This document shows, one piece after another, positions 1-64,000 of a stretch of DNA of 64,000 nucleotides (within the stretch, counting starts at the first letter, position 1; each line of letters begins with the position of its first letter). Source of the DNA: Xylanibacter ruminicola. GTDB taxonomy: Bacteria; Bacteroidota; Bacteroidia; Bacteroidales; Bacteroidaceae. The stretch lies in assembly GCF_900107775.1 (NCBI RefSeq), contig NZ_FNRF01000001.1, positions 124,001 to 188,000 of the forward strand. Direction: 5' to 3'. The translations under genes and the position numbers were made by a program. The notes beneath the pieces are model-generated. The model had not been told where the DNA came from. It saw only the letters and a list, made by a program, of their open reading frames with translations, and did no database searches.

Positions 1-1293
1 CTGATAGTCAAGAATGGGGTTAACTACCTCATCCCCTTTATACTCGTAACCTTCTGCTTTGCACTCTGGGGCTTTGCCAACGATATCACCAACCCCATGG
101 TGAAAGCATTCTCTAAAATCTTCCGCATGAGCGTAACCGATGGTACGCTGGTGCAGGTAGCGTTCTATGGCGGTTACTTCTGCATGGCGTTCCCTGCGGC
201 CATCTTTATCCGTAAGTTCTCGTACAAGGCGGGCGTGCTGATGGGGCTCGGGCTCTATGCTACCGGTGCCCTGCTGTTTTTCCCCGCCAAGGCCATCGGT
301 ATCTACGGCTGTTTCCTCATCGCCTACTTTATCATGACGTGCGGACTCTCGTTCCTCGAAACATCGTGTAACCCTTACATTCTAACCATGGGCCCAGCCG
401 AAACAGCAACCCGTCGCCTGAATATGGCACAGTGCTTTAACCCCTGCGGCTCTATCATCGGTATGTTTGTGGCCATGAACTTTATTCAGGCCAAGCTCAA
501 CCCCATGAGCAGCGACGAGCGTGCCCTGCTGAGCGACACAGAGTTTGAGGCTCTGAAAGATGCCGACCTGAGTGTACTGATTTCGCCCTACCTGATTATA
601 GGTTTGGTGATTGTATGTATGCTGCTACTGATGCGCTTTACCAAGATGCCAAAAATCGGCGATGCCAACCACGACATCCACTTCCTGGTAACCATCAAGC
701 GCATTTTTGCACTCAAATACTACCGCGAGGGTGTAATTGCCCAGTTCTTCTATGTAGGTGCGCAGATTATGTGCTGGACTTTTATTATACAATATGGTAC
801 GCGCGTATTCATGGCCGAGGGTATGGACGAGCAGGCTGCCGAAGTTCTGTCGCAGCGATTCAACATCTTTGCCATGCTGTTCTTCATCTGCTCGCGTTTC
901 ATCGCCACCTTCTTGATGAAATACGTAAAGCCTGCCATGCTGCTGGCCATCTTTGGTGTACTAGCCATGGTATTTACACTGGGCGTTATCGGTTTCCAGG
1001 ATCGTTTGGGCGTGTACTGTCTGGTATGCGTTAGCGGTTGCATGTCGCTCATGTTCCCCACCATCTATGGTATTGCACTCGACGGACTGGGCGACGATGC
1101 CAAGTTCGGTGCAGCAGGTCTTATCATGGCCATCTTAGGCGGTTCGGTACTGCCCCCATTGCAGGCTATGATTATCGACGAGGGCACGTTGATGGGTATG
1201 CCAGCCACCAACATCTCGTTCGTACTGCCACTCATCTGTTTCCTCGTGGTAACAGCCTACGGTTATCGAATTCATCTCAAGAAACATTTATAA
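1..1293 (+). CDS. MFS sugar permease, FucP type (5' end missing)
   Basis: A major facilitator superfamily permease resembling the L-fucose:H+ symporter FucP, expected to import a monosaccharide across the inner membrane. The frame is open from base 1, and the residues before the first in-frame ATG (position 97) read LWGFANDITNPMV, the typical FucP first-helix segment, so the gene starts upstream of the window. The visible part is hydrophobic with about eleven membrane segments and contains FLETSCNPYI, another FucP-like segment. Its stop lies 5 bases before the GH97 start. Together with the glycosidase, alcohol dehydrogenase and epimerase downstream it looks like a sugar utilisation operon. 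The exact substrate cannot be read from sequence. Confidence 0.88.
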   Translation: MIVKNGVNYLIPFILVTFCFALWGFANDITNPMVKAFSKIFRMSVTDGTLVQVAFYGGYFCMAFPAAIFIRKFSYKAGVLMGLGLYATGALLFFPAKAIGIYGCFLIAYFIMTCGLSFLETSCNPYILTMGPAETATRRLNMAQCFNPCGSIIGMFVAMNFIQAKLNPMSSDERALLSDTEFEALKDADLSVLISPYLIIGLVIVCMLLLMRFTKMPKIGDANHDIHFLVTIKRIFALKYYREGVIAQFFYVGAQIMCWTFIIQYGTRVFMAEGMDEQAAEVLSQRFNIFAMLFFICSRFIATFLMKYVKPAMLLAIFGVLAMVFTLGVIGFQDRLGVYCLVCVSGCMSLMFPTIYGIALDGLGDDAKFGAAGLIMAILGGSVLPPLQAMIIDEGTLMGMPATNISFVLPLICFLVVTAYGYRIHLKKHL

Positions 1294-1298
1294 TTCCC

Positions 1299-3167
1299 AT
1301 GAAGAAAAAGTTTTTATTTTTAATAACTACATGTTTCGGAGCGCTCAGCCTGTCGGCTCAGCAGCCCGTATCGCCCAATGGCAAGCTTACTGTAACCAAC
1401 AGCGGCCAGGGCATCAGTGTTAACTATCAGGAACAAGAGGTGCTCAATATACCCGTGCTGGGCTACGAGGGCATCAAAAGCAATCGGCTGAAATTTAAGC
1501 CCATTGGCAAGGTAACAGCTAACTACCAGATGCTGGCCGGCAAGAAATCTACCTGCACCAACGAGGCCAACGAGTATGTGGCCAAGTTGAGCGGCAACTT
1601 GCAGTTGGTACTACGCCTGTATAACGACGGTGCTGCCTTCCGCTACGAACTGAGTGGTTTGAAAGGCAAGCTGCCCAAGGAGAAAACAGCTTACATGATT
1701 CCCGAAGGCACCAAACGCTGGATGCTGCAGTGGACCGACAGCTATGAGGGATTCTACCCCATGAGCACCACGGGCAAGATTAAGCCTATCGGCCGTATGG
1801 CTGGCGTGGTAAAATCCGACGAGGGTTACAACCTGCGCTGGGGATTCCCTACTCTAGTTGAGCCACAGGAGGGTGTATTCATGCTGCTCTCCGAGGCTAA
1901 CATTGAGCGTAACCAGGCTGCAGCATGCCTCTATACCGATGGCGACCTGCTACGCGTAACACCCGATGTAAACGAGGTAAAACTCAAAGGCAAGTGGCAT
2001 TCACCCTGGCGTATTGCTATCATCGGCGGTATGCAGGACCTGATTCAGAGTACCTTGGTAACCGACGTGAGCGAGCCATGCAAACTAAGCGATACCAGCT
2101 GGATTAAACCCGGTGTTGTATCGTGGATTTACTGGGCATACAACCATGGTTCGAACGACTACAACATTATTAAGAAATACGTGGATATGGCCGTTACCCT
2201 GAAACTGCCTTACGTGCTGATTGATGCCGAGTGGGATGAGATGAAAGATGGCAAGACTATCGAGGAAGCCGTGGCTTATGCCAACTCGAAGGGTGTTAAG
2301 CCCATGATTTGGTATAACTCATCAGTAGGTTGGATTGATGGTGCCCCCACACCAAAGTTCCGCCTGAACAAGCCCGAAGACCGCGAAAAGGAGTTTGCCT
2401 GGTGCGAGAAGATTGGCATAGCTGGTGTAAAGATCGACTTCTTCTCAGGCGACTGTCAGCGCGATATGACATACTGCATCGACCTGCTGGAGTGTGCCGC
2501 CAAGCATCATCTACTGGTAAACTTCCATGGTGCCACCGTGCCTCGTGGATGGCAGCGCACCTACCCCAACCTCATGTCGACCGAGGGTGTGTATGGTGCC
2601 GAGTGGTACAACAACGTGCCTACATTTACCAACGTAGCAGCCAGTCATAACACCACGCTGCCTTTTACCCGTAACATCATCGGTCCGATGGACTACACCC
2701 CATGTACCTTCAGCGATTCGCAGCATACACACATTACCAGCGATGCCCACGAACTGGCTCTGACCGTACTGTACGAGAGTGCCCTGCAGCATCTGGCCGA
2801 TAAGCCCGAGAGCTATCTGGTGCAGCCTCAGCAGGTACAGGATTTCTTCGGAAAACTGCCCACCACATGGGATGAGACCCGATACGTGAGTGGGTATCCC
2901 GGCGAGAGCGTAGTACTGGCCCGCCGTAGCGGCAATACTTGGTATGTGGCTGGTATCAACGGTACCGACGATAAGAAGGTACTCGATGTAGATCTGAGTT
3001 TTATCAGTGGCGCCAAGTGCGTGCAGACCTTTGCTGATGCAGATCCAACCCAGTATCAACTGGCAGGCAATAAGGATTGGCTAATTACCAAGGGCAATCA
3101 GATACCTAAGCAAATTGCCACACAACCCCGTGGTGGTTTCGTGCTGGTCATCAAATCACAAAGATAA
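1299..3167 (+). CDS. GH97 family alpha-glycosidase, exported
   Basis: A 622-residue glycoside hydrolase of family 97 (the family of SusB), acting on alpha-linked glucosides or galactosides in the periplasm. The start chosen at 1299 gives a clean signal peptide (MKKKFLFLITTCFGALSLSA). An earlier in-frame ATG at 1038 lies inside the permease gene and is not used. An N-terminal beta-sandwich is followed by a TIM barrel with LPYVLIDAEWDEM, GVKIDFFSGD (Asp380) and LMSTEGVYGAEW (Glu429). In the family an Asp at the GVKIDF position is the nucleophile of retaining members such as the Bacteroides alpha-galactosidase, while inverting SusB lacks it, so a retaining enzyme is inferred. It follows the permease by 5 bases. 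Confidence 0.9.
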   Translation: MKKKFLFLITTCFGALSLSAQQPVSPNGKLTVTNSGQGISVNYQEQEVLNIPVLGYEGIKSNRLKFKPIGKVTANYQMLAGKKSTCTNEANEYVAKLSGNLQLVLRLYNDGAAFRYELSGLKGKLPKEKTAYMIPEGTKRWMLQWTDSYEGFYPMSTTGKIKPIGRMAGVVKSDEGYNLRWGFPTLVEPQEGVFMLLSEANIERNQAAACLYTDGDLLRVTPDVNEVKLKGKWHSPWRIAIIGGMQDLIQSTLVTDVSEPCKLSDTSWIKPGVVSWIYWAYNHGSNDYNIIKKYVDMAVTLKLPYVLIDAEWDEMKDGKTIEEAVAYANSKGVKPMIWYNSSVGWIDGAPTPKFRLNKPEDREKEFAWCEKIGIAGVKIDFFSGDCQRDMTYCIDLLECAAKHHLLVNFHGATVPRGWQRTYPNLMSTEGVYGAEWYNNVPTFTNVAASHNTTLPFTRNIIGPMDYTPCTFSDSQHTHITSDAHELALTVLYESALQHLADKPESYLVQPQQVQDFFGKLPTTWDETRYVSGYPGESVVLARRSGNTWYVAGINGTDDKKVLDVDLSFISGAKCVQTFADADPTQYQLAGNKDWLITKGNQIPKQIATQPRGGFVLVIKSQR

Positions 3168-3175
3168 ACATTTAT

Positions 3176-4360
3176 ATGAAGGATTTTAATTTCTATGCCC
3201 CTACCGAGGTGGTGTTTGGAGAACAGAGTGAAGAGCAGGTAGCTGCGCTGGTAAAGAAGTATGGCGGCACAAAGGTGCTGGTACATTATGGTGGACAGAG
3301 TGCCAAACGCTCTGGTCTGCTCGACAAGATTTGTGGTTTACTGAGCGATGGCGGCGTTGAGTATGTTACGCTGGGAGGTGTAGTGCCCAATCCCCGATTA
3401 TCGTTGGCTCAGCAGGGTATCGAACTCTGCCGCAAGGAGGGTATCGACTTTATTCTGGCCATAGGTGGCGGTAGTGTTATCGACTCGGCTAAGTGCATTG
3501 GCTACGGTGTACCTTTCGAGGGTAACGTATGGGATATCTACATGGGTAAAGCCCAACCCAAGACCATGCTGCCCGTAGCAGCGGTGCTTACCATTCCTGC
3601 TGCAGGTAGTGAGATGAGCGAAAGTTCAGTGATTACCAACGAGGACGGCGATGTAAAGGTGGGTTACAGTAACAATCTGAGTCGCCCCAAGTTTGCTATC
3701 CTGAATCCTCGTCGCACCATGACATTGCCTCCTTACCAGACGGCAGCCGGTGTTACCGATATGATGATGCACACCATGGAGCGTTACTTTACCAAGGACG
3801 ATGATATGGACTTTACTACCGATCTGGCCGAGGCTGCGCTGCGTAGTATCAAGAATGCAGTATTCCCTGTGCTGAAGAATCCAGAGGACTATCGCTACCG
3901 TGCACAGATTATGTGGGGCGGTTCGCTGATGCATAACGACCTTACTGGCTGCGGTGCTATCGGCGATTGGGCAACCCACCAGCTGGAGCACGAACTCAGT
4001 GGCATGTTCGATGTAACCCATGGTGCCGGTCTGGCTGCCATCTGGCCAAGTTGGGCCCGCTATACCATGCACGAGAATCTTAGTAGATTTGTACGCTTTG
4101 CCGTTAACGTGATGGATGTACCCAACGACTTTACCGATCCCGAAGGCACTGCCGAAAAGGGAGTCCAGGCCATGGAGCGTTTCTATCACGCCATCGGTAT
4201 GCCTATCAACATCAAGGAACTGATTGGCAAGGACATCACCGACGAGGAAATCAAGGAGATGGTGCGCAAATGCAGTCGTAACAACACCATTACCTGCGGT
4301 AACCTGAAAGTGCTGAAGGCCGAGGACATGGAAGCAATCTATAAGATGGCACGCGGATGA
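3176..4360 (+). CDS. Iron-containing alcohol dehydrogenase (YqhD/BDH type)
   Basis: A 394-residue group III metal-dependent alcohol dehydrogenase, cytosolic, probably NADPH-linked and reducing aldehydes. The start FNFYAPTEVVFG, the nucleotide-binding IGGGSVIDSAKC and the metal-ligand segments (TDMMMHTMERYF with Asp and His; HQLEHELSGMFDVTHGAGLA with two His) match the YqhD/BdhA subfamily, and the length is usual. It follows the GH97 gene by 8 bases and its last codons overlap the next start (ATGA). In this operon it may reduce a sugar-derived aldehyde such as lactaldehyde, which is inference from the FucP-like permease. Confidence 0.9.
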   Translation: MKDFNFYAPTEVVFGEQSEEQVAALVKKYGGTKVLVHYGGQSAKRSGLLDKICGLLSDGGVEYVTLGGVVPNPRLSLAQQGIELCRKEGIDFILAIGGGSVIDSAKCIGYGVPFEGNVWDIYMGKAQPKTMLPVAAVLTIPAAGSEMSESSVITNEDGDVKVGYSNNLSRPKFAILNPRRTMTLPPYQTAAGVTDMMMHTMERYFTKDDDMDFTTDLAEAALRSIKNAVFPVLKNPEDYRYRAQIMWGGSLMHNDLTGCGAIGDWATHQLEHELSGMFDVTHGAGLAAIWPSWARYTMHENLSRFVRFAVNVMDVPNDFTDPEGTAEKGVQAMERFYHAIGMPINIKELIGKDITDEEIKEMVRKCSRNNTITCGNLKVLKAEDMEAIYKMARG

Positions 4361-5373
4361 AGATATTAATGATAGGTGGCACGGGTACTATTAGCTCGGC
4401 CATCACCCGCCAATTAGCAGCTGCAGGGCACGACCTGTGGCTGCTGAATCGTGGCAATCGCAAAAACGAGGTGCCAGAAGGGGTTACACAGATTATTGCC
4501 GATATCGACGACGAGCCGAAGGTGCTCGAACTGCTTGGCAAGAAAACCTTCGATACCGTATGTGAGTTTATCGGTTTCCTGCCTTCTCAGGTTGAACGCG
4601 ACGTGCGTTTATTTAAAGGCCGCACCCGTCAGTATGTTTACATCTCGTCGGCATCAGCCTATAACAAGCCCGCCGCCAACCATGTGATTACCGAGGGTAC
4701 CACACTGGCCAACCCCTACTGGGAGTACTCGCGAAACAAGATTGCCTGCGAAGAACTGCTGCTGAAGGAGTATCGTGAAAACGGTTTTCCTATTACCATC
4801 GTACGCCCCTCGCATACCTACTGCGAGCGCAGTGTGCCTGTTAGTGTACATGGACCTAAGGGTTCGTGGCAGGTACTCAAGCGTATGCTGCAAGGCAAGC
4901 AGGTGCTTGTGAACGGCGACGGTTCATCGCTTTGGACTGTAACCTGGAACGAGGACTTTGCCCGTGGTTTCATCGGTCTGTTGGGCAATCCCAAGGCTAT
5001 TGGCGAGGCCTTCCAGATTATGAGCGACGAGCAGCTGTCGTGGAATCAGATTTACCAGTGCGTGGCCAATGCATTAGGTGTAGAATTCCGTCCGTACTAC
5101 GTTGCCTCGGAATTCCTGGCTACCACATCGCCCAAGGAGTGGGATTTTACAGGTAATCTGCTGGGCGACAAGAGTGTAACGGTAATGTTCGACTGCGCCA
5201 AACTGAAGCGCGCCGTACCAGGATTCCAGGCCACAACCCGTTTCGACGAAGGTGTACGCCGTTGCGTACAGTACATCCTGGCACATCCCGAACTGCAGAT
5301 AGAGGACCCAGAATTCGACCAGTGGTGCGACCGCGTTATTGACGCACAAGAGCAAGCCAAGCGCTCTGTCTGA
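4357..5373 (+). CDS. NAD-dependent epimerase/dehydratase-like (SDR) protein
   Basis: A 338-residue atypical short-chain dehydrogenase. The N-terminal MKILMIGGTGTISSAIT is a dinucleotide-binding loop, followed by YVYISSASAY and an active-site-like YSRNKIACEE (Tyr-x3-Lys), then IVRPSHTY. The substrate is unknown; relatives act on nucleotide or free sugars. It overlaps the preceding dehydrogenase by 4 bases, so the two are translationally coupled and the last gene of the sugar operon. A palindromic element follows directly. Confidence 0.85.
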   Translation: MKILMIGGTGTISSAITRQLAAAGHDLWLLNRGNRKNEVPEGVTQIIADIDDEPKVLELLGKKTFDTVCEFIGFLPSQVERDVRLFKGRTRQYVYISSASAYNKPAANHVITEGTTLANPYWEYSRNKIACEELLLKEYRENGFPITIVRPSHTYCERSVPVSVHGPKGSWQVLKRMLQGKQVLVNGDGSSLWTVTWNEDFARGFIGLLGNPKAIGEAFQIMSDEQLSWNQIYQCVANALGVEFRPYYVASEFLATTSPKEWDFTGNLLGDKSVTVMFDCAKLKRAVPGFQATTRFDEGVRRCVQYILAHPELQIEDPEFDQWCDRVIDAQEQAKRSV

Positions 5374-5375
5374 TG

Positions 5376-5460
5376 TTTTAGGCACGAATTACGCGAATTT
5401 CACGATTTTTTTATGTTGATGTAAAATTTTTCGTGTTAATTCGCGTAATTCGTGCTAAAA
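5376..5460. repeat. Long imperfect palindrome, terminator-like
   Basis: Arms of about 30 bases (left from 5376, right ending 5460) match except for a few bases. The core of each arm is CACGAATTACGCGAATT, and the loop is about 15 bases. It sits right after a stop codon and before the cysS promoter, with A/T runs on both sides, so it can act as a transcription terminator. The same core is, to my knowledge, common between genes in Bacteroidales; that could not be checked here. Confidence 0.6.
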
Positions 5461-5465
5461 AAATT

Positions 5466-5473
5466 GTACCTTT
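5466..5473 (+). promoter_or_regulatory. -7 promoter element for cysS
   Basis: TACCTTTG followed by CACC, 23 bases before the cysS ATG, is the Bacteroidetes -7 consensus TAnnTTTG. Confidence 0.6.
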
Positions 5474-5495
5474 GCACCCAAAATTTAAGAGCATT

Positions 5496-6986
5496 ATGGA
5501 ATCTAAGTTAGTAATTTACAATACTTTGACACGACAGAAGGAGCGTTTCGAGCCCCTTCACGCCCCCAACGTGGGTATGTATGTTTGTGGACCTACCGTG
5601 TATGGCGATCCCCATCTGGGACACGCCCGTCCTGCGATTACTTTCGACCTGGTGTTCCGTTATCTGAAGCATCTGGGTTATAAAGTACGTTATGTACGTA
5701 ATATTACCGACGTAGGTCACTTGGAGCACGATGCCGACGAGGGTGAGGATAAGATTGCTAAAAAAGCCCGCCTGGAGCAATTGGAGCCTATGGAGATTGC
5801 CCAGTACTACACCAACCGCTATCATGCGGCTATGGATGCACTGAATGTGCTGCGCCCCTCTATCGAGCCCCATGCCACTGGTCATATCATCGAACAGCAA
5901 CAGCTGGTTCAGCAGATTATCGACAATGGCTTTGCTTACGAGAGCAACGGCTCTATCTACTTTGATATCGAAGCTTACAACAAGAAGTTCCAGTATGGTA
6001 TCCTGTCAGGTCGTTCACTTGAGAACGTAAAGGATGCCAGTCGTGAGCTCGATGGTGTAGGCGAGAAACGCAATCAGGCCGACTTTGCCCTGTGGAAGAA
6101 GGCTCAGCCCGAGCACATCATGCGCTGGCCAAGTCCTTGGAGTGACGGATTCCCCGGTTGGCACTGCGAGTGCACAGCTATGGGTCGCAAGTACCTCGGC
6201 GAGGAGTTCGATATCCATGGTGGTGGAATGGACCTGGTATTCCCACACCACGAATGTGAGATTGCACAGGCACAGGCCTCAATGGGTCACCCCGCTGTAA
6301 AATACTGGATGCATAACAACATGCTGACCATCAACGGACAGAAGATGGGTAAGTCGTATAACAATTTCATCACACTCGAGCAGTTCTTCACCGGCAATCA
6401 CCCATTGCTGAAGAAGGCCTACTCGCCCATGACCATCCGTTTCTTCGTGCTGAGTGCTCACTACCGTGGCACCGTAGATTTCTCGAACGAAGCCTTGGAG
6501 GCAGCCGAGAAGGGATTGGAGAAGATGATGAACGCCATTGCCGACCTGGAGCGCGTTCAGGTAGCCGACAAGTGCGATGCCGAGACCGAGAAGGTAGTTA
6601 AGGCCCTGCGCCAGAAGTGCTACGATGCCATGAACGACGACCTGGCAACCCCACAGGTTATCAGCAGTCTGTTCGAGGCTTGCACCGTAGTTAATAAGCT
6701 TACCGACCACAAAGCCACCATCTGTGCCGAGTGCCTGCAGGAGCTGAAGGAAACCATGCACCTCTTTACCGAGGACATCTTAGGTTTGAAGGCCGAGAAG
6801 AGCGGCACCAACGATGAGCGCGAGGCTGCTTTCGGCAAGGTGATGGACATGGTACTGGAGCTGCGTGCCAAGGCCAAGGCCGATAAGGACTGGGCTACCA
6901 GCGATAAGATTCGCGATGAACTCGCAGCAGCCGGTTTCGAGGTGAAGGACACCAAGGATGGTGTTACCTGGAAACTGAACAAATAA
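5496..6986 (+). CDS. cysS: Cysteinyl-tRNA synthetase
   Basis: A 496-residue class I aminoacyl-tRNA synthetase charging tRNA-Cys in the cytosol. The ATP-binding HIGH-like motif is in [12 protein letters not shown] and the KMSKS loop reads KMGKS. Zinc ligands lie in WHCECTAMG and HHECEIAQ, and the length is typical. The start at 5496 follows a -7 box and matches the usual N-terminus ([16 protein letters not shown]); the longer frame from 5433 would begin before the promoter. It is monocistronic, ended by a hairpin terminator. Confidence 0.97.
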
Positions 6987-7002
6987 CATCAAACAATAAA
7001 TT

Positions 7003-7029
7003 CCTCGCTCGGTTGAGCGGGGGATTTTT
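7003..7029 (+). terminator. Intrinsic terminator after cysS
   Basis: CCTCGCTC-GGTT-GAGCGGGG forms an 8-bp stem with one G-U pair and a tight loop, followed by GATTTTTGTATTTT, 16 bases after the cysS stop. Confidence 0.75.
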
Positions 7030-7098
7030 GTATTTTATACCCTAAACCGATAACTTGCCTTTACCCATGTTTGCAACCAAGTTGCATTTTGAATGTAT

Positions 7099-7106
7099 TA
7101 CCTTTG
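7099..7106 (+). promoter_or_regulatory. -7 promoter element for the RND efflux operon
   Basis: TACCTTTG followed by CAGCC, 21 bases before the pump start at 7128. A TTG at 7082-7084 lies at a suitable -33 distance. Confidence 0.55.
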
Positions 7107-7127
7107 CAGCCGAAAATTAAATTTGGT

Positions 7128-10100
7128 ATGATTAACAGGATAATATACTATTCCATTCACCACAAATTTATGGTGCTGTTACTACTGGCGGCGATTATCG
7201 GCGGCGGACTATACAGCATGCGGAACATTAATGTGGACTCAACACCTGATATTACAGATAATCAGGTGCAGGTGATTACATCGTCGCCTAATCTTTCTAC
7301 GCTCGATATCGAGCAGTTTGTAACCTACCCCGTAGAACTGGCAATGGCCAATCTGCCAGGTGTAGAGGATATCCGTTCGGTATCACGTTTCGGATTGTCG
7401 GTTGTTACCGTGGTATTTCGCGAGGATATGGGCACCTATCTGCCGCGCCAACTGGTAAAGGAGAAACTCGACGAGGTTGAGGAACAGATACCAGAAGGCT
7501 TTGGCAAACCAGAGATGGGTCCCATCACCACAGGTCTGGGCGAGATATTCCAATACACCCTACAGCCCAAGGACACTACAAAGTACACACCTCAGGAACT
7601 ACGAACCATGCAGGACTGGGTGGTGAAACGTCAGTTATCGATGATACCAGGCGTGGTTGAAGTGAACTCGTTTGGCGGCAGCATTAAACAGTACGAGATA
7701 GCCCTGAGCAGCGAACAGTTAAACGCCCGACATGTAACCATGCAAGAGGTTTTCGATGCCCTGAGCAAGAACAACGTGAACACTGGCGGTGCCTACATAG
7801 AAAAGGAACACATGGCCAGTTTTATCCGTGGCGAAGGTCTGGTAAAGAATATCGATGACATCAAGCAGATAGTGGTTAAGCACGAAGGCGGTGTACCTGT
7901 ACTTATCAACGATGTAGCCGAGGATGTGCGTTTTGGGCATCAGGTGCGCTACGGAGCCTTTACCCAAGATGGTCATGAGGCTGTGGGCGGTATGATTCTG
8001 ATGCTCAAAGGTGCTAATAGTGATAAAGTGGTAACTGCTGTAAAAGCACGTATGCAGGAGGTACAGAAGAGTCTGCCTGCAGATATCGAGATAAAGCCTT
8101 TCCTTGATCGCAGTAACCTTATCGAGCGCACCACCAGCACCATCGCACGAAACCTCATCGAGGGCGCATTGATTGTTATCTTTGTGCTCGTACTACTGAT
8201 GGGTAGCATACGTGGCGGTATTATCACCGCCTCGGTAATCCCTCTAGCCTTACTCTTTGCATTTATACTTATGCACCTTTTCGGTGTGTCGGCAAACCTG
8301 ATGAGCTTAGGTGCAATCGATTTCGGTATTATCGTTGATGGCGCCGTAATAATTGTCGAAGGTATCGTACATAAGATAGAAAAGGCTAAAGGTCAGGATA
8401 TGGACTGCGTCAGCTACGAGAGTGCTACAACTATGATGCACTCGGCTTTCTTCGGTCAGCTTATTATCCTCATTGTCTTCACCCCTATTCTATTCCTTAC
8501 AGGTGTAAGCGGGAAGATGTTCCAACCAATGGCATACACCTTTGCCTTTGCCGTGCTAGGGGCACTCATTCTGTGCCTTACCTACGTACCTGTGGCTAGC
8601 GCGTTACTGCTACGCCCCACAAGAAATGAGCAGAGCAGATTGGCGCGCTTGGAATACCGACTAAAGTTACTGAGCGAACACGTCATGCAGCACTTTCAGA
8701 ATGCTTACACACCATTGCTACGCCTTTCGCTCGTACATAAACGCCTTGTATTGGGAGCTGCCTTAGGATTGTTTGTGCTGTCGGCTATCGTATTCGGTCG
8801 TATGGGTGGCGAGTTTATTCCCGAACTCGACGAGGGTGATATCGCCATGCAGACATTCCTACGTCCAGGCTCATCGCTCACCGAGACCATCCAACGCGAG
8901 GAGGAGGTTGAACGCCTGCTACTGGAGCACTTCCCCGATGAGATCAAGACCGTATGCGCCCGTATCGGTGTGGCTGATATTCCTACCGACCCGATGGGGT
9001 TTGACTATACCGACTCGTTTATCATCCTTGAAAAAGACAAGAGCAAATGGACTAAAGCCTCATCAAAGGAGGAACTTATTGAACGTATGCTCGAGGTGCT
9101 AAACACACTGCCTGGGCTAAACTACTCCTTCTCACAGCCAGTGGCACTGCGCTTCAACGAGTTGCTGACAGGCGTTCGCGAGGATATCGCCGTAAAGGTG
9201 TATGGCGAAGATCTCGACACACTGAACATCATCGGCGAGAAAATGGTAAACATCATCAGTAAGATTGATGGTGCCGAGGATGTAGCACTGGAACGTACGG
9301 CCGGACTGCCACAGATAACCATACGTTACGACCGTCAGCGTCTGGCGCGCTATGGTCTCGACATCGACAAACTGAACAATTATGTTTCGGCAGCTTTTGC
9401 AGGCGCCAAAGCTGGTGTAATTTTCGAAGGCGAGAAGCGATTCGACATGGTTATACGTCTGGATCAGCGCGAACGTCAGAGTATCGATAACATTCAGAAT
9501 CTATACGTAGATCTGCCTGGTGGTTCCTTGATTCCGCTAAAGGAGGTGGCTGATATCAGCTACGAGCCAGGACCCATGCAGATTAGTCGCGACCGTGCTT
9601 CGCGTCGTATCTATGTGGGTGTTAATGTGCGTGGGCGCGATGTACAGTCGCTTGTTGACGAGATTCAGCAGGCATTCAACCATCAGCTTAGCCTGCCCAC
9701 AGGCTATCATATCACCTACGGTGGCGAGTTCCAGAACCTGGAAGATGCCCGCCAGCGTCTCACCATTGTGATGCCAGTAGCCTTACTACTTATCTTTGTT
9801 CTGCTATATTTTGCCCTTCGCTCGGTACGTCAGGCGCTTATGATTTATATTGCCGTACCGCTTGCCACCATCGGCGGCATTCTTGCCCTGGCCTTGCGCG
9901 GTATGCCTTTCAGTATCTCAGCAGGTGTAGGTTTCATCGTACTCTTCGGCGTAGCAGTTCTCAATGGATTGGTACTCATTAACCGGTTCAACTCCTTACA
10001 CCAGCAGGGCATCAGCAACATTAACGAACGTATATTAAAAGGTACACGTGAGCGCTTACGCCCCATCCTACTTACCGCCACTGCCGCCATGCTTGGTTTC

Positions 10101-11438
10101 CTACCCATGGCCGTATCTAGTTCGGCAGGTGCAGAGGTTCAGCGCCCGCTGGCCACTGTTGTTATCGGCGGACTCTTTACAGCCACCGTTCTTACCCTCA
10201 TAGTCATACCTATATTATATGCATTAGAAGAAAAAATAAGCAACACAAAAATGAATAAACATATAGTTACAGCCATGGCTGTTGTTGGCATGTTATGCCT
10301 GCCAGCTACAGCGAAAGCGCAGCAAGCCATCAGTTTGGAACAGGCACAACAAATGGCCGTTCAGAATTATCCATCCATCCGCGCTGCGCATCTTAATGCC
10401 AAAAGTCAGCAGGCGCTCACAAAGTCGGCTTTCGATTTAGGCGAAACAGAGGTATCTACTGGCGGCGAGGAGATTGGCAAGGGCAACGAAGCTACCTATA
10501 CACTGATAGCCGTACGTCAGAACCTGGACATTCTGAGCATCGACACCAAGAAACGTTACCTGCACCAACAGGCAAAAGTGGCTGAAGCCGAAACCAAGGT
10601 AACCGAACGCGAGCTGATGCGGGAGGTTGGTATCGACTATATGAATGCCATCGTAGCCCACCAACGTACGAAGGTGTACCAGAACCTCGACTCCGTATAT
10701 CGCGATTTTGAACGGGCAGCCAAACTGAGATACGACACAGAGGCCGCCACAAAGTTGGAATATATCAATGCCCAGCAACAGTCACGTCAAGCCGCACTCT
10801 TACTCAATGAGGCCCGACTTGACGAACAGATGGCACTCCAGAACCTGAACCGATGGTTGGGACAGGATGCCAACTACAAGCCAACATATGCAGCCCTCCA
10901 ATCGCTATCAGCCAGCGAGCAGGTATCGCCCAACCTGCACCCCAACATCCAGCTAGCACAAGAGAAAGTAAAGTTGGCCGAACTGCAAACAAAAACCGAC
11001 AAGGCCGACTATCTACCTAAGTTTTATTTGCAGGGAGGCACGCAAAAGATTGGCGACAAAACAGGTTACTGGACCTACGAAGTAGGTGTAAGTATGCCCC
11101 TGTTCAGCACAGCCCGCAGTGCCAAGACCCAAGCAGGAAAGTTGCAACAGGAAGCCGAAAAGGCGCGGCAGGCGCACACACAGCTACAACTAAGCAACGA
11201 ACTAAAACGCCTGAGTAACAACAACGAGAAGTGGCAACAGCAACTACAATACTATCGCGAGATGGAGCTACCACTGGCCGAGGAACAGCAACGAGTAGCT
11301 ATCGAATCGTACCGCCAAGGTGCTATCGATTACATGGCATTCATCAACAATATGAAAGAGGTGGCTAAGGTGCATCTGGATTATTGGAATGCCTATGGCG
11401 AATATCTTAACAACAAAATGAACTTACGCTATTATTAA
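7128..11438 (+). CDS. CusA/CzcA-type RND metal efflux pump fused to a TolC-like outer-membrane factor
   Basis: A 1436-residue protein with two complete modules. Residues 1 to about 1035 are a heavy-metal RND pump (twelve membrane segments, two periplasmic domains; AIDFGIIVDGAVIIVEG in helix 4 with the proton-relay Asp, closest in style to CzcA-like divalent-cation exporters). From Met1042 (base 10251) there is a signal-peptide-like stretch ending AKA-QQ, then an outer-membrane-factor domain of coiled-coil repeats (SLEQAQQMAVQNYPSIRAA onward). There is no stop or frame change between the modules. The start at 7128 is preceded by a -7 box; the ATG at 7071 lies upstream of it. The adaptor gene follows after 4 bases. 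Such fusions occur in other Bacteroidetes. The metal cannot be fixed from sequence. Confidence 0.9.
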   Translation: MINRIIYYSIHHKFMVLLLLAAIIGGGLYSMRNINVDSTPDITDNQVQVITSSPNLSTLDIEQFVTYPVELAMANLPGVEDIRSVSRFGLSVVTVVFREDMGTYLPRQLVKEKLDEVEEQIPEGFGKPEMGPITTGLGEIFQYTLQPKDTTKYTPQELRTMQDWVVKRQLSMIPGVVEVNSFGGSIKQYEIALSSEQLNARHVTMQEVFDALSKNNVNTGGAYIEKEHMASFIRGEGLVKNIDDIKQIVVKHEGGVPVLINDVAEDVRFGHQVRYGAFTQDGHEAVGGMILMLKGANSDKVVTAVKARMQEVQKSLPADIEIKPFLDRSNLIERTTSTIARNLIEGALIVIFVLVLLMGSIRGGIITASVIPLALLFAFILMHLFGVSANLMSLGAIDFGIIVDGAVIIVEGIVHKIEKAKGQDMDCVSYESATTMMHSAFFGQLIILIVFTPILFLTGVSGKMFQPMAYTFAFAVLGALILCLTYVPVASALLLRPTRNEQSRLARLEYRLKLLSEHVMQHFQNAYTPLLRLSLVHKRLVLGAALGLFVLSAIVFGRMGGEFIPELDEGDIAMQTFLRPGSSLTETIQREEEVERLLLEHFPDEIKTVCARIGVADIPTDPMGFDYTDSFIILEKDKSKWTKASSKEELIERMLEVLNTLPGLNYSFSQPVALRFNELLTGVREDIAVKVYGEDLDTLNIIGEKMVNIISKIDGAEDVALERTAGLPQITIRYDRQRLARYGLDIDKLNNYVSAAFAGAKAGVIFEGEKRFDMVIRLDQRERQSIDNIQNLYVDLPGGSLIPLKEVADISYEPGPMQISRDRASRRIYVGVNVRGRDVQSLVDEIQQAFNHQLSLPTGYHITYGGEFQNLEDARQRLTIVMPVALLLIFVLLYFALRSVRQALMIYIAVPLATIGGILALALRGMPFSISAGVGFIVLFGVAVLNGLVLINRFNSLHQQGISNINERILKGTRERLRPILLTATAAMLGFLPMAVSSSAGAEVQRPLATVVIGGLFTATVLTLIVIPILYALEEKISNTKMNKHIVTAMAVVGMLCLPATAKAQQAISLEQAQQMAVQNYPSIRAAHLNAKSQQALTKSAFDLGETEVSTGGEEIGKGNEATYTLIAVRQNLDILSIDTKKRYLHQQAKVAEAETKVTERELMREVGIDYMNAIVAHQRTKVYQNLDSVYRDFERAAKLRYDTEAATKLEYINAQQQSRQAALLLNEARLDEQMALQNLNRWLGQDANYKPTYAALQSLSASEQVSPNLHPNIQLAQEKVKLAELQTKTDKADYLPKFYLQGGTQKIGDKTGYWTYEVGVSMPLFSTARSAKTQAGKLQQEAEKARQAHTQLQLSNELKRLSNNNEKWQQQLQYYREMELPLAEEQQRVAIESYRQGAIDYMAFINNMKEVAKVHLDYWNAYGEYLNNKMNLRYY

Positions 11439-11442
11439 GAAT

Positions 11443-12594
11443 ATGAAAAAGATAACAATGATATGCCTTGCAGCCCTGACATTTGCGGCTTGCAACCACA
11501 CAGAGAAGGAAACAGAAGAAACAGCCGAGGCAGAGATGACCGACGTAACACTGACTGATGTACAGGTACAGAAACTCGGCATCACCTTCGGCCCCATGCC
11601 TACCATCGAGTTTAAAGGCGAGGTAGAAGCCAATGGCAAATTAGCCGTGGCCCCACAAAGTCAGGCATCGGTATCGCCAGTAGCAGGGGGAAACATCAAG
11701 CAGATACTGGTGCACGAAGGACAGAAAGTAACGAAAGGCCAGGTTCTAGCACTACTCACCCACCCCGACTTACTGGATGTACAGAGTCGCTATCTTGAGG
11801 CTCACAACCGTCTTATCTATGTGGCTGCAGAATACGAACGCCAGCATAAGCTGTATCAAGAGAAGGTTAGCTCGGGTAAGGAATATCAGCAGATTCTTTC
11901 AGAATACCGCATGTTACAGGGGCAACAGCGAATGGCCGAGGCCCAGCTGCGCATGATGGGGATCAACCCTAAGAGCATCATTGCAGGCAAGACTGTTAAC
12001 GCCATTGCACTGTATGCGCCTATCAGTGGTACTGTGGAGCAGATAAACGCACAGACAGGACAGTATGTAAACAATCAGCAAGAGGTATTCCGCATCGTCA
12101 ACTTCAACAACATCTATGCCGACCTACTGGTGTTTGAGAAGGATCTGCCACTAATTTGTGTAGGCCAACCCGTTAACTTCGAACTGAAATCTTCGTGCGG
12201 CGATAAGTTTACAGGAAAAATCACCTCCATCGGTCGCATCTTTGATAACAATCCAAAGGCCACACATATACGTGCCACTATCGAAGGTCCAGAACACGAA
12301 TTTGCCGAGGGTCTATATCTGTGTGGCAAGATAGCCACTGATGGCAAGAAAGTACAAGCATTGAGCTCCGAAGCTGTAGTAAGCGATGCCGGACAGAGTT
12401 ATGCCTTTACCGCAACACACAACAAAGGCGTCTGGACATTCCACCCCGTAGCCATCAATAAAGGACGTGAAGACAATGGCTTTGTTGAGATTATTGCCCC
12501 CAGTCAAACACAAACAAACACACAATACGCCCTAAGCGGTGCTTACTACATTCTCTCTGAAATGAAGAAGAGCGAAACGGGCGAGGAAGATTAA
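11443..12594 (+). CDS. Periplasmic adaptor subunit of the RND pump (CusB/CzcB-like lipoprotein)
   Basis: A 383-residue membrane fusion protein linking the RND pump to the outer-membrane channel. The lipobox LTFAAC predicts a lipid-anchored mature protein. The barrel-sandwich half-motifs (AVAPQSQASVSPVAGGNIKQILVHEGQKVTKGQVLALL and ALYAPISGTVEQINAQTGQYV) flank a helical hairpin of about 80 residues. It starts 4 bases after the pump and is surely co-translated. Confidence 0.9.
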   Translation: MKKITMICLAALTFAACNHTEKETEETAEAEMTDVTLTDVQVQKLGITFGPMPTIEFKGEVEANGKLAVAPQSQASVSPVAGGNIKQILVHEGQKVTKGQVLALLTHPDLLDVQSRYLEAHNRLIYVAAEYERQHKLYQEKVSSGKEYQQILSEYRMLQGQQRMAEAQLRMMGINPKSIIAGKTVNAIALYAPISGTVEQINAQTGQYVNNQQEVFRIVNFNNIYADLLVFEKDLPLICVGQPVNFELKSSCGDKFTGKITSIGRIFDNNPKATHIRATIEGPEHEFAEGLYLCGKIATDGKKVQALSSEAVVSDAGQSYAFTATHNKGVWTFHPVAINKGREDNGFVEIIAPSQTQTNTQYALSGAYYILSEMKKSETGEED

Positions 12595-12684
12595 GCGGTT
12601 ATGAACGGCATTACTGAATCACAACAATATGGTATTTTTAGCAAAAATATGGAATGAAGGTATCATTATTCGGGATTTTTCCGT

Positions 12685-12692
12685 TAACTTTG
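12685..12692 (+). promoter_or_regulatory. -7 promoter element for the TlpA-like gene
   Basis: TAACTTTG followed by CAATC, 35 bases before the start at 12728, in an otherwise A/T-rich 133-base gap after the adaptor gene. Confidence 0.5.
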
Positions 12693-12727
12693 CAATCGAA
12701 ATATAGAACAAAACAGACAAGACATTT

Positions 12728-13258
12728 ATGATGAAAATGAGAACAACATTGGCAGCCCTGCTGTTGGCAGGATTTGCCCTCAACGCAAAAGCCCAGACAA
12801 CCGAAGAGGATCTGGATGCTAAGTACGCCACCAGTCTGGTACAGCCTGGCACTGTGGCTCCCGACTTTACAATGAATACGCCCGATGGCAAACCCTTCAG
12901 CCTCAACTCGCTGAAAGGCAAGACCGTAGTACTTGATTTCTGGGCCTCGTGGTGCCCCGACTGTCGCAAGGATGCGCCCGAGGTGGTACGCCTGTACAAC
13001 GAGTTTCACTCCGACAAGGTTGAATTCGTTGGCGTATCGATGGATACCAACGTTGAAGCTTGGCAGAAGGCCATCAAGCAGTACGGCATCAGCTATCCCC
13101 AGGTGAGCGAACTGAAGAAGTTTAAGGAAACAGATATTTCTAAAGCCTATGGTGTACAGTGGATACCTTCGATGGTAGTTGTATCACCCGAAGGCAAGAT
13201 TCTGCTCTCAACCGTACAGTACCAGAAGGTTGAGAAACTACTGAAAGAATTAAAATAA
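12728..13258 (+). CDS. TlpA-like periplasmic thioredoxin-fold protein
   Basis: A 176-residue exported thiol-disulfide protein. After a signal peptide (ending ALNAKAQ) come the TlpA/ResA-type segment APDFTMNTPDGKPFSLNSLKGK and the redox site WCPDC (Cys76, Cys79). The cis-Pro loop is WIPSMVVVSPEG. It probably reduces or oxidises cysteines of envelope proteins. A second ATG two codons downstream is an equally possible start. It has its own -7 box, and a large palindrome separates it from the convergent RidA gene. Confidence 0.88.
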   Translation: MMKMRTTLAALLLAGFALNAKAQTTEEDLDAKYATSLVQPGTVAPDFTMNTPDGKPFSLNSLKGKTVVLDFWASWCPDCRKDAPEVVRLYNEFHSDKVEFVGVSMDTNVEAWQKAIKQYGISYPQVSELKKFKETDISKAYGVQWIPSMVVVSPEGKILLSTVQYQKVEKLLKELK

Positions 13259-13272
13259 TACGGAACATCAAT

Positions 13273-13337
13273 ACCAAATTCAGTGTATTTGCACATCAAA
13301 TTCACTGAATTTGTTCATCAAATACACTGAATTTGGT
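13273..13337. terminator. Nested palindrome between convergent genes, likely bidirectional terminator
   Basis: The arms at 13273-13291 and 13319-13337 are perfect 19-base inverted copies. The 27-base loop holds a second perfect palindrome, CAAATTCA-C-TGAATTTG (13297-13313), whose half is a variant of the arm. It lies exactly between the stop codons of the + strand TlpA-like gene and the - strand RidA gene. Confidence 0.6.
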
Positions 13338-13346
13338 TTCTAAGAG

Positions 13347-13724
13347 TTACTGAGCTGCTATCACTTCAATTTCTACCAAGGCTCCTTTCGGCAGTGTTTT
13401 TACCGCTACAGCCGAACGGGCAGGATAAGGCTCAGCAAAGAATTCAGCATAAACCGCATTCACATCGGCAAAGTCGTTCATATCGGCCAGGAATACCGTG
13501 GTCTTCACAACATTATCCAATGTCAGCCCAGCCTCATCAAGGATGGCCTTCACATTAGTAAGCGATTGGCGGGCCTGCTCCCTAACACCACCTGCTACAA
13601 AATTGCCCGTAGCAGGGTCGATGGGAATCTGACCTGATGCAAAAACGAGGTTACCTACTTGAATGGCCTGACTGTACGGTCCGATGGCAGCTGGTGCCTT
13701 TGATGTACTAATAACTTTTTTCAT
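13347..13724 (-). CDS. ridA: RidA family enamine/imine deaminase
   Basis: A 125-residue cytosolic protein of the RidA/YjgF family, which hydrolyses reactive enamines and imines such as 2-aminoacrylate released by PLP enzymes. The signature [13 protein letters not shown] and the conserved Arg in [23 protein letters not shown] are present. It is the last gene of the sulfur operon, 25 bases after the JAMM gene. A link to the PLP enzymes upstream, which can release enamine intermediates during sulfur transfer, is inference. Confidence 0.93.
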
Positions 13725-13749
13725 TTGTCAAATCATTAATATATTCTTT

Positions 13750-14148
13750 TTATAAATGCACCTCTTTATCAACAACTTCTCCATTCAGAATCTTAAAGGA
13801 GTTAAGATGAATACCTTCGTGTAGCGATAGGATAGCGTAGCGGATAGTGGGGTCGTTAGCCAAACGCAAATCCTCTTGCGAGGGACGCGAAGGAGAGGCC
13901 GGATGACTATGCCAGTTGGCAAGAATCTTCAATCCGTTGGTTCGGGCATACTTCAATGCTGCGAACTGATCCTTTGGAGCAAAGGCAAAATGTTCGGGCG
14001 AGTGATCGATGTTCTCCATCCAGTAGTTCTCTGTTACCACCTCGCCATCCTCAGAGCTTACACCCAACAGGTAGCCGCACGTTTCGTTAGGTGCGTCCTG
14101 CTGGGCTTGATTAATCAGCTCCTCAATAATCTCTCTCTTAATAATCAT
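13750..14148 (-). CDS. JAMM/MPN+ metalloprotease (M67), HcyD/Mec+-like
   Basis: A 132-residue zinc peptidase of the JAB1/MPN family. The complete JAMM site is visible: Glu22 in ETCGYLLG, then His80-x-His82, seven residues, Ser90, two residues, Asp93. Bacterial members of this size trim C-terminal residues from ThiS-like sulfur carriers to expose Gly-Gly (Mec+ with CysO, QbsD with QbsE, HcyD with HcyS). The carrier encoded two genes upstream ends GGG-TL, so it needs exactly this trimming. The gene follows the E1-like gene by 3 bases. Confidence 0.9.
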   Translation of the reverse strand: MIIKREIIEELINQAQQDAPNETCGYLLGVSSEDGEVVTENYWMENIDHSPEHFAFAPKDQFAALKYARTNGLKILANWHSHPASPSRPSQEDLRLANDPTIRYAILSLHEGIHLNSFKILNGEVVDKEVHL

Positions 14149-14151
14149 TAT

Positions 14152-14961
14152 CTAGTGGTTTTTTAAGTCGCAAGCCGCCTGTTCATAATCTATCAGGTGG
14201 TCGATTGTAGGGTTGGTGCCGCAAATCTCGCACGTATCACGATGCTTTACATTGATGGTGCGGAACTGCATGGTTTTAGCGTCGAAGGTGAGCAGACGAT
14301 TGGTTAGCAACTCGCCTACACCTGTAAAGTACTTCAGAGTTTCGGCTGCCTGGATAGTACCAAGCATACCGGCAATGGCTCCCAGGACACCAGCCTGACT
14401 ACAGGTAGGAACAGCCCCTGCAGGAGGTGGTTCCTTAAAGAAGCAACGGTAGCAGGCTGTGCCAGGCAGATGGGTAAACGTCTGCCCATTGAAACGCAGG
14501 ATACCGCCATGCGAGAATGGCTTACCTGCCATCACGCACGCATCGTTAATAAGGAACTTTACAGGGAAGTTGTCAGTACCATCCACCACAAAATCGTACT
14601 CTTTTATGATATCGAGTGCGTTCGACGAGTCGAGGAACTCGTAATAGGTATCCACCTTTACGTCGGGGTTAATGGCCTGTATCTTCTCCTTGGCACTCTG
14701 CACCTTTGGCACATTCACATCTTTAGTAAAGTGGATAACCTGACGTTGCAGATTACTCAAATCTACCACGTCGGCATCAACAATACCGATGGTGCCTATG
14801 CCCGCAGCAGCCAGATAGAGCGAGACAGGAGCGCCAAGGCCACCTGCTCCCACTACCAGCACACGCGCATTCATAATCTTCTCCTGGCCCTCCACGCCAA
14901 CATCCTGCAACAGGATATGGCGAGAGTAACGCTGGATTTGCTCTTCGGTGAAATCAATCAT
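14152..14961 (-). CDS. ThiF/MoeB/HesA-like E1 enzyme, HcyF-like
   Basis: A 269-residue adenylyltransferase that should activate the C-terminal glycine of the ThiS-like carrier for sulfur loading. It shows the nucleotide loop GAGGLGAPVSLYLAAAG, the conserved Asp and Arg in DLSNLQRQVIHF, DGTDNFPVKFLIND, and two CxxC pairs (CYRC and CEIC) for structural zinc. A rhodanese domain, present in some MoeB-like proteins, is absent; sulfur may come from the TusA-like or DsrE-like proteins of the operon. Its ATG overlaps the stop of the carrier gene (ATGA). Confidence 0.9.
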   Translation of the reverse strand: MIDFTEEQIQRYSRHILLQDVGVEGQEKIMNARVLVVGAGGLGAPVSLYLAAAGIGTIGIVDADVVDLSNLQRQVIHFTKDVNVPKVQSAKEKIQAINPDVKVDTYYEFLDSSNALDIIKEYDFVVDGTDNFPVKFLINDACVMAGKPFSHGGILRFNGQTFTHLPGTACYRCFFKEPPPAGAVPTCSQAGVLGAIAGMLGTIQAAETLKYFTGVGELLTNRLLTFDAKTMQFRTINVKHRDTCEICGTNPTIDHLIDYEQAACDLKNH

Positions 14962-15170
14962 AGTGTTCCTCCTCCCATAAAGTACAGGAAATCAACCACA
15001 TCGCCCTCCTTAATCTGCAGCCCATCCCATTCGGTACGGTCCACAAAATCATCGTTAACCTGCACACTCACCATTTCGGGCTGCTGCACATTATTCTGCT
15101 TGATAAGCTCTGTAAGGTTCAGTGGCAGCTGCACCTCCTGTGCCTCGCCATTTACTGTTATCTTTGCCAT
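14958..15170 (-). CDS. ThiS/MoaD-like sulfur carrier protein with a capped C-terminus, HcyS-like
   Basis: A 70-residue ubiquitin-fold sulfur carrier. The start at 15170 (MAKITVNGEAQEVQ) aligns with ThiS; the longer frame from 15185 overlaps the desulfurase stop. The C-terminus is FMGGGTL: Gly66-Gly67-Gly68 followed by Thr-Leu. Ordinary ThiS ends in Gly-Gly, so the carrier is inactive until two or three residues are removed, which fits the JAMM protease in the same operon. The gene lies between the cysteine desulfurase and the E1, overlapping the latter by 4 bases. Confidence 0.88.
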   Translation of the reverse strand: MAKITVNGEAQEVQLPLNLTELIKQNNVQQPEMVSVQVNDDFVDRTEWDGLQIKEGDVVDFLYFMGGGTL

Positions 15171-15174
15171 AGTT

Positions 15175-16704
15175 TTATCTACCAATTATCTTTTTAACTG
15201 CAATTACTAATTTATCCACATCCTCGCGGGTATTGTAAAGCGCGAAGGTGGGACGAACACTCATTTCGTAACCGAGTGCACGCAGAGCGGGTTGGGCACA
15301 ATGGTGACCTGCACGAACAGCAATACCCTCTTTATCAAGTAGTGTACCTACTTCGGGAACAGGAATGCCATCGAGCACAAAACTTACCACCGATACACGG
15401 TTCTTAGGATTACCAATAAGCGTAAGACCAGGAATCTGACTAAGCTGTTCGCGAGCATACTCAGTCAACTGATGCTCGTGGTGCTCGATATTACGGATGC
15501 CGAGATGACTCACATAGTCGAGTGCAGCCCCCAATCCGATAGCATCGGCCACATTAGGCGTACCAGCCTCAAAACGAGCAGGCGGCACATTATACTCCGT
15601 ACGCTCGATGGTTACATCCTTAATCATATTGCCACCACCTTGCCAGGGCTGCATTTTATCAAGCAACTCCTTGCGACCATACACTACGCCAATACCATTG
15701 GGGCCATAGATCTTATGTCCACTGAATACAAAGAAGTCAGCGCCAAGAGCCTGCACATCCACAGGTGTATGAGCAATCGACTGTGCGCCATCTACCAGTA
15801 CAGGAATCTGATGGGCATGGGCAATCTCAATAATACGCTTCACGTCGTTGATAGTGCCAAAAGTGTTATTCACATGACCCACCGAAACAAAACGCGTACG
15901 AGGTGTGATCAGACGTTCGAACTCCGATAATACCAAATCACCATTCTGGTCGGTTGGGATGGCACGCAATGTGGCCCCCTTCTCCTGGCAAACACGCTGC
16001 CAAGGCACAATATTAGCATGGTGGTCGAGCTCCGAAACAATCACCTCGTCACCAGGTGTCAGGAATTGCCTACCGTAGGTCTGTGCCACCAGGTTGATAC
16101 CCTCGGTGGTACCACGTACAAAGATAATCTCCTCGGTGGTGGCTGCATTGATAAAGTGTTGCACCTTTTCGCGGGCCTCTTCATAGGCATCGGTTGCACG
16201 GGCAGCCAATGTGTGCGCGCCACGATGGATGTTTGAATTGTACGTACGATAGTAGTCCGAAATCTTATCAATTACCTGATTGGGCTTCTGTGTAGTTGCA
16301 CCATTGTCGAGCCACACAAGGTCGTGACCATTCACCTTCTGCTGCAACACAGGGAAATCGCGCTTAATCTGGTCGGAGTTCAGCGTATCGGCCTCCTCAT
16401 AATGCAGGTCACGCAGCTTCTGCGTTTCAGGAATACCGATCCCAAAGCCGTCGTCCTTAGGCAATGACGAGGTCTGCGCATCAGTATCACCGATATAAGG
16501 TAACTGGCCATAAGCACTACCACCAGCCAGAAGCTCTTTAAAGCCTGCTTCCAGTTCCGTGAGGTTTAGAGACTCGTCAGGCCATATACTCTGACGAATC
16601 TCCTGTGCCTCCTCAGGGCAGTATTTCTGTGCAAGTTCCTTCAGCAGAGCCAGCGAGCCACCATCTCCTGTTGGGAAACTATTCAGTTCTGATATATTAA
16701 TCAT
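15175..16704 (-). CDS. SufS-type cysteine desulfurase with encapsulin-targeting N-terminal extension
   Basis: A 509-residue PLP enzyme that takes sulfur from cysteine as a protein persulfide. The SufS-like catalytic domain begins near residue 108 (LNSDQIKRDFPVL) and has the PLP lysine in FSGHKIYGPNG and the catalytic Cys469 in RAGHHCAQP. The first ~107 residues are extra compared with SufS (about 400 residues) and look largely disordered, with LALLKELAQKYC as the most ordered patch. Long disordered N-termini are how family 2 encapsulin cargo desulfurases are loaded. The shell gene ends at the base before this ATG, so the two are co-translated partners. Confidence 0.92.
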   Translation of the reverse strand: MINISELNSFPTGDGGSLALLKELAQKYCPEEAQEIRQSIWPDESLNLTELEAGFKELLAGGSAYGQLPYIGDTDAQTSSLPKDDGFGIGIPETQKLRDLHYEEADTLNSDQIKRDFPVLQQKVNGHDLVWLDNGATTQKPNQVIDKISDYYRTYNSNIHRGAHTLAARATDAYEEAREKVQHFINAATTEEIIFVRGTTEGINLVAQTYGRQFLTPGDEVIVSELDHHANIVPWQRVCQEKGATLRAIPTDQNGDLVLSEFERLITPRTRFVSVGHVNNTFGTINDVKRIIEIAHAHQIPVLVDGAQSIAHTPVDVQALGADFFVFSGHKIYGPNGIGVVYGRKELLDKMQPWQGGGNMIKDVTIERTEYNVPPARFEAGTPNVADAIGLGAALDYVSHLGIRNIEHHEHQLTEYAREQLSQIPGLTLIGNPKNRVSVVSFVLDGIPVPEVGTLLDKEGIAVRAGHHCAQPALRALGYEMSVRPTFALYNTREDVDKLVIAVKKIIGR

Positions 16705-18144
16705 TTACTTTTCTACTTTATTTCTATGCTGATAATCGTGATAATAGCCCACCTCAACATTCTCCAATACAGCGATGGCATCGTCGGTAAGGGTAGCCAG
16801 CGAGAAGTATTTGGTAAGCAGGTATGAAGCCACACCAAACTTGTCGAGTCCCATCAATCGTGCACTCAACGATGGTGCAATCTCGCCAGGGATACCACTC
16901 TGATGCAATCCGATAACACCTTGATTCTTCTCGCCAACACGTACCAGGATAATCTTTGTAGTACCAACGCCACGACCTGTCAGGTACTGACCTTCAACCT
17001 CAACCTTATCCGATGGAATGATGGGCACACCACGCCACAGGATGACTCTAGTGCCAAACAAGTCGGTGGTTACAGGTGGTACGCCACGCCATGTGCACTC
17101 ACGCTCAAAGGCAGCAATAGCACGAGGATGAGCGATGAAGAATGCAGGCTCTTTCCATACCAACGACAGGAGTTCGTCGAGATCATCGGGTGTGGGCGAA
17201 CCGTAACGTGTGGTAATGCGATAAGCAGGGTTAACAGCCGACAGCAGTCCGAACTGCTTGTTGTTAATCAGTTCCCACTCCTGGCGTTCCTTGATGCTCT
17301 CGATCGACAGGCGAAGCTGCTCCTCAAGCTGGTTGTAAGGGTTATTGTAGAGATCGCTCACACGGGTGTGTACACGAACTACGGTTTGCAGTGTATTCAG
17401 CGAATATTCTGTAGGATTCTCCTCGTAATCAATATAAGTCTCGGGAATGATATTATCCTCCTCATGACCACTTACCAGGTCGATATGCTTCTCACCATTG
17501 TCGTTAACCGAAGCCTTCAGGCGCAGCTGCTTATCTACAGCCTTATCAAAAGTCTCACGGAAATCGGGCACATCCTTAATGAATCTAATCAGTTCCTTCA
17601 GCTTCAAGCCCAGGAAGATAGTAGGTGTGATGGCACGTACTGATACTGTCGACTCCTGTTCATCGAGCAGGTCGGCCTCGCCAAAATACTCACCATCGCC
17701 CAACAGAGCAATCCGTAGTTCCTCACCATGAGGTCCCTTACTGATAACCTCGGCCTGACCTGAAGCTACGATAAAGAAACGCTGCTTGTCCTTACCCTCT
17801 TCTACAAAGAGCTTATCTACTTCAACCTCCTTGGCCTCGAACGAGCTTACCAAACGATGCAGAATCTCATCGTCGAACTCTGAGAACAGAGGAATGGCCT
17901 TAAGGTCCTTTGCTGTAAACGAAGGCACACCATTCTGGAAAGTAATGGGCAGACGATCGTTCTTGCGAAGTTCGACCTTAGTACGGTTCACACGGAATGT
18001 ACCACCCGACACCTGCACCCAAGGCAGCAGTTTCAGGAGTAATCTGGGAGTGATTGAGCCCATCTGAGGGGCTGTCTTGGTAGTGGTTGCCAGTCTTCTG
18101 GCTGTTGCAGTGGTTACACTGCGCTGTAAATTTGAATCTGCCAT
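16705..18144 (-). CDS. Family 2 encapsulin shell protein with cyclic-nucleotide-binding-like domain (2B type)
   Basis: A 479-residue protein expected to self-assemble into a protein nanocompartment around the adjacent desulfurase. N-terminal PRLLLKLLPWVQVSGGTFRVNR is the family 2 (SrpI-like) signature. Residues about 84-200 form a CRP-type nucleotide-binding fold (IPLFSEFDDEIL, then GDGEYFGEADLL). The rest (from about 245, SLNTLQTVVRVHTRVSDLYNNPYNQ, through VWKEPAFFIAHPRAIAAFERECTWRG) is the HK97-type capsid fold. The nucleotide insert marks subtype 2B. In the phosphate cassette the usual Arg-Ser/Thr-Ala is Ser165-Thr-Val, so canonical cAMP binding is doubtful. The gene sits between TusA-like and desulfurase genes. 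Confidence 0.92.
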   Translation of the reverse strand: MADSNLQRSVTTATARRLATTTKTAPQMGSITPRLLLKLLPWVQVSGGTFRVNRTKVELRKNDRLPITFQNGVPSFTAKDLKAIPLFSEFDDEILHRLVSSFEAKEVEVDKLFVEEGKDKQRFFIVASGQAEVISKGPHGEELRIALLGDGEYFGEADLLDEQESTVSVRAITPTIFLGLKLKELIRFIKDVPDFRETFDKAVDKQLRLKASVNDNGEKHIDLVSGHEEDNIIPETYIDYEENPTEYSLNTLQTVVRVHTRVSDLYNNPYNQLEEQLRLSIESIKERQEWELINNKQFGLLSAVNPAYRITTRYGSPTPDDLDELLSLVWKEPAFFIAHPRAIAAFERECTWRGVPPVTTDLFGTRVILWRGVPIIPSDKVEVEGQYLTGRGVGTTKIILVRVGEKNQGVIGLHQSGIPGEIAPSLSARLMGLDKFGVASYLLTKYFSLATLTDDAIAVLENVEVGYYHDYQHRNKVEK

Positions 18145-18152
18145 AATCTTTC

Positions 18153-18377
18153 TTATTTTTTTATTGTTACCTTATGTGTTGTACCTTCTACATGCTCAAT
18201 CGATAGTACATTGTACCCTTGCTCCTTAGCATTTCGGGGCACATTGTCGAGAGGTTCACCCTCGGCAAGTAATACCTCAAGTATATCGCCCGTTTGAAGC
18301 TTCGAGAGCTCAATCTTTGTCTTTACGAAGGTCATTGGGCAGTGCTCCTTCGTAATGTCTAATACCTTTGTTGCCAT
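18153..18377 (-). CDS. TusA family sulfur carrier/sulfurtransferase
   Basis: A 74-residue TusA/SirA/YedF-like protein that would carry persulfide sulfur between enzymes. The start at 18377 gives MATKVLDITKEHCPMTFVK, placing the active Cys13 where expected; a longer frame from 18410 would overlap the DsrE-like gene. The usual Cys-Pro-x-Pro motif is Cys-Pro-Met-Thr, a deviation that still keeps the persulfide-forming cysteine. It precedes the encapsulin gene by 8 bases. Confidence 0.85.
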   Translation of the reverse strand: MATKVLDITKEHCPMTFVKTKIELSKLQTGDILEVLLAEGEPLDNVPRNAKEQGYNVLSIEHVEGTTHKVTIKK

Positions 18378-18387
18378 ATCCTTACCT

Positions 18388-18867
18388 TTAAATAAATAAT
18401 GTTTGACCACCTTCAGAAAGCTTCAGGAACGAAGCTACACCAAGCACATCCTTCACCTCGGGTATAAAGTCATCTTTCTTTAAACCAAGTACATGCATGG
18501 CCATCTCGCAGGCATAGAGGTTAATGCCAAGCACCTTAGCAGCCTCAACCAGTTCCTCGAGCGTTGCCACATTGTTCTTACGCATCAGCGAGCGGAAAAT
18601 CTTAGGACCAGCACCCAGGAAGTTAAACCTACTGGTAGGCGTAGCCTTTAATCCGCCCATCATAAAACCAAAAATCTTGGTAAGCCAGTTGCCACCGGTA
18701 AACGAGCGTCCCTGCTTCTGCTTAATGGCATCAAGGCCCCAGAAGGTAAAGAATATGTTTACTTCGTAACCCACGGCTGCGGCACCTGTACCTAATGTGA
18801 ACACCGCTGTAAGTTTATCGAAATCGCCACTAAAGGCGATAATGCTAAGTTTCTTTGTCTCTGCCAT
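18388..18867 (-). CDS. DsrE/DsrF/DrsH-like sulfur-relay protein
   Basis: A 159-residue protein of the DsrE-like superfamily (DrsE_2 type), whose members bind or relay sulfur through a conserved cysteine. LSIIAFSGDFDKLTAVFTLGTGAAAVGYEVNIFFTFWG opens the flavodoxin-like fold, and the conserved cysteine is in LYACEMAMHVLGL. DsrE-like and TusA-like genes are commonly paired, as here (10-base gap). Confidence 0.88.
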   Translation of the reverse strand: MAETKKLSIIAFSGDFDKLTAVFTLGTGAAAVGYEVNIFFTFWGLDAIKQKQGRSFTGGNWLTKIFGFMMGGLKATPTSRFNFLGAGPKIFRSLMRKNNVATLEELVEAAKVLGINLYACEMAMHVLGLKKDDFIPEVKDVLGVASFLKLSEGGQTLFI

Positions 18868-18872
18868 ATTTC

Positions 18873-20048
18873 CTATTGTTTAGTTGCTTGTTGTATATCT
18901 GCCAAGATGTCCTCAGGAGCCTCTAGGCCTACCGAAAGACGAATGGTAGTCTGGCGCACATCCATCTGCTCTAACTGTCGGTCGGTGAACAGACCGAAGA
19001 TGGTAGAAGCAGGATGGATAGCCAAGGTACGACTGTCGAAGAGATTGGTAGCACGATGGATGAGCTTTAAGCGGTTAAGGAACTCAAAGCATGCCTCTTT
19101 CGATGCCAGATCGATAGAAAGCATCGCACCTGCAGTAGGACCAAACTGCTGTTGAGCCAGCTCATGATAGGGATTGTCGGACAGTCCCACATAGTTTACG
19201 TCGGCAATAGCCTGCTCGTTCTGCAAAGCCTTGGCCAACCAAAGTGCGTTGGCAGCCTGCTGCTGGTAGCGCACATCCAACGTTTCCAAACCAAGCGTCT
19301 GCATATAAGCCGTCTGCGGTGTCATATACACACCGAGATTTATCAGCAAGTCGTACTTTACACGTTTATTGATATCTGGAAAGGTTCCGTAGTCGATAAT
19401 CAGTCCGCCCAACGAGGTACCACCACCCGAGATATACTTGGTACTCGACACCACCTCAACATCTACACCCAGATCTTTCAAGTTGGTTTCGGTAAAGGGT
19501 ATTACGGTCGAATCGGCAATAACAGGCACCCCCTTTCTATGGGCAATCTCGGCAATGGCCTTCAGATCAGCCACTTCTAATTGCGGGTTCGTTACTATTT
19601 CAAGAAACACGCATGCCGTCTGTTCGTCGATGGCAGCCTCTACAGCTTCCAGATTGGTAAGATCGCGCAAACGGGGCTTTATACCAAGACGCAGCAGTGT
19701 GCCACTAATAAATGCCAGCGTATTGCCAAACAAGTGACGAGAAGTAACAATATTCTTACCCTGCGCCACAACAGCCAGCAATGCCGTGCTGATAGCGGCC
19801 ATACCCGAGTTAAACGCTGTAACATGATCGGCATCGGTCAACGCTTTCACGCGCTGTTCGAACTGCGTTACCGTAGGATTAGCTATACGGGCATAGTCGG
19901 GTGCCTTGATACGATTACAAAAGGCATCGGCCATCTCCTGTGCGTCCTTAAACTCGAACGACACATTGTTATATATAGGTACAGCCAATGCACCATAAGC
20001 GTCGGGCCGTACATAGGGGGTATGGATTGCTATCGTCTGTTTCTTCAT
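18873..20048 (-). CDS. Cys/Met metabolism PLP enzyme, probable O-acetylhomoserine sulfhydrylase (MetY-like)
   Basis: A 391-residue trans-sulfuration family enzyme. The PLP lysine is Lys204 in SSTKYISGGGTSLGG, and NPTVTQFEQRVKALTDA and FNSGMAAIS are family landmarks. The GGG-rich segment after the lysine resembles MetY (gamma-replacement by sulfide or protein thiocarboxylate) more than MetB, but the assignment rests on eye alone. As first gene of an operon with carrier, E1 and JAMM protease it matches the Wolinella HcyS/HcyD/HcyF/MetY homocysteine pathway. It has its own promoter, unlike the genes that follow. Confidence 0.85.
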   Translation of the reverse strand: MKKQTIAIHTPYVRPDAYGALAVPIYNNVSFEFKDAQEMADAFCNRIKAPDYARIANPTVTQFEQRVKALTDADHVTAFNSGMAAISTALLAVVAQGKNIVTSRHLFGNTLAFISGTLLRLGIKPRLRDLTNLEAVEAAIDEQTACVFLEIVTNPQLEVADLKAIAEIAHRKGVPVIADSTVIPFTETNLKDLGVDVEVVSSTKYISGGGTSLGGLIIDYGTFPDINKRVKYDLLINLGVYMTPQTAYMQTLGLETLDVRYQQQAANALWLAKALQNEQAIADVNYVGLSDNPYHELAQQQFGPTAGAMLSIDLASKEACFEFLNRLKLIHRATNLFDSRTLAIHPASTIFGLFTDRQLEQMDVRQTTIRLSVGLEAPEDILADIQQATKQ

Positions 20049-20072
20049 TTTTTTATTATCCTTTTGTTGGGT

Positions 20073-20205
20073 GCAAAGGTACGAAGATTAGAAATATCCT
20101 CCAAATTTGGTCTGATTTTAGGAAAATTCAGCTAAAAACGGAGGATATTTACAGAATTTATTCTAAATAGCATTCAAATACTGTCCCAAAAGAGAATATT
20201 ATTCT
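20073..20205 (-). promoter_or_regulatory. Promoter and putative operator pair of the encapsulin/sulfur operon
   Basis: On the minus strand the -7 box TACCTTTGC (20073-20081) lies 25 bases before the MetY-like start. Upstream are two dyads, AGAAT-TT-ATTCT (20153-20164) and AGAAT-ATT-ATTCT (20193-20205), whose ATTCT halves are 41 bases apart. GGAGGATATTT also occurs as an inverted pair (20090-20100 and 20140-20150). The same arrangement, base for base in spacing, precedes the SusC gene at 42 kb. Confidence 0.6.
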
Positions 20206-21469
20206 AAATGCGCAGTTCTATACCAAATTTACGCTTATATTGTTCTTTTAAAAATGTATCTATCCAGTGGTAGAATTCGGCAGTTTCTTTGGCTGTTTGA
20301 CCATTTTTCCTCAAAGCATTCAAAGCCTGTTCACTCCTTGCAAAAATCTCGGTTTCTATCGGCTCTATCTTTTGGAGAATACCTGTTCCTGCATGGTTTA
20401 TGAGTTTAGCCAGATTAATATAATCGGTGCCATTACCGCGCTCTATCGGGAATAATTGTTTCTTTAATTCGAAGCCTGCATCAACAAGGGATGCGCGACC
20501 TTCGTTGTTTCTGGAAACAACCTTTGGCAAAATACCATCAGAAGTAATCCATAGCGGAATAGCCACAGTTGTGAGTGTACTGCCTGCAATGGTCCAGGCT
20601 ACAGTCAACCTGGGGTTCTCTCCTTTCTTCACACCTTGAATCAGTTGAGCCGAAGCCGTTTGATAACGTGGGATAAAATCGCGGAAAGGAAAGTAAACTG
20701 GTTGCGTATCATCCTGTGGTGCAAAGTCCCCTAGATTCAGACGTGTAAGACCATGAGTGAGTGTACGTGTTACCTTACGGATAACAGGCTCAAATCCCAG
20801 GTTGCCAGCAAAACCGGCCCTTGCAGCATAGTCGCTAATGGCAAGATAGCGTTCTACACCTTGATCCATCGAACGCTCACCAGTCATACCATGGTTAGTA
20901 CGAACGATATAGCCATAAGGTGCCTGTAAGGGATCGTTGGCATCAAACTTAGTATAACCATTATTGCCCGTTTCATAATAGGCCACGCCACCCTGCGCAT
21001 CCATAACAGCAAAGTTTGAATTAGAAGGTATCGGTCCCCGCGCCTTGATGCTGTCGAGAAGCAACTCGAAATCTTTCAATGTAGCACAAGTTTCCAAGGC
21101 ACGACGCATCAACGTACCATCGTTCTCGTCGCCTTGCGGACGTGGCTTGCCTGGAACAGGTTTCCCGTTCAGATTATATGCTGCCGTATTAGCAATGGCA
21201 AATCCTGCCTCATTATGGCCCGACCATATACTCGTGGCCAGCGAATCGTTTTGAGAAGCTATTCCGATAAAACGATACTTTACCCCTTTGATACTTACTA
21301 CCAGGTTATCCTGGTTCATTGTATCACGATTTTTAAAAATATACGGTCTGCCATCTGGTGTTACCTTACCCGACACGATAATACTGGTACATGCCTTTAC
21401 CGATGTTCTGGTAATGAACATAGCTCCTGTCATTAAGCAGATAAGGGCTAATCTTTTCTTTTTCATCAT
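20204..21469 (-). CDS. Exported Ntn-hydrolase, C45 / linear amide hydrolase family
   Basis: A 421-residue exported hydrolase of the acyltransferase/choloylglycine-hydrolase superfamily. A signal peptide ends SVKA directly before Cys27 (CTSIIVSG), so signal cleavage would expose the nucleophilic N-terminal cysteine. FKNRDT, WSGHNEAGFAIANTAAYN and SNSNFAVMDAQGGVAYYETG follow the C45 (isopenicillin-N acyltransferase-like) pattern. It would cleave an amide bond in a periplasmic substrate; which one is unknown. It is the last gene of the exported-protein operon, 22 bases after the copper-receptor-like gene. The second Met may be the true start. Confidence 0.8.
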   Translation of the reverse strand: MMKKKRLALICLMTGAMFITRTSVKACTSIIVSGKVTPDGRPYIFKNRDTMNQDNLVVSIKGVKYRFIGIASQNDSLATSIWSGHNEAGFAIANTAAYNLNGKPVPGKPRPQGDENDGTLMRRALETCATLKDFELLLDSIKARGPIPSNSNFAVMDAQGGVAYYETGNNGYTKFDANDPLQAPYGYIVRTNHGMTGERSMDQGVERYLAISDYAARAGFAGNLGFEPVIRKVTRTLTHGLTRLNLGDFAPQDDTQPVYFPFRDFIPRYQTASAQLIQGVKKGENPRLTVAWTIAGSTLTTVAIPLWITSDGILPKVVSRNNEGRASLVDAGFELKKQLFPIERGNGTDYINLAKLINHAGTGILQKIEPIETEIFARSEQALNALRKNGQTAKETAEFYHWIDTFLKEQYKRKFGIELRI

Positions 21470-21491
21470 ATATACTCTTTTTTCTTTTATT

Positions 21492-23486
21492 TCATATTTT
21501 CAGCGAGAGATTGGCATAGATGTTACGACCCTTTTGGGGAATATGATTCCAATCTGAATAGGTAGAATAGTAACGATCAAACAGGTTATCAACACCCACA
21601 TGGATATTAGCTACAACCGTATGGATGTTAAACTGATAACCGGCACTGATATGCCATACAGCATAGCCAGGTGTAAGACTCTCGCCATACTTATTGCTGT
21701 AGTTGCTCTGTTTGCCAACCAGTTCGCCACCCAATTCTCCTTCCCAGTTCTGATGGAACAGTTTCAATGCCGTAAGATAGGTAAAGGGAGCAATCAAAGG
21801 CAGATGAGCCCCAGTGCTCTCCTTGCCATAACTGTAACTCACCTTATTGTCCCAACGCAACCAGGAAAGAGGGGTGACACTGAATGTAAACGCAGTATTC
21901 ACAATCTGCGCATGTTTTAGGTTCTGGTAAACCTTCACACCCGGAGCTCCGATAGTCATGGCCGACAATCGGTTATCGGGTGTACCGATAATGTAGTTAT
22001 GGAAAAGAAATGCATTCACCTCTAGGCGAGTATCTATCACATCATTCTGCCACGAAGTCGATGTATTCAACTCAACCGCACTTTCGTTCTTAAGGTGGGG
22101 ATTACCAATGTAATCATAACGGTCGAAGGCATTATTCAGGAAGTATCCAAACGACTCGGTAACCGATGGTGCACGATTACCGTATCCTGTTCCAGCAGCC
22201 AATCGCCAACCATTTTTCTGCCAGGCATAGCTTACAGACACTCGTCCCATAAAAGTACGCTTGCTACGTTCCACACCTGGGAAAAATATTTCCAAGGCGT
22301 GGTAGCCTTCATCGCTGTTAATACGTTGCTGCTGCCAAGAGCCTTTTGCCGACAGATGGATACTATGCGTATCAGACAAACGGATATTATCAGACAACGA
22401 CAAACCGCTGTTGAAAGTACCCACATCAGGCCACGTAAGCATGTACATGGGTTTGGCCCCCTCAACATACATGGTCATATCAGCAAAAAGGGTATTGTAA
22501 TAGCAATCAAAATTAAGCTGATACTGATGTTTACCCCTTGAGCCCTCGAGCAGACTATAAAGTCCGGCCGTACTGCTTTTACCAGGCATATCCATGTGAA
22601 TAATCACGTCGGGGCGTGTGCTATCATCCATATTATGGGTGATATGATTATAGTACACCTTGGTTTCCCATCGGTAGAAAAGCCCCGCAAGCTGCTCCCT
22701 GCGATAAGAAAGCGACGTGATAAGTCCTGTAGCATCGCTAACATCCATATTCAGGGCCGGATAGCCAACATCGGTGGCACGGTCGAAAATGACCGTACCC
22801 TCTACGATGTGGTTTGGGGCTGGACGGAACCCCAGGTTCAGAAACGAATTGACTTTATGGAACTTGGAAAAAGGAACATCCTGATGTCCACCAGCCCTGT
22901 AATTATCTGCATCACGATAAAACGCGCCGAAGTTGGCATAGAACGTCTGCGACGAGAACGCAGCATCGGCACCATACACCTGCAGATGGCCGTTGGCTTC
23001 ATACCCAGTAGTAAGGTTAAACTCCTGAGGAGCAGCATCAAACCCCGACTTACGGAGTTTCAGATCAATACTTCCGCCAATATTACCTGTTGCCTGTGGA
23101 TTGCCATCAAGGCCCGAATCCAGTCTTACGCGCTGCAGGTTACCACTTTCTACATACGACGTTACAGGATCCATTTTATCGGTACAAGCATAGAATATCT
23201 TCATACCATCGATAGTTGTACTCAATCGCTCGGTAGACATATTGTTTACCACTGGTTCCCAGGCATATGCGCCTCGTTTCACCATGGCAACATTGTTCAA
23301 CTGCAACAGATGCTCCTCTATCGATGCTGTACGCCCCTTGCCAGCCACCTTGCGCTTGGAACCGACAGTCGAGGTGATAGTCACCTCGTTAATCGATGCT
23401 TCTTTCTCGATACTGTCGGTTGGCAAAGCGGTCAATACATTACTATAATATAACGCTCCAATAAATATTGCTATACCCGCTGTCAT
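21492..23486 (-). CDS. TonB-dependent receptor, OprC/NosA-like (putative copper importer)
   Basis: A 664-residue outer-membrane receptor with plug (about 30-145) and beta-barrel ending in Leu-Lys-Ile. In the plug, FYACTDKMDPVTSY contains Cys101-x3-Met105, and the barrel has His284-x-Met286 (THNMDD). Together these match the CxxxM plus HxM copper site described for OprC, and MDPVTSY resembles the NosA/OprC plug. A second HMDM follows within about 20 residues. There is no N-terminal carboxypeptidase-like domain. Its start overlaps the end of the preceding lipoprotein gene by 44 bases. Copper specificity is inference from these motifs and from the YtkA-like neighbour. Confidence 0.82.
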   Translation of the reverse strand: MTAGIAIFIGALYYSNVLTALPTDSIEKEASINEVTITSTVGSKRKVAGKGRTASIEEHLLQLNNVAMVKRGAYAWEPVVNNMSTERLSTTIDGMKIFYACTDKMDPVTSYVESGNLQRVRLDSGLDGNPQATGNIGGSIDLKLRKSGFDAAPQEFNLTTGYEANGHLQVYGADAAFSSQTFYANFGAFYRDADNYRAGGHQDVPFSKFHKVNSFLNLGFRPAPNHIVEGTVIFDRATDVGYPALNMDVSDATGLITSLSYRREQLAGLFYRWETKVYYNHITHNMDDSTRPDVIIHMDMPGKSSTAGLYSLLEGSRGKHQYQLNFDCYYNTLFADMTMYVEGAKPMYMLTWPDVGTFNSGLSLSDNIRLSDTHSIHLSAKGSWQQQRINSDEGYHALEIFFPGVERSKRTFMGRVSVSYAWQKNGWRLAAGTGYGNRAPSVTESFGYFLNNAFDRYDYIGNPHLKNESAVELNTSTSWQNDVIDTRLEVNAFLFHNYIIGTPDNRLSAMTIGAPGVKVYQNLKHAQIVNTAFTFSVTPLSWLRWDNKVSYSYGKESTGAHLPLIAPFTYLTALKLFHQNWEGELGGELVGKQSNYSNKYGESLTPGYAVWHISAGYQFNIHTVVANIHVGVDNLFDRYYSTYSDWNHIPQKGRNIYANLSLKI

Positions 23487-24411
23487 TATTCTCTCCTCCT
23501 GCTACGATGTTACCTTCTTTGTCCTTTACAACCAGATGAATATCCCACAGGCCTGTCATGGTAAGGTTAAGCTTACCTTCGTATATGCCTGATGGTTGTT
23601 TGGTAAGAGCCACATTATCGGGCGAAGAATGATTGCCCATATCGGGCATAGTGGGTATAATTTCGATAGTAAACTCCTGATCAGACAATGGCCAAGGTTT
23701 GGCTTTCTCAGCATTCTGCTGCGACACGTATGCCTGAATAGTGTTTATACCAGTCTGGAAATCATTAGGATTTACCAGCGAGAGGTAATAATTTACATCC
23801 TGATATTTGAATGACTTAATCCACTCCTGGCCTGTAGCATTGGCCGAAACCTCGATAACACTACCGGCATGGGCAACTGTTTTATTCTGGGTAGTTGCCT
23901 TGTATCCCAGTTCCCAATAGCCCATATTGCTACTACTCATTACGAAAGATATCCACGCGTGCTGTACGGCAGGGAATGTTTCATCGTAAAGGCTGCTCTC
24001 TGTAGCCGTTGGTGTTGAGTGCTTCATACCTTTCTCGGTCATGGTCATCACGGGACTTATCTCTGTTACAGAAAAATCACGAACAAAACCTTGATTAGAG
24101 ATTTTTGTCAACGCAAAAAACACATCATTATAGCCTGCATGCAGTTTGCCACCTCGCGAGTAAACGCTCAGGGCATATTTCTCATCGATTGTGTCGCGTA
24201 GCGATTCAATCTCTTTCAGATAACCGTTGTGCAGGAAAGTATATGCCAGAAATGTCTCTTCGGCATTGCAGCATTCGTCGTCTTCGGTTGGTATATTGAT
24301 AGGTACTACTGGATCATCACTACCTCCGCAGGCAGTGAGTGCGAAACCTGAAAACAGCAAAAAAACTATCGCGCTAATTCTTGTAAAAACTCTCTTTTCC
24401 ATAATCATCAT
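23443..24411 (-). CDS. Lipoprotein with YtkA/FixH-like domains, Met/His-rich
   Basis: A 322-residue lipoprotein (lipobox ALTAC). Two similar immunoglobulin-like segments can be seen: one with SPVMTMTEKGMKHSTPT (about 125-140), the other with TMPDMGNHSSPDN and GLWDIHLVVKDKEG near the C-terminus, which is the YtkA/FixH pattern. The Met/His clusters resemble copper-handling proteins. An N-terminal DDECCNAEE adds a Cys-Cys pair. It is placed 7 bases after the C_GCAxxG_C_C gene and overlaps the OprC-like receptor gene, so a copper-transfer partner of that receptor is a reasonable inference. Confidence 0.7.
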   Translation of the reverse strand: MMIMEKRVFTRISAIVFLLFSGFALTACGGSDDPVVPINIPTEDDECCNAEETFLAYTFLHNGYLKEIESLRDTIDEKYALSVYSRGGKLHAGYNDVFFALTKISNQGFVRDFSVTEISPVMTMTEKGMKHSTPTATESSLYDETFPAVQHAWISFVMSSSNMGYWELGYKATTQNKTVAHAGSVIEVSANATGQEWIKSFKYQDVNYYLSLVNPNDFQTGINTIQAYVSQQNAEKAKPWPLSDQEFTIEIIPTMPDMGNHSSPDNVALTKQPSGIYEGKLNLTMTGLWDIHLVVKDKEGNIVAGGENNDSGYSNIYWSVIL

Positions 24412-24418
24412 CTCCTTT

Positions 24419-25012
24419 TTATTTCTTTTCTTCTGTTAACTGCTGCCATGGGGCGATGGTACTTGTGTGGATATCACCCTCACGGAAAAGAACTTCTATC
24501 ACTTTCTGTATCGCACAGAGATTACATCCGTCGCAGTGACTAAAATGATAACGGGCGTAGATATCACCACACGTAATGGATCCCTGTTGCTTCTTAAACT
24601 CATCATATACTTCAGCTGCCAACCGCAAATGTTTCTCCTTATCGCCACTGGCATAAAAACCTAAGGCTGCAATGGCACCGGTAAGTGCGCCACAAGTGCC
24701 TTCGCCAAACTTATGACCGATACCACCAGAGAACGCCTCCGACATGCTTCGAAGTTGTTGCTCGCTTAGTGGACTGCCCAGTGTAGCAGCGATAGAGGTT
24801 AGTGAGAGTGCCGAGCACCCATAGTGCTGTCCGTACCGCTGCTCCAGTTGCAGCTTCACTTCTGCTTTCAGCGAGTCGAGCGTCTGATGTCGGCTTACAG
24901 CAGGAAAAGCGGCCGGACGAGCTATGCGTAGTGAGTCTGCCTGTGCATTGGTAGCACAAACGGTTACAGGCCAAGTAGCCAAAGCGAGTAAATATGCAGG
25001 CTCATACTTCAT
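24419..25012 (-). CDS. Exported C_GCAxxG_C_C family protein
   Basis: A 197-residue protein with the cysteine pattern of the C_GCAxxG_C_C (redox-active cysteine) family: HYGCSALS, then GGIGHKFGEGTCGALTGAIAALG, GSITCGDIY and HCDGCNLC. Family function is not established; a redox or metal role is usual speculation. Unlike the typical cytosolic relatives it starts with a signal-peptide-like stretch ending TNAQA, so it is probably exported. It lies 2 bases after a tandem OsmC gene. Confidence 0.75.
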   Translation of the reverse strand: MKYEPAYLLALATWPVTVCATNAQADSLRIARPAAFPAVSRHQTLDSLKAEVKLQLEQRYGQHYGCSALSLTSIAATLGSPLSEQQLRSMSEAFSGGIGHKFGEGTCGALTGAIAALGFYASGDKEKHLRLAAEVYDEFKKQQGSITCGDIYARYHFSHCDGCNLCAIQKVIEVLFREGDIHTSTIAPWQQLTEEKK

Positions 25013-25014
25013 GG

Positions 25015-26250
25015 TTATTGTCTTTTAAAACTACCACGTACGATGCGATGCTCGAATGTCTGAGTATCCTTAAAGAGGTTGTACATGGGGCAAATCTTCT
25101 CAACAGCCTCGATCCACTCTTTCACGGCCTGAGCACTTTCGGGTGTCTTCACATGCAAAGTGTAGCGCACGTTCTGTGGAGCAATCGACACCTTCTCAAA
25201 GCCCTTGCGACCTGCTCGTGGATCCCATTCTGCCTCGACGGTCAGCGAGATTGAATCCACGTCGAGTGCGCGTTCTGCTGCCTGTCCCAATGAGATGTGA
25301 GTGATACAGGTGCCCAGGATGCCAAGCACACCCTCGATTGAGGTAAAACCGAGATTGGTACCACCCAGATAAGCAGGATTATCGTGCAGAATGAGATACT
25401 TATCATTTACGGTTAGCTGACGCACACCATTGGGGAAAACCTTTACCCATGGGCCCTGCTTTGGAGCAAGTGCTTTACGCAAGGCATCTGCGTCAGCCTT
25501 TGGATTCTTGGCTTTTGCTGCTTCTGCTTTCGCCTTGCTTGCCTGCAGCGCCTGACGCTTACCCCAGATATACTCGCGAAGTCCAGCCAAGGTGGCGCCT
25601 TCAACCTTCTTCTCGCGTGGTGACGACTTCTGATCGATAATCAGTTGAGGTACTACGGCAGCCTTCACCAGAGTGGCTACAGCCGAGTTCTGCTCTGCCA
25701 ATACTGCCAACTTTTCCAACTCAGCATCCGAGGCAGGTGAATCAATATAGATGGTGTAGAGGAAGTTGCGTGGATACCACACACGATTGGTCTTCACCTT
25801 GTCGGGCTGACCGTGGATTTCGATAGTCAGCGAGTCGATATCGATACCCAGCAGCGCAGCCTGATTCAGATAGCTGTCGGCAAGGTCGGAAGCAAATACG
25901 GCCTGAGCTGTAGTTGGGGTGTCCACACCCGAATCCTGTCCACCATGTGCATAACCACAGTCGCCAATATAATGAAACTCTCTGATTCGGAGTTCACGTA
26001 CACCCGAGCGGTTCTTGGCGGTAACATTGGCTGTAAGTGTTACTGGCTGCAAATCGCTAGCGGGTATAGCATTCCAAGCCTCAAGAGCCACCTTACGCTC
26101 CTTCAGGTGGTTACGCAACGAAGGGGCATTCTGTTCCAACTTGGCTTTCTGCTGAGCCGACTTAAAGATGTTGAGAGGCCCCTGTGCGAGTGCACTACTA
26201 ACCTGCAAAGCAAGGGCTGCTGTAATGATAACAATCTGAGTCTTTTTCAT
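25015..26250 (-). CDS. Exported tandem OsmC-like protein 2
   Basis: A 411-residue protein with a signal peptide (ending SSALAQ) and two OsmC/Ohr-type domains. The C-terminal domain (about 260-411) has both redox cysteines, Cys315 in LGTCITHIS and Cys387 in KICPMYN, as in peroxide-reducing OsmC. The N-terminal domain (about 60-205) has the same fold signature but no cysteine at either place. A charged Ala/Lys-rich linker (KAKAEAAKAKNPKAD) joins them. OsmC proteins are normally cytosolic single-domain dimers, so this appears to be a covalent, exported half-active dimer. Paralogue of the gene upstream, 21 bases away. Confidence 0.8.
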   Translation of the reverse strand: MKKTQIVIITAALALQVSSALAQGPLNIFKSAQQKAKLEQNAPSLRNHLKERKVALEAWNAIPASDLQPVTLTANVTAKNRSGVRELRIREFHYIGDCGYAHGGQDSGVDTPTTAQAVFASDLADSYLNQAALLGIDIDSLTIEIHGQPDKVKTNRVWYPRNFLYTIYIDSPASDAELEKLAVLAEQNSAVATLVKAAVVPQLIIDQKSSPREKKVEGATLAGLREYIWGKRQALQASKAKAEAAKAKNPKADADALRKALAPKQGPWVKVFPNGVRQLTVNDKYLILHDNPAYLGGTNLGFTSIEGVLGILGTCITHISLGQAAERALDVDSISLTVEAEWDPRAGRKGFEKVSIAPQNVRYTLHVKTPESAQAVKEWIEAVEKICPMYNLFKDTQTFEHRIVRGSFKRQ

Positions 26251-26271
26251 AATTTCTTCTATTTTTAATGA

Positions 26272-27540
26272 TTACTTATTCTTTGCTATTACTCTTTTTA
26301 TACCTCCTTTGATTTCCTGCGCATTGGTTACCAGATTGTAGATGGGGCATCCACGCTCGGTATCGGCAACCAGCTGACGGATCTCAGCCTCACTGCGTGG
26401 ACTGCTTATCACCACACGCATCTGTATGTCGGTAGGATAAAGTGGCGTTTGCTCATATCCCTTGCGACCACTACGTGGGTCGAACTGGGCAGTGAGTGCT
26501 ACGTTAAGGGTGTCAAGTGGAATCTTGTTGCGTGCTGCGGTTCCCTCTGCCACATGGGTAAAGCACGAACCAAGCAATCCGATATGACTCTCAACCGCAG
26601 TAGGTCCAAGGTCGTTTCCGCCGAAGATCTGTGGATGATCCTGCAGAACTCTGTGATGGCGCACTTGAAGTACGGTTACACCTGATGAGGGATTGATGAA
26701 AGCACTTGGACCATCTGGATTAAGATAGCTCTCACTCTGAGCAGGCGTGAACTCATTCTTACGAGAGTAAGGATAGTCGTAGGCATAGCCACCAAACTTT
26801 GCCTTATCGGGACGCTGACCGCTTTCACGAAGCTGCTTGTTAGCCTCGCCTTTACGCGTTTCCCACTCAATGAACTCACGCAAACCTGGTTGATAGGTAG
26901 GTGGAATCACCAAATCCTCGGCACTCTTATGCAGTTCAACTGTTGTGTTTACCTTATGCGCACGGATAGAGAACTGATAAAGTGGTGAGTTTTTCTCGGC
27001 CAGGACACGTAACTCCTCAAGTTGCTGGTCAGAAGCAGGCGAATCAATAAAGATGGTATAATCCAGTCCCCAGTTCTGTAGCGAATGCCCAGTCTGCTTG
27101 ATATTGATGGCAAGCGAGTCGATGGCAACCCCCTTGATAGCAGCCTGTGTGACGTAGCTGTCGATGATATCACCGGCAATAGCTGCAATCACATGGTCGG
27201 GAGTACCAATTCCCAAGTCGAAGCCACCATTGTTGTAACCACTGTCATTCAGATACTGATGCTCACGTATAATCACATGACGTGTGCCAGCACGCTGCTC
27301 TGCTGTGGCAAAAGCTCTGATAGTGATGGGGTGCAATGCTGCAGTAGGGATAGCCCTGAACTGATTGACTGCTGCCTTGCGACGCTTAAGCAGGTCGCGA
27401 AATGATGGTGCACTCTTCCAGGCTTTCTGAAAATAGCCTTTATCGGTGATGGCCTTATTCAAACGCTGATCGTTTTGTTGAGCAAGTGCCCCCGTGAGGG
27501 TAGCACTTGCAATTACGGTTGACAAAATTAATCTTCTCAT
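26272..27540 (-). CDS. Exported tandem OsmC-like protein 1
   Basis: A 422-residue paralogue of the next gene with the same plan: signal peptide (ending TGALAQ), a cysteine-free OsmC-like domain (GTPDHVIAAIAGDIIDS in place of the Cys segment, NSPLYQF in place of the second Cys), a linker, and a complete OsmC domain with Cys326 (LGSCFTHV) and Cys398 (ERGCPIYN). Expected activity is reduction of a hydroperoxide or polysulfide-like substrate in the periplasm; the reductant is unknown. It follows the SusD gene by 20 bases. Confidence 0.8.
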   Translation of the reverse strand: MRRLILSTVIASATLTGALAQQNDQRLNKAITDKGYFQKAWKSAPSFRDLLKRRKAAVNQFRAIPTAALHPITIRAFATAEQRAGTRHVIIREHQYLNDSGYNNGGFDLGIGTPDHVIAAIAGDIIDSYVTQAAIKGVAIDSLAINIKQTGHSLQNWGLDYTIFIDSPASDQQLEELRVLAEKNSPLYQFSIRAHKVNTTVELHKSAEDLVIPPTYQPGLREFIEWETRKGEANKQLRESGQRPDKAKFGGYAYDYPYSRKNEFTPAQSESYLNPDGPSAFINPSSGVTVLQVRHHRVLQDHPQIFGGNDLGPTAVESHIGLLGSCFTHVAEGTAARNKIPLDTLNVALTAQFDPRSGRKGYEQTPLYPTDIQMRVVISSPRSEAEIRQLVADTERGCPIYNLVTNAQEIKGGIKRVIAKNK

Positions 27541-27560
27541 ATTGCTCTCTCTTTTTTTGT

Positions 27561-29192
27561 TTATTCTCTGCCTACATAGGGGTTGGTGGTGATGTCGGAA
27601 CCATCGTAGCCATAGTTTTGCCAGAGATTGGGGTTAACTACTCGCTGTGCTTGTGGGATGGGGAAACGATAATGCTTGAAATCAATCGTCTGCTTGTTAT
27701 ACTCTGGGAAGTTCTTGGCCAAAGCACTATTCTTAATGGTCTTCACCAGAATCTTCCAGCGCTTCAGGTCGAGCAGATGTTTCTGCTCCAGGACGAACTC
27801 CCATGAGCGTTCCTGTATGATGGCGCTCTTGAAGCCTTCGTAGTCAAGACCTGACTTCAGGTCGTGTGACTGTGCTGCTGCGCTGAAGATATCCTCGCGG
27901 AATGCACGGCGACGCACCTTGTTGAAGGCATCATAGGCCTGCTGATTAGGCTGTCCGTCACGCTCGTTGATAGCCTCGGCCAGTACCAGATACACCTCAG
28001 CCAGACGGATCACCTGACGGTTCATAGCACGGTCGGCAGCACTTGTCTCAACCCTGTCATGGTCGATGTACTTGTTGTAGCGTGAGAAGCCCGACTCGCG
28101 GATGCCATCACCGTCGGCATCAAAATAGAAGTGGAAATAGTTCTGTGTAGAAGGACGCCAAAGTGAGTCGGCAAACGAAACATCCTTGCGCTGATCACCC
28201 GGCAGATATGAATTCTCGACGGTGTTGTCAGGACCAGGTGCGATATGTGGCAGCGACACGCTGAAGCTGGTTGAGAACGAGCAGTGGCACAGGTGGTTAT
28301 TGCCCGAAGCATCGCCATCGCGTGTGCTTGATCCCAGATAGAACTGGATGGCAAAAATACTCTCCTTACCATTGCGGTTCTGGTTGTTCCAGTTGTCATA
28401 GAAATCCTCTTCCAGACTATATTCATTCGAGTCGATAACCTGCTGGGCATACTGAGCCGACTTGCCGAAATACTCCTTGCGCTGCACATCGGTCAGTTCG
28501 TCATCCACCTGAGCCCAAGTCAGGTAAACCTTTGCCAAGGCAGCCAATGCAGCACCACGCGAGGCACGACCGATATCACCCTGACTCTGCTTACTGCGCT
28601 CAGGCAGTCGGGCTGCAGCATCCTCAAGGTCGGCCACTATCTGCTGATAGACCTCTGTCTCCGAGTTTCTTACTGCATTTGTACCGCCATTGCTGCTGGT
28701 GATGACAGGCACTGGCCCCCACAGCTGCACAGCATAGTTCAGATAGTAAGCACGCAGAAACTTGGCTTCGCCTATCACCTGCGATGCAATCTCGGGTGAC
28801 ACGCCTGCAGGATTAGTCTGCAACTTCTCGATGGTATCGTTAGCACGTGCCAGCGAGGCATATACAGCACGCCACAGGCTCACCACATAGGAGTTGGTTC
28901 CATCCCATGAGAGCAGTCCTAACATGCCACCTCCACCATTGGGATTCTCACCGCTCACGGTGGTCTCGGTAGTGAGGTCGATAAGATACATGTAAGTAGT
29001 GGCCAGTTCAATATCCGACGAATATACGGCATTAACAAGTGCCTTGGCATCTGCATCGCTCTGGGGCAGATTACTCTCGGCCAGCTCGCTCAGGTTACCC
29101 TGATCCAACGACTCGCACGATGCAAGTGTCAAGCCGAACACCACGCCTGCCAACAGAGATTGCGCTGTATGATATATCTGATTCTTTTTCAT
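27561..29192 (-). CDS. SusD/RagB-like outer-membrane lipoprotein 1
   Basis: A 543-residue surface lipoprotein (lipobox LTLASC) of the SusD family, which caps a SusC channel and binds its nutrient. AKFLRAYYLNYAVQLWGPVPVIT and LAEVYLVLAEAINERDGQPN are SusD helix landmarks, and the C-terminus has the usual FPIPQAQRVVNPNLWQN. It lies 20 bases after its SusC partner. The substrate is not predictable; the operon has no glycosidase, unlike polysaccharide loci. Confidence 0.92.
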   Translation of the reverse strand: MKKNQIYHTAQSLLAGVVFGLTLASCESLDQGNLSELAESNLPQSDADAKALVNAVYSSDIELATTYMYLIDLTTETTVSGENPNGGGGMLGLLSWDGTNSYVVSLWRAVYASLARANDTIEKLQTNPAGVSPEIASQVIGEAKFLRAYYLNYAVQLWGPVPVITSSNGGTNAVRNSETEVYQQIVADLEDAAARLPERSKQSQGDIGRASRGAALAALAKVYLTWAQVDDELTDVQRKEYFGKSAQYAQQVIDSNEYSLEEDFYDNWNNQNRNGKESIFAIQFYLGSSTRDGDASGNNHLCHCSFSTSFSVSLPHIAPGPDNTVENSYLPGDQRKDVSFADSLWRPSTQNYFHFYFDADGDGIRESGFSRYNKYIDHDRVETSAADRAMNRQVIRLAEVYLVLAEAINERDGQPNQQAYDAFNKVRRRAFREDIFSAAAQSHDLKSGLDYEGFKSAIIQERSWEFVLEQKHLLDLKRWKILVKTIKNSALAKNFPEYNKQTIDFKHYRFPIPQAQRVVNPNLWQNYGYDGSDITTNPYVGRE

Positions 29193-29212
29193 TTTTCTTA
29201 TACCTTTAAAGA

Positions 29213-32200
29213 TTAATACGACAGTTTAACACCAAATGTAAATGTACGAGATGCAGGATAGGTTCCACGATCTACGTAGCCGCTGTACTCAGGATCATAA
29301 CCACTGTAATTGGTTATTGTAAGCAGGTTCTGGGCCGAAGCGTAGAGGTAAACACCCAGTTTCTGATTGTTACCCACTTTGGGCTGGAAATTGTAGCCAA
29401 TCTGAATATTCTTCAGGCGCAGATAACTGGCATCTTCAATAAAGCGGCTATCCAGATAAGCGCTATAGTTATTCTGAGCTACGGCACGTGGAATGGTTGT
29501 ACTGGGATTCTCGGCTGTCCAACGGTTCAGCAGCTTGGTGGAAGCATTATAGCTGGCATTGGGCGACTCAAGTGCCTGTTCCATCTGGTTATAGAGCTTA
29601 TTGCCATATGAACCCTGGAAGTTAAGACTCAAGTTCCAACTCTTATAACGCAGCTGAGTAGCAAAACCATAGGTAAAATCGGGCTGTGCTGAACCAAGTA
29701 CTACACGGTCGTTCTCCTGATCTACCACACCATCACCATTCTGATCGACATACTTCACGTCGCCATATTCTACGACCGGTTTGTTGGATGGTGAAGGAAC
29801 CGACTTCAAATCCTCGGATGTCTGCACGATGCCATCAAACTGCCAGCCATAGTAAGTACCGAGTGCTTCGCCTGGACGGATAATGGTCTGGTTGCCGTTG
29901 ATAATCTCACTCTGTCCGGTACCAATGCTTGTCACCTCATTGTGGTTGTGGGCAATATTGGCACTCACCTGCCATGTCAGATCCTTAGCCTGCCAAAGGG
30001 TGGCATTAACAGCAAACTCAACACCATCATTGGTGACGTTGCCTACGTTTGTAAGCTGACGACTGAAACCTGTAGTCTGCTCAACAGGAATATCCAGCAG
30101 CAGGTCGGAAGTTTTCTTGTGATACACATCGAAAACAAAACCCAGTTTACCCTTCAGGATATTAAAGTCGAAACCCAAATCGTACGAGGTGGTAGTTTCC
30201 CACTTCAGGTCGTCGTTGCCCAAAGCCGAACGATAATAGGCTATATTCTTAATACCGCCAAGGAAATAATGGGTGGCAGCATAAGTTGAGAGGAAGGTAT
30301 AGTCGCCAATCTCCTGGTTACCCACAGTACCAATGCTGGCACGCAGTTTCAAGTCTTCAATCCACTTGATGTTCTTCAGGAACTTCTCTTCGTTCACATT
30401 CCAAGCAAATCCAAGTGAGGGGAACCAACCCCATTTCTTATTCTTGGCAAAGCGACTCGAACCATCGGCACGCAAGGTGGCTGTAAGATGGTAGCGATCC
30501 AACAGCGAGTAGTTGATACGACCGATACCAGAGTAGAGTACCGATGTAACAAAATCGGTCTCGGTAGCGATGAGCTGCGAACCTGACTGAAGACTCTTGT
30601 AACTCAGGTTATCATTGGCATAATCGGCAGTACTGCCAAGCAGTCGCTCGCTTTTTTCCTGCTGATAGGTATAACCACCCAGCACCTCGAACTCGTGGAT
30701 ATTACCAATTTTCTTGTTCCATGTCAGGGTGACCTCAACCTGGTCGCTCTCCCAGCGCTTTGAACCCACGGCACCATAGCCATCAGAGTTGAAACCAATC
30801 TGTGAGGTGGCAGGACCGAACACATTCTGACGGGTATTCAGGATGTTAACCGAACCCTGTGTACGCAATTTCAGCCCTTTGATGATTTCCCACTGTGCAA
30901 AAGCGCTCACCAGCGTATTATCAACACGTGTCTGTGCATCCACCTCGCTCAGGTCGGCAATGGCATTAGGAGTCAGGCCATTGCGCACAAAGTCGCCTGC
31001 CTCAAAAGGATTAGCATAGTTGTAGGTACCATCAGTATTATAAATAGGTACTGCAGGCGATGTACGCAAGGCCAACTCCAGCAGGCCGCTCACACCGTTC
31101 GACTGTCCGCGGAACGACTGCGAACCGGTCTGAGTGCTCTTTGAGAAGCTCGACTTCAGACCTACGGTTACGTTCTTCAGAATGTCACGTTCATAGTTCA
31201 AGCGTGCACCTAAGCGGGTAAATCCTGTGCCGCGAATCACACCATCCTGATTGGTATAGTTGCCCGAAATGTGGAAGCGCTCATTATCCGAACCACCACT
31301 TACCGATACCTGATGCTGCTGGGTGGTAGCAGTACGGAACAAAGCATCCTGCCAATCGGTGCCCTCGCCCCAAGTCTTAACCAACTCAGGTGTAACACCC
31401 GAAGCCTTCTTCTGGGCATCGGTTGCCAACTCCAGATATAACTCGCCCCACTGCTCAGCGTTGAGCACATCCAAACGCTTGCGGACCGACGATACGCCAA
31501 TAGAATAACCGTAATCCACCTTAACCTTACCATGTTTACCACTCTTGGTGGTTACGATTATTACACCATTGGCACCACGCGAACCATAGATGGCCGAGGC
31601 CGATACATCCTTCAGCACCTCGATCGACTCGATGTCGGATGGGTTGATTGAGGCCAAAGGATTAAAGTTTGTACCAGCCACGCTATTGCCGGCATTAGTG
31701 GCCGAACTGCTATTGTAGAGCAGCACACCGTCAATCACATAAAGGGGCTCGTTACCGGCATTGATAGAGTTACCACCACGGATGCGGATGTTAACCGATG
31801 CACCTGGCTGACCAGATGATGCAGTAGCATCAAGACCGGCAACGGCACCACCCAGGATGTTATCGAACGAGGTCGAGGTATTCAGCAGTTCATCATTCTT
31901 TACGGTAGTTACAGCACCAGTAAGCTGCTTACGCTTCTGTACACCATAACCTACTACTACCACCTCGTCCAGACGGTTCGAGTTATCAATCAGGGCTATC
32001 TCTACTGGCTCATCGAAATCGTAAACATCTACATCGAGAGCACGATAGCCTACGTATTCTACTTTCAGGGTCAGTGGGGCTTCTACCTTTGTCTCAAGCT
32101 TAAAGTTACCATCCACATCGGTCACTACACCTCTACCCTTTTCTGATTTTACAATCACCGAAGCTCCTATCAACGGCTCACCAGTACGGACATCGGTGAT

Positions 32201-32281
32201 GTGTCCGGTAATCAGGTTCTGCGCAAAGGCCACTAAGGGCCCTATTGCAACAAGCGTTGCAACTAACAATCTTTTTCCCAT
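29213..32281 (-). CDS. SusC/RagA-like TonB-dependent transporter 1
   Basis: A 1022-residue outer-membrane transporter: signal peptide, carboxypeptidase-regulatory-like domain (about 22-98), plug with EVLKDVSASAIYGSRGANGVIIVTTKSGK, and a 22-strand barrel ending FGVKLSY. Its first ~95 residues are nearly identical to those of SusC 2 at 38.8-42.0 kb, while the rest is quite different. It is preceded by the PstS-like gene (17-base gap) and followed by SusD. The lack of carbohydrate-active enzymes in the operon argues for a non-glycan substrate. Confidence 0.94.
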   Translation of the reverse strand: MGKRLLVATLVAIGPLVAFAQNLITGHITDVRTGEPLIGASVIVKSEKGRGVVTDVDGNFKLETKVEAPLTLKVEYVGYRALDVDVYDFDEPVEIALIDNSNRLDEVVVVGYGVQKRKQLTGAVTTVKNDELLNTSTSFDNILGGAVAGLDATASSGQPGASVNIRIRGGNSINAGNEPLYVIDGVLLYNSSSATNAGNSVAGTNFNPLASINPSDIESIEVLKDVSASAIYGSRGANGVIIVTTKSGKHGKVKVDYGYSIGVSSVRKRLDVLNAEQWGELYLELATDAQKKASGVTPELVKTWGEGTDWQDALFRTATTQQHQVSVSGGSDNERFHISGNYTNQDGVIRGTGFTRLGARLNYERDILKNVTVGLKSSFSKSTQTGSQSFRGQSNGVSGLLELALRTSPAVPIYNTDGTYNYANPFEAGDFVRNGLTPNAIADLSEVDAQTRVDNTLVSAFAQWEIIKGLKLRTQGSVNILNTRQNVFGPATSQIGFNSDGYGAVGSKRWESDQVEVTLTWNKKIGNIHEFEVLGGYTYQQEKSERLLGSTADYANDNLSYKSLQSGSQLIATETDFVTSVLYSGIGRINYSLLDRYHLTATLRADGSSRFAKNKKWGWFPSLGFAWNVNEEKFLKNIKWIEDLKLRASIGTVGNQEIGDYTFLSTYAATHYFLGGIKNIAYYRSALGNDDLKWETTTSYDLGFDFNILKGKLGFVFDVYHKKTSDLLLDIPVEQTTGFSRQLTNVGNVTNDGVEFAVNATLWQAKDLTWQVSANIAHNHNEVTSIGTGQSEIINGNQTIIRPGEALGTYYGWQFDGIVQTSEDLKSVPSPSNKPVVEYGDVKYVDQNGDGVVDQENDRVVLGSAQPDFTYGFATQLRYKSWNLSLNFQGSYGNKLYNQMEQALESPNASYNASTKLLNRWTAENPSTTIPRAVAQNNYSAYLDSRFIEDASYLRLKNIQIGYNFQPKVGNNQKLGVYLYASAQNLLTITNYSGYDPEYSGYVDRGTYPASRTFTFGVKLSY

Positions 32282-32298
32282 AAGACTAATACTACTAT

Positions 32299-33177
32299 TT
32301 ATTTAAGATTCAACAATCCATATTCGTGGTTGTACTTGGTGCCCTGTGCCAGCACCCATTCCAAGAACTTGTTCACCTCGTCGTCGGTAGTGTTCACGCT
32401 GATGCCGACTTTCTCGATGGCCACTTCCGACTCCTTACTATTCTCGAGTGCTGTAAGCAGTTCGTCGAGTGTGCCGTTATCGCTGAAACTGTTGGCCAAG
32501 TCCTTCTTCACGTCAAGACCTACCAGCGAGAGATTTTCTTTAAGGTGGCGGCTCTTCAGATCAAAGATATTAGGAAGTGCGTTGAACGACACGCCCAGAG
32601 GATCCTTTGCCAAAGCGGTGTTCAGAAACAGGTCGTCGCCTGATATACGCTTGCCACGGAAATTGCTGCTCTCCTCGCCAAAATTGTGAGCGAACGACGA
32701 AGCTACCGATGTGGCATTGCTGCCGCTATAAACAGTGATGGTTTCGAAAGCCTTGTTCTTCTTTACTTCCTCGTCAAAATCCTCATTCAGGAAATAAAGC
32801 TGCTTTAGTTTCTTGTTGTTCAAATGTTTACCTTCGAGCAGTCGGGCTGCCTCAGAGCTACGTGCGGTGATAGGCAGCACGGCTGTCTCTCCGAAATAAA
32901 CAATCTGGCTAAAGTTTTTATCATCAAGTACTACATTCAGGTCGGAATTACCTTGTCCCTTTGCAATCTGGAACTCTACGCCTGGTTGTGTTTTTGCGTA
33001 TTCTTTAATCCACTTTTCAACCAATGGGCGTGCAAAGCGTGGCGCCTTAATGGTGCGTACGGTTGTATTGTTGGTGCCCTTAACTTCGTTGACATCGTTC
33101 ACACCATTACCTTCAGCCCAAATATTGCTGATGCTGATACTGAATAATACTGCTATTGTTAATGCTATCTTTTTCAT
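32299..33177 (-). CDS. Exported PstS-like (type 2 periplasmic binding fold) protein
   Basis: A 292-residue protein with a signal peptide (ending SNIWA). The mature part resembles the phosphate-binding PstS-like fold: FARPLVEKWIKEYAKTQPGVEFQIAKGQGNSDLNVVL, then VLPITARSSEAARLL and KLKQLYFL. There is no ABC transporter nearby, so it may deliver an oxyanion or small ligand to the SusC/SusD pair. It is the first gene of a nine-gene operon with intergenic gaps of at most 22 bases. Its start codon lies inside the tail of the Met/Cys-rich leader ORF. Confidence 0.72.
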   Translation of the reverse strand: MKKIALTIAVLFSISISNIWAEGNGVNDVNEVKGTNNTTVRTIKAPRFARPLVEKWIKEYAKTQPGVEFQIAKGQGNSDLNVVLDDKNFSQIVYFGETAVLPITARSSEAARLLEGKHLNNKKLKQLYFLNEDFDEEVKKNKAFETITVYSGSNATSVASSFAHNFGEESSNFRGKRISGDDLFLNTALAKDPLGVSFNALPNIFDLKSRHLKENLSLVGLDVKKDLANSFSDNGTLDELLTALENSKESEVAIEKVGISVNTTDDEVNKFLEWVLAQGTKYNHEYGLLNLK

Positions 33178-33298
33178 ATTGCTTCTTTTTAATTTTGTTT
33201 ATACCTATTATATATATACCCTCCTTCATCATCATTGTCATCATCATCTGGCGACAACAACAAACATCTTGCATACGCATTCGCATTGTTCTTTTCAT
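33113..33298 (-). CDS. Met/Cys-rich leader peptide (uORF) of the exported thiol/copper operon
   Basis: A 61-codon ORF in the leader of the nine-gene operon, starting 42 bases after the -7 box. An AAAGG/AAGGGG stretch stands shortly before its ATG. The first 24 codons hold ten Met and three Cys, in the blocks MRMRM, CCC and MMMTMMM; the remaining 37 codons have none of either. It runs past the start codon of the PstS-like gene by 65 bases in another frame (stop TGA at 33113). A stall at the Cys/Met block would occur before the downstream ribosome site. It may sense Met/Cys charging, or copper as in CruR-type uORFs; both are inference. Confidence 0.6.
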   Translation of the reverse strand: MKRTMRMRMQDVCCCRQMMMTMMMKEGIYIIGINKIKKKQYEKDSINNSSIIQYQHQQYLG

Positions 33299-33339
33299 AC
33301 CTTTATACCCCTTTAAATAATTAATTAATGTTTCTGGGT

Positions 33340-33348
33340 GCAAAGGTA
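33340..33348 (-). promoter_or_regulatory. -7 promoter element of the exported thiol/copper operon
   Basis: Reads TACCTTTGC on the minus strand, 163 bases before the PstS-like start and 42 before the leader ORF. Further upstream (33381-33400) is an ATACC...GGTAT dyad that could bind a regulator of this promoter or of the divergent TonB gene. Confidence 0.6.
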
Positions 33349-33460
33349 CGGCGTTTTCTCCATCCCCACAATCCCTACCCTATGGCATTCCATATACCAT
33401 GATATAGGTATTTCGATAGTTAATAAAGATATAATGCGCATTTGATTCATTTTTTATACA

Positions 33461-33468
33461 TAACTTTG
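33461..33468 (+). promoter_or_regulatory. -7 promoter element for the TonB/HMA pair, nearly leaderless
   Basis: TAACTTTG followed by CAGCCGAA and then ATG: only 8 bases separate the box from the start codon, so the transcript probably begins at or next to the ATG. Confidence 0.5.
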
Positions 33469-33476
33469 CAGCCGAA

Positions 33477-35459
33477 ATGAAGAATAAACGACACTATACT
33501 GGACTGATAGCCACATTTGTGGCAACTTGTGGAGTTTATGGCCAAAGCGCCATAAACACAGACACCCTGCAGATGCTCGAAGGCGAGCATCTGCAAGAGG
33601 TGCACGTGATGGCCCATGGTCATCAGCATGCCAAGACAAGAGGATTAGCCAATACAGACTTTATTGGCAGTGGCGATTTGCTACGCGCTGCCTGCTGTAA
33701 CTTAGGCGAGAGTTTTACAACCAATCCATCGGTAGATGTGAACTATGCCGATGCGGCAACCGGTGCGCAGCAGATTAAGCTGTTGGGACTGAGCGGCACC
33801 TATGTGCAGATGCTAACGGAGAACATACCAAATTATCGCGGTGCTGCAGCCCCCTACTCGTTAGGTTATATCCCAGGTCCCTGGATGCAGAGTATCCAGG
33901 TATCAAAAGGAGCCTCATCGGTAAAGAACGGCTACGAATCGATAACCGGTCAGATTAACGTAGAGTTCAAGAAACCGCAGGCCACACCTTTTGCCGACGC
34001 GAACCTATATTATAATACCAAGGGAAAAGTGGAAGCCAACCTTGGTGCAAACCTCAAACTCTCAAATCGCTGGAGCACAGCCCTGTTAGGGCACTACGAG
34101 CTACTCGACAAGGCACACGACGAAAATAACGATGGCTTTGTGGATATGCCGAAAGTACGCCAAGGCTCGCTGATGAGCCGTTGGGCCTACATGAGCGGCG
34201 GCTATATCTTCCAGGCAGCCATCAAGGGGCTGAAAGAACATCGTGAGGGAGGACAGATCGGTCATCACACAAACACTTCTCACCCCTATACTATCGACAT
34301 CACCAACGAACGCTACGAGGCTTTCACCAAGAATGCCTTTATCATCGACCCAGAACACGGTTCGAACATCGCCCTGATTCTTTCGGGCTCGCTGCATCAT
34401 CAGGATGCACTCTATGGTCATAAACAATACAATACCGACCAGCGCAATGGCTATGCCTCGCTGATGTTTGAAACGGATTTTGATGAGCACAATAGTATTT
34501 CTACAGGTATAAGTCTGAACCACGATCGTTTTGATATCGACGAAACCACACCTGGCATCTACGCCCAATACACTTATAAGATAGGCGAGCAGTTTACGTT
34601 GATGGGAGGACTGCGTTGGGACCATAGCAACATCTATGGCGGTTTCATTACACCACGCATGCACCTGAAATACTCACCAAACGATATTCTGACGCTGCGT
34701 GGTTCTATCGGAAAAGGCTACCGCACCAATCATGTGATGGCCGAGTACAACTACCTGCTGGCCAGCAGTCGACAGATCATCATCGATAACGATCTCGACC
34801 AGGAAGAGGCATGGAACTATGGTTTGAGTGCAGCACTCAGCATCCCTATTGGCGAACGCAAGCTGGAGCTTAATGCTGAGTATTACTATACCACATTCCA
34901 GCACCAGTTGCTAGTTGATATGGATAGTAATCCTCATGCCATACACTTTACCAACCTTGTGGGCGACAGTTACTCGCACACCTGGCAGGTAGAGGCTACA
35001 TATCCGCTATTCGAAGGCTTTACCATGACGGCTACATATCGTCACAACAACGTAAAATCCACCTATGGCGGGGTACTGCGCGAAAAGCCTCTCACCAACC
35101 GCTATAAGGGACTTATCACAGCCCAGTACAAACCTGGCTTAGGCAAGTGGCAGTTTGATGCTACGCTACAACTGAATGGTGGCGGACGTATGCCCGACGC
35201 TTACACTACCACCAACGGACAGTCTGCTTGGGAGAGCAGCTATAAAGGCTACGAGCAGCTGAATGCACAGATAACCCGATTCTTCCGCCATTGGAGCATC
35301 TATGCTGGAGGCGAGAACATCACAGGTCGCAGACAGCAGAATCCTATCATTGCCGCCAGCGATCCCTGGGGACAGGACTTTGATGCCACCATGGTATGGG
35401 GCCCCATGCATGGTGCCATATATTATATAGGTATAAGATTAAATTGGATTAAAATATAA
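33477..35459 (+). CDS. TonB-dependent receptor, heavy-metal type
   Basis: A 660-residue outer-membrane receptor. The short mature N-terminus has a His-rich patch (VMAHGHQHAK), then the plug (CCNLGESFTTNPSVDVNYADAATGAQQIKLLGLSGTYVQ and VSKGASSVKNGYESITGQINVEF) and a barrel ending NWIKI. Receptors with this CCNLGESF plug often precede a heavy-metal-associated-domain protein, and one follows here after 6 bases. Uptake of a metal or metal chelate, perhaps copper, is inferred. It is transcribed divergently from the Met/Cys-leader operon. Confidence 0.88.
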   Translation: MKNKRHYTGLIATFVATCGVYGQSAINTDTLQMLEGEHLQEVHVMAHGHQHAKTRGLANTDFIGSGDLLRAACCNLGESFTTNPSVDVNYADAATGAQQIKLLGLSGTYVQMLTENIPNYRGAAAPYSLGYIPGPWMQSIQVSKGASSVKNGYESITGQINVEFKKPQATPFADANLYYNTKGKVEANLGANLKLSNRWSTALLGHYELLDKAHDENNDGFVDMPKVRQGSLMSRWAYMSGGYIFQAAIKGLKEHREGGQIGHHTNTSHPYTIDITNERYEAFTKNAFIIDPEHGSNIALILSGSLHHQDALYGHKQYNTDQRNGYASLMFETDFDEHNSISTGISLNHDRFDIDETTPGIYAQYTYKIGEQFTLMGGLRWDHSNIYGGFITPRMHLKYSPNDILTLRGSIGKGYRTNHVMAEYNYLLASSRQIIIDNDLDQEEAWNYGLSAALSIPIGERKLELNAEYYYTTFQHQLLVDMDSNPHAIHFTNLVGDSYSHTWQVEATYPLFEGFTMTATYRHNNVKSTYGGVLREKPLTNRYKGLITAQYKPGLGKWQFDATLQLNGGGRMPDAYTTTNGQSAWESSYKGYEQLNAQITRFFRHWSIYAGGENITGRRQQNPIIAASDPWGQDFDATMVWGPMHGAIYYIGIRLNWIKI

Positions 35460-35465
35460 AGCATT

Positions 35466-35795
35466 ATGAGAACAAAAGTATTATTCGTCGCATTAGCATT
35501 CGCAAGCGCTTGCTTTGCAAAGGACATCAAAACTGTGGTACTCACCACCAATCCACAGATGCACTGCAACAACTGTGAGAAGAAGATTAAGGAAAATATC
35601 CGCTTTGAAAAGGGCGTTAAAAGCATCAAGACCGATCTTGATACAAAAACTGTCACCATCGAGTACGATGCCGACAAGACGACCGTAGCCGACATCATCA
35701 AAGGCTTCGAGAAGATCAAATACGAGGCCAAAGAGGTGAAAGAAAATCCCAAGAAAGTGGATGCAACTACATCCGCCACAAAAGTATCAAAATAA
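35466..35795 (+). CDS. Periplasmic heavy-metal-associated (HMA) domain protein
   Basis: A 109-residue protein with a signal peptide (ending ACFA) and one HMA domain. The metal site is MHCNNC (Cys34, Cys37), followed by the ferredoxin-like fold (GVKSIKTDLDTKTVTIEYDADKTTVADIIKGFEKI). The tail is Lys/Thr/Ser-rich. It probably binds Cu(I) or a similar soft metal and works with the receptor encoded 6 bases upstream. Confidence 0.88.
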   Translation: MRTKVLFVALAFASACFAKDIKTVVLTTNPQMHCNNCEKKIKENIRFEKGVKSIKTDLDTKTVTIEYDADKTTVADIIKGFEKIKYEAKEVKENPKKVDATTSATKVSK

Positions 35796-35883
35796 ATTCC
35801 CATTATTGGAACGTGATATTCCCACGTTGGGAACAAAATATTCCCACGTTGGGGACAAAACGTTCCCTAGTTGGGAATAAAAT
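35796..35883 (+). repeat. Four tandem 22-bp palindromic units
   Basis: Four back-to-back units of exactly 22 bases (starting 35796, 35818, 35840, 35862). The best copies read ATTCCCACGTTGGGAACAAAAT, whose core TTCCCACGTTGGGAA is a dyad. They begin at the end of the HMA gene. No spacers, so not CRISPR. Possible roles are transcription termination, mRNA protection or a protein-binding array. Confidence 0.65.
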
Positions 35884-35941
35884 TCGCACTTTAGATGGCG
35901 AAAGTTGCGATCTTAGCTGACGTATTTTTCAGCTTTTGCAA

Positions 35942-36015
35942 AAAAATCTCTCATCTCTCACCAAATCTCTCGAAACCCGCATAAACACAGGGAATCTGGA
36001 AGATGAGAGATTTTT
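35942..36015. repeat. 15-bp perfect inverted repeat with a 44-base loop
   Basis: The arms at 35942-35956 (AAAAATCTCTCATCT) and 36001-36015 (AGATGAGAGATTTTT) lie between the end of the HMA gene and the end of the convergent symporter gene. TCTCTC-rich copies recur inside the loop and after it. Likely a bidirectional terminator or a dispersed intergenic element. Confidence 0.5.
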
Positions 36016-36063
36016 CGCATCTCTCCCCCTCGAAACGTCTGTGTACAAAGGATTTTCAGCAGA

Positions 36064-37272
36064 TTATAGGAGAGATGAACAATTTTTATTCAAATCATGG
36101 TTTACCATTGCAGAGACGCACGAGTCTGACCATACGTTCTCGGCTGTCTCAACCATATCAATAATGGTATAGATAGGCAGAATAATACCCAAGACTGCAA
36201 TTGGGGCACCTATTCCCGACATGAGCGATAGGGTAAGAAAATAGCACCCCATTGGCACACCCGCATTACCAATAGCCGATACTACCGACACAAGTATCCA
36301 AAGCAGAATGGTGCTCCATGTAAGTGGGATGCCACCATTCTGCATCACAAATAGCGATGTTACAAGAATAAAGGCGGCACATCCATTCATGTTAATGGTA
36401 GTACATATAGGTAATACAAAGCGAGCAATCTTAGGACTGATACCCAAACGGTTTTCGGCTGTATCCATAGTAACAGGCAGGGTTGCAGCACTACTCTTGG
36501 TAAAGAGTGCCATCAGTACAGCTGGCATCATCTTACTGAGCACATGAATAGGATTCAACCCGCGCACCATCAGGAACAAGGGCAGCACCACAAAGAACTG
36601 AATAACATTGCCACCCAGCACTATCAGCACATACTTGCCAATAGAATCGGCAACAATACCTGCTGATAACTGCGCCGACAACTGGGCCGAGAAAGCAACA
36701 ATGCCTAATGGCAAAGTCCAGATCAATCCACGTATCAACAAAAACAAAAGTTCCTGAAGCCCCAGCAAGCCTTTAGTCAATACGGCCTTATTTTCTGACT
36801 CTGGCAATTTCGATAGTCCAAAGCCTATGGCAAAGGCTAGCAACAATAATGAAAGTATGTTTCCATCAAAGAATGGCTTTACGATATTGTTAGGGATAAT
36901 GCTGATGATATGCTCGGTATAGGTTATCTGCGGACCGATGTCTGATACCTTTGAGCTACTATTAACCACCTCGGCAGGCAGATTACCTGGAGCTAGCAAC
37001 AAATAGAGTACGGCTCCCACAGCAGCTGCAGCAATTGTGGTAAGTAACGTATAGGTGAGCGTATGACCGAAGATACGCTTTGACCCTTTTGAGCCAAAAG
37101 TGGCAAAAGTGGTGATGACTGCCAACACTATCGTAGGTACAGCCAGCAATTGGAACAATCGGGTATAAACCGTTGCAACCAAGTTCATCACTACATCGAG
37201 CCAATTAAGCCCAAGTAAACCTAATAACGCACCAACAACAAGTGCCCCTATCCAGATGAATGTTCTTTTCAT
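36064..37272 (-). CDS. DAACS family (SLC1-like) dicarboxylate/amino-acid:cation symporter
   Basis: A 402-residue inner-membrane symporter with about eight membrane helices and the two re-entrant loops of the glutamate-transporter family. The Ser-rich hairpin is FTKSSAATLPVTMDTAE, and TTINMNGCAAFILV stands in place of the family's NMDGT segment. Substrates in the family include dicarboxylates, Glu/Asp, Ser/Thr and cystine; the NMNGC variant does not identify one. It lies downstream of SusC/SusD 2 on the same strand, but a hairpin terminator and its own nearly leaderless promoter stand between. Confidence 0.88.
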   Translation of the reverse strand: MKRTFIWIGALVVGALLGLLGLNWLDVVMNLVATVYTRLFQLLAVPTIVLAVITTFATFGSKGSKRIFGHTLTYTLLTTIAAAAVGAVLYLLLAPGNLPAEVVNSSSKVSDIGPQITYTEHIISIIPNNIVKPFFDGNILSLLLLAFAIGFGLSKLPESENKAVLTKGLLGLQELLFLLIRGLIWTLPLGIVAFSAQLSAQLSAGIVADSIGKYVLIVLGGNVIQFFVVLPLFLMVRGLNPIHVLSKMMPAVLMALFTKSSAATLPVTMDTAENRLGISPKIARFVLPICTTINMNGCAAFILVTSLFVMQNGGIPLTWSTILLWILVSVVSAIGNAGVPMGCYFLTLSLMSGIGAPIAVLGIILPIYTIIDMVETAENVWSDSCVSAMVNHDLNKNCSSLL

Positions 37273-37279
37273 ATCGAGT

Positions 37280-37288
37280 GCAAAGATA
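37280..37288 (-). promoter_or_regulatory. -7 promoter element of the DAACS symporter, nearly leaderless
   Basis: Reads TATCTTTGC on the minus strand with 8 bases from TATCTTTG to the ATG, the same spacing as at the TonB gene at 33477. Confidence 0.5.
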
Positions 37289-37304
37289 CAAATATATTTT
37301 AATA

Positions 37305-37345
37305 GTTCGGTGACGAAGCTTTAAAAAACTTCGTCACCCGAACAG
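37305..37345 (-). terminator. Hairpin terminator after SusC/SusD 2
   Basis: GTTCGG-TGACGAAG and CTTCGTCACCCGAAC form a 14-bp stem with one bulged base around an A/T-rich loop. On the minus strand it is followed by TATTAAAATA. Confidence 0.65.
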
Positions 37346-37365
37346 AACAGAGTTTTTATATGTTT

Positions 37366-38796
37366 TTATCTTTTCTTTTGTTCTACATCAAACCATAGTC
37401 GAGTAGTTATCTCGTCAGCCCCCTGATGCGATACGGCATTCTGATAGTTGGCGCCATTAAGCGACTGCTCGGTTGAAGGATAGAAGAAACGTCGTGGCAA
37501 CTGACCTGGTGACAAGGCTGAGTTTGGACCAGCCTGCAGTTCTGGATAGCCAAGACGTCGCCAGTCTGTAAAAGCATCAGGTCCCTGTCCATAATAAGCA
37601 ATCCACTTCTGCCAACCAATCTTTTCTGCCCAACGATCTGAATCGTATTTTACAGCGTCTTGGTTCAGGTAGTCATCTACATGAGTGATACCAAATTGCT
37701 GGAGCGAGGCTGTGATAGCAGCTTGATAGAGCTGTTCGGCATTAGCAGTAATAAAACCTCTGGCAGCGGCTTCGGCAAAATCGAAGAGAACTTCGGCATA
37801 TGTTAAGAATACAGCAGGCGACTCGTCGGCCAAGAAATAGGTGCCAGGCTTTGACAGGCGATAAAATCCCTGATTATTAGCAGCATCTGCATTCAAGCCA
37901 TTACCTGCTCCAACATAATCAGTAACCGACGCATCCTGAGGCAGCTGGGCAAAGACTGGCAGACGAGGATCATTAAGCGACTTCAGCTTGTCAACCAGCG
38001 TCTTCGACACACGTTGGTCATCTCGTGATGCGAATGCCGAAGCCCATGGATTCCATTGTGGCGAAGTGCCAAATACAAACTGTGCTATATCAGCATTACT
38101 ACTAATCAGATTACTACGATTGGCGTAAAGCAACGCAATGACATTCTTGGCTGCTGCCTCGTCGCGATCTGCAATCTCGAGAGCAATTCGCAATCTAAGT
38201 GCTTGGGCAAACTTCTGCCACTTTGCAATATCGCCACCATAAATCAGATCGCCCTCAACAGCACCTGCTGATGCAGAGAGTGCATTAGACGCATCCTCCA
38301 ATTCAGTAAGCAGTCCTCGCAATACATTTTCCTGAGAATCATAAGCAGGAGTTACACTCTTTCCGTATTCGCTATAAGGAATATCACCATAAAGATTGGT
38401 AAGCAGCAAGAAGGTCCAAGAGCGGAGTATATTTGCTATACCACGATAGTTGGCGTTAGCCAAGTCGGACGACTGGATGGTGGTGAGGTCGGTAAGTATC
38501 GAAGCATAAGCATCGTTCCACGTACTTGTATAGTCGGTATTGCTTACATTATAGCAATCGGGCTCTGTATATTGTATCTTTGCCCAATGTTGCGACCAAA
38601 GGAGTGTGGAGTTATAATTGGTAGTGTTACCCCAATACAGATTAGCCGCATGATACTCTACAGCAGAAAGCAGGTAAGCAGGCTGAGGATTCTCAGTTGC
38701 ATTGGGATTCTCATTTATTTTCTCCAATTCGCTATCGCAGCTAACCGACAACAGGCTCAGAGCCGCAAGAATGGCAATGTTATATATCTTCTTCAT
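37366..38796 (-). CDS. SusD/RagB-like outer-membrane lipoprotein 2
   Basis: A 476-residue surface lipoprotein (lipobox LLSVSC), the SusD partner of the transporter 18 bases upstream. NPNATENPQPAYLLSAVEYHAAN and FLLLTNLYGDIPYSEYGKS identify the SusD-like subfamily with short loops (RagB-like). The C-terminus SPGQLPRRFFYPSTEQSLNGANYQNAV is typical. No hydrolase is encoded nearby, so a peptide, amino-acid or small-molecule ligand is as likely as a glycan. Confidence 0.92.
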   Translation of the reverse strand: MKKIYNIAILAALSLLSVSCDSELEKINENPNATENPQPAYLLSAVEYHAANLYWGNTTNYNSTLLWSQHWAKIQYTEPDCYNVSNTDYTSTWNDAYASILTDLTTIQSSDLANANYRGIANILRSWTFLLLTNLYGDIPYSEYGKSVTPAYDSQENVLRGLLTELEDASNALSASAGAVEGDLIYGGDIAKWQKFAQALRLRIALEIADRDEAAAKNVIALLYANRSNLISSNADIAQFVFGTSPQWNPWASAFASRDDQRVSKTLVDKLKSLNDPRLPVFAQLPQDASVTDYVGAGNGLNADAANNQGFYRLSKPGTYFLADESPAVFLTYAEVLFDFAEAAARGFITANAEQLYQAAITASLQQFGITHVDDYLNQDAVKYDSDRWAEKIGWQKWIAYYGQGPDAFTDWRRLGYPELQAGPNSALSPGQLPRRFFYPSTEQSLNGANYQNAVSHQGADEITTRLWFDVEQKKR

Positions 38797-38814
38797 AATC
38801 TATTCAATCTGAAA

Positions 38815-41800
38815 TTAAAATTTGATATTAATATTCACTCCATATGTACGGGCTGTAGGCAATGTATATGCCTCAACACCCTGAGCATTACCTGCAGTGA
38901 TGGCTGCCTCTGGATCAATATTATCGGCCTCCTTGTAAATAGTCCACAGGTTGCGTGCAATGAAACCAATGCTTGCACCCTGAAGACCGATAAGGCTATA
39001 AACAGACTTTGGCAACTGATAGGTGATAGCAAGCTCACGCAGTTTCACATAAGAGGCATCGTAAACGTTAGCCTCAGCAATGTTGTACAGACGATGATAG
39101 TAGTTCTCGGCAGATACGATAGTGGTGTTAGGCTGACCGTTCTCGTTTACACCATCCACGATGATTCCATCCTGATATACACGAGTCTGATTGCCATTGA
39201 TATCTGCATAATAGAGGCCTCCATCACTAATCGTATATTGAGGCTGACTGATACCAATGCGGTTGCCGCCATCAATGTAGTACCACAGGCCACCATGTTC
39301 AGCGTCACGCCCTGGCAGAGTACTCTCCAACACACCAGTATATCGTCCTGTTTTATTGGTGTTCGAGAAGATAGAGCCACCAAAGCTGGCATCAATCAGA
39401 AACGACAATGAGAGGTCCTTATACTTGAAGGTATTCTGGATACCGCCAATCCAGTCTGGTGAGAACTTACCAAGGATCTTTGATGTAGAGGATACTTTAG
39501 GCAGTCCGTTCGCATCAACTACGATACGTCCCTGATCATCACGGGTATAAGCTGAGCCGAATAATGTTCCATAAGCCTCGCCTACAGTTGCCAGAATCTG
39601 AATGCCAGAACTGTATAGCTGGTAACTTGAAATCAGGCCTTCGGCGTCCAACTTAATAACCTCACTTTTGTTGTGGCCATAGTTGATATCCACATCCCAC
39701 AGAAAATCTTTAGTTTTAATAGGAGTAAGTCCTAACTGAACCTCGTAACCGCGATTGCGGATGTGGCCAGCATTACGTACCTGTGAAGTATAACCACTGG
39801 CAGCTGTTGTTGCCAAGCGCAAAATCTGGTCCTTACTATCTGTTTGATACAGAGAGAAATCAAGACGAGCACGATTATCGAACAAACGAGCTTCAAATCC
39901 TACTTCCCATGAAGAGGTACGCTCTGGTTTCAAATTAGGATTCTTTCCTTCACCGGTTGTGGTCTGTAATGGGTTTCCATTAAAGGCTGTTTCTGAGGTA
40001 AAAACAGTAGCCAACTGATAAGGATCGGCATCGGCACCTACCTGCGACCATCCACCACGCAACTTCAGAAAATTGAGCACCTTACTCTGCAAGCCAAGTG
40101 CCTCAGTCAGCAAAACGCTGGCTGTAGCTGATGGATAGAAATAACTGTTATTGCCAGAAGGAAGTGTTGAAGACCAATCATTTCTACCTGTAACATTTAA
40201 GAACGCCCAATCGCGGAAACCTATCTGAGCCGAACCATAAAGGCCGAACTGACGCAGGCGATAGAAGTAGTTCGACGACGTTAGCTGGTCGCGAGAGTTT
40301 GTCAATGTATAGAGATCGGCTACAGCCAGTCGCGGTGCTGCCTGATAGTTATTCTCATACTGCTTGTTACGTACATTGTATCCCACAAGAGCGTCAAGCG
40401 AGAAATCATCAGACAACTTCTTAGTATAGGTAGCTGTCAGCTCTGTGTTATTCTCTTGTACGGTATAGGCATCCTCCTCATATTTTCCGTAAGGTGTGCC
40501 ACTTGTTCCCCACTTCACCTTACCCTTGCGACGGTCCTGATACCAGTCGGTACTGGTACGGAAACGCAAGTCCAATCCCTTCAGAATATGGAAAGTAGCG
40601 TGTATATCGCCAATCAAACGATGACGCTCCTGACTATACGTATTATAATATGCACTCCAGTAAGGGTTTGAGTAATAGCTGGCATTCCAGTTACGCGAAT
40701 AGTCTTCGCGCAAAGAAGCATCGTCAACCTGTCGGCCAAACCATAGATACTGAAGCATCGTTGAGTTGGCACGATAGTTTGAACCTGTAGCACCTGCCGA
40801 ACCAGGGATATTTGGTGCCTTATAGATGATGTAGTTGGCAGTAGCTCCTACAGAGAGCCATTTTGCCAAATCATAATCTACATTCAGATCTACATTCGAC
40901 TTATGGTTTGAAGAACCCTCTACAATACTACGCTGATACTCATGATTAAAGCCCAAACGGAACAGGAAGTTATCGCCCGACTTGGCAATCGAAGCTCCTG
41001 TATTCTGTGTAATACCAGTACGGAAATAATCCTTTACGTTATTGGGATGCGACACCCAAGGTGTGGCCGTACGATTACCATTGGCATCAATAGGGCTATC
41101 AAACTGTGGTATCAGTAAACCAATATCCAATCGTGGTCCCCAACTCTCATCTACACCATCATTTACACCAGCTCCTTTTCCATCTACATAACTGAACTGT
41201 CCGCCAGCACCTTGTCCAAAGATATTCTGGAACTTAGGCAGACTAGTAGCCTGAGCAAACTGAGTAGAAGAATGTACTGTAACACCTAAACCTTGCTGTG
41301 CGCCCTTTCCATTCTTGGTTGTAATAACAACGGCACCATGAGCAGCACGAGCACCATAAAGAGCTGCCGCATTAGGACCTTTCAATACAGTAATCGACTC
41401 AATATCCTCCGAATTAAGATCGGCAATCGCATTCTTTGGGTCACGGCCCTGTGTCTGAGCATTCAACTGCGAGTTATCAACTGGGATACCATCTACAATG
41501 AATAAAGGCTGGTTCTCTCCTGCAATTGAGGTCTCACCACGGATAACAATACGGCTTGACCCCACATCACCCTGGGTGTTAGTGATTCGTACGCCTGCCA
41601 CTTTACCTGCCAAAGAATTAATCAGGTTATTCTCCTTGCCTTGCGACAACTGGTTAGCATCGATGCCTTGCGCGGCATAGCCAAGAGCTTTCTTCTCGCG
41701 GGATATGCCTAAAGCCGTAACTACCACCTCATTTAAATAATTAGGTACTTCAACAAGAGCAATCTGTACAGGCTCGTCGAAGTCGTACACATCTACATCT

Positions 41801-42045
41801 AAAGGACGATAACCCAGGAAATCCACTCTTAATGTCAGGGGGGCTTCAAATTTGGTTTGCAACTTAAAGTTACCATCCACATCAGTTACTACCCCTTTTC
41901 CTTTGTCACTCTTTACAATCACCGAAGCTCCAATCAATGGTTCGCCTGTTCGGACGTCGGTAATGTGTCCGCAAATCAGGTTTTGTGCAAAACCCACTAA
42001 CGGTCCGATTGAAACAAGTGTTGCAATAAACAATCTTTTTACCAT
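38815..42045 (-). CDS. SusC/RagA-like TonB-dependent transporter 2
   Basis: A 1076-residue outer-membrane transporter with a carboxypeptidase-regulatory-like N-terminal domain, plug (NEVVVTALGISREKKALGYAAQ, VLKGPNAAALYGARAAHGAVVITTK) and barrel. The first ~95 residues are almost the same as in SusC 1 (29.2-32.3 kb), for example HITDVRTGEPLIGASVIVKS in both, while plug and barrel diverge. The upstream region is superimposable on that of the encapsulin/sulfur operon, so it may import a sulfur-containing compound. That is inference from regulation only. Confidence 0.93.
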   Translation of the reverse strand: MVKRLFIATLVSIGPLVGFAQNLICGHITDVRTGEPLIGASVIVKSDKGKGVVTDVDGNFKLQTKFEAPLTLRVDFLGYRPLDVDVYDFDEPVQIALVEVPNYLNEVVVTALGISREKKALGYAAQGIDANQLSQGKENNLINSLAGKVAGVRITNTQGDVGSSRIVIRGETSIAGENQPLFIVDGIPVDNSQLNAQTQGRDPKNAIADLNSEDIESITVLKGPNAAALYGARAAHGAVVITTKNGKGAQQGLGVTVHSSTQFAQATSLPKFQNIFGQGAGGQFSYVDGKGAGVNDGVDESWGPRLDIGLLIPQFDSPIDANGNRTATPWVSHPNNVKDYFRTGITQNTGASIAKSGDNFLFRLGFNHEYQRSIVEGSSNHKSNVDLNVDYDLAKWLSVGATANYIIYKAPNIPGSAGATGSNYRANSTMLQYLWFGRQVDDASLREDYSRNWNASYYSNPYWSAYYNTYSQERHRLIGDIHATFHILKGLDLRFRTSTDWYQDRRKGKVKWGTSGTPYGKYEEDAYTVQENNTELTATYTKKLSDDFSLDALVGYNVRNKQYENNYQAAPRLAVADLYTLTNSRDQLTSSNYFYRLRQFGLYGSAQIGFRDWAFLNVTGRNDWSSTLPSGNNSYFYPSATASVLLTEALGLQSKVLNFLKLRGGWSQVGADADPYQLATVFTSETAFNGNPLQTTTGEGKNPNLKPERTSSWEVGFEARLFDNRARLDFSLYQTDSKDQILRLATTAASGYTSQVRNAGHIRNRGYEVQLGLTPIKTKDFLWDVDINYGHNKSEVIKLDAEGLISSYQLYSSGIQILATVGEAYGTLFGSAYTRDDQGRIVVDANGLPKVSSTSKILGKFSPDWIGGIQNTFKYKDLSLSFLIDASFGGSIFSNTNKTGRYTGVLESTLPGRDAEHGGLWYYIDGGNRIGISQPQYTISDGGLYYADINGNQTRVYQDGIIVDGVNENGQPNTTIVSAENYYHRLYNIAEANVYDASYVKLRELAITYQLPKSVYSLIGLQGASIGFIARNLWTIYKEADNIDPEAAITAGNAQGVEAYTLPTARTYGVNINIKF

Positions 42046-42081
42046 AATTATATAACTTTAAATTTATAAACTTTTCTGGGT

Positions 42082-42214
42082 GCAAAGGTACTACGATTGG
42101 ATATATTAACCAAATTTTAGTAAAAATCTAGAAGATTCCACCAAAATCCAAAGCCTTTCTTAGTAATTATTCTAAAATTCGATTCATATCACCAGCAAAT
42201 TAGAATGATATTCT
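42082..42214 (-). promoter_or_regulatory. Promoter and putative operators of SusC/SusD 2
   Basis: -7 box TACCTTTGC at 42082-42090 (minus strand). CCAAATTT follows at 42110, ATTCT at 42169-42173, and the dyad AGAAT-GAT-ATTCT at 42202-42214. Each of these marks falls at exactly the same distance from the -7 box as in the sulfur operon promoter (20073-20205). Confidence 0.6.
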
Positions 42215-42273
42215 TTATCGGCGTTAACACACTGATTTTTCATTATAAATTTGGATAATTACGCACTTTATCG

Positions 42274-42282
42274 TACCTTTGC
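42274..42282 (+). promoter_or_regulatory. -7 promoter element for tcdA
   Basis: TACCTTTGC 17 bases before the ATG at 42299, with TTTG at about 42249-42252 at the -33 distance. Confidence 0.55.
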
Positions 42283-42298
42283 AGCCAAATTAAAAAAG

Positions 42299-43108
42299 AT
42301 GGCAATACAAGATGCAATATTCAGACGCTCCGAACTGCTTTTAGGCAATGAATCTATGGAGCGCATCGCCCAGAAAAGGGTGATTATCTTTGGCGTGGGA
42401 GGTGTTGGTTCATGGTGCGCAGAGAGTCTGGTACGTAGTGGTATCAGGCATTTGACGATTGTGGACAGCGACCGTGTTTGCATCACCAACATCAACCGCC
42501 AGCTGATGGCTACCACAAAGACCGTCGGTCAGGTAAAGGTAGATGCACTGAAAGAGCGTTTGCTAACAATCAACCCTTCAGTAGAGATTAATGCCCTACA
42601 AAAGATTTTCACGGCAGAGAATGCAGATGACTTTGCACTTGATACTTACGATTACATCATAGATGCCATCGATTCGCTGAAAGATAAGGCTACGCTTATT
42701 CTCCTGGCTTGTCGTACTAATGCCAAACTGTTCTCATCAATGGGAGCTGCCTTAAAGCTGGATCCTACCCGTATCAAAGTTACAGAGTTCTGGAAGGTAC
42801 AGGGCGATCCACTAGCCCGCGCACTTAGAAAGAAATTCAAGTCGCAGAAGCAATTCCCTAAGCGAAAGTTCCAGTGCGTTTATAGCGACGAGCTACTGGA
42901 GAACAAAGGTCACAATGCCACCTGTGGCACCGAGAAGTGCATGTGCCCCAAAGCCCAGAATGGTCCAGGCGACAAGAGTCTGTTGAACCACGAGTGGTGC
43001 TCTTCTAAAGCCCAGATCAACGGTACGCTTGCTCATATCACCGCTATCTTTGGTTTTATGTTGGCAGGTCTGGTGATAGAAGATATAGAATATTATTCTA
43101 CGAAATAG
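42299..43108 (+). CDS. tcdA: tRNA threonylcarbamoyladenosine dehydratase (TcdA/CsdL)
   Basis: A 269-residue ThiF-superfamily enzyme that cyclises t6A37 of tRNA to ct6A. GVGGVGSWCAESLVRSGI binds ATP, with DSDRVCITNINRQLMA and IDAIDSLKDKATLI following. The C-terminal half with KFKSQKQFPKRKFQCVYSDE is characteristic of TcdA and separates it from MoeB/ThiF. The start at 42299 follows a -7 box; the longer frame from 42251 begins upstream of it. It is unrelated in role to the ThiF-like gene of the sulfur operon. Confidence 0.9.
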   Translation: MAIQDAIFRRSELLLGNESMERIAQKRVIIFGVGGVGSWCAESLVRSGIRHLTIVDSDRVCITNINRQLMATTKTVGQVKVDALKERLLTINPSVEINALQKIFTAENADDFALDTYDYIIDAIDSLKDKATLILLACRTNAKLFSSMGAALKLDPTRIKVTEFWKVQGDPLARALRKKFKSQKQFPKRKFQCVYSDELLENKGHNATCGTEKCMCPKAQNGPGDKSLLNHEWCSSKAQINGTLAHITAIFGFMLAGLVIEDIEYYSTK

Positions 43109-43210
43109 GCAAACAGGCTTCGAATCTAGCAAAAAACATCAATTAACGCCACGTTTATAGATATATTATCTAAATATCACCAGATATTTGGAGGTTATAT
43201 CTATTCTTTG

Positions 43211-43218
43211 TATCTTTG
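43211..43218 (+). promoter_or_regulatory. -7 promoter element for the LuxR-type regulator
   Basis: TATCTTTG followed by CACCC, 20 bases before the ATG at 43239. Confidence 0.55.
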
Positions 43219-43238
43219 CACCCAAAATCGGAACAGTT

Positions 43239-43880
43239 ATGGCAAAGTATATAATAGCAGATAACCAGGAGATAACAAGGTTCGCGCTCGAAAGTCTGCT
43301 CAAGCAGAACGACGAGAACCAGATATACCGTGCATCAGACAAAACAAGTCTGGTGGCCCAGTTAAAGGAGCACGAGCATGCTGTGGTTATACTCGACTAT
43401 ACCCTGTTTGATTTTGCCGACGAAGACCAGTTGCTGATTGTAAGCGAACGCTTTGCCTTATCGCAATGGTTACTTATCAGCGATGAGCTGACGCCTCAAT
43501 TCCTGCGTCGCGTCATCTACTCATCACATCAGTTCAGTATAGTATTTAAGGACGGACCGATGAAGGACGTGCGCGATGCCCTGCACGCTGTAAGTCACCA
43601 TCAGCGTTTTATCAGTCAGCGTGCGCTCGAAGTCATCATCTCGCAACAGAACGACGAAGAAAAGCCTGACATTCTGACCGCCACCGAAGCCGAAATCGTG
43701 AAAGCCATCGCTCAGGGCAAAACCACCAAGGAGATAGCCGAAGAGCGATTCTCCAGTATCCACACCATCACCACCCACCGCAAAAATATCTTCCGCAAAT
43801 TAGGCATCAACACGGCACACGAACTCATTAAGTATGCCATCCGTGCCGGCTTGGTTGATCCTTCGGAGTTCTACATCTAA
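43239..43880 (+). CDS. LuxR/NarL-type response regulator
   Basis: A 213-residue DNA-binding regulator. The receiver domain has Asp8 and the presumed phospho-acceptor Asp53 (VVILDYTLF). The C-terminal HTH (LTATEAEIVKAIAQGKTTKEIAEERFSSIHTITTHRKNIFRKLGI) is a clear LuxR type. No adjacent kinase gene, so it is an orphan. The start at 43239 fits the -7 box and the receiver; the frame from 43188 adds 17 unsupported residues. Confidence 0.88.
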   Translation: MAKYIIADNQEITRFALESLLKQNDENQIYRASDKTSLVAQLKEHEHAVVILDYTLFDFADEDQLLIVSERFALSQWLLISDELTPQFLRRVIYSSHQFSIVFKDGPMKDVRDALHAVSHHQRFISQRALEVIISQQNDEEKPDILTATEAEIVKAIAQGKTTKEIAEERFSSIHTITTHRKNIFRKLGINTAHELIKYAIRAGLVDPSEFYI

Positions 43881-43946
43881 TCCGCAATTTAGTTGATTGT
43901 TTTACTGCGTTCGTTGAATAAATTAGCACGATAGGTTTTATCATGC

Positions 43947-43954
43947 TACCTTTG
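43947..43954 (+). promoter_or_regulatory. -7 promoter element for the DUF4353 lipoprotein
   Basis: TACCTTTG followed by CAAAAC, 33 bases before the start at 43988. Confidence 0.5.
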
Positions 43955-43987
43955 CAAAACAAATGATTCACTAAAACGCATTAAAAC

Positions 43988-45754
43988 ATGAAAAAAGCAA
44001 TGACCAGAATGATGCTGGTGGCATCGGTAGCACTTTTGATAAGCTGTTCGGCCGGCGACCCATTCAGCGATTACACTAACAGTTGGGGAGATAACTGGGG
44101 CAACGACACTCCCAGCGAGAATAGCAGCGGCAGTTCGACCACCACTGGCGATCTAACCACATTTACCGTAAACATCGACCAGACATCGGCCGAACCAACT
44201 GATGCGGCTACAGAGTACATGCCCGACGAGGAAGACGCTCTGGAAAACAGTACTTTTACCACCGAGGTTGCCATCGATATGGCCAGCCCCACAGCTAAGA
44301 CCGAGAACGGCGTAGAGATAACCGTGAACGGCGGACATATCACAGCCAATCACGGCTCTACCAAAAACATCTGCTATGTACTGAGCGGCACCACCAGCAA
44401 CGGATCGTTTACCGTTGTAGGCGACAAGAAATACGAAATAAAGCTGAATGGTGTAAATATCACCAATCCCGACTCGGCAGCCCTGAACCTGCTGAGCGGC
44501 AAGCGCGCCTATATCGTATTGGCCGACGGCACCAGCAATACACTGACCGACGGTACGAGTGGCAGCCAGAAGGGAGCACTCTACTGCAAGGGAAAACTAC
44601 TGTTTAACGGCAGCGGACAGCTGAGTGTTGTCGGCAATACCAACAATGCTATCCACTCGGCCGACTACATTGTGTTTCGCAAAGGCAACAACATCTACGC
44701 AAAATCAACCGCCAACCATGGTATCAAAGCCAACGACGGTGTGTTTATCAACGGCGGTATCATCAACGTAGAGGTAACGGCGGCAGCAGCCAAAGGTATT
44801 AACTGCGAGAGTAACATCGTGGTTAACGGCGGTCGCACCACCGTGATCACCACTGGCGACGGCACCTACGACACCGACGATCAGGAGGCCAAAGGGGCTG
44901 CCGGCATCAAGGCCGACTCTACCTTTACCATCAATGCTGGCGAGTTATGGCTCAAGAGCACTGGCAGCGGCGGCAAAGGCATCAACGTAGATATGGATGC
45001 CAACTTTAATGGCGGCAGCGTGTATGTGGTGACCGAGGGCGGACAATACAAGAGCAATAACGACACCTCGTCGCCAAAGGGTATCAAGGCCGATGGCAAT
45101 ATCAACATCACAGGCGGCACCATCTGGGTGCGCACCAGCGGCTATAACGGCGAGGGCATTGAAACCAAGAGCCAGCTGAACATCAGCGGTGGCGAGGTGG
45201 CCTGCTATGCTTACGACGATGCCATCAACTCGAAAGGCGACATGACCATCACTGGCGGCTATGTGTATGCACAGGGCAAGAACAACGACGGACTGGATGC
45301 CAATGGCAACATCTATCTGAAAGGCGGACTGGTGTATGCCATCTGTTCGGGCTCACCCGAGGTGGCCATCGATGCCAATACCGAAGGTGGCAAGAAGCTA
45401 TACCTTACCGGTGGTACCATCGTAGCTATCGGCGGACTGGAGAGTGGCAGCAGTCTCACACAGTCGTGCTACCAGTCGTCGTCATGGAGCAAGAGCACCT
45501 GGTACACCATGACCGTTGGCGAGAACACCTTCTCGTTCCGTACCCCATCCAGTGGCGGTTCCGGGCTTGTAGTATCAGCAGCCACTACCCCCACCCTGCA
45601 GTCGGGTACATCGGTTAGCGGCGGTAGCAGTTTCTTTGGCGGCTTAGGCATTGCAGGCGGTACCATATCGGGTGGAAGCAGCGTTTCGCTCTCAAGCTAT
45701 ACCGGCGGTAATAGCATGGGCGGAGGCGGCGGTTGGCCTGGCGGTTGGCACTGA
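43988..45754 (+). CDS. Carbohydrate-binding DUF4353 (Cthe_2159-like) beta-helix lipoprotein
   Basis: A 588-residue lipoprotein (lipobox ALLISC). After a Ser/Thr/Gly-rich linker, residues about 95-540 form repeated beta-helix rungs built on GxxxxxNGGxxxVxxxxxxxxGIKA (for example GIKANDGVFINGG, GINCESNIVVNGG, GIKADSTFTINAG), the pattern of the polysaccharide-binding Cthe_2159 family. The tail is Gly/Ser-rich (GGNSMGGGGGWPGGWH). It is probably surface-exposed and binds acidic polysaccharide. The LytS/LytTR pair starts 45 bases downstream and may be co-transcribed. Confidence 0.82.
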   Translation: MKKAMTRMMLVASVALLISCSAGDPFSDYTNSWGDNWGNDTPSENSSGSSTTTGDLTTFTVNIDQTSAEPTDAATEYMPDEEDALENSTFTTEVAIDMASPTAKTENGVEITVNGGHITANHGSTKNICYVLSGTTSNGSFTVVGDKKYEIKLNGVNITNPDSAALNLLSGKRAYIVLADGTSNTLTDGTSGSQKGALYCKGKLLFNGSGQLSVVGNTNNAIHSADYIVFRKGNNIYAKSTANHGIKANDGVFINGGIINVEVTAAAAKGINCESNIVVNGGRTTVITTGDGTYDTDDQEAKGAAGIKADSTFTINAGELWLKSTGSGGKGINVDMDANFNGGSVYVVTEGGQYKSNNDTSSPKGIKADGNINITGGTIWVRTSGYNGEGIETKSQLNISGGEVACYAYDDAINSKGDMTITGGYVYAQGKNNDGLDANGNIYLKGGLVYAICSGSPEVAIDANTEGGKKLYLTGGTIVAIGGLESGSSLTQSCYQSSSWSKSTWYTMTVGENTFSFRTPSSGGSGLVVSAATTPTLQSGTSVSGGSSFFGGLGIAGGTISGGSSVSLSSYTGGNSMGGGGGWPGGWH

Positions 45755-45799
45755 CACAATAAATCGCAATTTTTCACGTTATTAATAGTAGTAATTGGA

Positions 45800-46963
45800 A
45801 TGTATTGGATGAAAAATCAGTCGAGACAAGAAAACCTGATATACTTAGTTGTGTGGAGTTTGCTCTTTGCAACTCCGCTACTAAGTCTGTATCTACGTAC
45901 CATGAGCGATGATAACCTCAGCTTTCAATGGGGTGAAGTATTCTTTATCTGGGGCAAGTTCATTATATTTTTATTGCTGTTCCTGTTTCACAATTTCCTG
46001 CTGGCACCCTTGCTCATCCAGCGGCATAAGCGCACCCTATACTTATCGGCCATCACCATTGTGATTACAGGATTTGTGTTCGTTCAGATGAATACTCATC
46101 CACGGCCTTTCCCTGAAAGAGAAAAACGCGAATTCTTTAACGGCCCACGCCACGAACGCGATGACCGCAGAATGGATCGCGACGACCACAGAATGCCACC
46201 AGAATTTCATGACCGAAAGCCCCATCCGCCATTCATGCGCAAAGAGGGACCGGGCAGAGGACTTCACGACATCATTGCCACCGTCATACTCGTGCTGATG
46301 TTTGGTGCCAACCTTGGTTCCAAGCTCTACTTCCGCACCCGTAGCGACCAGCGCAAACTGCACGAACTGGAAAAGCAGAATCTGGAGCAGCAGCTGGAAT
46401 ATCTGAAATATCAGATAAACCCACACTTCTTTATGAACACGCTCAACAATATCCATGCGCTGGTGGATATCGACCCCGCCAAGGCACAGGACACCATCCT
46501 TGAGCTGTCGAAGATGATGCGCTTTGTGCTTTACGAAGGCGATAAGAGCGGTGTGCCTTTGAATCGCGAACTAGAGTTTATACGTACTTACATCACACTG
46601 ATGCAGCTACGTTATACCGATAAGGTGAAGATTAATCTCGACCTGCCTACCCAGATGCCCGATAAAACCATACCACCACTTATGTTGGTATCGTTTATCG
46701 AGAATGCCTTTAAGCATGGCGTGAGTTATCAGCACGAATCGTTTATCGATATTAAGGTAGAACTTATCGAGCCACTGCCTCAGGTAACCCACCTGCACTT
46801 TACCTGTAAGAACTCCAAGGCCGAACGTCCCAATGAAATGAAAGGTGGTGTGGGTTTAGTGAACGTTAAGAAGCGACTGGACTTGTTGTATGACAAGAAC
46901 TACACGCTGAGCATCAAAGATGATACTGATACCTATTTTGTAGAACTAATATTACCATTATGA
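45800..46963 (+). CDS. LytS-type sensor histidine kinase with His/Asp/Arg-rich periplasmic loop
   Basis: A 387-residue membrane kinase. There are four membrane helices (about 14-32, 47-70, 80-96, 156-173). Between the third and fourth, residues about 98-155 form an extracytoplasmic loop very rich in His, Asp, Arg and Pro (HERDDRRMDRDDHRMPPEFH). The kinase part has the phospho-acceptor His208 in YQINPHFFMNTLNNIHALV and an ATPase domain. The loop could bind a metal. The stop overlaps the response-regulator start by 4 bases. A start at 45809 is also possible. Confidence 0.88.
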   Translation: MYWMKNQSRQENLIYLVVWSLLFATPLLSLYLRTMSDDNLSFQWGEVFFIWGKFIIFLLLFLFHNFLLAPLLIQRHKRTLYLSAITIVITGFVFVQMNTHPRPFPEREKREFFNGPRHERDDRRMDRDDHRMPPEFHDRKPHPPFMRKEGPGRGLHDIIATVILVLMFGANLGSKLYFRTRSDQRKLHELEKQNLEQQLEYLKYQINPHFFMNTLNNIHALVDIDPAKAQDTILELSKMMRFVLYEGDKSGVPLNRELEFIRTYITLMQLRYTDKVKINLDLPTQMPDKTIPPLMLVSFIENAFKHGVSYQHESFIDIKVELIEPLPQVTHLHFTCKNSKAERPNEMKGGVGLVNVKKRLDLLYDKNYTLSIKDDTDTYFVELILPL

Positions 46964-47679
46964 TACGTTGTTTAGCTATCGACGATGAGCCTTTGGCTCT
47001 GGGGCAACTGGTTTCCTATATTAATAAGGTGCCATTTCTGCAACTGGCAGCTCAATGCCAGAGTGCCTTAGAAGCCCGCAAGTTTTTAGAGAACGATACA
47101 GTTGATGCCATCTTCTGTGATATCAACATGCCCGACCTGAATGGTATGGACTTTGTAAAGTCGCTGGCGGTACCACCACTGATTGTATTCACCACAGCCT
47201 ACTCAGAGTATGCGGTTGAAGGATTTAAGGTGAATGCTGTAGATTACCTGCTGAAGCCCTTCGGTCTGCAGGACCTGCAGCGTGCCGCCAACCGGATTAA
47301 GGACCGACTAACCGAATCGGTAGCCGCAGCCAGGCCTGCTACCGATAGCGACGACTCGCTCTTCCTGAAGACCGACTACCGCATTGTAAAGGTGAGCATA
47401 CCCGATATCAGGTATGTAGAGGCTATGAGCGAATACCTGAAAGTGTGGATAGAGGGCGAGGCAAAACCCATCATCACACTACTTTCGATGAAGAAGATGG
47501 AGGAGCATCTGCCCAACAACTTTATGCGTATTCACCGCTCTTATATCATCAACCTGAACAAGATTCAGGAGGTAAATAAGAACCGTGTGATTATGGATAG
47601 CGATACCTATTTACCGATAGGCGATTTGTATAAAGATGCATTTCAAGCTTATCTAGATACCAAGTTCTTAGGAAAATAA
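46960..47679 (+). CDS. LytTR family response regulator
   Basis: A 239-residue regulator paired with the preceding LytS-type kinase. Receiver domain with phospho-acceptor Asp54 (DAIFCDINMPDLNG), then a LytTR DNA-binding domain (DYRIVKVSIPDIRYVEAMSEYLKVW, FMRIHRSYIINLNKI). LytTR proteins bind direct repeats about two helical turns apart. The target genes are not evident. A hairpin terminator follows. Confidence 0.92.
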   Translation: MIRCLAIDDEPLALGQLVSYINKVPFLQLAAQCQSALEARKFLENDTVDAIFCDINMPDLNGMDFVKSLAVPPLIVFTTAYSEYAVEGFKVNAVDYLLKPFGLQDLQRAANRIKDRLTESVAAARPATDSDDSLFLKTDYRIVKVSIPDIRYVEAMSEYLKVWIEGEAKPIITLLSMKKMEEHLPNNFMRIHRSYIINLNKIQEVNKNRVIMDSDTYLPIGDLYKDAFQAYLDTKFLGK

Positions 47680-47681
47680 GG

Positions 47682-47711
47682 GTGGCCGCACTTGCGGTCA
47701 CTTTCTTTTTT
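47682..47711 (+). terminator. Intrinsic terminator after the LytTR gene
   Basis: GTGGCCGC-ACTT-GCGGTCAC, an 8-bp stem with one G-U pair, then a T-rich run (CTTTCTTTTTT), directly after the stop codon. Confidence 0.75.
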
Positions 47712-47717
47712 CACACT

Positions 47718-47757
47718 TTTTAGGTATTGTGATATTCCTTTAATAGCCGTACCTTTG
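47718..47757 (+). promoter_or_regulatory. Promoter of the iron operon with shared TTTTAGGTATTG element
   Basis: TTTTAGGTATTG (47718-47729) lies 20 bases before the -7 box TACCTTTG (47750-47757). The same element at the same distance precedes the DUF2023/flavodoxin genes and, with one change, the TonB gene at 60.3 kb. Confidence 0.6.
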
Positions 47758-47790
47758 CACCCGAATTTCTAAAATTACATTAATTCGGAG

Positions 47791-49071
47791 ATGAAAAGGA
47801 TAATTTATACACTGATGATGTTGGCGATTTGCTTTACAGGCAACGCACAAAAAAACAATGCAGACAGCACAAAAACATCGTGCCTGAGCGTAGGTGGCTA
47901 TGGCGAAGCTAACTTTACACGTAATTTCTTTAGCGACCATGTGAGTCGTTACAGTCAGCCCGAGGAACATAAGAACGATCCCAGTCACGGACGTCTTGAC
48001 ATCCCCCATGCAGTGATATATTTAGGTTACGACTTTGGCAAAGGCTGGAGTTTTGGTACCGAGATAGAGTTTGAGCATGGCGGCGCAGGTATTGCCTACG
48101 AGAAAGAAGACGAAGAAGGCGGTGAGTGGGAACAGGAAACCGAGAAAGGCGGTGAGGTAGAGCTGGAGCAGTTCTGGCTGCAGAAGTCGTTTGCCCCTTG
48201 GGCTAACATCCGTGTTGGCCATATCGTAGTACCTGTTGGTTTGAACAATGCACACCACGAGCCACTGAGCTACTTCACCGTATATCGCCCCGAAGGCGAG
48301 AACACCATCATGCCCAGCACCTGGCACCAGACAGGTGTATCATTCTGGGGACGTGCAGGCAAGTTCCGCTACGAGGCTCAGTTCCTAGGCGCCCTGAATG
48401 CCGACCAGTTTACCAACGTAGGTTGGATTCACAAGGGTCATAAGTCGCCCATGGAGTTTGATGTGGCCAATAAATATGCAGCAGCCCTGCGTATCGACAA
48501 CTACTCGATTCCTGGTTTGCGTATCGGTTTGAGTGGCTACTACGGTCACAGCATCGGCAACACCTATCCTAACGATGCCAATGGTACAGGTGCCACCTAT
48601 CAGGGTAAGGTTGCCATTGGTGCCATCGACTTTACCTACAATGCCCACAACTGGATTGTTCGCGGACAGGCCGACTATGGCTACTTAGGCAATGCCAGCG
48701 AGCTGAAGTATATGTACAACCGCCTGAACTCAAAATCACCTTTCAAGCACTCTGCCTTTGTAAGCAGCAATGCTTATGCCATGGGTATCGAGGCTGGCTA
48801 CGACATCTTCTCGCAGATACAGAGTATGCGCCAGCAGGGTGAGCGCCTTTATCTATTCGGACGTTACGAGGCTTACAATCCCTACGCCAGCGACACCAAG
48901 GGCATCAGCTACGACTACACAGCCGTTAAGCGCATGGCAGTGGGTCTGAACTATCACCCCATCAAGCAGATTGTGATCAAGGCCGAGTACTCTAAGCGCT
49001 TCTTAAAGAGCAAATACAACAACGAGCCATCGGTTAACATCGGTGTGGCTTACGAAGGATTCTTCCTCTAA
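47791..49071 (+). CDS. Outer-membrane porin-like beta-barrel protein
   Basis: A 426-residue exported barrel protein (signal peptide ending FTGNAQ) resembling phosphate-selective-porin-type proteins. RLDIPHAVIYLGYDFGKGWSFGTEIEFEHGG and QFWLQKSFAPWANIRVGHIVVPVGLNNAHHEP are typical strand patterns, and the last residues GVAYEGFFL end in an aromatic/hydrophobic strand. An acidic loop (EKEDEEGGEWEQETEKGGE) may attract cations. It is the first gene of the imelysin/di-heme operon, so passage of iron is a reasonable inference. Confidence 0.82.
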   Translation: MKRIIYTLMMLAICFTGNAQKNNADSTKTSCLSVGGYGEANFTRNFFSDHVSRYSQPEEHKNDPSHGRLDIPHAVIYLGYDFGKGWSFGTEIEFEHGGAGIAYEKEDEEGGEWEQETEKGGEVELEQFWLQKSFAPWANIRVGHIVVPVGLNNAHHEPLSYFTVYRPEGENTIMPSTWHQTGVSFWGRAGKFRYEAQFLGALNADQFTNVGWIHKGHKSPMEFDVANKYAAALRIDNYSIPGLRIGLSGYYGHSIGNTYPNDANGTGATYQGKVAIGAIDFTYNAHNWIVRGQADYGYLGNASELKYMYNRLNSKSPFKHSAFVSSNAYAMGIEAGYDIFSQIQSMRQQGERLYLFGRYEAYNPYASDTKGISYDYTAVKRMAVGLNYHPIKQIVIKAEYSKRFLKSKYNNEPSVNIGVAYEGFFL

Positions 49072-49101
49072 AATCGAAATTTCCACATAATTATTATAGC
49101 A

Positions 49102-50436
49102 ATGAAGAAAATTACTTATGCAATGTCGGTCCTCATGATGGGACTCGCGTTCACTGCCTGCAGTGAAAGTAACAACAACAATGAAGAGAACGGTAACGAG
49201 TTCAACGTTATCAACACTACACCATTAGTAGATGAGGACAGCTATCCCCAGAACACCACCGCTGCAAACTACAACAGCAAGGCTTTCGGTCAGGACGCTA
49301 TCGACAACTGTTTGTCGCTGATTTCAGAGCTTGAAAATGCCAATACCACCATCGCTACAGCAAAACTGAGCGAGGCTCAAGAGGCTTACCTGCGCAAGGT
49401 ACTCGAGACTCTGGTTGGTAACGTCATCGTGCCTACCTATACACAGTTGGCTGATGATGTTGAGGATTTGGAGAAGACTCTGAACGGTCTGACCGTAAAC
49501 AGCATTACACAGACCCAGATTGACAAGGCTTGTGCCGACTTTAAGCAGGCCCGCCAGAACTGGGAGCGCTCTGAGGCATTCCTGATGGGTGCCGCCAGCG
49601 ATTTCGATATCGACCCAACTATCGATTCATGGCCTTTGAACCGCAGTCTGCTGCTCAACTACTTTAACAATGGCATGAACGACGAGATGCTGGAGGATGC
49701 CACCATCCTGGGCTTCCACGCTTTGGAGTTCATCCTGTTCCGTAACGGTCAGAACCGTAAGGTAGCCGAGTTGCAGGGTAACGATACCTACACTAACTTC
49801 GAGAAGATTACTGGTGCCCAGGAGCTGGCTTACGCTCAGACTATCTGCACCCTGCTTAAGCAGCGTTGCTTCCAGTTGCAGGTTGCCTGGGAGGGCGAGA
49901 CAGCAGCTAATGCCGCTCGTGTAGCAGTAGTTAAGGCCGCAGGTCTGGATATGACTACCGCCGCAGGTCTCTCTTATGGCGAGAACCTGAAGCAGGCTGG
50001 TGTAAGTGGCAGCAAGAGCACCTTCCCCACACTAAAGGATGCCATTGCTCAGGTACTGATTAACGACGAGGGCTCATGCTTGGCTATCTGTAACGAGGTA
50101 GGTACAGCCAAGATTGCTAACCCATTCAGCGCTGGCGACATCGCTTATGTAGAGTCGCCTTACAGCTACAACTCAATCACCGACTTCCGCGATAACATCC
50201 GCAGTATCCGTAACGTATGGCTGGGTTCTACCGACAAGAAGGCTAACGAGTACAGCTTCCACACCTTCTTTGCCAGCGTAAAGAGCGATAAGGTGAACAC
50301 CGCTGTAGAAAGCAACTATGTGGGTGCTATCGAGGGTATCAGCAACATGCCAACACCATTCGTTAAGTATTGCAGTGTGGTATGGGGCAAGAACTTCGAC
50401 GATCCCGACAACTGGGATTCTACATCTGGAGAGTAA
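49102..50436 (+). CDS. Imelysin (M75) family iron-uptake lipoprotein
   Basis: A 444-residue lipoprotein (lipobox AFTAC) of the imelysin/EfeO/IrpA group. The conserved GxHxxE motif is GFHALEFILF, and KQARQNWERSEAFLMGAASDFDIDPTIDSWP is the other family landmark. Despite the peptidase name, members work in iron acquisition. It is placed between the porin (30-base gap) and the di-heme oxidoreductase (32-base gap), a conserved neighbourhood (COG3487/COG3488). Confidence 0.9.
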   Translation: MKKITYAMSVLMMGLAFTACSESNNNNEENGNEFNVINTTPLVDEDSYPQNTTAANYNSKAFGQDAIDNCLSLISELENANTTIATAKLSEAQEAYLRKVLETLVGNVIVPTYTQLADDVEDLEKTLNGLTVNSITQTQIDKACADFKQARQNWERSEAFLMGAASDFDIDPTIDSWPLNRSLLLNYFNNGMNDEMLEDATILGFHALEFILFRNGQNRKVAELQGNDTYTNFEKITGAQELAYAQTICTLLKQRCFQLQVAWEGETAANAARVAVVKAAGLDMTTAAGLSYGENLKQAGVSGSKSTFPTLKDAIAQVLINDEGSCLAICNEVGTAKIANPFSAGDIAYVESPYSYNSITDFRDNIRSIRNVWLGSTDKKANEYSFHTFFASVKSDKVNTAVESNYVGAIEGISNMPTPFVKYCSVVWGKNFDDPDNWDSTSGE

Positions 50437-50468
50437 TACACCTGAAAATTAATTAAACAAATACACTA

Positions 50469-52223
50469 ATGGAGAAAATATCGAAACTAACATGTGTTGT
50501 ATGTTTCGGAATGCTGTCGGCCGCAGGGCTGACAGCATGTTCCGATAATAACGACTTTGCAGATCTGGGACCTCTGACACCTGAAGAACAAGCATTCGGA
50601 AAAGCTACTGGCAACTTTACTGCCGAGGAATGGTACCCCGGCGGTGAGCTCGGCACCACCGAGAAGGCCAGCTATTCGGCCATCACTCCTGCTGCTATTG
50701 CCGCTGGCATGGAGGATGACTTCAATACGGGTGAAGGTTTCTTTGAGAAGCTCTACACCTTTGAGCAGGAGCCACGTAAAGGTTTAGGTCCTGCATGGGT
50801 GCGCAACTCGTGTATCGCCTGCCACCCCAGCTATGGTCACGGCAAGCGTCAGACAGAATATCGTGCCAACCAGATTGGCAACGGCTATCTGCTGGTGATT
50901 TATCATCCTGATACCAACGGCTATATCACCGAGGTAACAGGTATGCCTCAGACACAGGCCATGTCGCCCTTCAAGGCTCCTATCGACGAAAATCAGATAA
51001 CCATCGACTGGAAGAATGTGACAGCCATGGAGAGCGGACTGCCCATGAAGTTTGAAGATGGCGAGGAATATGCCCTCATCTACCCAGAGGTAACCATCCC
51101 TCAGACCGCCTTCAACACCAACCCACTGCCTACCAACTACGAGGTGCGTCTGGAGTCAACCATCGGCGTGTATGGTACTGGTTTGCTCGATGCCATCAGC
51201 GATGAGGATATCGAGGCACAGTGGTTGGCCGAGTCGAAGCATGCCACACTGAACCCTGCCATGTGGGATCAGGAGGCTGGCACCTTCAAGGCGTCTGCCT
51301 ACTATTCGGCTGCTTATAACGATCTGGGCACATTCCGTGGCTCTCACGGTCCGATTAAGCGTTTCACTTATGCCATGACTCGTGGTTCGCTGCAGGATGG
51401 TGCCGGTTCTAACGCTATCTGGAATATCACCAACGTCACCCGTAGCGACCGTCACTTCCTCTACACCACCCCCGCATGGGCCAAGGCACAGAGCGAGGAT
51501 AAGGAGGTGATCAGCTATATCAAAGAGCACGGCGAATCGCCACTCAGCATTCTGCACCCCTACTATGCCGACGGTACCGACGAAGGTATTGCTGCTCGTG
51601 TAAACGAGATACTGAGTTGCTCGTCGATTGCCAAGAAGGAGACCTTCGACAAGTACCTGTTTAACGGTGCGCCTTACAATGGCAAGGAAGAGATGAGCGA
51701 CAAGCAGTACTATCAGTTTATGGTATGGCATCGTGCTCTGGCTGTTCCTGCAGCCCGCAACCTGAACGATGCCGACGTACAGCGTGGTAAGGATCTGTTC
51801 TCGCAGATTGGTTGTGCCCGCTGCCACCGTCCTTCATGGAAGACTGGCAACGACGATATGTGGGTAGATGCCAGCATCAAGGCATACGCTAAAAGTGTTG
51901 GTAAGGATGCCAACAAGATGCTGCCACGCTATCCTAACCAGACTATCTGGCCTTACACCGACATGGTTCAGCATCGCCTGATGATGAAGAACGACATCCG
52001 CACAGGCTGGTGCCGCACCACACCATTGTGGGGCCGCGGACTGTCGCAGTTGCTTACAGGTGCTAACGATCGTCTGCACGACTGTCGCGCCCGTAGCGTT
52101 CTCGAGGCCATCATGTGGCACGGCTACTCTAAGCAGTCGGATGCTTACGGACCAACAGAGAAATTCTATCATCTGCCTAAGGCCGATAGAGATGCTGTAA
52201 TAAAATTCATCGAGTCTATATAA
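50469..52223 (+). CDS. Di-heme oxidoreductase (COG3488, cytochrome c peroxidase-like) lipoprotein
   Basis: A 584-residue lipoprotein (lipobox Cys24 in LTACSD) with two c-type heme sites: CIACH (Cys115, Cys118, His119) and CARCH near residue 450. GSHGPIKRFTYAMTRGSLQDG and TPLWGRGLSQLLTG belong to the predicted thiol-oxidoreductase family found with imelysins. It may oxidise or reduce iron at the cell surface. Heme attachment needs a cytochrome c maturation system, and a CcsA-like gene follows after 30 bases. Confidence 0.88.
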   Translation: MEKISKLTCVVCFGMLSAAGLTACSDNNDFADLGPLTPEEQAFGKATGNFTAEEWYPGGELGTTEKASYSAITPAAIAAGMEDDFNTGEGFFEKLYTFEQEPRKGLGPAWVRNSCIACHPSYGHGKRQTEYRANQIGNGYLLVIYHPDTNGYITEVTGMPQTQAMSPFKAPIDENQITIDWKNVTAMESGLPMKFEDGEEYALIYPEVTIPQTAFNTNPLPTNYEVRLESTIGVYGTGLLDAISDEDIEAQWLAESKHATLNPAMWDQEAGTFKASAYYSAAYNDLGTFRGSHGPIKRFTYAMTRGSLQDGAGSNAIWNITNVTRSDRHFLYTTPAWAKAQSEDKEVISYIKEHGESPLSILHPYYADGTDEGIAARVNEILSCSSIAKKETFDKYLFNGAPYNGKEEMSDKQYYQFMVWHRALAVPAARNLNDADVQRGKDLFSQIGCARCHRPSWKTGNDDMWVDASIKAYAKSVGKDANKMLPRYPNQTIWPYTDMVQHRLMMKNDIRTGWCRTTPLWGRGLSQLLTGANDRLHDCRARSVLEAIMWHGYSKQSDAYGPTEKFYHLPKADRDAVIKFIESI

Positions 52224-52253
52224 TAATTTGCCCGCTGCTTACGTTTATTATAT

Positions 52254-53414
52254 ATGAAGCGAAGTATAATCATTCTATACATCGTGGTGGTTGCTGTACT
52301 GGCAGCTGCCACGGTTTTTGAGAAATATCAGGGTACAGAGTATGTATCCAACAATATCTATGGTGCCTGGTGGTTCTCGGCCTTATGGGCTTTGTTAGTA
52401 GCCGTCAGCATATTCTGGCTCATCAAGCGTAAGGTGCGTCGCCCATCGGTAATGGTGCTACACCTGTCGTTTGTAGTTATCCTGGCAGGTGCCCTGCTCA
52501 CGCATCTCACCGCCGTAAGAGGTGTAGTACCTTTACGTCAGGGCGTAGCCACCAACACATTCCTAACACGCGACATGCACCTCCACCAGTTGCCTTTCAA
52601 CATCTGTCTGGAGCATTTTGACGTAAAGTTCTATGAGGGGACAGAGATGCCATCCGACTATATCTCGCAGGTTACCATCGATGGCAAGCCCTTTACCATC
52701 TCAATGAATCAGATTGCCAGTTATAGGAATATCCGCCTGTATCAGATGGACTACGATGCAGATATGCAGGGTAGTATCCTGTCGCTGAATTACGATCCAT
52801 GGGGCATCCCCGTAACCTACTGTGGTTACGCCTTGCTGTTTGTATCGCTCATCTGGATACTCATCGATCCTAAGGGCAGGTTCCGCGAACAGCTTGCCTT
52901 GCTGCGTAATCATCGCTTGCAGCTCAATATCTTTGCTGCAGGCGTGCTGGTTTGTTTCTTATTCCTAATGTACCACTTCCTGAATAAGTACTCGCCTGAG
53001 AACCACCCCATGCCTGTACTCAACTCGCGCCTGCTACCCATCCATATTGCAACTATCATGCTGGCTTACACCCTGTTGTTGTTTGCCTGCCTCAGCAGTC
53101 TGGTGGGTATTATTTCTACCAAGCATCGCCAAGGCATGCAGCACCTGTCGCAGATGATGCTTTACCCTGCGCTCACTTTCCTAGGCTTTGGTATCTTTAT
53201 CGGTGCCATCTGGGCCAACATCTCGTGGGGTAACTACTGGTCGTGGGACCCCAAAGAAACCTGGGCACTCATCACCCTGATGATTTACGGCATCCCCGCC
53301 CATCGTAGCATCAAACTTAATCACAACGTGTATATGGTTCTGGCATTCCTCACCATCCTCATGACTTACTTTGGTGTAAACTACTTCTTAGGCGGCATGC
53401 ACTCGTATGCTTAA
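52254..53414 (+). CDS. Small ResB/CcsA-like cytochrome c maturation protein
   Basis: A 386-residue inner-membrane protein with about eight membrane helices. The N-terminal part (YLVSNN-like VFEKYQGTEYVSNNIYGAWWFSALW) resembles ResB, but its periplasmic region is only about 100 residues. The C-terminal part carries the CcsA heme-handling WWD motif, WANISWGNYWSWDPKETWAL. Typical fused CcsBA proteins exceed 900 residues, so this is a compact form. As last gene of the operon it is probably dedicated to the di-heme protein encoded next door. Confidence 0.83.
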   Translation: MKRSIIILYIVVVAVLAAATVFEKYQGTEYVSNNIYGAWWFSALWALLVAVSIFWLIKRKVRRPSVMVLHLSFVVILAGALLTHLTAVRGVVPLRQGVATNTFLTRDMHLHQLPFNICLEHFDVKFYEGTEMPSDYISQVTIDGKPFTISMNQIASYRNIRLYQMDYDADMQGSILSLNYDPWGIPVTYCGYALLFVSLIWILIDPKGRFREQLALLRNHRLQLNIFAAGVLVCFLFLMYHFLNKYSPENHPMPVLNSRLLPIHIATIMLAYTLLLFACLSSLVGIISTKHRQGMQHLSQMMLYPALTFLGFGIFIGAIWANISWGNYWSWDPKETWALITLMIYGIPAHRSIKLNHNVYMVLAFLTILMTYFGVNYFLGGMHSYA

Positions 53415-53464
53415 GGATACACCAATACCTATTTTATATTAGTTCTTTTTATTGAACACCGAAA

Positions 53465-53516
53465 GGTGCGCGATGCTTAAAACACTCGGTTTTAGGTATT
53501 GCGCACTTTATTTTTT
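53465..53516 (+). terminator. Terminator of the iron operon, overlapping the next promoter
   Basis: GGTGCGC (53465-53471) pairs with GCGCAC (53501-53506), and TTAAAAC with GTTTTA inside, followed by TTTATTTTTT. The descending arm contains TTTTAGGTATTG, the shared promoter element of the following DUF2023 gene. Confidence 0.6.
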
Positions 53517-53529
53517 CGCCGTACCTTTG
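53490..53529 (+). promoter_or_regulatory. Promoter of DUF2023/flavodoxin with shared TTTTAGGTATTG element
   Basis: TTTTAGGTATTG (53490-53501), 20 bases, then TACCTTTG (53522-53529), 24 bases before the ATG at 53554. Confidence 0.6.
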
Positions 53530-53553
53530 CACCGTCGAATTAAAAGTATAACA

Positions 53554-53928
53554 ATGAGAACAGAAAGAAACATCCCAACGGAACTCAAAGTACTGATGAA
53601 CCACATCTACGAGCTGAATAAAGGCGTGCATCAGATGGTACTGTTTACCTGCAATAAAAAGTATGGTAACCAGGCTGTTGAACGACTGGAAAGCCAAGGC
53701 ATACCCTACGTGCTGCAGCCTGCAGGTCAGAAGAACCTGAACGTTTACTTTGGGCGCCGTGAATGCCTGGATGCCATCCGACTCATTGTTACCCGTCCGT
53801 TGAACCAGCTTACACCTGAAGAGGATTTTATTCTTGGTGCCATGTTGGGGTACGACATCTGTGCCCAGTGCGAGCGCTATTGCAAACGCAAAGGACAATG
53901 CGACGGAAACTGCAAATGTAAGAATTAA
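53554..53928 (+). CDS. DUF2023 family protein
   Basis: A 124-residue cytosolic protein of the DUF2023 family, found in Bacteroidetes next to flavodoxin genes; function unknown. MNHIYELNKGVHQMVLFTC and NVYFGRRECLDAIRLI are visible. The C-terminus is cysteine-rich (CAQCERYCKRKGQCDGNCKC, seven Cys), suggesting a metal or iron-sulfur site. The start at 53554 follows the -7 box; the frame from 53452 runs through the terminator and promoter and is not used. Flavodoxin follows after 24 bases. Confidence 0.88.
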   Translation: MRTERNIPTELKVLMNHIYELNKGVHQMVLFTCNKKYGNQAVERLESQGIPYVLQPAGQKNLNVYFGRRECLDAIRLIVTRPLNQLTPEEDFILGAMLGYDICAQCERYCKRKGQCDGNCKCKN

Positions 53929-53952
53929 ACCACATAATGATAATATAAAGTA

Positions 53953-54447
53953 ATGAATTCAACTATTGTAATTTATGGTTCCTCTACAGGAACATGCGAG
54001 GCCATCGCAGAGAAGATTGCCTCGAAACTGGGTTGCGAAGCCTTGAATGTACAGGATCTTTCGGCCGAAACCGTTGCCGCCAACCAGAATCTGATCTTAG
54101 GTACCTCTACCTGGGGAGCCGGTGAACTGCAGGACGATTGGTACGACGGTTTGAAGACCTTGCAGGGTGCCGACCTGAGCGGCAAAACTATCGCCATCTT
54201 TGGTTGTGGCGACTGTTCTACCTATAGTGATACATTTGTAGGTGGTATGGGTGAGCTCTACAACGGCATCAAAGACAGCGGTGCCAACTTTATTGGTAGC
54301 GTTGAAACCGATGGTTACACTTTCGACGATTCTGAAGCTGTTATCGATGGCAAGTTTATTGGCCTGCCTCTCGACGACATCAATGAGGACGACCAAACCG
54401 ATACTCGTATCGATGCCTGGTTGGCAGCTATTACTACAAGTCTTTAA
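53953..54447 (+). CDS. fldA: Flavodoxin
   Basis: A 164-residue long-chain flavodoxin, an FMN electron carrier that replaces ferredoxin under iron limitation. The FMN phosphate loop is GSSTGTCEAIA, and STWGAGELQDDWYDGL and FGCGDCSTYSDTFVGGMGEL line the isoalloxazine. It is in an operon with DUF2023, under a promoter element shared with the imelysin operon, which fits low-iron induction. Confidence 0.95.
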   Translation: MNSTIVIYGSSTGTCEAIAEKIASKLGCEALNVQDLSAETVAANQNLILGTSTWGAGELQDDWYDGLKTLQGADLSGKTIAIFGCGDCSTYSDTFVGGMGELYNGIKDSGANFIGSVETDGYTFDDSEAVIDGKFIGLPLDDINEDDQTDTRIDAWLAAITTSL

Positions 54448-54490
54448 TCACAGGTGTAAATTTATAAATAAGTATTTGTTTAGTTAGGGT

Positions 54491-54530
54491 AAAGGTGGCT
54501 AGTCGAGACGACCAGCCACCTTTCTTTTTT
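54491..54530 (+). terminator. Intrinsic terminator after flavodoxin
   Basis: AAAGGTGGCTAGTCG and CGACCAGCCACCTTT form a stem of about 14 bp with one bulge, followed by CTTTTTT. Confidence 0.85.
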
Positions 54531-54576
54531 CGCATCTTTGCGGCATAAATTAACAATCATTGTTTCTATATAGCCA

Positions 54577-54666
54577 CTAAACTTTGTGGTTATAGTGTCT
54601 GATAAGACACGCTACACCAATGGTTGCGAGCAAAAATTCCAAAGCTACTACTAAAATGTATACCAT
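54577..54666 (-). CDS. Possible 29-residue single-span membrane peptide
   Basis: A short frame directly downstream (10 bases) of the degenerate flavodoxin gene encodes one hydrophobic helix (MVYILVVALEFLLATIGVA) and a basic tail (RHYNHKV). No strong ribosome site is seen. Its position in the riboswitch transcript and its membrane-like composition are the only support. Confidence 0.4.
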   Translation of the reverse strand: MVYILVVALEFLLATIGVACLIRHYNHKV

Positions 54667-54676
54667 AGTAATTTGA

Positions 54677-55072
54677 TTATAAATTAGGTGAAACAGAACA
54701 TATCCAATTTTCGAGATTGCATTGGGGCGTTTCAGCATATAGCTGTTCGCCAACAATGTGCGCATGGCGTTCACGCAGATCATGGCAAATTTTATCTGCA
54801 TCATGATTCAGTTTGTTACCTAATGCCACTAACACGGCAAAGTTCTTTCCACTTAGGCTAGCACCACGCAACGTTTGACAAGCCCATTGCCAATGGGGAG
54901 TCATACTTCCATCAGCCATAAACTCCAATGCAAGAACAAAACTCTGGCAGTTTTCTATCTGCCTGTTGTTAATACTCTGTACGCTGATAGTTTCAGCGCC
55001 AAGCTTGTCGGCTATTTCTTCTGCAATAGCCTGACAACTGTCGTATACCACGACGATTGATTCATGTTTCAT
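54677..55072 (-). CDS. Flavodoxin-like protein without an FMN phosphate loop, riboswitch-controlled
   Basis: A 131-residue paralogue of the flavodoxin 0.7 kb away (compare QAIAEEIADKLGAETISVQ with EAIAEKIASKLGCEALNVQ; LRGASLSGKNFAVL with LQGADLSGKTIAIF). The phosphate loop GSSTGT is shortened to a single Asp-Ser, and the STWG and CGD loops are replaced, so FMN binding is doubtful. The start at 55072 (MKHESIVVVY) is chosen; the longer frame from 55183 would be translated from riboswitch sequence. The gene follows a cobalamin riboswitch on the same strand, hinting at a B12- or corrinoid-linked role. Confidence 0.72.
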   Translation of the reverse strand: MKHESIVVVYDSCQAIAEEIADKLGAETISVQSINNRQIENCQSFVLALEFMADGSMTPHWQWACQTLRGASLSGKNFAVLVALGNKLNHDADKICHDLRERHAHIVGEQLYAETPQCNLENWICSVSPNL

Positions 55073-55115
55073 ACCCACAAAAATTAAGTTGCGCCTCACG
55101 CCCTTACATCGAGAG

Positions 55116-55282
55116 CACTTAGCAAATACCGAAAAAGGCTGGTCTTCAGACTTTCCTCCACTCCCAAGCGCCTTCTCACCCAAACGGGCAATGGCATTGA
55201 TGCTTAGGAGCCATAATGGAGTTCACTGCTGCGGGACAGTCGGAGATTCTCACTCACATTCCCAATTAATCGCGGCTAAGCG
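55116..55282 (-). promoter_or_regulatory. Cobalamin riboswitch
   Basis: On the minus strand the region shows B12-aptamer landmarks: GGGAATGTGAGTGAGAATCTCC, then CTGTCCCGCAGCAGTGA (the conserved CCCGCxxCxGTGA element), and GAGGAAAGTCTGAAGACCAGCC (the conserved AGTCxGAAGACC element). The ends pair as a P1 stem (55275-55282 with 55116-55123, 8 bp with one wobble). It lies between a perfect promoter and the flavodoxin-like gene, whose start is 44 bases downstream. Confidence 0.88.
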
Positions 55283-55348
55283 AACCTTTACGGGCGAAGG
55301 TCGAGGCGTAGCCTCAACTTTCACATAGACTCATTCTTGAATCACGTT

Positions 55349-55380
55349 GCAAATATACAACATTATTCTTATACGCCAAA
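55349..55380 (-). promoter_or_regulatory. Consensus promoter of the riboswitch transcript
   Basis: On the minus strand TTTG (55377-55380), 19 bases, then TATATTTGC (55349-55357): an exact match to the Bacteroidetes -33/-7 consensus and spacing. Confidence 0.7.
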
Positions 55381-55409
55381 CAAAAAATCAAAAATAATTT
55401 GTTTTATAC

Positions 55410-55460
55410 AAAAAAAGGCCCCAGGCCTTCTATCCGTTAGCGAGATAGTTGGCCTGGGGC
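55410..55460 (-). terminator. Strong intrinsic terminator of a candidate small RNA
   Basis: On the minus strand GCCCCAGGCC and GGCCTGGGGC form a perfect 10-bp GC-rich stem, extended inside by CTATC/GATAG, followed by a run of seven to eight T. No gene ends here on that strand, so it must end a non-coding or very short transcript. Confidence 0.75.
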
Positions 55461-55573
55461 ACGTTTGGCAGTTAACGCTTCGTTCCATTACGCACTGCCC
55501 TTCATTGTCAAAAGGATATTGATCATTAGGTTATATCTATTACTTAAAAAAAAAGAAAGAGCGATTAAATTTT
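55410..55573 (-). ncRNA. Candidate ~160-nt small RNA
   Basis: A minus-strand promoter (TACCTTTGC, 55580-55588) and a strong terminator (55410-55460) delimit about 160 bases. The only frame is a 12-codon ORF (MINILLTMKGSA). Upstream of the promoter are GAC-N5-GTC operators shared with a divergent promoter. Function unknown; it could also be an mRNA for the tiny peptide. Confidence 0.5.
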
Positions 55574-55579
55574 CTGGTT

Positions 55580-55588
55580 GCAAAGGTA
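55580..55588 (-). promoter_or_regulatory. -7 promoter element of the candidate small RNA
   Basis: TACCTTTGC on the minus strand, with the nearest GAC-N5-GTC site ending 30 bases upstream (55619). Confidence 0.55.
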
Positions 55589-55618
55589 AGGCAAAAAATC
55601 CATTCCCACAAGGGTTTA

Positions 55619-55902
55619 GACAAATGGTCGGGTGGTTTCAGACAAATCGTCGGACATTTCAGACAATCTGTCGGACAAAACGACACGTCGTCGGACAAAT
55701 TACACAACTTTTGGTACTTAATTTCAAGATAATGATAGTAAAACACACGATAAAACTACATTTTGTATTGTGGTTTTAAATAATTTTATATCTTTGTACC
55801 CACAAACGATTTATGATGAGTTTTATTAAGTACATATATAATAGGTGTAGTTATCGCGAACAAATACCCGACTATTTGTCTGAAACCACCCGACCATTTG
55901 TC
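55619..55902. promoter_or_regulatory. Six GAC-N5-GTC operator sites between divergent promoters
   Basis: Sites at 55619-55629, 55641-55651, 55662-55672, 55682-55692 (spacing 22, 21, 20) and, near the opposite promoter, 55870-55880 and 55892-55902 (spacing 22). Most have an A/T-rich centre. A 30-base perfect inverted repeat (55618-55647 with 55874-55903) covers two sites at each end. The outermost site is 30 bases from the -7 box on both sides. Between them (55693-55869) is A/T-rich sequence with another -7-like TATCTTTG at 55789 and no credible gene. Confidence 0.6.
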
Positions 55903-55932
55903 TGTGCTATTGCAGATACTGTCTTTTTGTTA

Positions 55933-55940
55933 TATCTTTG
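55933..55940 (+). promoter_or_regulatory. -7 promoter element of the micro-protein genes
   Basis: TATCTTTG followed by CACC, 33 bases before the first micro-protein start and 30 bases after the last GAC-N5-GTC site. Confidence 0.6.
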
Positions 55941-55973
55941 CACCAGAAATTTAAAAACAAAAGTAATAAAAGT

Positions 55974-56075
55974 ATGGAAACAAATCTAATTATCCTGATG
56001 GCATTCGCCTTAATAGTGTTGGCAATGATTGTAAGATTGTGGGTACTCGACATGAGCCACAATGGTAAACTGTAA
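55974..56075 (+). CDS. Micro membrane protein 1 (33 residues)
   Basis: A single-span hydrophobic peptide: METN, a helix of about 16 residues, then Arg21-Leu-Trp-Val-Leu-Asp-Met-Ser-His-Asn. The end RxxVLDM[ST]HN is shared with a second small ORF 56 bases downstream, although the helices differ, which indicates selection on the protein. AAAAGT precedes the ATG. Function unknown; the position after a regulated promoter and before an outer-membrane protein suggests an envelope role. Confidence 0.65.
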   Translation: METNLIILMAFALIVLAMIVRLWVLDMSHNGKL

Positions 56076-56131
56076 TAGTATATATCTTAAAAAGATGCAT
56101 TTCTATATTGGTGTGATAAACTTCTAAAAAC

Positions 56132-56230
56132 ATGGAAATAGTGCTGATGGTTCTGTTAGTCGTCGCCGTGATATTATTTATCATGGTGGTAAGAATGTTG
56201 GTGCTCGACATGACTCACAATGATAATTAA
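56132..56230 (+). CDS. Micro membrane protein 2 (32 residues)
   Basis: Paralogue of the preceding micro protein: MEIV, a hydrophobic helix, Arg21-Met-Leu-Val-Leu-Asp-Met-Thr-His-Asn, then Asp-Asn. Arg21 is in the same position in both. AAAAAC precedes the ATG. It shows no similarity that I recognise to a named family. Confidence 0.65.
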   Translation: MEIVLMVLLVVAVILFIMVVRMLVLDMTHNDN

Positions 56231-56279
56231 TGCAAACTTGTTACCCAACCGCATATTATTTATAAACACGAATACAAAA

Positions 56280-56853
56280 ATGAAAAAATTCTTTTTTAAT
56301 GTTAGTAGCCGCCATGATGGTTACAATGAGTGCTAATGCACAGGAGAAGAAAAACGAGATCGGTGTATTCTATGGTGTAGAGTCGGCCTCTAACATTATT
56401 TCGGTTGTTACCAGCGGATTCGCTGCTGCCACAGGCGACCAGAGTTCTTGGTGGGGTCCCGTAGGTATTGAGTACTATCACCACGTTTCGCCAGTAGTGG
56501 CTGTAGGTGGTGTGGCCGTATTAGCCAGCTGTAAGGCTGAAGACGAGAAAACCAAGTCGAAAGATCTGAAAGAAACATTTATCACTGTTATGCCATCGGT
56601 AAAATTCAACTGGCTACGCAAAAAGAGTTTCGGCATGTATTCGGCTCTCTCTGCCGGTGTGATGTTCGCCTCTATTTCAACGAATGAGTCGGTTAAACAA
56701 GCAGATCCGAAGGCTAAGGATGAAACTCTCGCCGCATTCATGTTCCAGGCTACAGCTTTGGGTATTGAGTTTGGCGGTGACTTCCGTGGATTTGTTGAGG
56801 CAGGTCTGGGTGAAAAGGGATTGCTTTGCGCCGGTCTGCGTTACAGATTCTAA
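56280..56853 (+). CDS. Small outer-membrane beta-barrel protein, signal peptide frame broken at a T run
   Basis: The body (from 56299, 184 residues) is a barrel-like protein: EIGVFYGVESASNIISVV, WWGPVGIEYYHHVSPVVAVGG, and a terminal strand GLRYRF. A normal signal peptide would start at ATG 56280 (MKKFF...), but a run of six T at about 56292-56297 puts it out of frame with LVAAMMVTMSANAQ; removing one T restores MKKFFLMLVAAMMV. Translation from ATG 56299 gives a signal without the basic start. This may be phase variation, a recent mutation or a sequence error. Confidence 0.65.
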
Positions 56854-56929
56854 ATCTTTATGAATGGAATATTGAAGGGGGGAAAAGATAAAAACTTGAT
56901 TTTTTATTTGGGTTTTTAGGAAATAACCC

Positions 56930-56938
56930 GTACCTTTG
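56930..56938 (+). promoter_or_regulatory. -7 promoter element of the AraC/TPR regulator
   Basis: TACCTTTGC about 20 bases before the ATG at 56958, after an A/T-rich gap of about 75 bases. Confidence 0.5.
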
Positions 56939-56957
56939 CACCTACAAACTATTTATC

Positions 56958-58763
56958 ATGAAAATTTGTAGGTGCATATATATAATAAGTATAGCAATCA
57001 TCCTTACCGTGCTCACGGCCTGTGGCGGCAAGGACAGTGAAAAACGTGGTGACATCCCCGCAAAGCGCATTGCCACACGTGGCGACAGTATTGCTCTGGC
57101 TGCTAGATTTTCTGGCGACTTTGAGCATTTCCTGGCCGTTACCGACAGTTTGGCCGAAATAGGCGAACTCTCGCCGATACGTGCCGAAGGCTATCGTGGC
57201 GTAGCTTATTTCCAGATGGGACAGATGGATAAGTGCATCGAGTGCTTCCGTCGTGTTGTTGCTATCGAGAATCCTCCTGCCGAGGACTTCTGGGAGTACA
57301 TACATGCAGGCACTAACCTGGTTATCATGCTAACGACCGATCGCGACTACGATAATGCCATGCGCACTGCCCTCCTGCTTATCGACAAGCTGAAGGATGT
57401 GGACAATCCATACCGTCCTGTCGAATTACAGACGCTTTACTTAAGCCTAGGCGACACCCAGATAATGTTGGAACGCTACGACGAAGCCAAGAAGAGTTAT
57501 GACGATGCCTATCTGTGGGTACTTCGCACAGTTAACGACTCTACAAACCGACCGATAGCAGCCAGCATTCAAACCTTAGAGAATATCGCCGTTAGTCACA
57601 TCAATCACCACTTGAATGAGGCCGGCGTATGGGTAGATCGCATGGACTCGCTTGTAACTATCTATGAGAAAGAGCCCAAGCCGATTGAAAAAGAAATAAA
57701 AACACTGCGTGCCTTAGTTTGGCTGCATCGTGCACAAGTGTACCAGATGAACGGAAAAACAGCCGAAGCCGCCCGCAATTATGCCCAATATATGAAAACC
57801 GACTTTGGACAAACACTCGAGGGACGCATCAACGGCTGCGGATACCTGGTAGAAGCCCGTCGCTATGCCGAAGCTGCCGACAACTATACCGAGCTCGACC
57901 GTTTTATTAAGGATTGGGGTTATGAATACGATTTAGAAACCATCGGTCAGAATCTGCTGCCTAAGTTCCGTTCCAACTATTTTGCCGGACGTAAGGACTC
58001 GGCCCTCCATGTGGCCATGCAGATAGCCGAAGTCTACGATACGGCCCTTGTACGCCAGAAGCGTAGCGAAAGTGCCGAACTGGCTACCATCTACGACACG
58101 CAGGGCAAGGAGCGCCAGATAGCAGAACAGCGCGCCCAGAACCGATTCGTAACAGCCATCAGCATTGCCGTCACCACAGCAGCTTTACTTATCCTGGCTT
58201 TCGGTCTCTATGCCTTCCTGCAGTGGCGCATCACCCAGCGACGTAACCGCATCCTGGCCCGCCAGATTACCGAGGCCGTAGAGTATAAGGAGAAATACAA
58301 GGAGCTGAAAGCCGCTAACCGTTTGGCCGAATCAACAAATTCGCTCAAGGTAGAAGCTGAAACTGCAGAACCAAATACAATTGAAGCAGGACTTAGTATC
58401 ACTGATTTCACAACACTTACCGACGAGCAGCTATTCCTCTACCTGCGCGATTTGATTGAAAACGCAAAACTGTTCTTGCAGCCCGACTTTGGCCGACAGT
58501 CGCTCATCGATCGTACAGGCTTGTCGAAAGAACGCATTGGTGCCGCCTTTGCCCAGGGTAGCGATAGCGTTTCGCTGCCAGCCTACGTTCGCGAACTTCG
58601 CCTCGACTATGCTGTAAGTCTGATGAACAGTCAGCCCGACCTGAACGTTGAGCAAGTAAGTCAGGCCAGCGGATTTACCAGCGCCGATACCTTTACCCGT
58701 AACTTCCGCACCAAGTACGGCATGACACCAACCACCTATAAACAAACAAATAACAACACGTAA
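56958..58763 (+). CDS. Membrane-spanning AraC-type regulator with TPR-like sensor part
   Basis: A 601-residue protein. The N-terminus has a lipobox-like LTVLTAC. Residues about 40-380 are helical TPR-like repeats (AEGYRGVAYFQMGQMDKCIECFRRVVAI, QTLYLSLGDTQIMLERYDEAKKSYDDAY). One membrane helix (about 398-418) and a basic stretch follow, then an AraC HTH at the C-terminus (YVRELRLDYAVSLM, VEQVSQASGFTSADTFTRNFRTKYGMTP). It should sense something in the periplasm and regulate DNA from the membrane. The phosphatase gene follows after 15 bases and is a likely target or co-expressed partner. Confidence 0.88.
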   Translation: MKICRCIYIISIAIILTVLTACGGKDSEKRGDIPAKRIATRGDSIALAARFSGDFEHFLAVTDSLAEIGELSPIRAEGYRGVAYFQMGQMDKCIECFRRVVAIENPPAEDFWEYIHAGTNLVIMLTTDRDYDNAMRTALLLIDKLKDVDNPYRPVELQTLYLSLGDTQIMLERYDEAKKSYDDAYLWVLRTVNDSTNRPIAASIQTLENIAVSHINHHLNEAGVWVDRMDSLVTIYEKEPKPIEKEIKTLRALVWLHRAQVYQMNGKTAEAARNYAQYMKTDFGQTLEGRINGCGYLVEARRYAEAADNYTELDRFIKDWGYEYDLETIGQNLLPKFRSNYFAGRKDSALHVAMQIAEVYDTALVRQKRSESAELATIYDTQGKERQIAEQRAQNRFVTAISIAVTTAALLILAFGLYAFLQWRITQRRNRILARQITEAVEYKEKYKELKAANRLAESTNSLKVEAETAEPNTIEAGLSITDFTTLTDEQLFLYLRDLIENAKLFLQPDFGRQSLIDRTGLSKERIGAAFAQGSDSVSLPAYVRELRLDYAVSLMNSQPDLNVEQVSQASGFTSADTFTRNFRTKYGMTPTTYKQTNNNT

Positions 58764-58778
58764 AAAAACAAATAACAT

Positions 58779-60197
58779 ATGGACAGAATGAAAAAACTAC
58801 TTTTAATAATGCTTGTTGCCATGACAGCAACAATCAGTGCACAAGCACAGACAAAGCGATCGGCCGACTTCAAAGTTAAGTATCAGCTGAAGGAGGTCGT
58901 AGTGATGAGTCGCCATAACATCCGCTCACCACTGGTATCGGGCGGTGCTACCTATATGCGAGTAACGCCTTATGAATGGTTTAAGTGGACATCACCAGGC
59001 AGTCAGTTATCACTGCGTGGCGGCGTGCTTGAAACAGAGATGGGACAGTTTTTCCGCAAATGGTTGGTAGGCGAAGGACTGCTGCCCGACAACTACCGTC
59101 CCGATGGCGACGATGTACTGTTCTATGCCAACTCTCGCCAGCGCACATTTGCCACAGCCAAGTATTTCTCTGCCGGATTCCTGCCCTTCGCCAACGTTGA
59201 GATTAAGCACAAGTACGAGGAGGACAAGATGGATCCCTTGTTTACGCCACAGTTCACAAAGATGAACGATGCCTACCGTCAGCAGGTTCTCGCCGAGATA
59301 AACGCCATGCACAATGGTCCACAAACATGGATGCAGTCTGTACAGCCCACACTAACGCTAGTGGAGGAAATCATTGACATGGCGCACTCACCAGCAGCGC
59401 AGAACGACACAACACACTTCTGGTACGATGATACGCAGTTTACGTTAGAAAAGGGCGACGAACCGAAGATGACTGGCGGCTTTAAGTTGGCCAACAGCGT
59501 AGCCGACGCTCTGGTACTGCAATGCTACGAGAGCGAGAGCATGTCGGCCTTCGGCCATGAGTTAACCCAGGAACAATGGCGAGCCATCTGCGGCATCAAG
59601 GAAGTGTACGACAATTTGCTCTTCACAACTCACAGTGCTGCAGTAAACCTGGCCTACCCGTTAGTAAGCCGTATCCGTGAAGAACTGCACCATGACGGAC
59701 GTAAGTTCACGTTCCTCTGTGGTCACGACAGCAATCTGGCTAGCATCGGTGCAGCCTTACGTCTCGTATATCCAGAAACCGAGCAGGCTCTGGAACTTCA
59801 TACCCCCATCGGTTCTAAACTCGTATTTGAGAAGTGGAGCAACGGTACGGAAGAATTCGTTGCCATCAACCTGGTATATCAGTCCGTCAGTCAGTTACAG
59901 GATCGCACATTGCTTTCTGTCGAAGAGCCGCCTATGATTCTCCCCGTCACCATCGAAGGACTGACGGCTAATAGCGATGGACTCTACCATCTGTCAGATC
60001 TTGATGCCCGCATGGCCGAAACTATGACGGAATACGATGCCATCAAAGACACCGAGACTTCCGCCATCCCTGCTCCTGCCACCACCATTCCCTCCGGCTC
60101 TGCCCGTTCCTACACACTCAGCGGAACCCTGGCTTCTAATAGTTACCGAGGAATCGTTATCGAACAAGGCCATAAGACCGCAAGAACAAAATACTAG
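58779..60197 (+). CDS. Histidine acid phosphatase family protein (AppA/glucose-1-phosphatase-like)
   Basis: A 472-residue exported phosphatase of the histidine-phosphatase clade 2. The catalytic motif reads MSRHNIRSP, so the Gly of RHGxRxP is Asn, and the proton-donor motif is CGHDSN. FYANSRQRTFATAKYFSAGFLP is the conserved second Arg region. The extra C-terminal segment ends YTLSGTLASN and GIVIEQGHK, similar in style to C-terminal modules of Bacteroidetes secreted proteins. Possible substrates are sugar phosphates or phytate. It is in an operon with the membrane AraC regulator. A start at Met4 is also possible. Confidence 0.85.
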   Translation: MDRMKKLLLIMLVAMTATISAQAQTKRSADFKVKYQLKEVVVMSRHNIRSPLVSGGATYMRVTPYEWFKWTSPGSQLSLRGGVLETEMGQFFRKWLVGEGLLPDNYRPDGDDVLFYANSRQRTFATAKYFSAGFLPFANVEIKHKYEEDKMDPLFTPQFTKMNDAYRQQVLAEINAMHNGPQTWMQSVQPTLTLVEEIIDMAHSPAAQNDTTHFWYDDTQFTLEKGDEPKMTGGFKLANSVADALVLQCYESESMSAFGHELTQEQWRAICGIKEVYDNLLFTTHSAAVNLAYPLVSRIREELHHDGRKFTFLCGHDSNLASIGAALRLVYPETEQALELHTPIGSKLVFEKWSNGTEEFVAINLVYQSVSQLQDRTLLSVEEPPMILPVTIEGLTANSDGLYHLSDLDARMAETMTEYDAIKDTETSAIPAPATTIPSGSARSYTLSGTLASNSYRGIVIEQGHKTARTKY

Positions 60198-60198
60198 T

Positions 60199-60238
60199 TT
60201 TTAAGTATTGCACACCCTACCAATAAGTATTATCTTTG
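60199..60238 (+). promoter_or_regulatory. Promoter of the TonB receptor with TTTTAAGTATTG element
   Basis: TTTTAAGTATTG (60199-60210), 20 bases, then TATCTTTG (60231-60238): the third copy of the element seen at 47.7 and 53.5 kb. Confidence 0.55.
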
Positions 60239-60263
60239 CATTTGAATAAAATGATGTATTTGA

Positions 60264-63002
60264 ATGCAAAGATGTTTCTTGTTGATGATAGCAGTAGTGA
60301 TACTGCAAAGTATTAATGCTCAGGGAGTTTTAAAAGGTCTGGTAACTGATAAGGATACACACGAACCTATTATTGGAGCTACAATTACAGATGCCGTAAA
60401 GCGTAAGCCACTTACAGTGACTAACGCTGATGGTTGCTTTGTCATACCTAAAAAAGGGGATGCGCAACATTCTGCGCAACAAATCAAGATAACCTATATA
60501 GGTTATAAACCACTGACAGTAAAAGCTACTGCCAATGGGCACTACGAACTGGAGGCCGAGATTAGTAAACTAGGCGAGGTGGTAGTAACGGCTCAAGAGA
60601 GTCGTGGCCTTACCAGTGCCTCGAAGATTGAAAAGCACGCGATGGAGCACCTGCAGCCATCAAGCTTTGCCGATTTACTGGAGCTGCTACCTGGCGGTCG
60701 CAGCAAAGATCCCGTCCTCAGCACCCCCAACAACATCCATATCCGAGAACTGTCAACCGGCAATGCCAACTATGCCACTTCGTCGTTAGGCACCAGCTTT
60801 GTCATCGATGGCGCCCCCATCTCCACCAATGCCAACATGCAGTATATGGCAGGGGCTTGGGATGCTGCCGCCACAGCTCGCGACAACACCAATGCCGGTG
60901 TTGACATGCGAAGCATATCTACCGACGACATCGAGAGCGTAGAAGTGGTAAGAGGTATCCCCTCGGTAGAATATGGCGACCTGACAAGCGGCTTAGTCAA
61001 GATAGAACGTCGTAAGGGTGGTCACGATCTGAACTTCAGACTGAAAGCCGATATGGGTTCAAAACTGATGTACGTAGCCAAAGACATGGAGTGGCAGGAA
61101 AAGCATCTGAGCCTGAATCTGAGTGCCGACTACCTGAATGCCAAGGCCGATCCACGCAACCGGTTAGAGAACTACAAGCGTGTAACCCTCTCGGCGCGCT
61201 TGAACAAAGCCTGGGAGCACGAATCTTACAACCTGCAATTAACAACTAACGCAGATTACACAGGCTCGTTTGACAACGACAAACAAGACCCCGACCTGAA
61301 CTACCACCAGGAGGATAGTTACAAATCGAGCTATAACCGCATGGCACTGATGAGCCAGCTGCAGATGAAGATGAAGCGCCAGCTATGGCTCAAATCGGTA
61401 GGTCTGACCGTATCAGCAGCCTACGAGCATAACCTGATGGAGCGCACACGCTTTATTCAACTTTCGCGAATGACGGTGGCTCCCACCTCAAAAGAGGAAG
61501 GCGAGAACGATGCCTATATCCTGCCTTTCAAATACGTAGGCTACCACAAAGTAGATGGCAAGCCGCTTAACACCTATGCCAAACTGAATATGCGCCTGCA
61601 GGTGCCAAGCAACAAGGTGTCGAACACCCTGCTGTTAGGTGCCGACTGGAATATCGACAAGAACCTGGGACAAGGACAGGTGTTCGATCCCTACAAACCC
61701 GTTTACACTAGTATTTCTTCGCGCCAGCGTGCTCTCAAGGAGATACCAGCCAATCACCGCGTATCAGCCTATGCCGAAGAAAACATCAAGTGGCCCACCC
61801 CCGTTGGCACGTTCGAACTGATGGCAGGCATCCGAGGCACACAGATGCTGAACCTGCCACAGGCCTACACCATGCACGGCAAGACCTACTGGGACCCACG
61901 TGCCAACATCGGCTATACCCTGCCCAAACTCACGGTATTTGGCAAGCCCACCTTTATCCGATTGGCAGGTGGAATAGGTCAGCACACCAAGATGCCAACC
62001 ATGGAGCAGCTGTTCCCCGATAAGCTCTACATTGATTTTATCCAGCTGAACTACTATCACGATAATCCCGATTACCGTCGCATCAATCTGATGACCTACA
62101 TCCGTGATCCTCGCAACACCGCCTTAGAACCAGCCCGTAATCTGAAGTGGGAGGTCTCTACGGATATCACACTGGGTGGAAATCGACTGGCAGTCACATT
62201 TTTCCGCGAAAAGATGACATCGGGATTCCGTTCACAGAGCTATTACGACACCTACACCTACAAGCAATACGACGCCTCTGCCATCAATGCCGATGCGCTC
62301 ACTGCTCAGCCCGACCTCGGCAGTCTTACCTATCAAGAGGTGAACGAACTGGCAGGCTATGCCAACTACACGAATGGCAGCTTGACACTGAAGGAAGGTA
62401 TAGAATACACACTCGAAACAGTACGTTTCCCAGTGATTCTCACCCGTCTCACTATCAATGGCGCCTATCTGCGCACCACCTACAACAACTCGATTGTGGA
62501 CAGCTACCGTCCAAGCGTGGTTATCGACAACCGCCAGTTGCAGTATGTTGGTCTGTATGCCAACGACGATGGCTCTGTACGCGAACAGTTCAACACAAAC
62601 TTCACACTCGACACCGACGTGCCCAAGCTAAAGCTCGGATTCTCGTTATCGGCTCAGTGCCTGTGGTTCACCACCTCACAGCGCAAAGAGGTGAGCAACT
62701 ACCCCACCCAGTACATTGCCCCTGATGGCAGCATTCACGAGTGGCAGGACGAATATGCCAACGACACCTATCTGCGCTGGCTGGTACGAGATTACTCAGC
62801 ATCGCTGTTCGAAAAGAATCGCGTACCATTCAGTATGAACCTGAACTTCAAGGTAACCAAAAAGCTACTCGACGATCGCCTGAATGTAGCCATGTTCTGC
62901 AACCGCTTGCTGAACTATGCCCCCGATTACGACAGTCGCGGCACCACCATACGTCGCCACGAAACGCCTTATTTTGGATTAGAAATGAATTTAAAGATAT
63001 GA
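60264..63002 (+). CDS. TonB-dependent receptor with carboxypeptidase-like N-terminal domain
   Basis: A 912-residue outer-membrane receptor: signal peptide (ending SINAQ), carboxypeptidase-regulatory-like domain (about 20-100, GVLKGLVTDKDTHEPIIGATI), plug with VEVVRGIPSVEYGDLTSGLVKIERRKGG, and barrel ending FGLEMNLKI. It has no SusD partner; a small lipoprotein gene overlaps its end (ATGA). The promoter element shared with the iron genes suggests iron or siderophore uptake, which is inference. Confidence 0.9.
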   Translation: MQRCFLLMIAVVILQSINAQGVLKGLVTDKDTHEPIIGATITDAVKRKPLTVTNADGCFVIPKKGDAQHSAQQIKITYIGYKPLTVKATANGHYELEAEISKLGEVVVTAQESRGLTSASKIEKHAMEHLQPSSFADLLELLPGGRSKDPVLSTPNNIHIRELSTGNANYATSSLGTSFVIDGAPISTNANMQYMAGAWDAAATARDNTNAGVDMRSISTDDIESVEVVRGIPSVEYGDLTSGLVKIERRKGGHDLNFRLKADMGSKLMYVAKDMEWQEKHLSLNLSADYLNAKADPRNRLENYKRVTLSARLNKAWEHESYNLQLTTNADYTGSFDNDKQDPDLNYHQEDSYKSSYNRMALMSQLQMKMKRQLWLKSVGLTVSAAYEHNLMERTRFIQLSRMTVAPTSKEEGENDAYILPFKYVGYHKVDGKPLNTYAKLNMRLQVPSNKVSNTLLLGADWNIDKNLGQGQVFDPYKPVYTSISSRQRALKEIPANHRVSAYAEENIKWPTPVGTFELMAGIRGTQMLNLPQAYTMHGKTYWDPRANIGYTLPKLTVFGKPTFIRLAGGIGQHTKMPTMEQLFPDKLYIDFIQLNYYHDNPDYRRINLMTYIRDPRNTALEPARNLKWEVSTDITLGGNRLAVTFFREKMTSGFRSQSYYDTYTYKQYDASAINADALTAQPDLGSLTYQEVNELAGYANYTNGSLTLKEGIEYTLETVRFPVILTRLTINGAYLRTTYNNSIVDSYRPSVVIDNRQLQYVGLYANDDGSVREQFNTNFTLDTDVPKLKLGFSLSAQCLWFTTSQRKEVSNYPTQYIAPDGSIHEWQDEYANDTYLRWLVRDYSASLFEKNRVPFSMNLNFKVTKKLLDDRLNVAMFCNRLLNYAPDYDSRGTTIRRHETPYFGLEMNLKI

Positions 63003-63373
63003 AACAACTGATATGCTGCATGATGGCATTGGTGCTGTTCAGCGCCTGCCATCAGGAAGAGAATACGATTTTTACCACAGCCAGCATCACACTGGTTAGC
63101 AACGAAGCTGCCAACATCGGTCGTGTACAGGCTCAGGCTCAAATCACCAATGTAAACACCCGCCAGACCACCACAACGGCTGCCTTCAACGGTGCAACCC
63201 TACAAGTAGAGCTGCTGCGTGGTGCCTACGAGATACTGATAGAAGGCGTGGCTACCTATACCGATGCCAACGGCACCGAGCATATACGCCAGTTCCGTGC
63301 CCAGACCGACTATGTGGAGCTGGCTGCCATGGATACCAACGTCACGACACTCAATATGATATTCCTTGATTGA
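62999..63373 (+). CDS. Small lipoprotein co-encoded with the TonB receptor
   Basis: A 124-residue lipoprotein (MKQLICCMMALVLFSAC). The mature part is a beta-rich domain (TTASITLVSNEAANIGRVQAQAQITN, LRGAYEILIEGVATYTD). Family not recognised with certainty. The start at 62999 overlaps the receptor stop, giving translational coupling; a longer same-frame reading from 62741 lies inside the receptor and is rejected. The barrel-protein gene starts 1 base after its stop. Confidence 0.8.
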   Translation: MKQLICCMMALVLFSACHQEENTIFTTASITLVSNEAANIGRVQAQAQITNVNTRQTTTTAAFNGATLQVELLRGAYEILIEGVATYTDANGTEHIRQFRAQTDYVELAAMDTNVTTLNMIFLD

Positions 63374-63374
63374 T

Positions 63375-64000
63375 ATGAAGCGATACCTATTATATATATG
63401 TTTGATGGGCACCTCGTTGCAAACCATGGCAACCGAGGCTGATTCTGCCTTGATAGAGCATACCATTCTGGCACGAGAGATAACAGCCGATGCCGAACGC
63501 AACCCAGCCCTGCATGGTGCCGCCTACCGCTCATCGTTCTCACAGCTGGCTTTAGGCATCGACATGCAGCACCAATCCGAAGCATTCGTACAGCAGTTAG
63601 GTAGCGGTTATACCCTTCCCTACGCTGGTGTTGATACCTACCTGCGCCTTTCTCCCCGCACAGCCGTATGGGGTTCTGCCTCGTACACCACAGGCACACA
63701 AAAGGAAGTACGCTGGAACTCAACCTCCGACTACGAGCTGCTGCAGCCTTACGTGCTGGCTGATAGCTTAGGCGGCGACACTCATCGCGAACGCTATGCC
63801 TTTTCTGGTGGTTATGCCACCACTGTGGGCAGTTGGTTGGCAGGTGCCGAAATGCTGTTCCGTGCCGAACAGGAGTATCGCGACTACGACCCACGTATGC
63901 GTGGTGTCGTCACCGACCTCACCATTCGCCTTGGAGCAGGCCGACAGCTGAACAGCTACCTGTTGGGTGCTGCCTTCGAGTGCAACATCTATCGCCAGAC
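63375..64000 (+). CDS. Outer-membrane beta-barrel protein, 3' end cut by window (DUF6850-like)
   Basis: The open frame continues to the window end. A signal peptide (MKRYLLYICLMGTSLQTMA) is followed by alternating strands such as SSFSQLALGIDMQHQSEAF, VDTYLRLSPRTAVWGSASYTTG and RYAFSGGYATTVGSWLAGAEMLFRAEQEYRDYDPRMRG. It resembles the barrel proteins encoded behind TonB receptor plus lipoprotein pairs in Bacteroidetes (DUF6850 type); that family name is from memory and moderately sure. Confidence 0.75.
   Translation, partial: MKRYLLYICLMGTSLQTMATEADSALIEHTILAREITADAERNPALHGAAYRSSFSQLALGIDMQHQSEAFVQQLGSGYTLPYAGVDTYLRLSPRTAVWGSASYTTGTQKEVRWNSTSDYELLQPYVLADSLGGDTHRERYAFSGGYATTVGSWLAGAEMLFRAEQEYRDYDPRMRGVVTDLTIRLGAGRQLNSYLLGAAFECNIYRQ

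Follow-up and report, generated by a model that had tools for sequence, protein, structure and literature searches.

A conserved Met/Cys-codon leader ORF before a sulfur operon of Xylanibacter ruminicola as a candidate sensor of sulfur amino acid supply

What is a short reading frame packed with Met and Cys codons doing at the head of an operon, where it runs out of frame into the first structural gene? We address this question for an ORF on the minus strand of a 64,000-nt stretch of the X. ruminicola genome (the window). The original prediction weighed two readings: ribosomes stalling for want of charged Met- or Cys-tRNA might free the downstream start, giving a sulfur-starvation switch, or the nascent peptide might bind Cu(I), as proposed by analogy with the copper-responsive CruR of Bordetella.

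The leader, its promoter and its operon

The promoter-proximal region holds the following features.

33386-33411, minus strand: candidate operator ATACCTATATCATGGTATATGGAATG, of the form ATACC-N8-GGTAT-N4-AATG
33366-33375, minus strand: conserved GGGATTGTGG in the -33 region
33341-33348, minus strand: -7 promoter element TACCTTTG
33113-33298, minus strand: leader ORF of 61 codons, MKRTMRMRMQDVCCCRQMMMTMMMKEGIYIIGINKIKKKQYEKDSINNSSIIQYQHQQYLG
33227-33298, minus strand: Met/Cys block, codons 1-24, with 10 Met and 3 Cys; its 3'-most Met/Cys codon starts at -52 from the gene ATG
33229-33263, minus strand: predicted in-frame RNA hairpin; the 5' arm is Cys codons 13-15 (33262-33254) with their neighbours, the 3' arm the next Met/Thr codons
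33178-33226, minus strand: Met/Cys-free part of the leader tail, which includes the A-rich initiation region of the structural gene
33113-33177, minus strand: overlap of leader and first gene, 65 nt, frame +2
32299-33177, minus strand: first structural gene, for a 292-aa exported protein with no Pfam, NCBIfam or PDB match

As originally described, the ORF has its ATG at 33298 and a stop codon ending at 33113, has all of its Met and Cys within codons 1-24, the remaining 37 being free of both, crosses the first-gene ATG (33177) in a different frame, and is preceded by a -7 box at 33348-33341; with the transcription start inferred from that box, the leader ATG lies ~37 nt past it. The chance of at least 13 Met/Cys codons among 24 is ~5e-12 from base composition and 2e-13 at assumed average frequencies of 3.5%, while the frequencies observed in the ORFs of the window are 2.1% for Met and 0.9% for Cys. 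The block was chosen after being seen; because the block is conserved, this post hoc choice is no longer a worry. No CCC occurs in the long ORFs of the window. TGT accounts for 77% of the Cys codons in leaders (68% in the distant group) versus 35% in the ORFs of the window, where TGC accounts for 65%, and this preference may reflect slow decoding, pairing or both. The purine-rich site said to precede the leader ATG did not hold up: it is not conserved, and Bacteroidia ribosomes do not recognise Shine-Dalgarno (SD) sequences (PMC9976891). The site is thus no meaningful SD sequence, and SD unmasking is therefore not the expected output of the leader.

Downstream of the first gene, the operon and the genes that follow it comprise:

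29213-32281, minus strand: SusC-like TonB-dependent receptor
27561-29192, minus strand: SusD-like lipoprotein
25015-27540, minus strand: two exported OsmC-domain proteins (26272-27540 and 25015-26250)
20204-25012, minus strand: C_GCAxxG_C_C protein, YtkA-like protein, TonB-dependent receptor and C45/AAT-like hydrolase
13750-20048, minus strand: Cys/Met metabolism PLP enzyme, DsrE2, family 2B encapsulin shell, SufS-type encapsulin cargo Cys desulfurase, ThiF/MoeB and Prok-JAB

The product of the first gene is well conserved, with distant homologues in Dyadobacter (32%); sequence searches found no relatives of it in the PDB, and the predicted structure model was poor. A further TACCTTTG box at 20081 suggests a separate transcript for the sulfur genes that follow. 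The operon had been labelled a thiol/copper operon; a sulfur operon fits better, given the two OsmC proteins, the C_GCAxxG protein and the downstream sulfur genes, and the part of the label that survives is a possible copper link left by the YtkA-like protein and a neighbouring HMA-domain gene. The receptor described as 'OprC-like' reaches 116.7 bits with the copper-receptor model, far below that model's cut-off of 472. Within the downstream genes, 15175-18144 encodes a family 2B (cNMP-domain) encapsulin shell and then a SufS-like Cys desulfurase with a match to the encapsulin cargo model, adjoining DsrE2 and the ThiF/JAB pair; family 2 encapsulins with Cys desulfurase have been linked to the use of sulfur, and sulfur starvation induces one of them (PMC8346489). 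On the plus strand, 33477-35795 holds a divergent TonB-dependent receptor gene and, after it, a gene whose product is a small protein with an HMA domain. The two may form a pair for metal uptake, and they have their intergenic region in common with the sulfur operon.

The candidate operator is a conserved inverted repeat upstream of the -33/-7 promoter and is also kept in loci that lack the leader. Across the 3.77 Mb of the genome, ATACC-N8-GGTAT-N4-AATG has just two sites without mismatch, this one and another before cysK (C10:194088-194116; L223). A longer pattern ending in AATGNCA gave 35 exact matches in 120 genus genomes versus 0 for the reversed control. In the 29 readable cases, the gene after the operator, assigned by similarity or by eye, was cysK-like (10), dsrE2 (8), receptor-like (5), the first gene of this operon (3), a sulfhydrylase gene (2) or ThiF (1). 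These patterns point to a candidate operator that cysK, sulfhydrylase, dsrE2 and this operon have in common in many Prevotella, apparently an undescribed sulfur regulon. Because the operator is common to cysK and other sulfur genes, the operon would belong to this regulon.

Conservation, loss and coding selection

A search of genome contigs with the 292-aa protein returned 64 loci, 62 of them Prevotella/Xylanibacter-type, and the leader ORF is present in 48 of these 62. Two further leaders were found in another genus of the family, directly before a homologue of the gene with 61-62% identity, and 20 more precede distant homologues of the first gene; thus, the question whether orthologous operons have such an ORF, which the original prediction had put forward as a check, was answered largely in its favour. 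In the 71 loci examined that carry it, the leader is kept before the same operon. A search for the gene product in 398 genus genomes gave homologues in 81, many just 37-47% identical. Where the first structural protein is only ~40% identical, the leader retains the same plan, that is, a Met-rich block, a run of two to six Cys, a second Met block and a Met/Cys-free tail. Upstream of distant homologues, the leaders have diverged (MKTMMNQMRMCCCCCSSMQMSNNDKEERS..., MKRMYNVCMRMCCQATS..., MRTMNCCMRSHSMAACMVRMCCCPSSEMN... and MKQMMNMVCSTACRMCACMGMKR...); the Met-Cys-Met order is retained and the original tail lost (for example, MKTMMNQMRMCCCCCSSMQM... and MKQMMNMVCSTACRMCACMGM...), and the tail KGSVYIIGIN, which follows the block in the window's group, is absent from the diverged leaders. 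Identity at Met/Cys columns is 0.78 versus 0.67 at other columns in one group and 0.77 versus 0.60 in the other, bearing out the expectation that the Met/Cys blocks persist while flanking codons drift. Four leaders (L035, L054, L055 and L057) carry an insert such as LGKRHIVSSG within the Cys run, apparently a hairpin of its own, with the frame kept.

A profile built from 22 leaders (A1) gave convincing matches in 399 family genomes only in the genome of the window and in two genomes of another genus, in each case before this operon; among 393 order genomes, the best other match (E = 9e-5) was partial, had internal stops and did not lie before this gene. Two other searches were set aside: single-sequence leader searches at loose E-values returned mostly noise, except for G047, G159 and G122, and a promoter-pattern search for other poly-Cys leaders returned mostly out-of-frame Leu codons of signal peptides. 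In a relative, a short ORF with three Cys codons (MNSKKCCCTAAIYSF) lies just after a promoter box and before a gene for a 193-aa membrane-like protein (L236, ~1547, minus strand); it may represent another type of Cys leader or have arisen by chance.

The leader is missing from 14 of the 62 loci, among them two of the closest relatives, in which the protein is 96% and 92% identical. On the tree of the first gene, presence and absence of the leader require ~7 changes, at least five of which are forced by well-supported branches. Because clean loss has occurred repeatedly in these 14 loci, we conclude that the leader is not essential and can be lost.

Where present, the leader keeps one frame with respect to the gene ATG in 68 of 71 cases, across 15 different spacings between 109 and 192 nt. 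Taken modulo 3, the distance between Cys run and gene is also the same in 68 of 71. The dN/dS ratio in the leader frame is 0.36 for 46 non-redundant leaders and 0.50 for 16 distant leaders, compared with 0.99/0.62 and 1.11/0.79 in the other frames. The substitutions are those of coding selection, in the leader frame only. Such purifying selection on the peptide would also be expected of a small functional, metallothionein-like protein acting in trans, a reading to which we give very little credence: the ORF is found only upstream of, and overlapping, this operon, most residues beyond the Met/Cys block have been replaced from one group to the other, and the C-terminus is dictated by the overlapped gene.

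The same reading-frame data bear on a different use of the Met codons. On average, the blocks of the two groups contain 7.6 and 7.4 ATGs in frame and 0.3 and 0.8 out of frame. With seven to eight in-frame ATGs per block and nearly none out of frame, the leader might be an AUG decoy that captures initiating ribosomes into the overlapping frame, a constitutive brake in which the Cys codons act via the hairpin only. We regard this as quite improbable, since it leaves unexplained the Cys runs with both TGT and TGC, the Met codons after the Cys run and the restriction to the sulfur operon.

Most leaders (67 of 71) cross the gene start and stop 50-80 nt inside the gene. Within the last 60 nt before the gene, the leader frame contains a stop in 83% of leaderless relatives versus 2% of loci with a leader; beyond +45, it is open in 87% of leaderless relatives as well. 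Since this stretch is open in most leaderless genes as well, the 3' part of the overlap carries little weight on its own. The leaders of L042, L049, L091 and L170 stop upstream of the gene start and, therefore, occlusion by overlap would not be universal.

The variation among leaders also helps to judge whether the nascent Met/Cys-rich peptide binds Cu(I) and thereby alters translation of the leader, as in CruR. The composition of the peptide, the YtkA-like gene in the operon and the divergent TonB receptor gene with its HMA-domain gene would agree with copper sensing. Against it stand the variable number of Cys (runs of 2 to 6), the interruptions by Ser, Trp or Arg, and the operator common to cysK and other sulfur genes. 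Moreover, given the length of the exit tunnel, the Met/Cys block would become exposed only shortly before the ribosome reaches the leader stop. The features that mark CruR are missing as well (PMC9426467), and we consider a copper sensor very improbable. Thus, of the two original readings, Cu(I) sensing is not supported, while sulfur starvation is well supported, as far as sequence can tell, by gene context, conservation and geometry.

Spacing, hairpin and the candidate output

The 3'-most Met/Cys codon is placed 52 nt or more before the gene ATG in 61 of 62 non-redundant leaders. For one group, its position peaks sharply at -55 and -52, for the other at -64. A ribosome stalled at the last Met/Cys codon would reach to roughly -37, and the initiation region would thus stay free. 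At -13, -12, -6 and -3 of the gene start, adenines are present in 82, 95, 87 and 82%, respectively; adenines at such positions promote initiation in Bacteroidetes (PMC6847099).

Our preferred reading, which we hold to be rather probable on these grounds, is that the leader is a cis-acting upstream ORF (uORF) through which the availability of charged Cys-tRNA and Met-tRNA governs initiation at the first, overlapping gene of a sulfur-acquisition operon. With ample Cys and Met, ribosomes would traverse the leader, pass across the A-rich initiation region and the gene start and end 50-80 nt inside the gene, and translation through the start would occlude it. When Cys or Met is short, ribosomes would stall in the Met/Cys block; a ribosome stalled at least 52 nt before the ATG would shield the leader and leave the gene start, with its A at -3, -6, -12 and -13, free, so that the operon would be expressed. 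The hairpin whose 5' arm consists of Cys codons would probably slow ribosomes there and sharpen the response, and transcription would be set separately, by the operator common with cysK. The analysis supports the conservation of frame, codons, spacing and operator, the sulfur context and, likely, the hairpin; translation of the leader, stalling, occlusion and the sign of the response are what we infer. That the leader senses both sulfur amino acids by pure geometry, with stalling at least 52 nt upstream admitting an initiating ribosome and elongation wiping over the start, has in our estimate about an even chance.

We assessed the hairpin by single-sequence and synonymous-recoding tests in place of RNAalifold on a MAFFT alignment, which showed no two-sided covariation and in which the hairpin arms were misregistered. 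In the window's group, a 48-nt window starting from the Cys run has a mean z of -2.0 versus +0.1 to +0.4 in neighbouring windows. Compared with synonymous recodings, the observed sequences rank in the most stable 10% for 19 of 29 clusters in the window's group (group A) and for 3 of 10 in the distant group. The residues encoded by the 3' arm vary by locus (MMAMT, MMMTA, MMVTA, PTT, QAT, SSMQ and PSS), and the pair is restored where TGTTGC...GCAATGACA is changed to TGTAGC...GCTATGACA (L036) or to TGTAGC...GCTATGGCG (L068). These comparisons suggest that a hairpin with the Cys codons as one arm is conserved, which we regard as likely rather than proven.

A hairpin more stable than its synonymous alternatives, with the Cys codons in its 5' arm, raises the possibility that the same stalling on Cys or Met codons acts through a switch in RNA structure or through Rho-dependent termination, the ribosome melting the hairpin and so freeing the 3' arm or altering Rho access. 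The four leaders that end before the gene would fit such a structural output. Between leader and gene, however, no intrinsic terminator was found on the minus strand, the gene start is mostly unpaired in the predictions, and several whole leaders, including that of the window (z = 1.4 to 1.7), fold no better than shuffles; in the Rho version, stalling that simply exposes RNA to Rho would lower expression on starvation, which is the wrong sign. We therefore consider an output of this kind unlikely, more so than control of initiation by the position of the ribosome.

Several structural candidates were set aside. A global leader structure masking the gene start was discarded in view of the weak folds and unpaired start, and intrinsic attenuation in view of the missing terminator. 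In the folds of L037 and L052, the Cys run pairs with gene codons 7-11 (ACAATAGCAGTA); this pairing was set aside as well, as the leaderless L031 keeps the same codons. As for a riboswitch or other Rfam element, no covariance model matched the leader. Elsewhere in the window, a cobalamin riboswitch (RF00174, 78 bits) lies at 55120-55304 on the minus strand.

Comparison with known leaders

Classical attenuators such as the trp and his leaders contain a run of codons for the amino acid that is sensed and a hairpin over those codons. The leader described here resembles them in both respects and differs in that no terminator/antiterminator pair was found, the gene start is overlapped and two amino acids are apparently sensed. 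In terms of amino acid attenuation more broadly, we observe a short upstream ORF with a codon run and selection for the frame and the sensed codons; the operon carries a sulfur gene set, as the targets of such leaders carry genes for the amino acid concerned, and has its operator in common with cysK, sulfhydrylase and dsrE2. Of the usual outputs, neither a minus-strand terminator nor a masked start is predicted; the hairpin over the codon run is present.

CruR of Bordetella is a copper-responsive uORF that encodes a DUF2946 protein with CXXC and RAPP motifs and acts through Rho termination (PMC9426467). Like CruR, the present leader is an upstream ORF with sulfur-containing residues before transport genes; unlike CruR, the leader of the window contains neither CXXC nor RAPP, RAPP occurs in none of the leaders, and the window leader matched neither DUF2946 nor any other Pfam family up to E = 1.

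Within the Bacteroidota, the literature searched, with limited coverage of subscription journals, yielded no description of a comparable leader, and the leader-peptide candidates reported for Bacteroides are only unvalidated short ORFs in long 5' UTRs (PMC7366714). If the leader is indeed a dual sensor by geometry, this phylum would, as far as the searched literature shows, have its first described translational starvation switch. With its comparative support, the leader would provide a concrete, testable example of nutrient sensing by ribosomes in bacteria that are dominant in rumen and gut and do without SD sequences. It also draws attention to a sulfur-acquisition system not yet characterised and to a sulfur operator, and the natural leaderless variants provide ready controls.

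Two systems are closer. The uORFC-8-2 motif before cysS in Rhodobacterales has a uORF with tandem Cys codons in a stem, precedes a gene for Cys use and ends in an intrinsic terminator, giving transcription attenuation (PMC8632094); here, Cys codons likewise lie in a stem, whereas there is no terminator, and the leader runs into the gene and contains Met codons too. The mycobacterial polycysteine short ORFs are leaderless and are reported to mediate Cys-responsive attenuation of downstream genes in a manner dependent on ribosome speed (Canestrari et al. 2020, Mol Microbiol 114:93; via PMC9031893 and PMC9094748). They resemble our leader as short upstream ORFs with contiguous Cys codons, and their mRNA begins at the start codon of the short ORF; in contrast, the -7 box here ends at 33341 and the leader ATG is at 33298, so that this leader is not leaderless, Met blocks flank the Cys run, the host belongs to the Bacteroidota and does not use SD sequences, the Cys codons form an in-frame hairpin, and the operon is a different one. 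The mycobacterial polycysteine leaders, together with the Rhodobacterales Cys uORF before cysS, are the closest known systems in mode of action.
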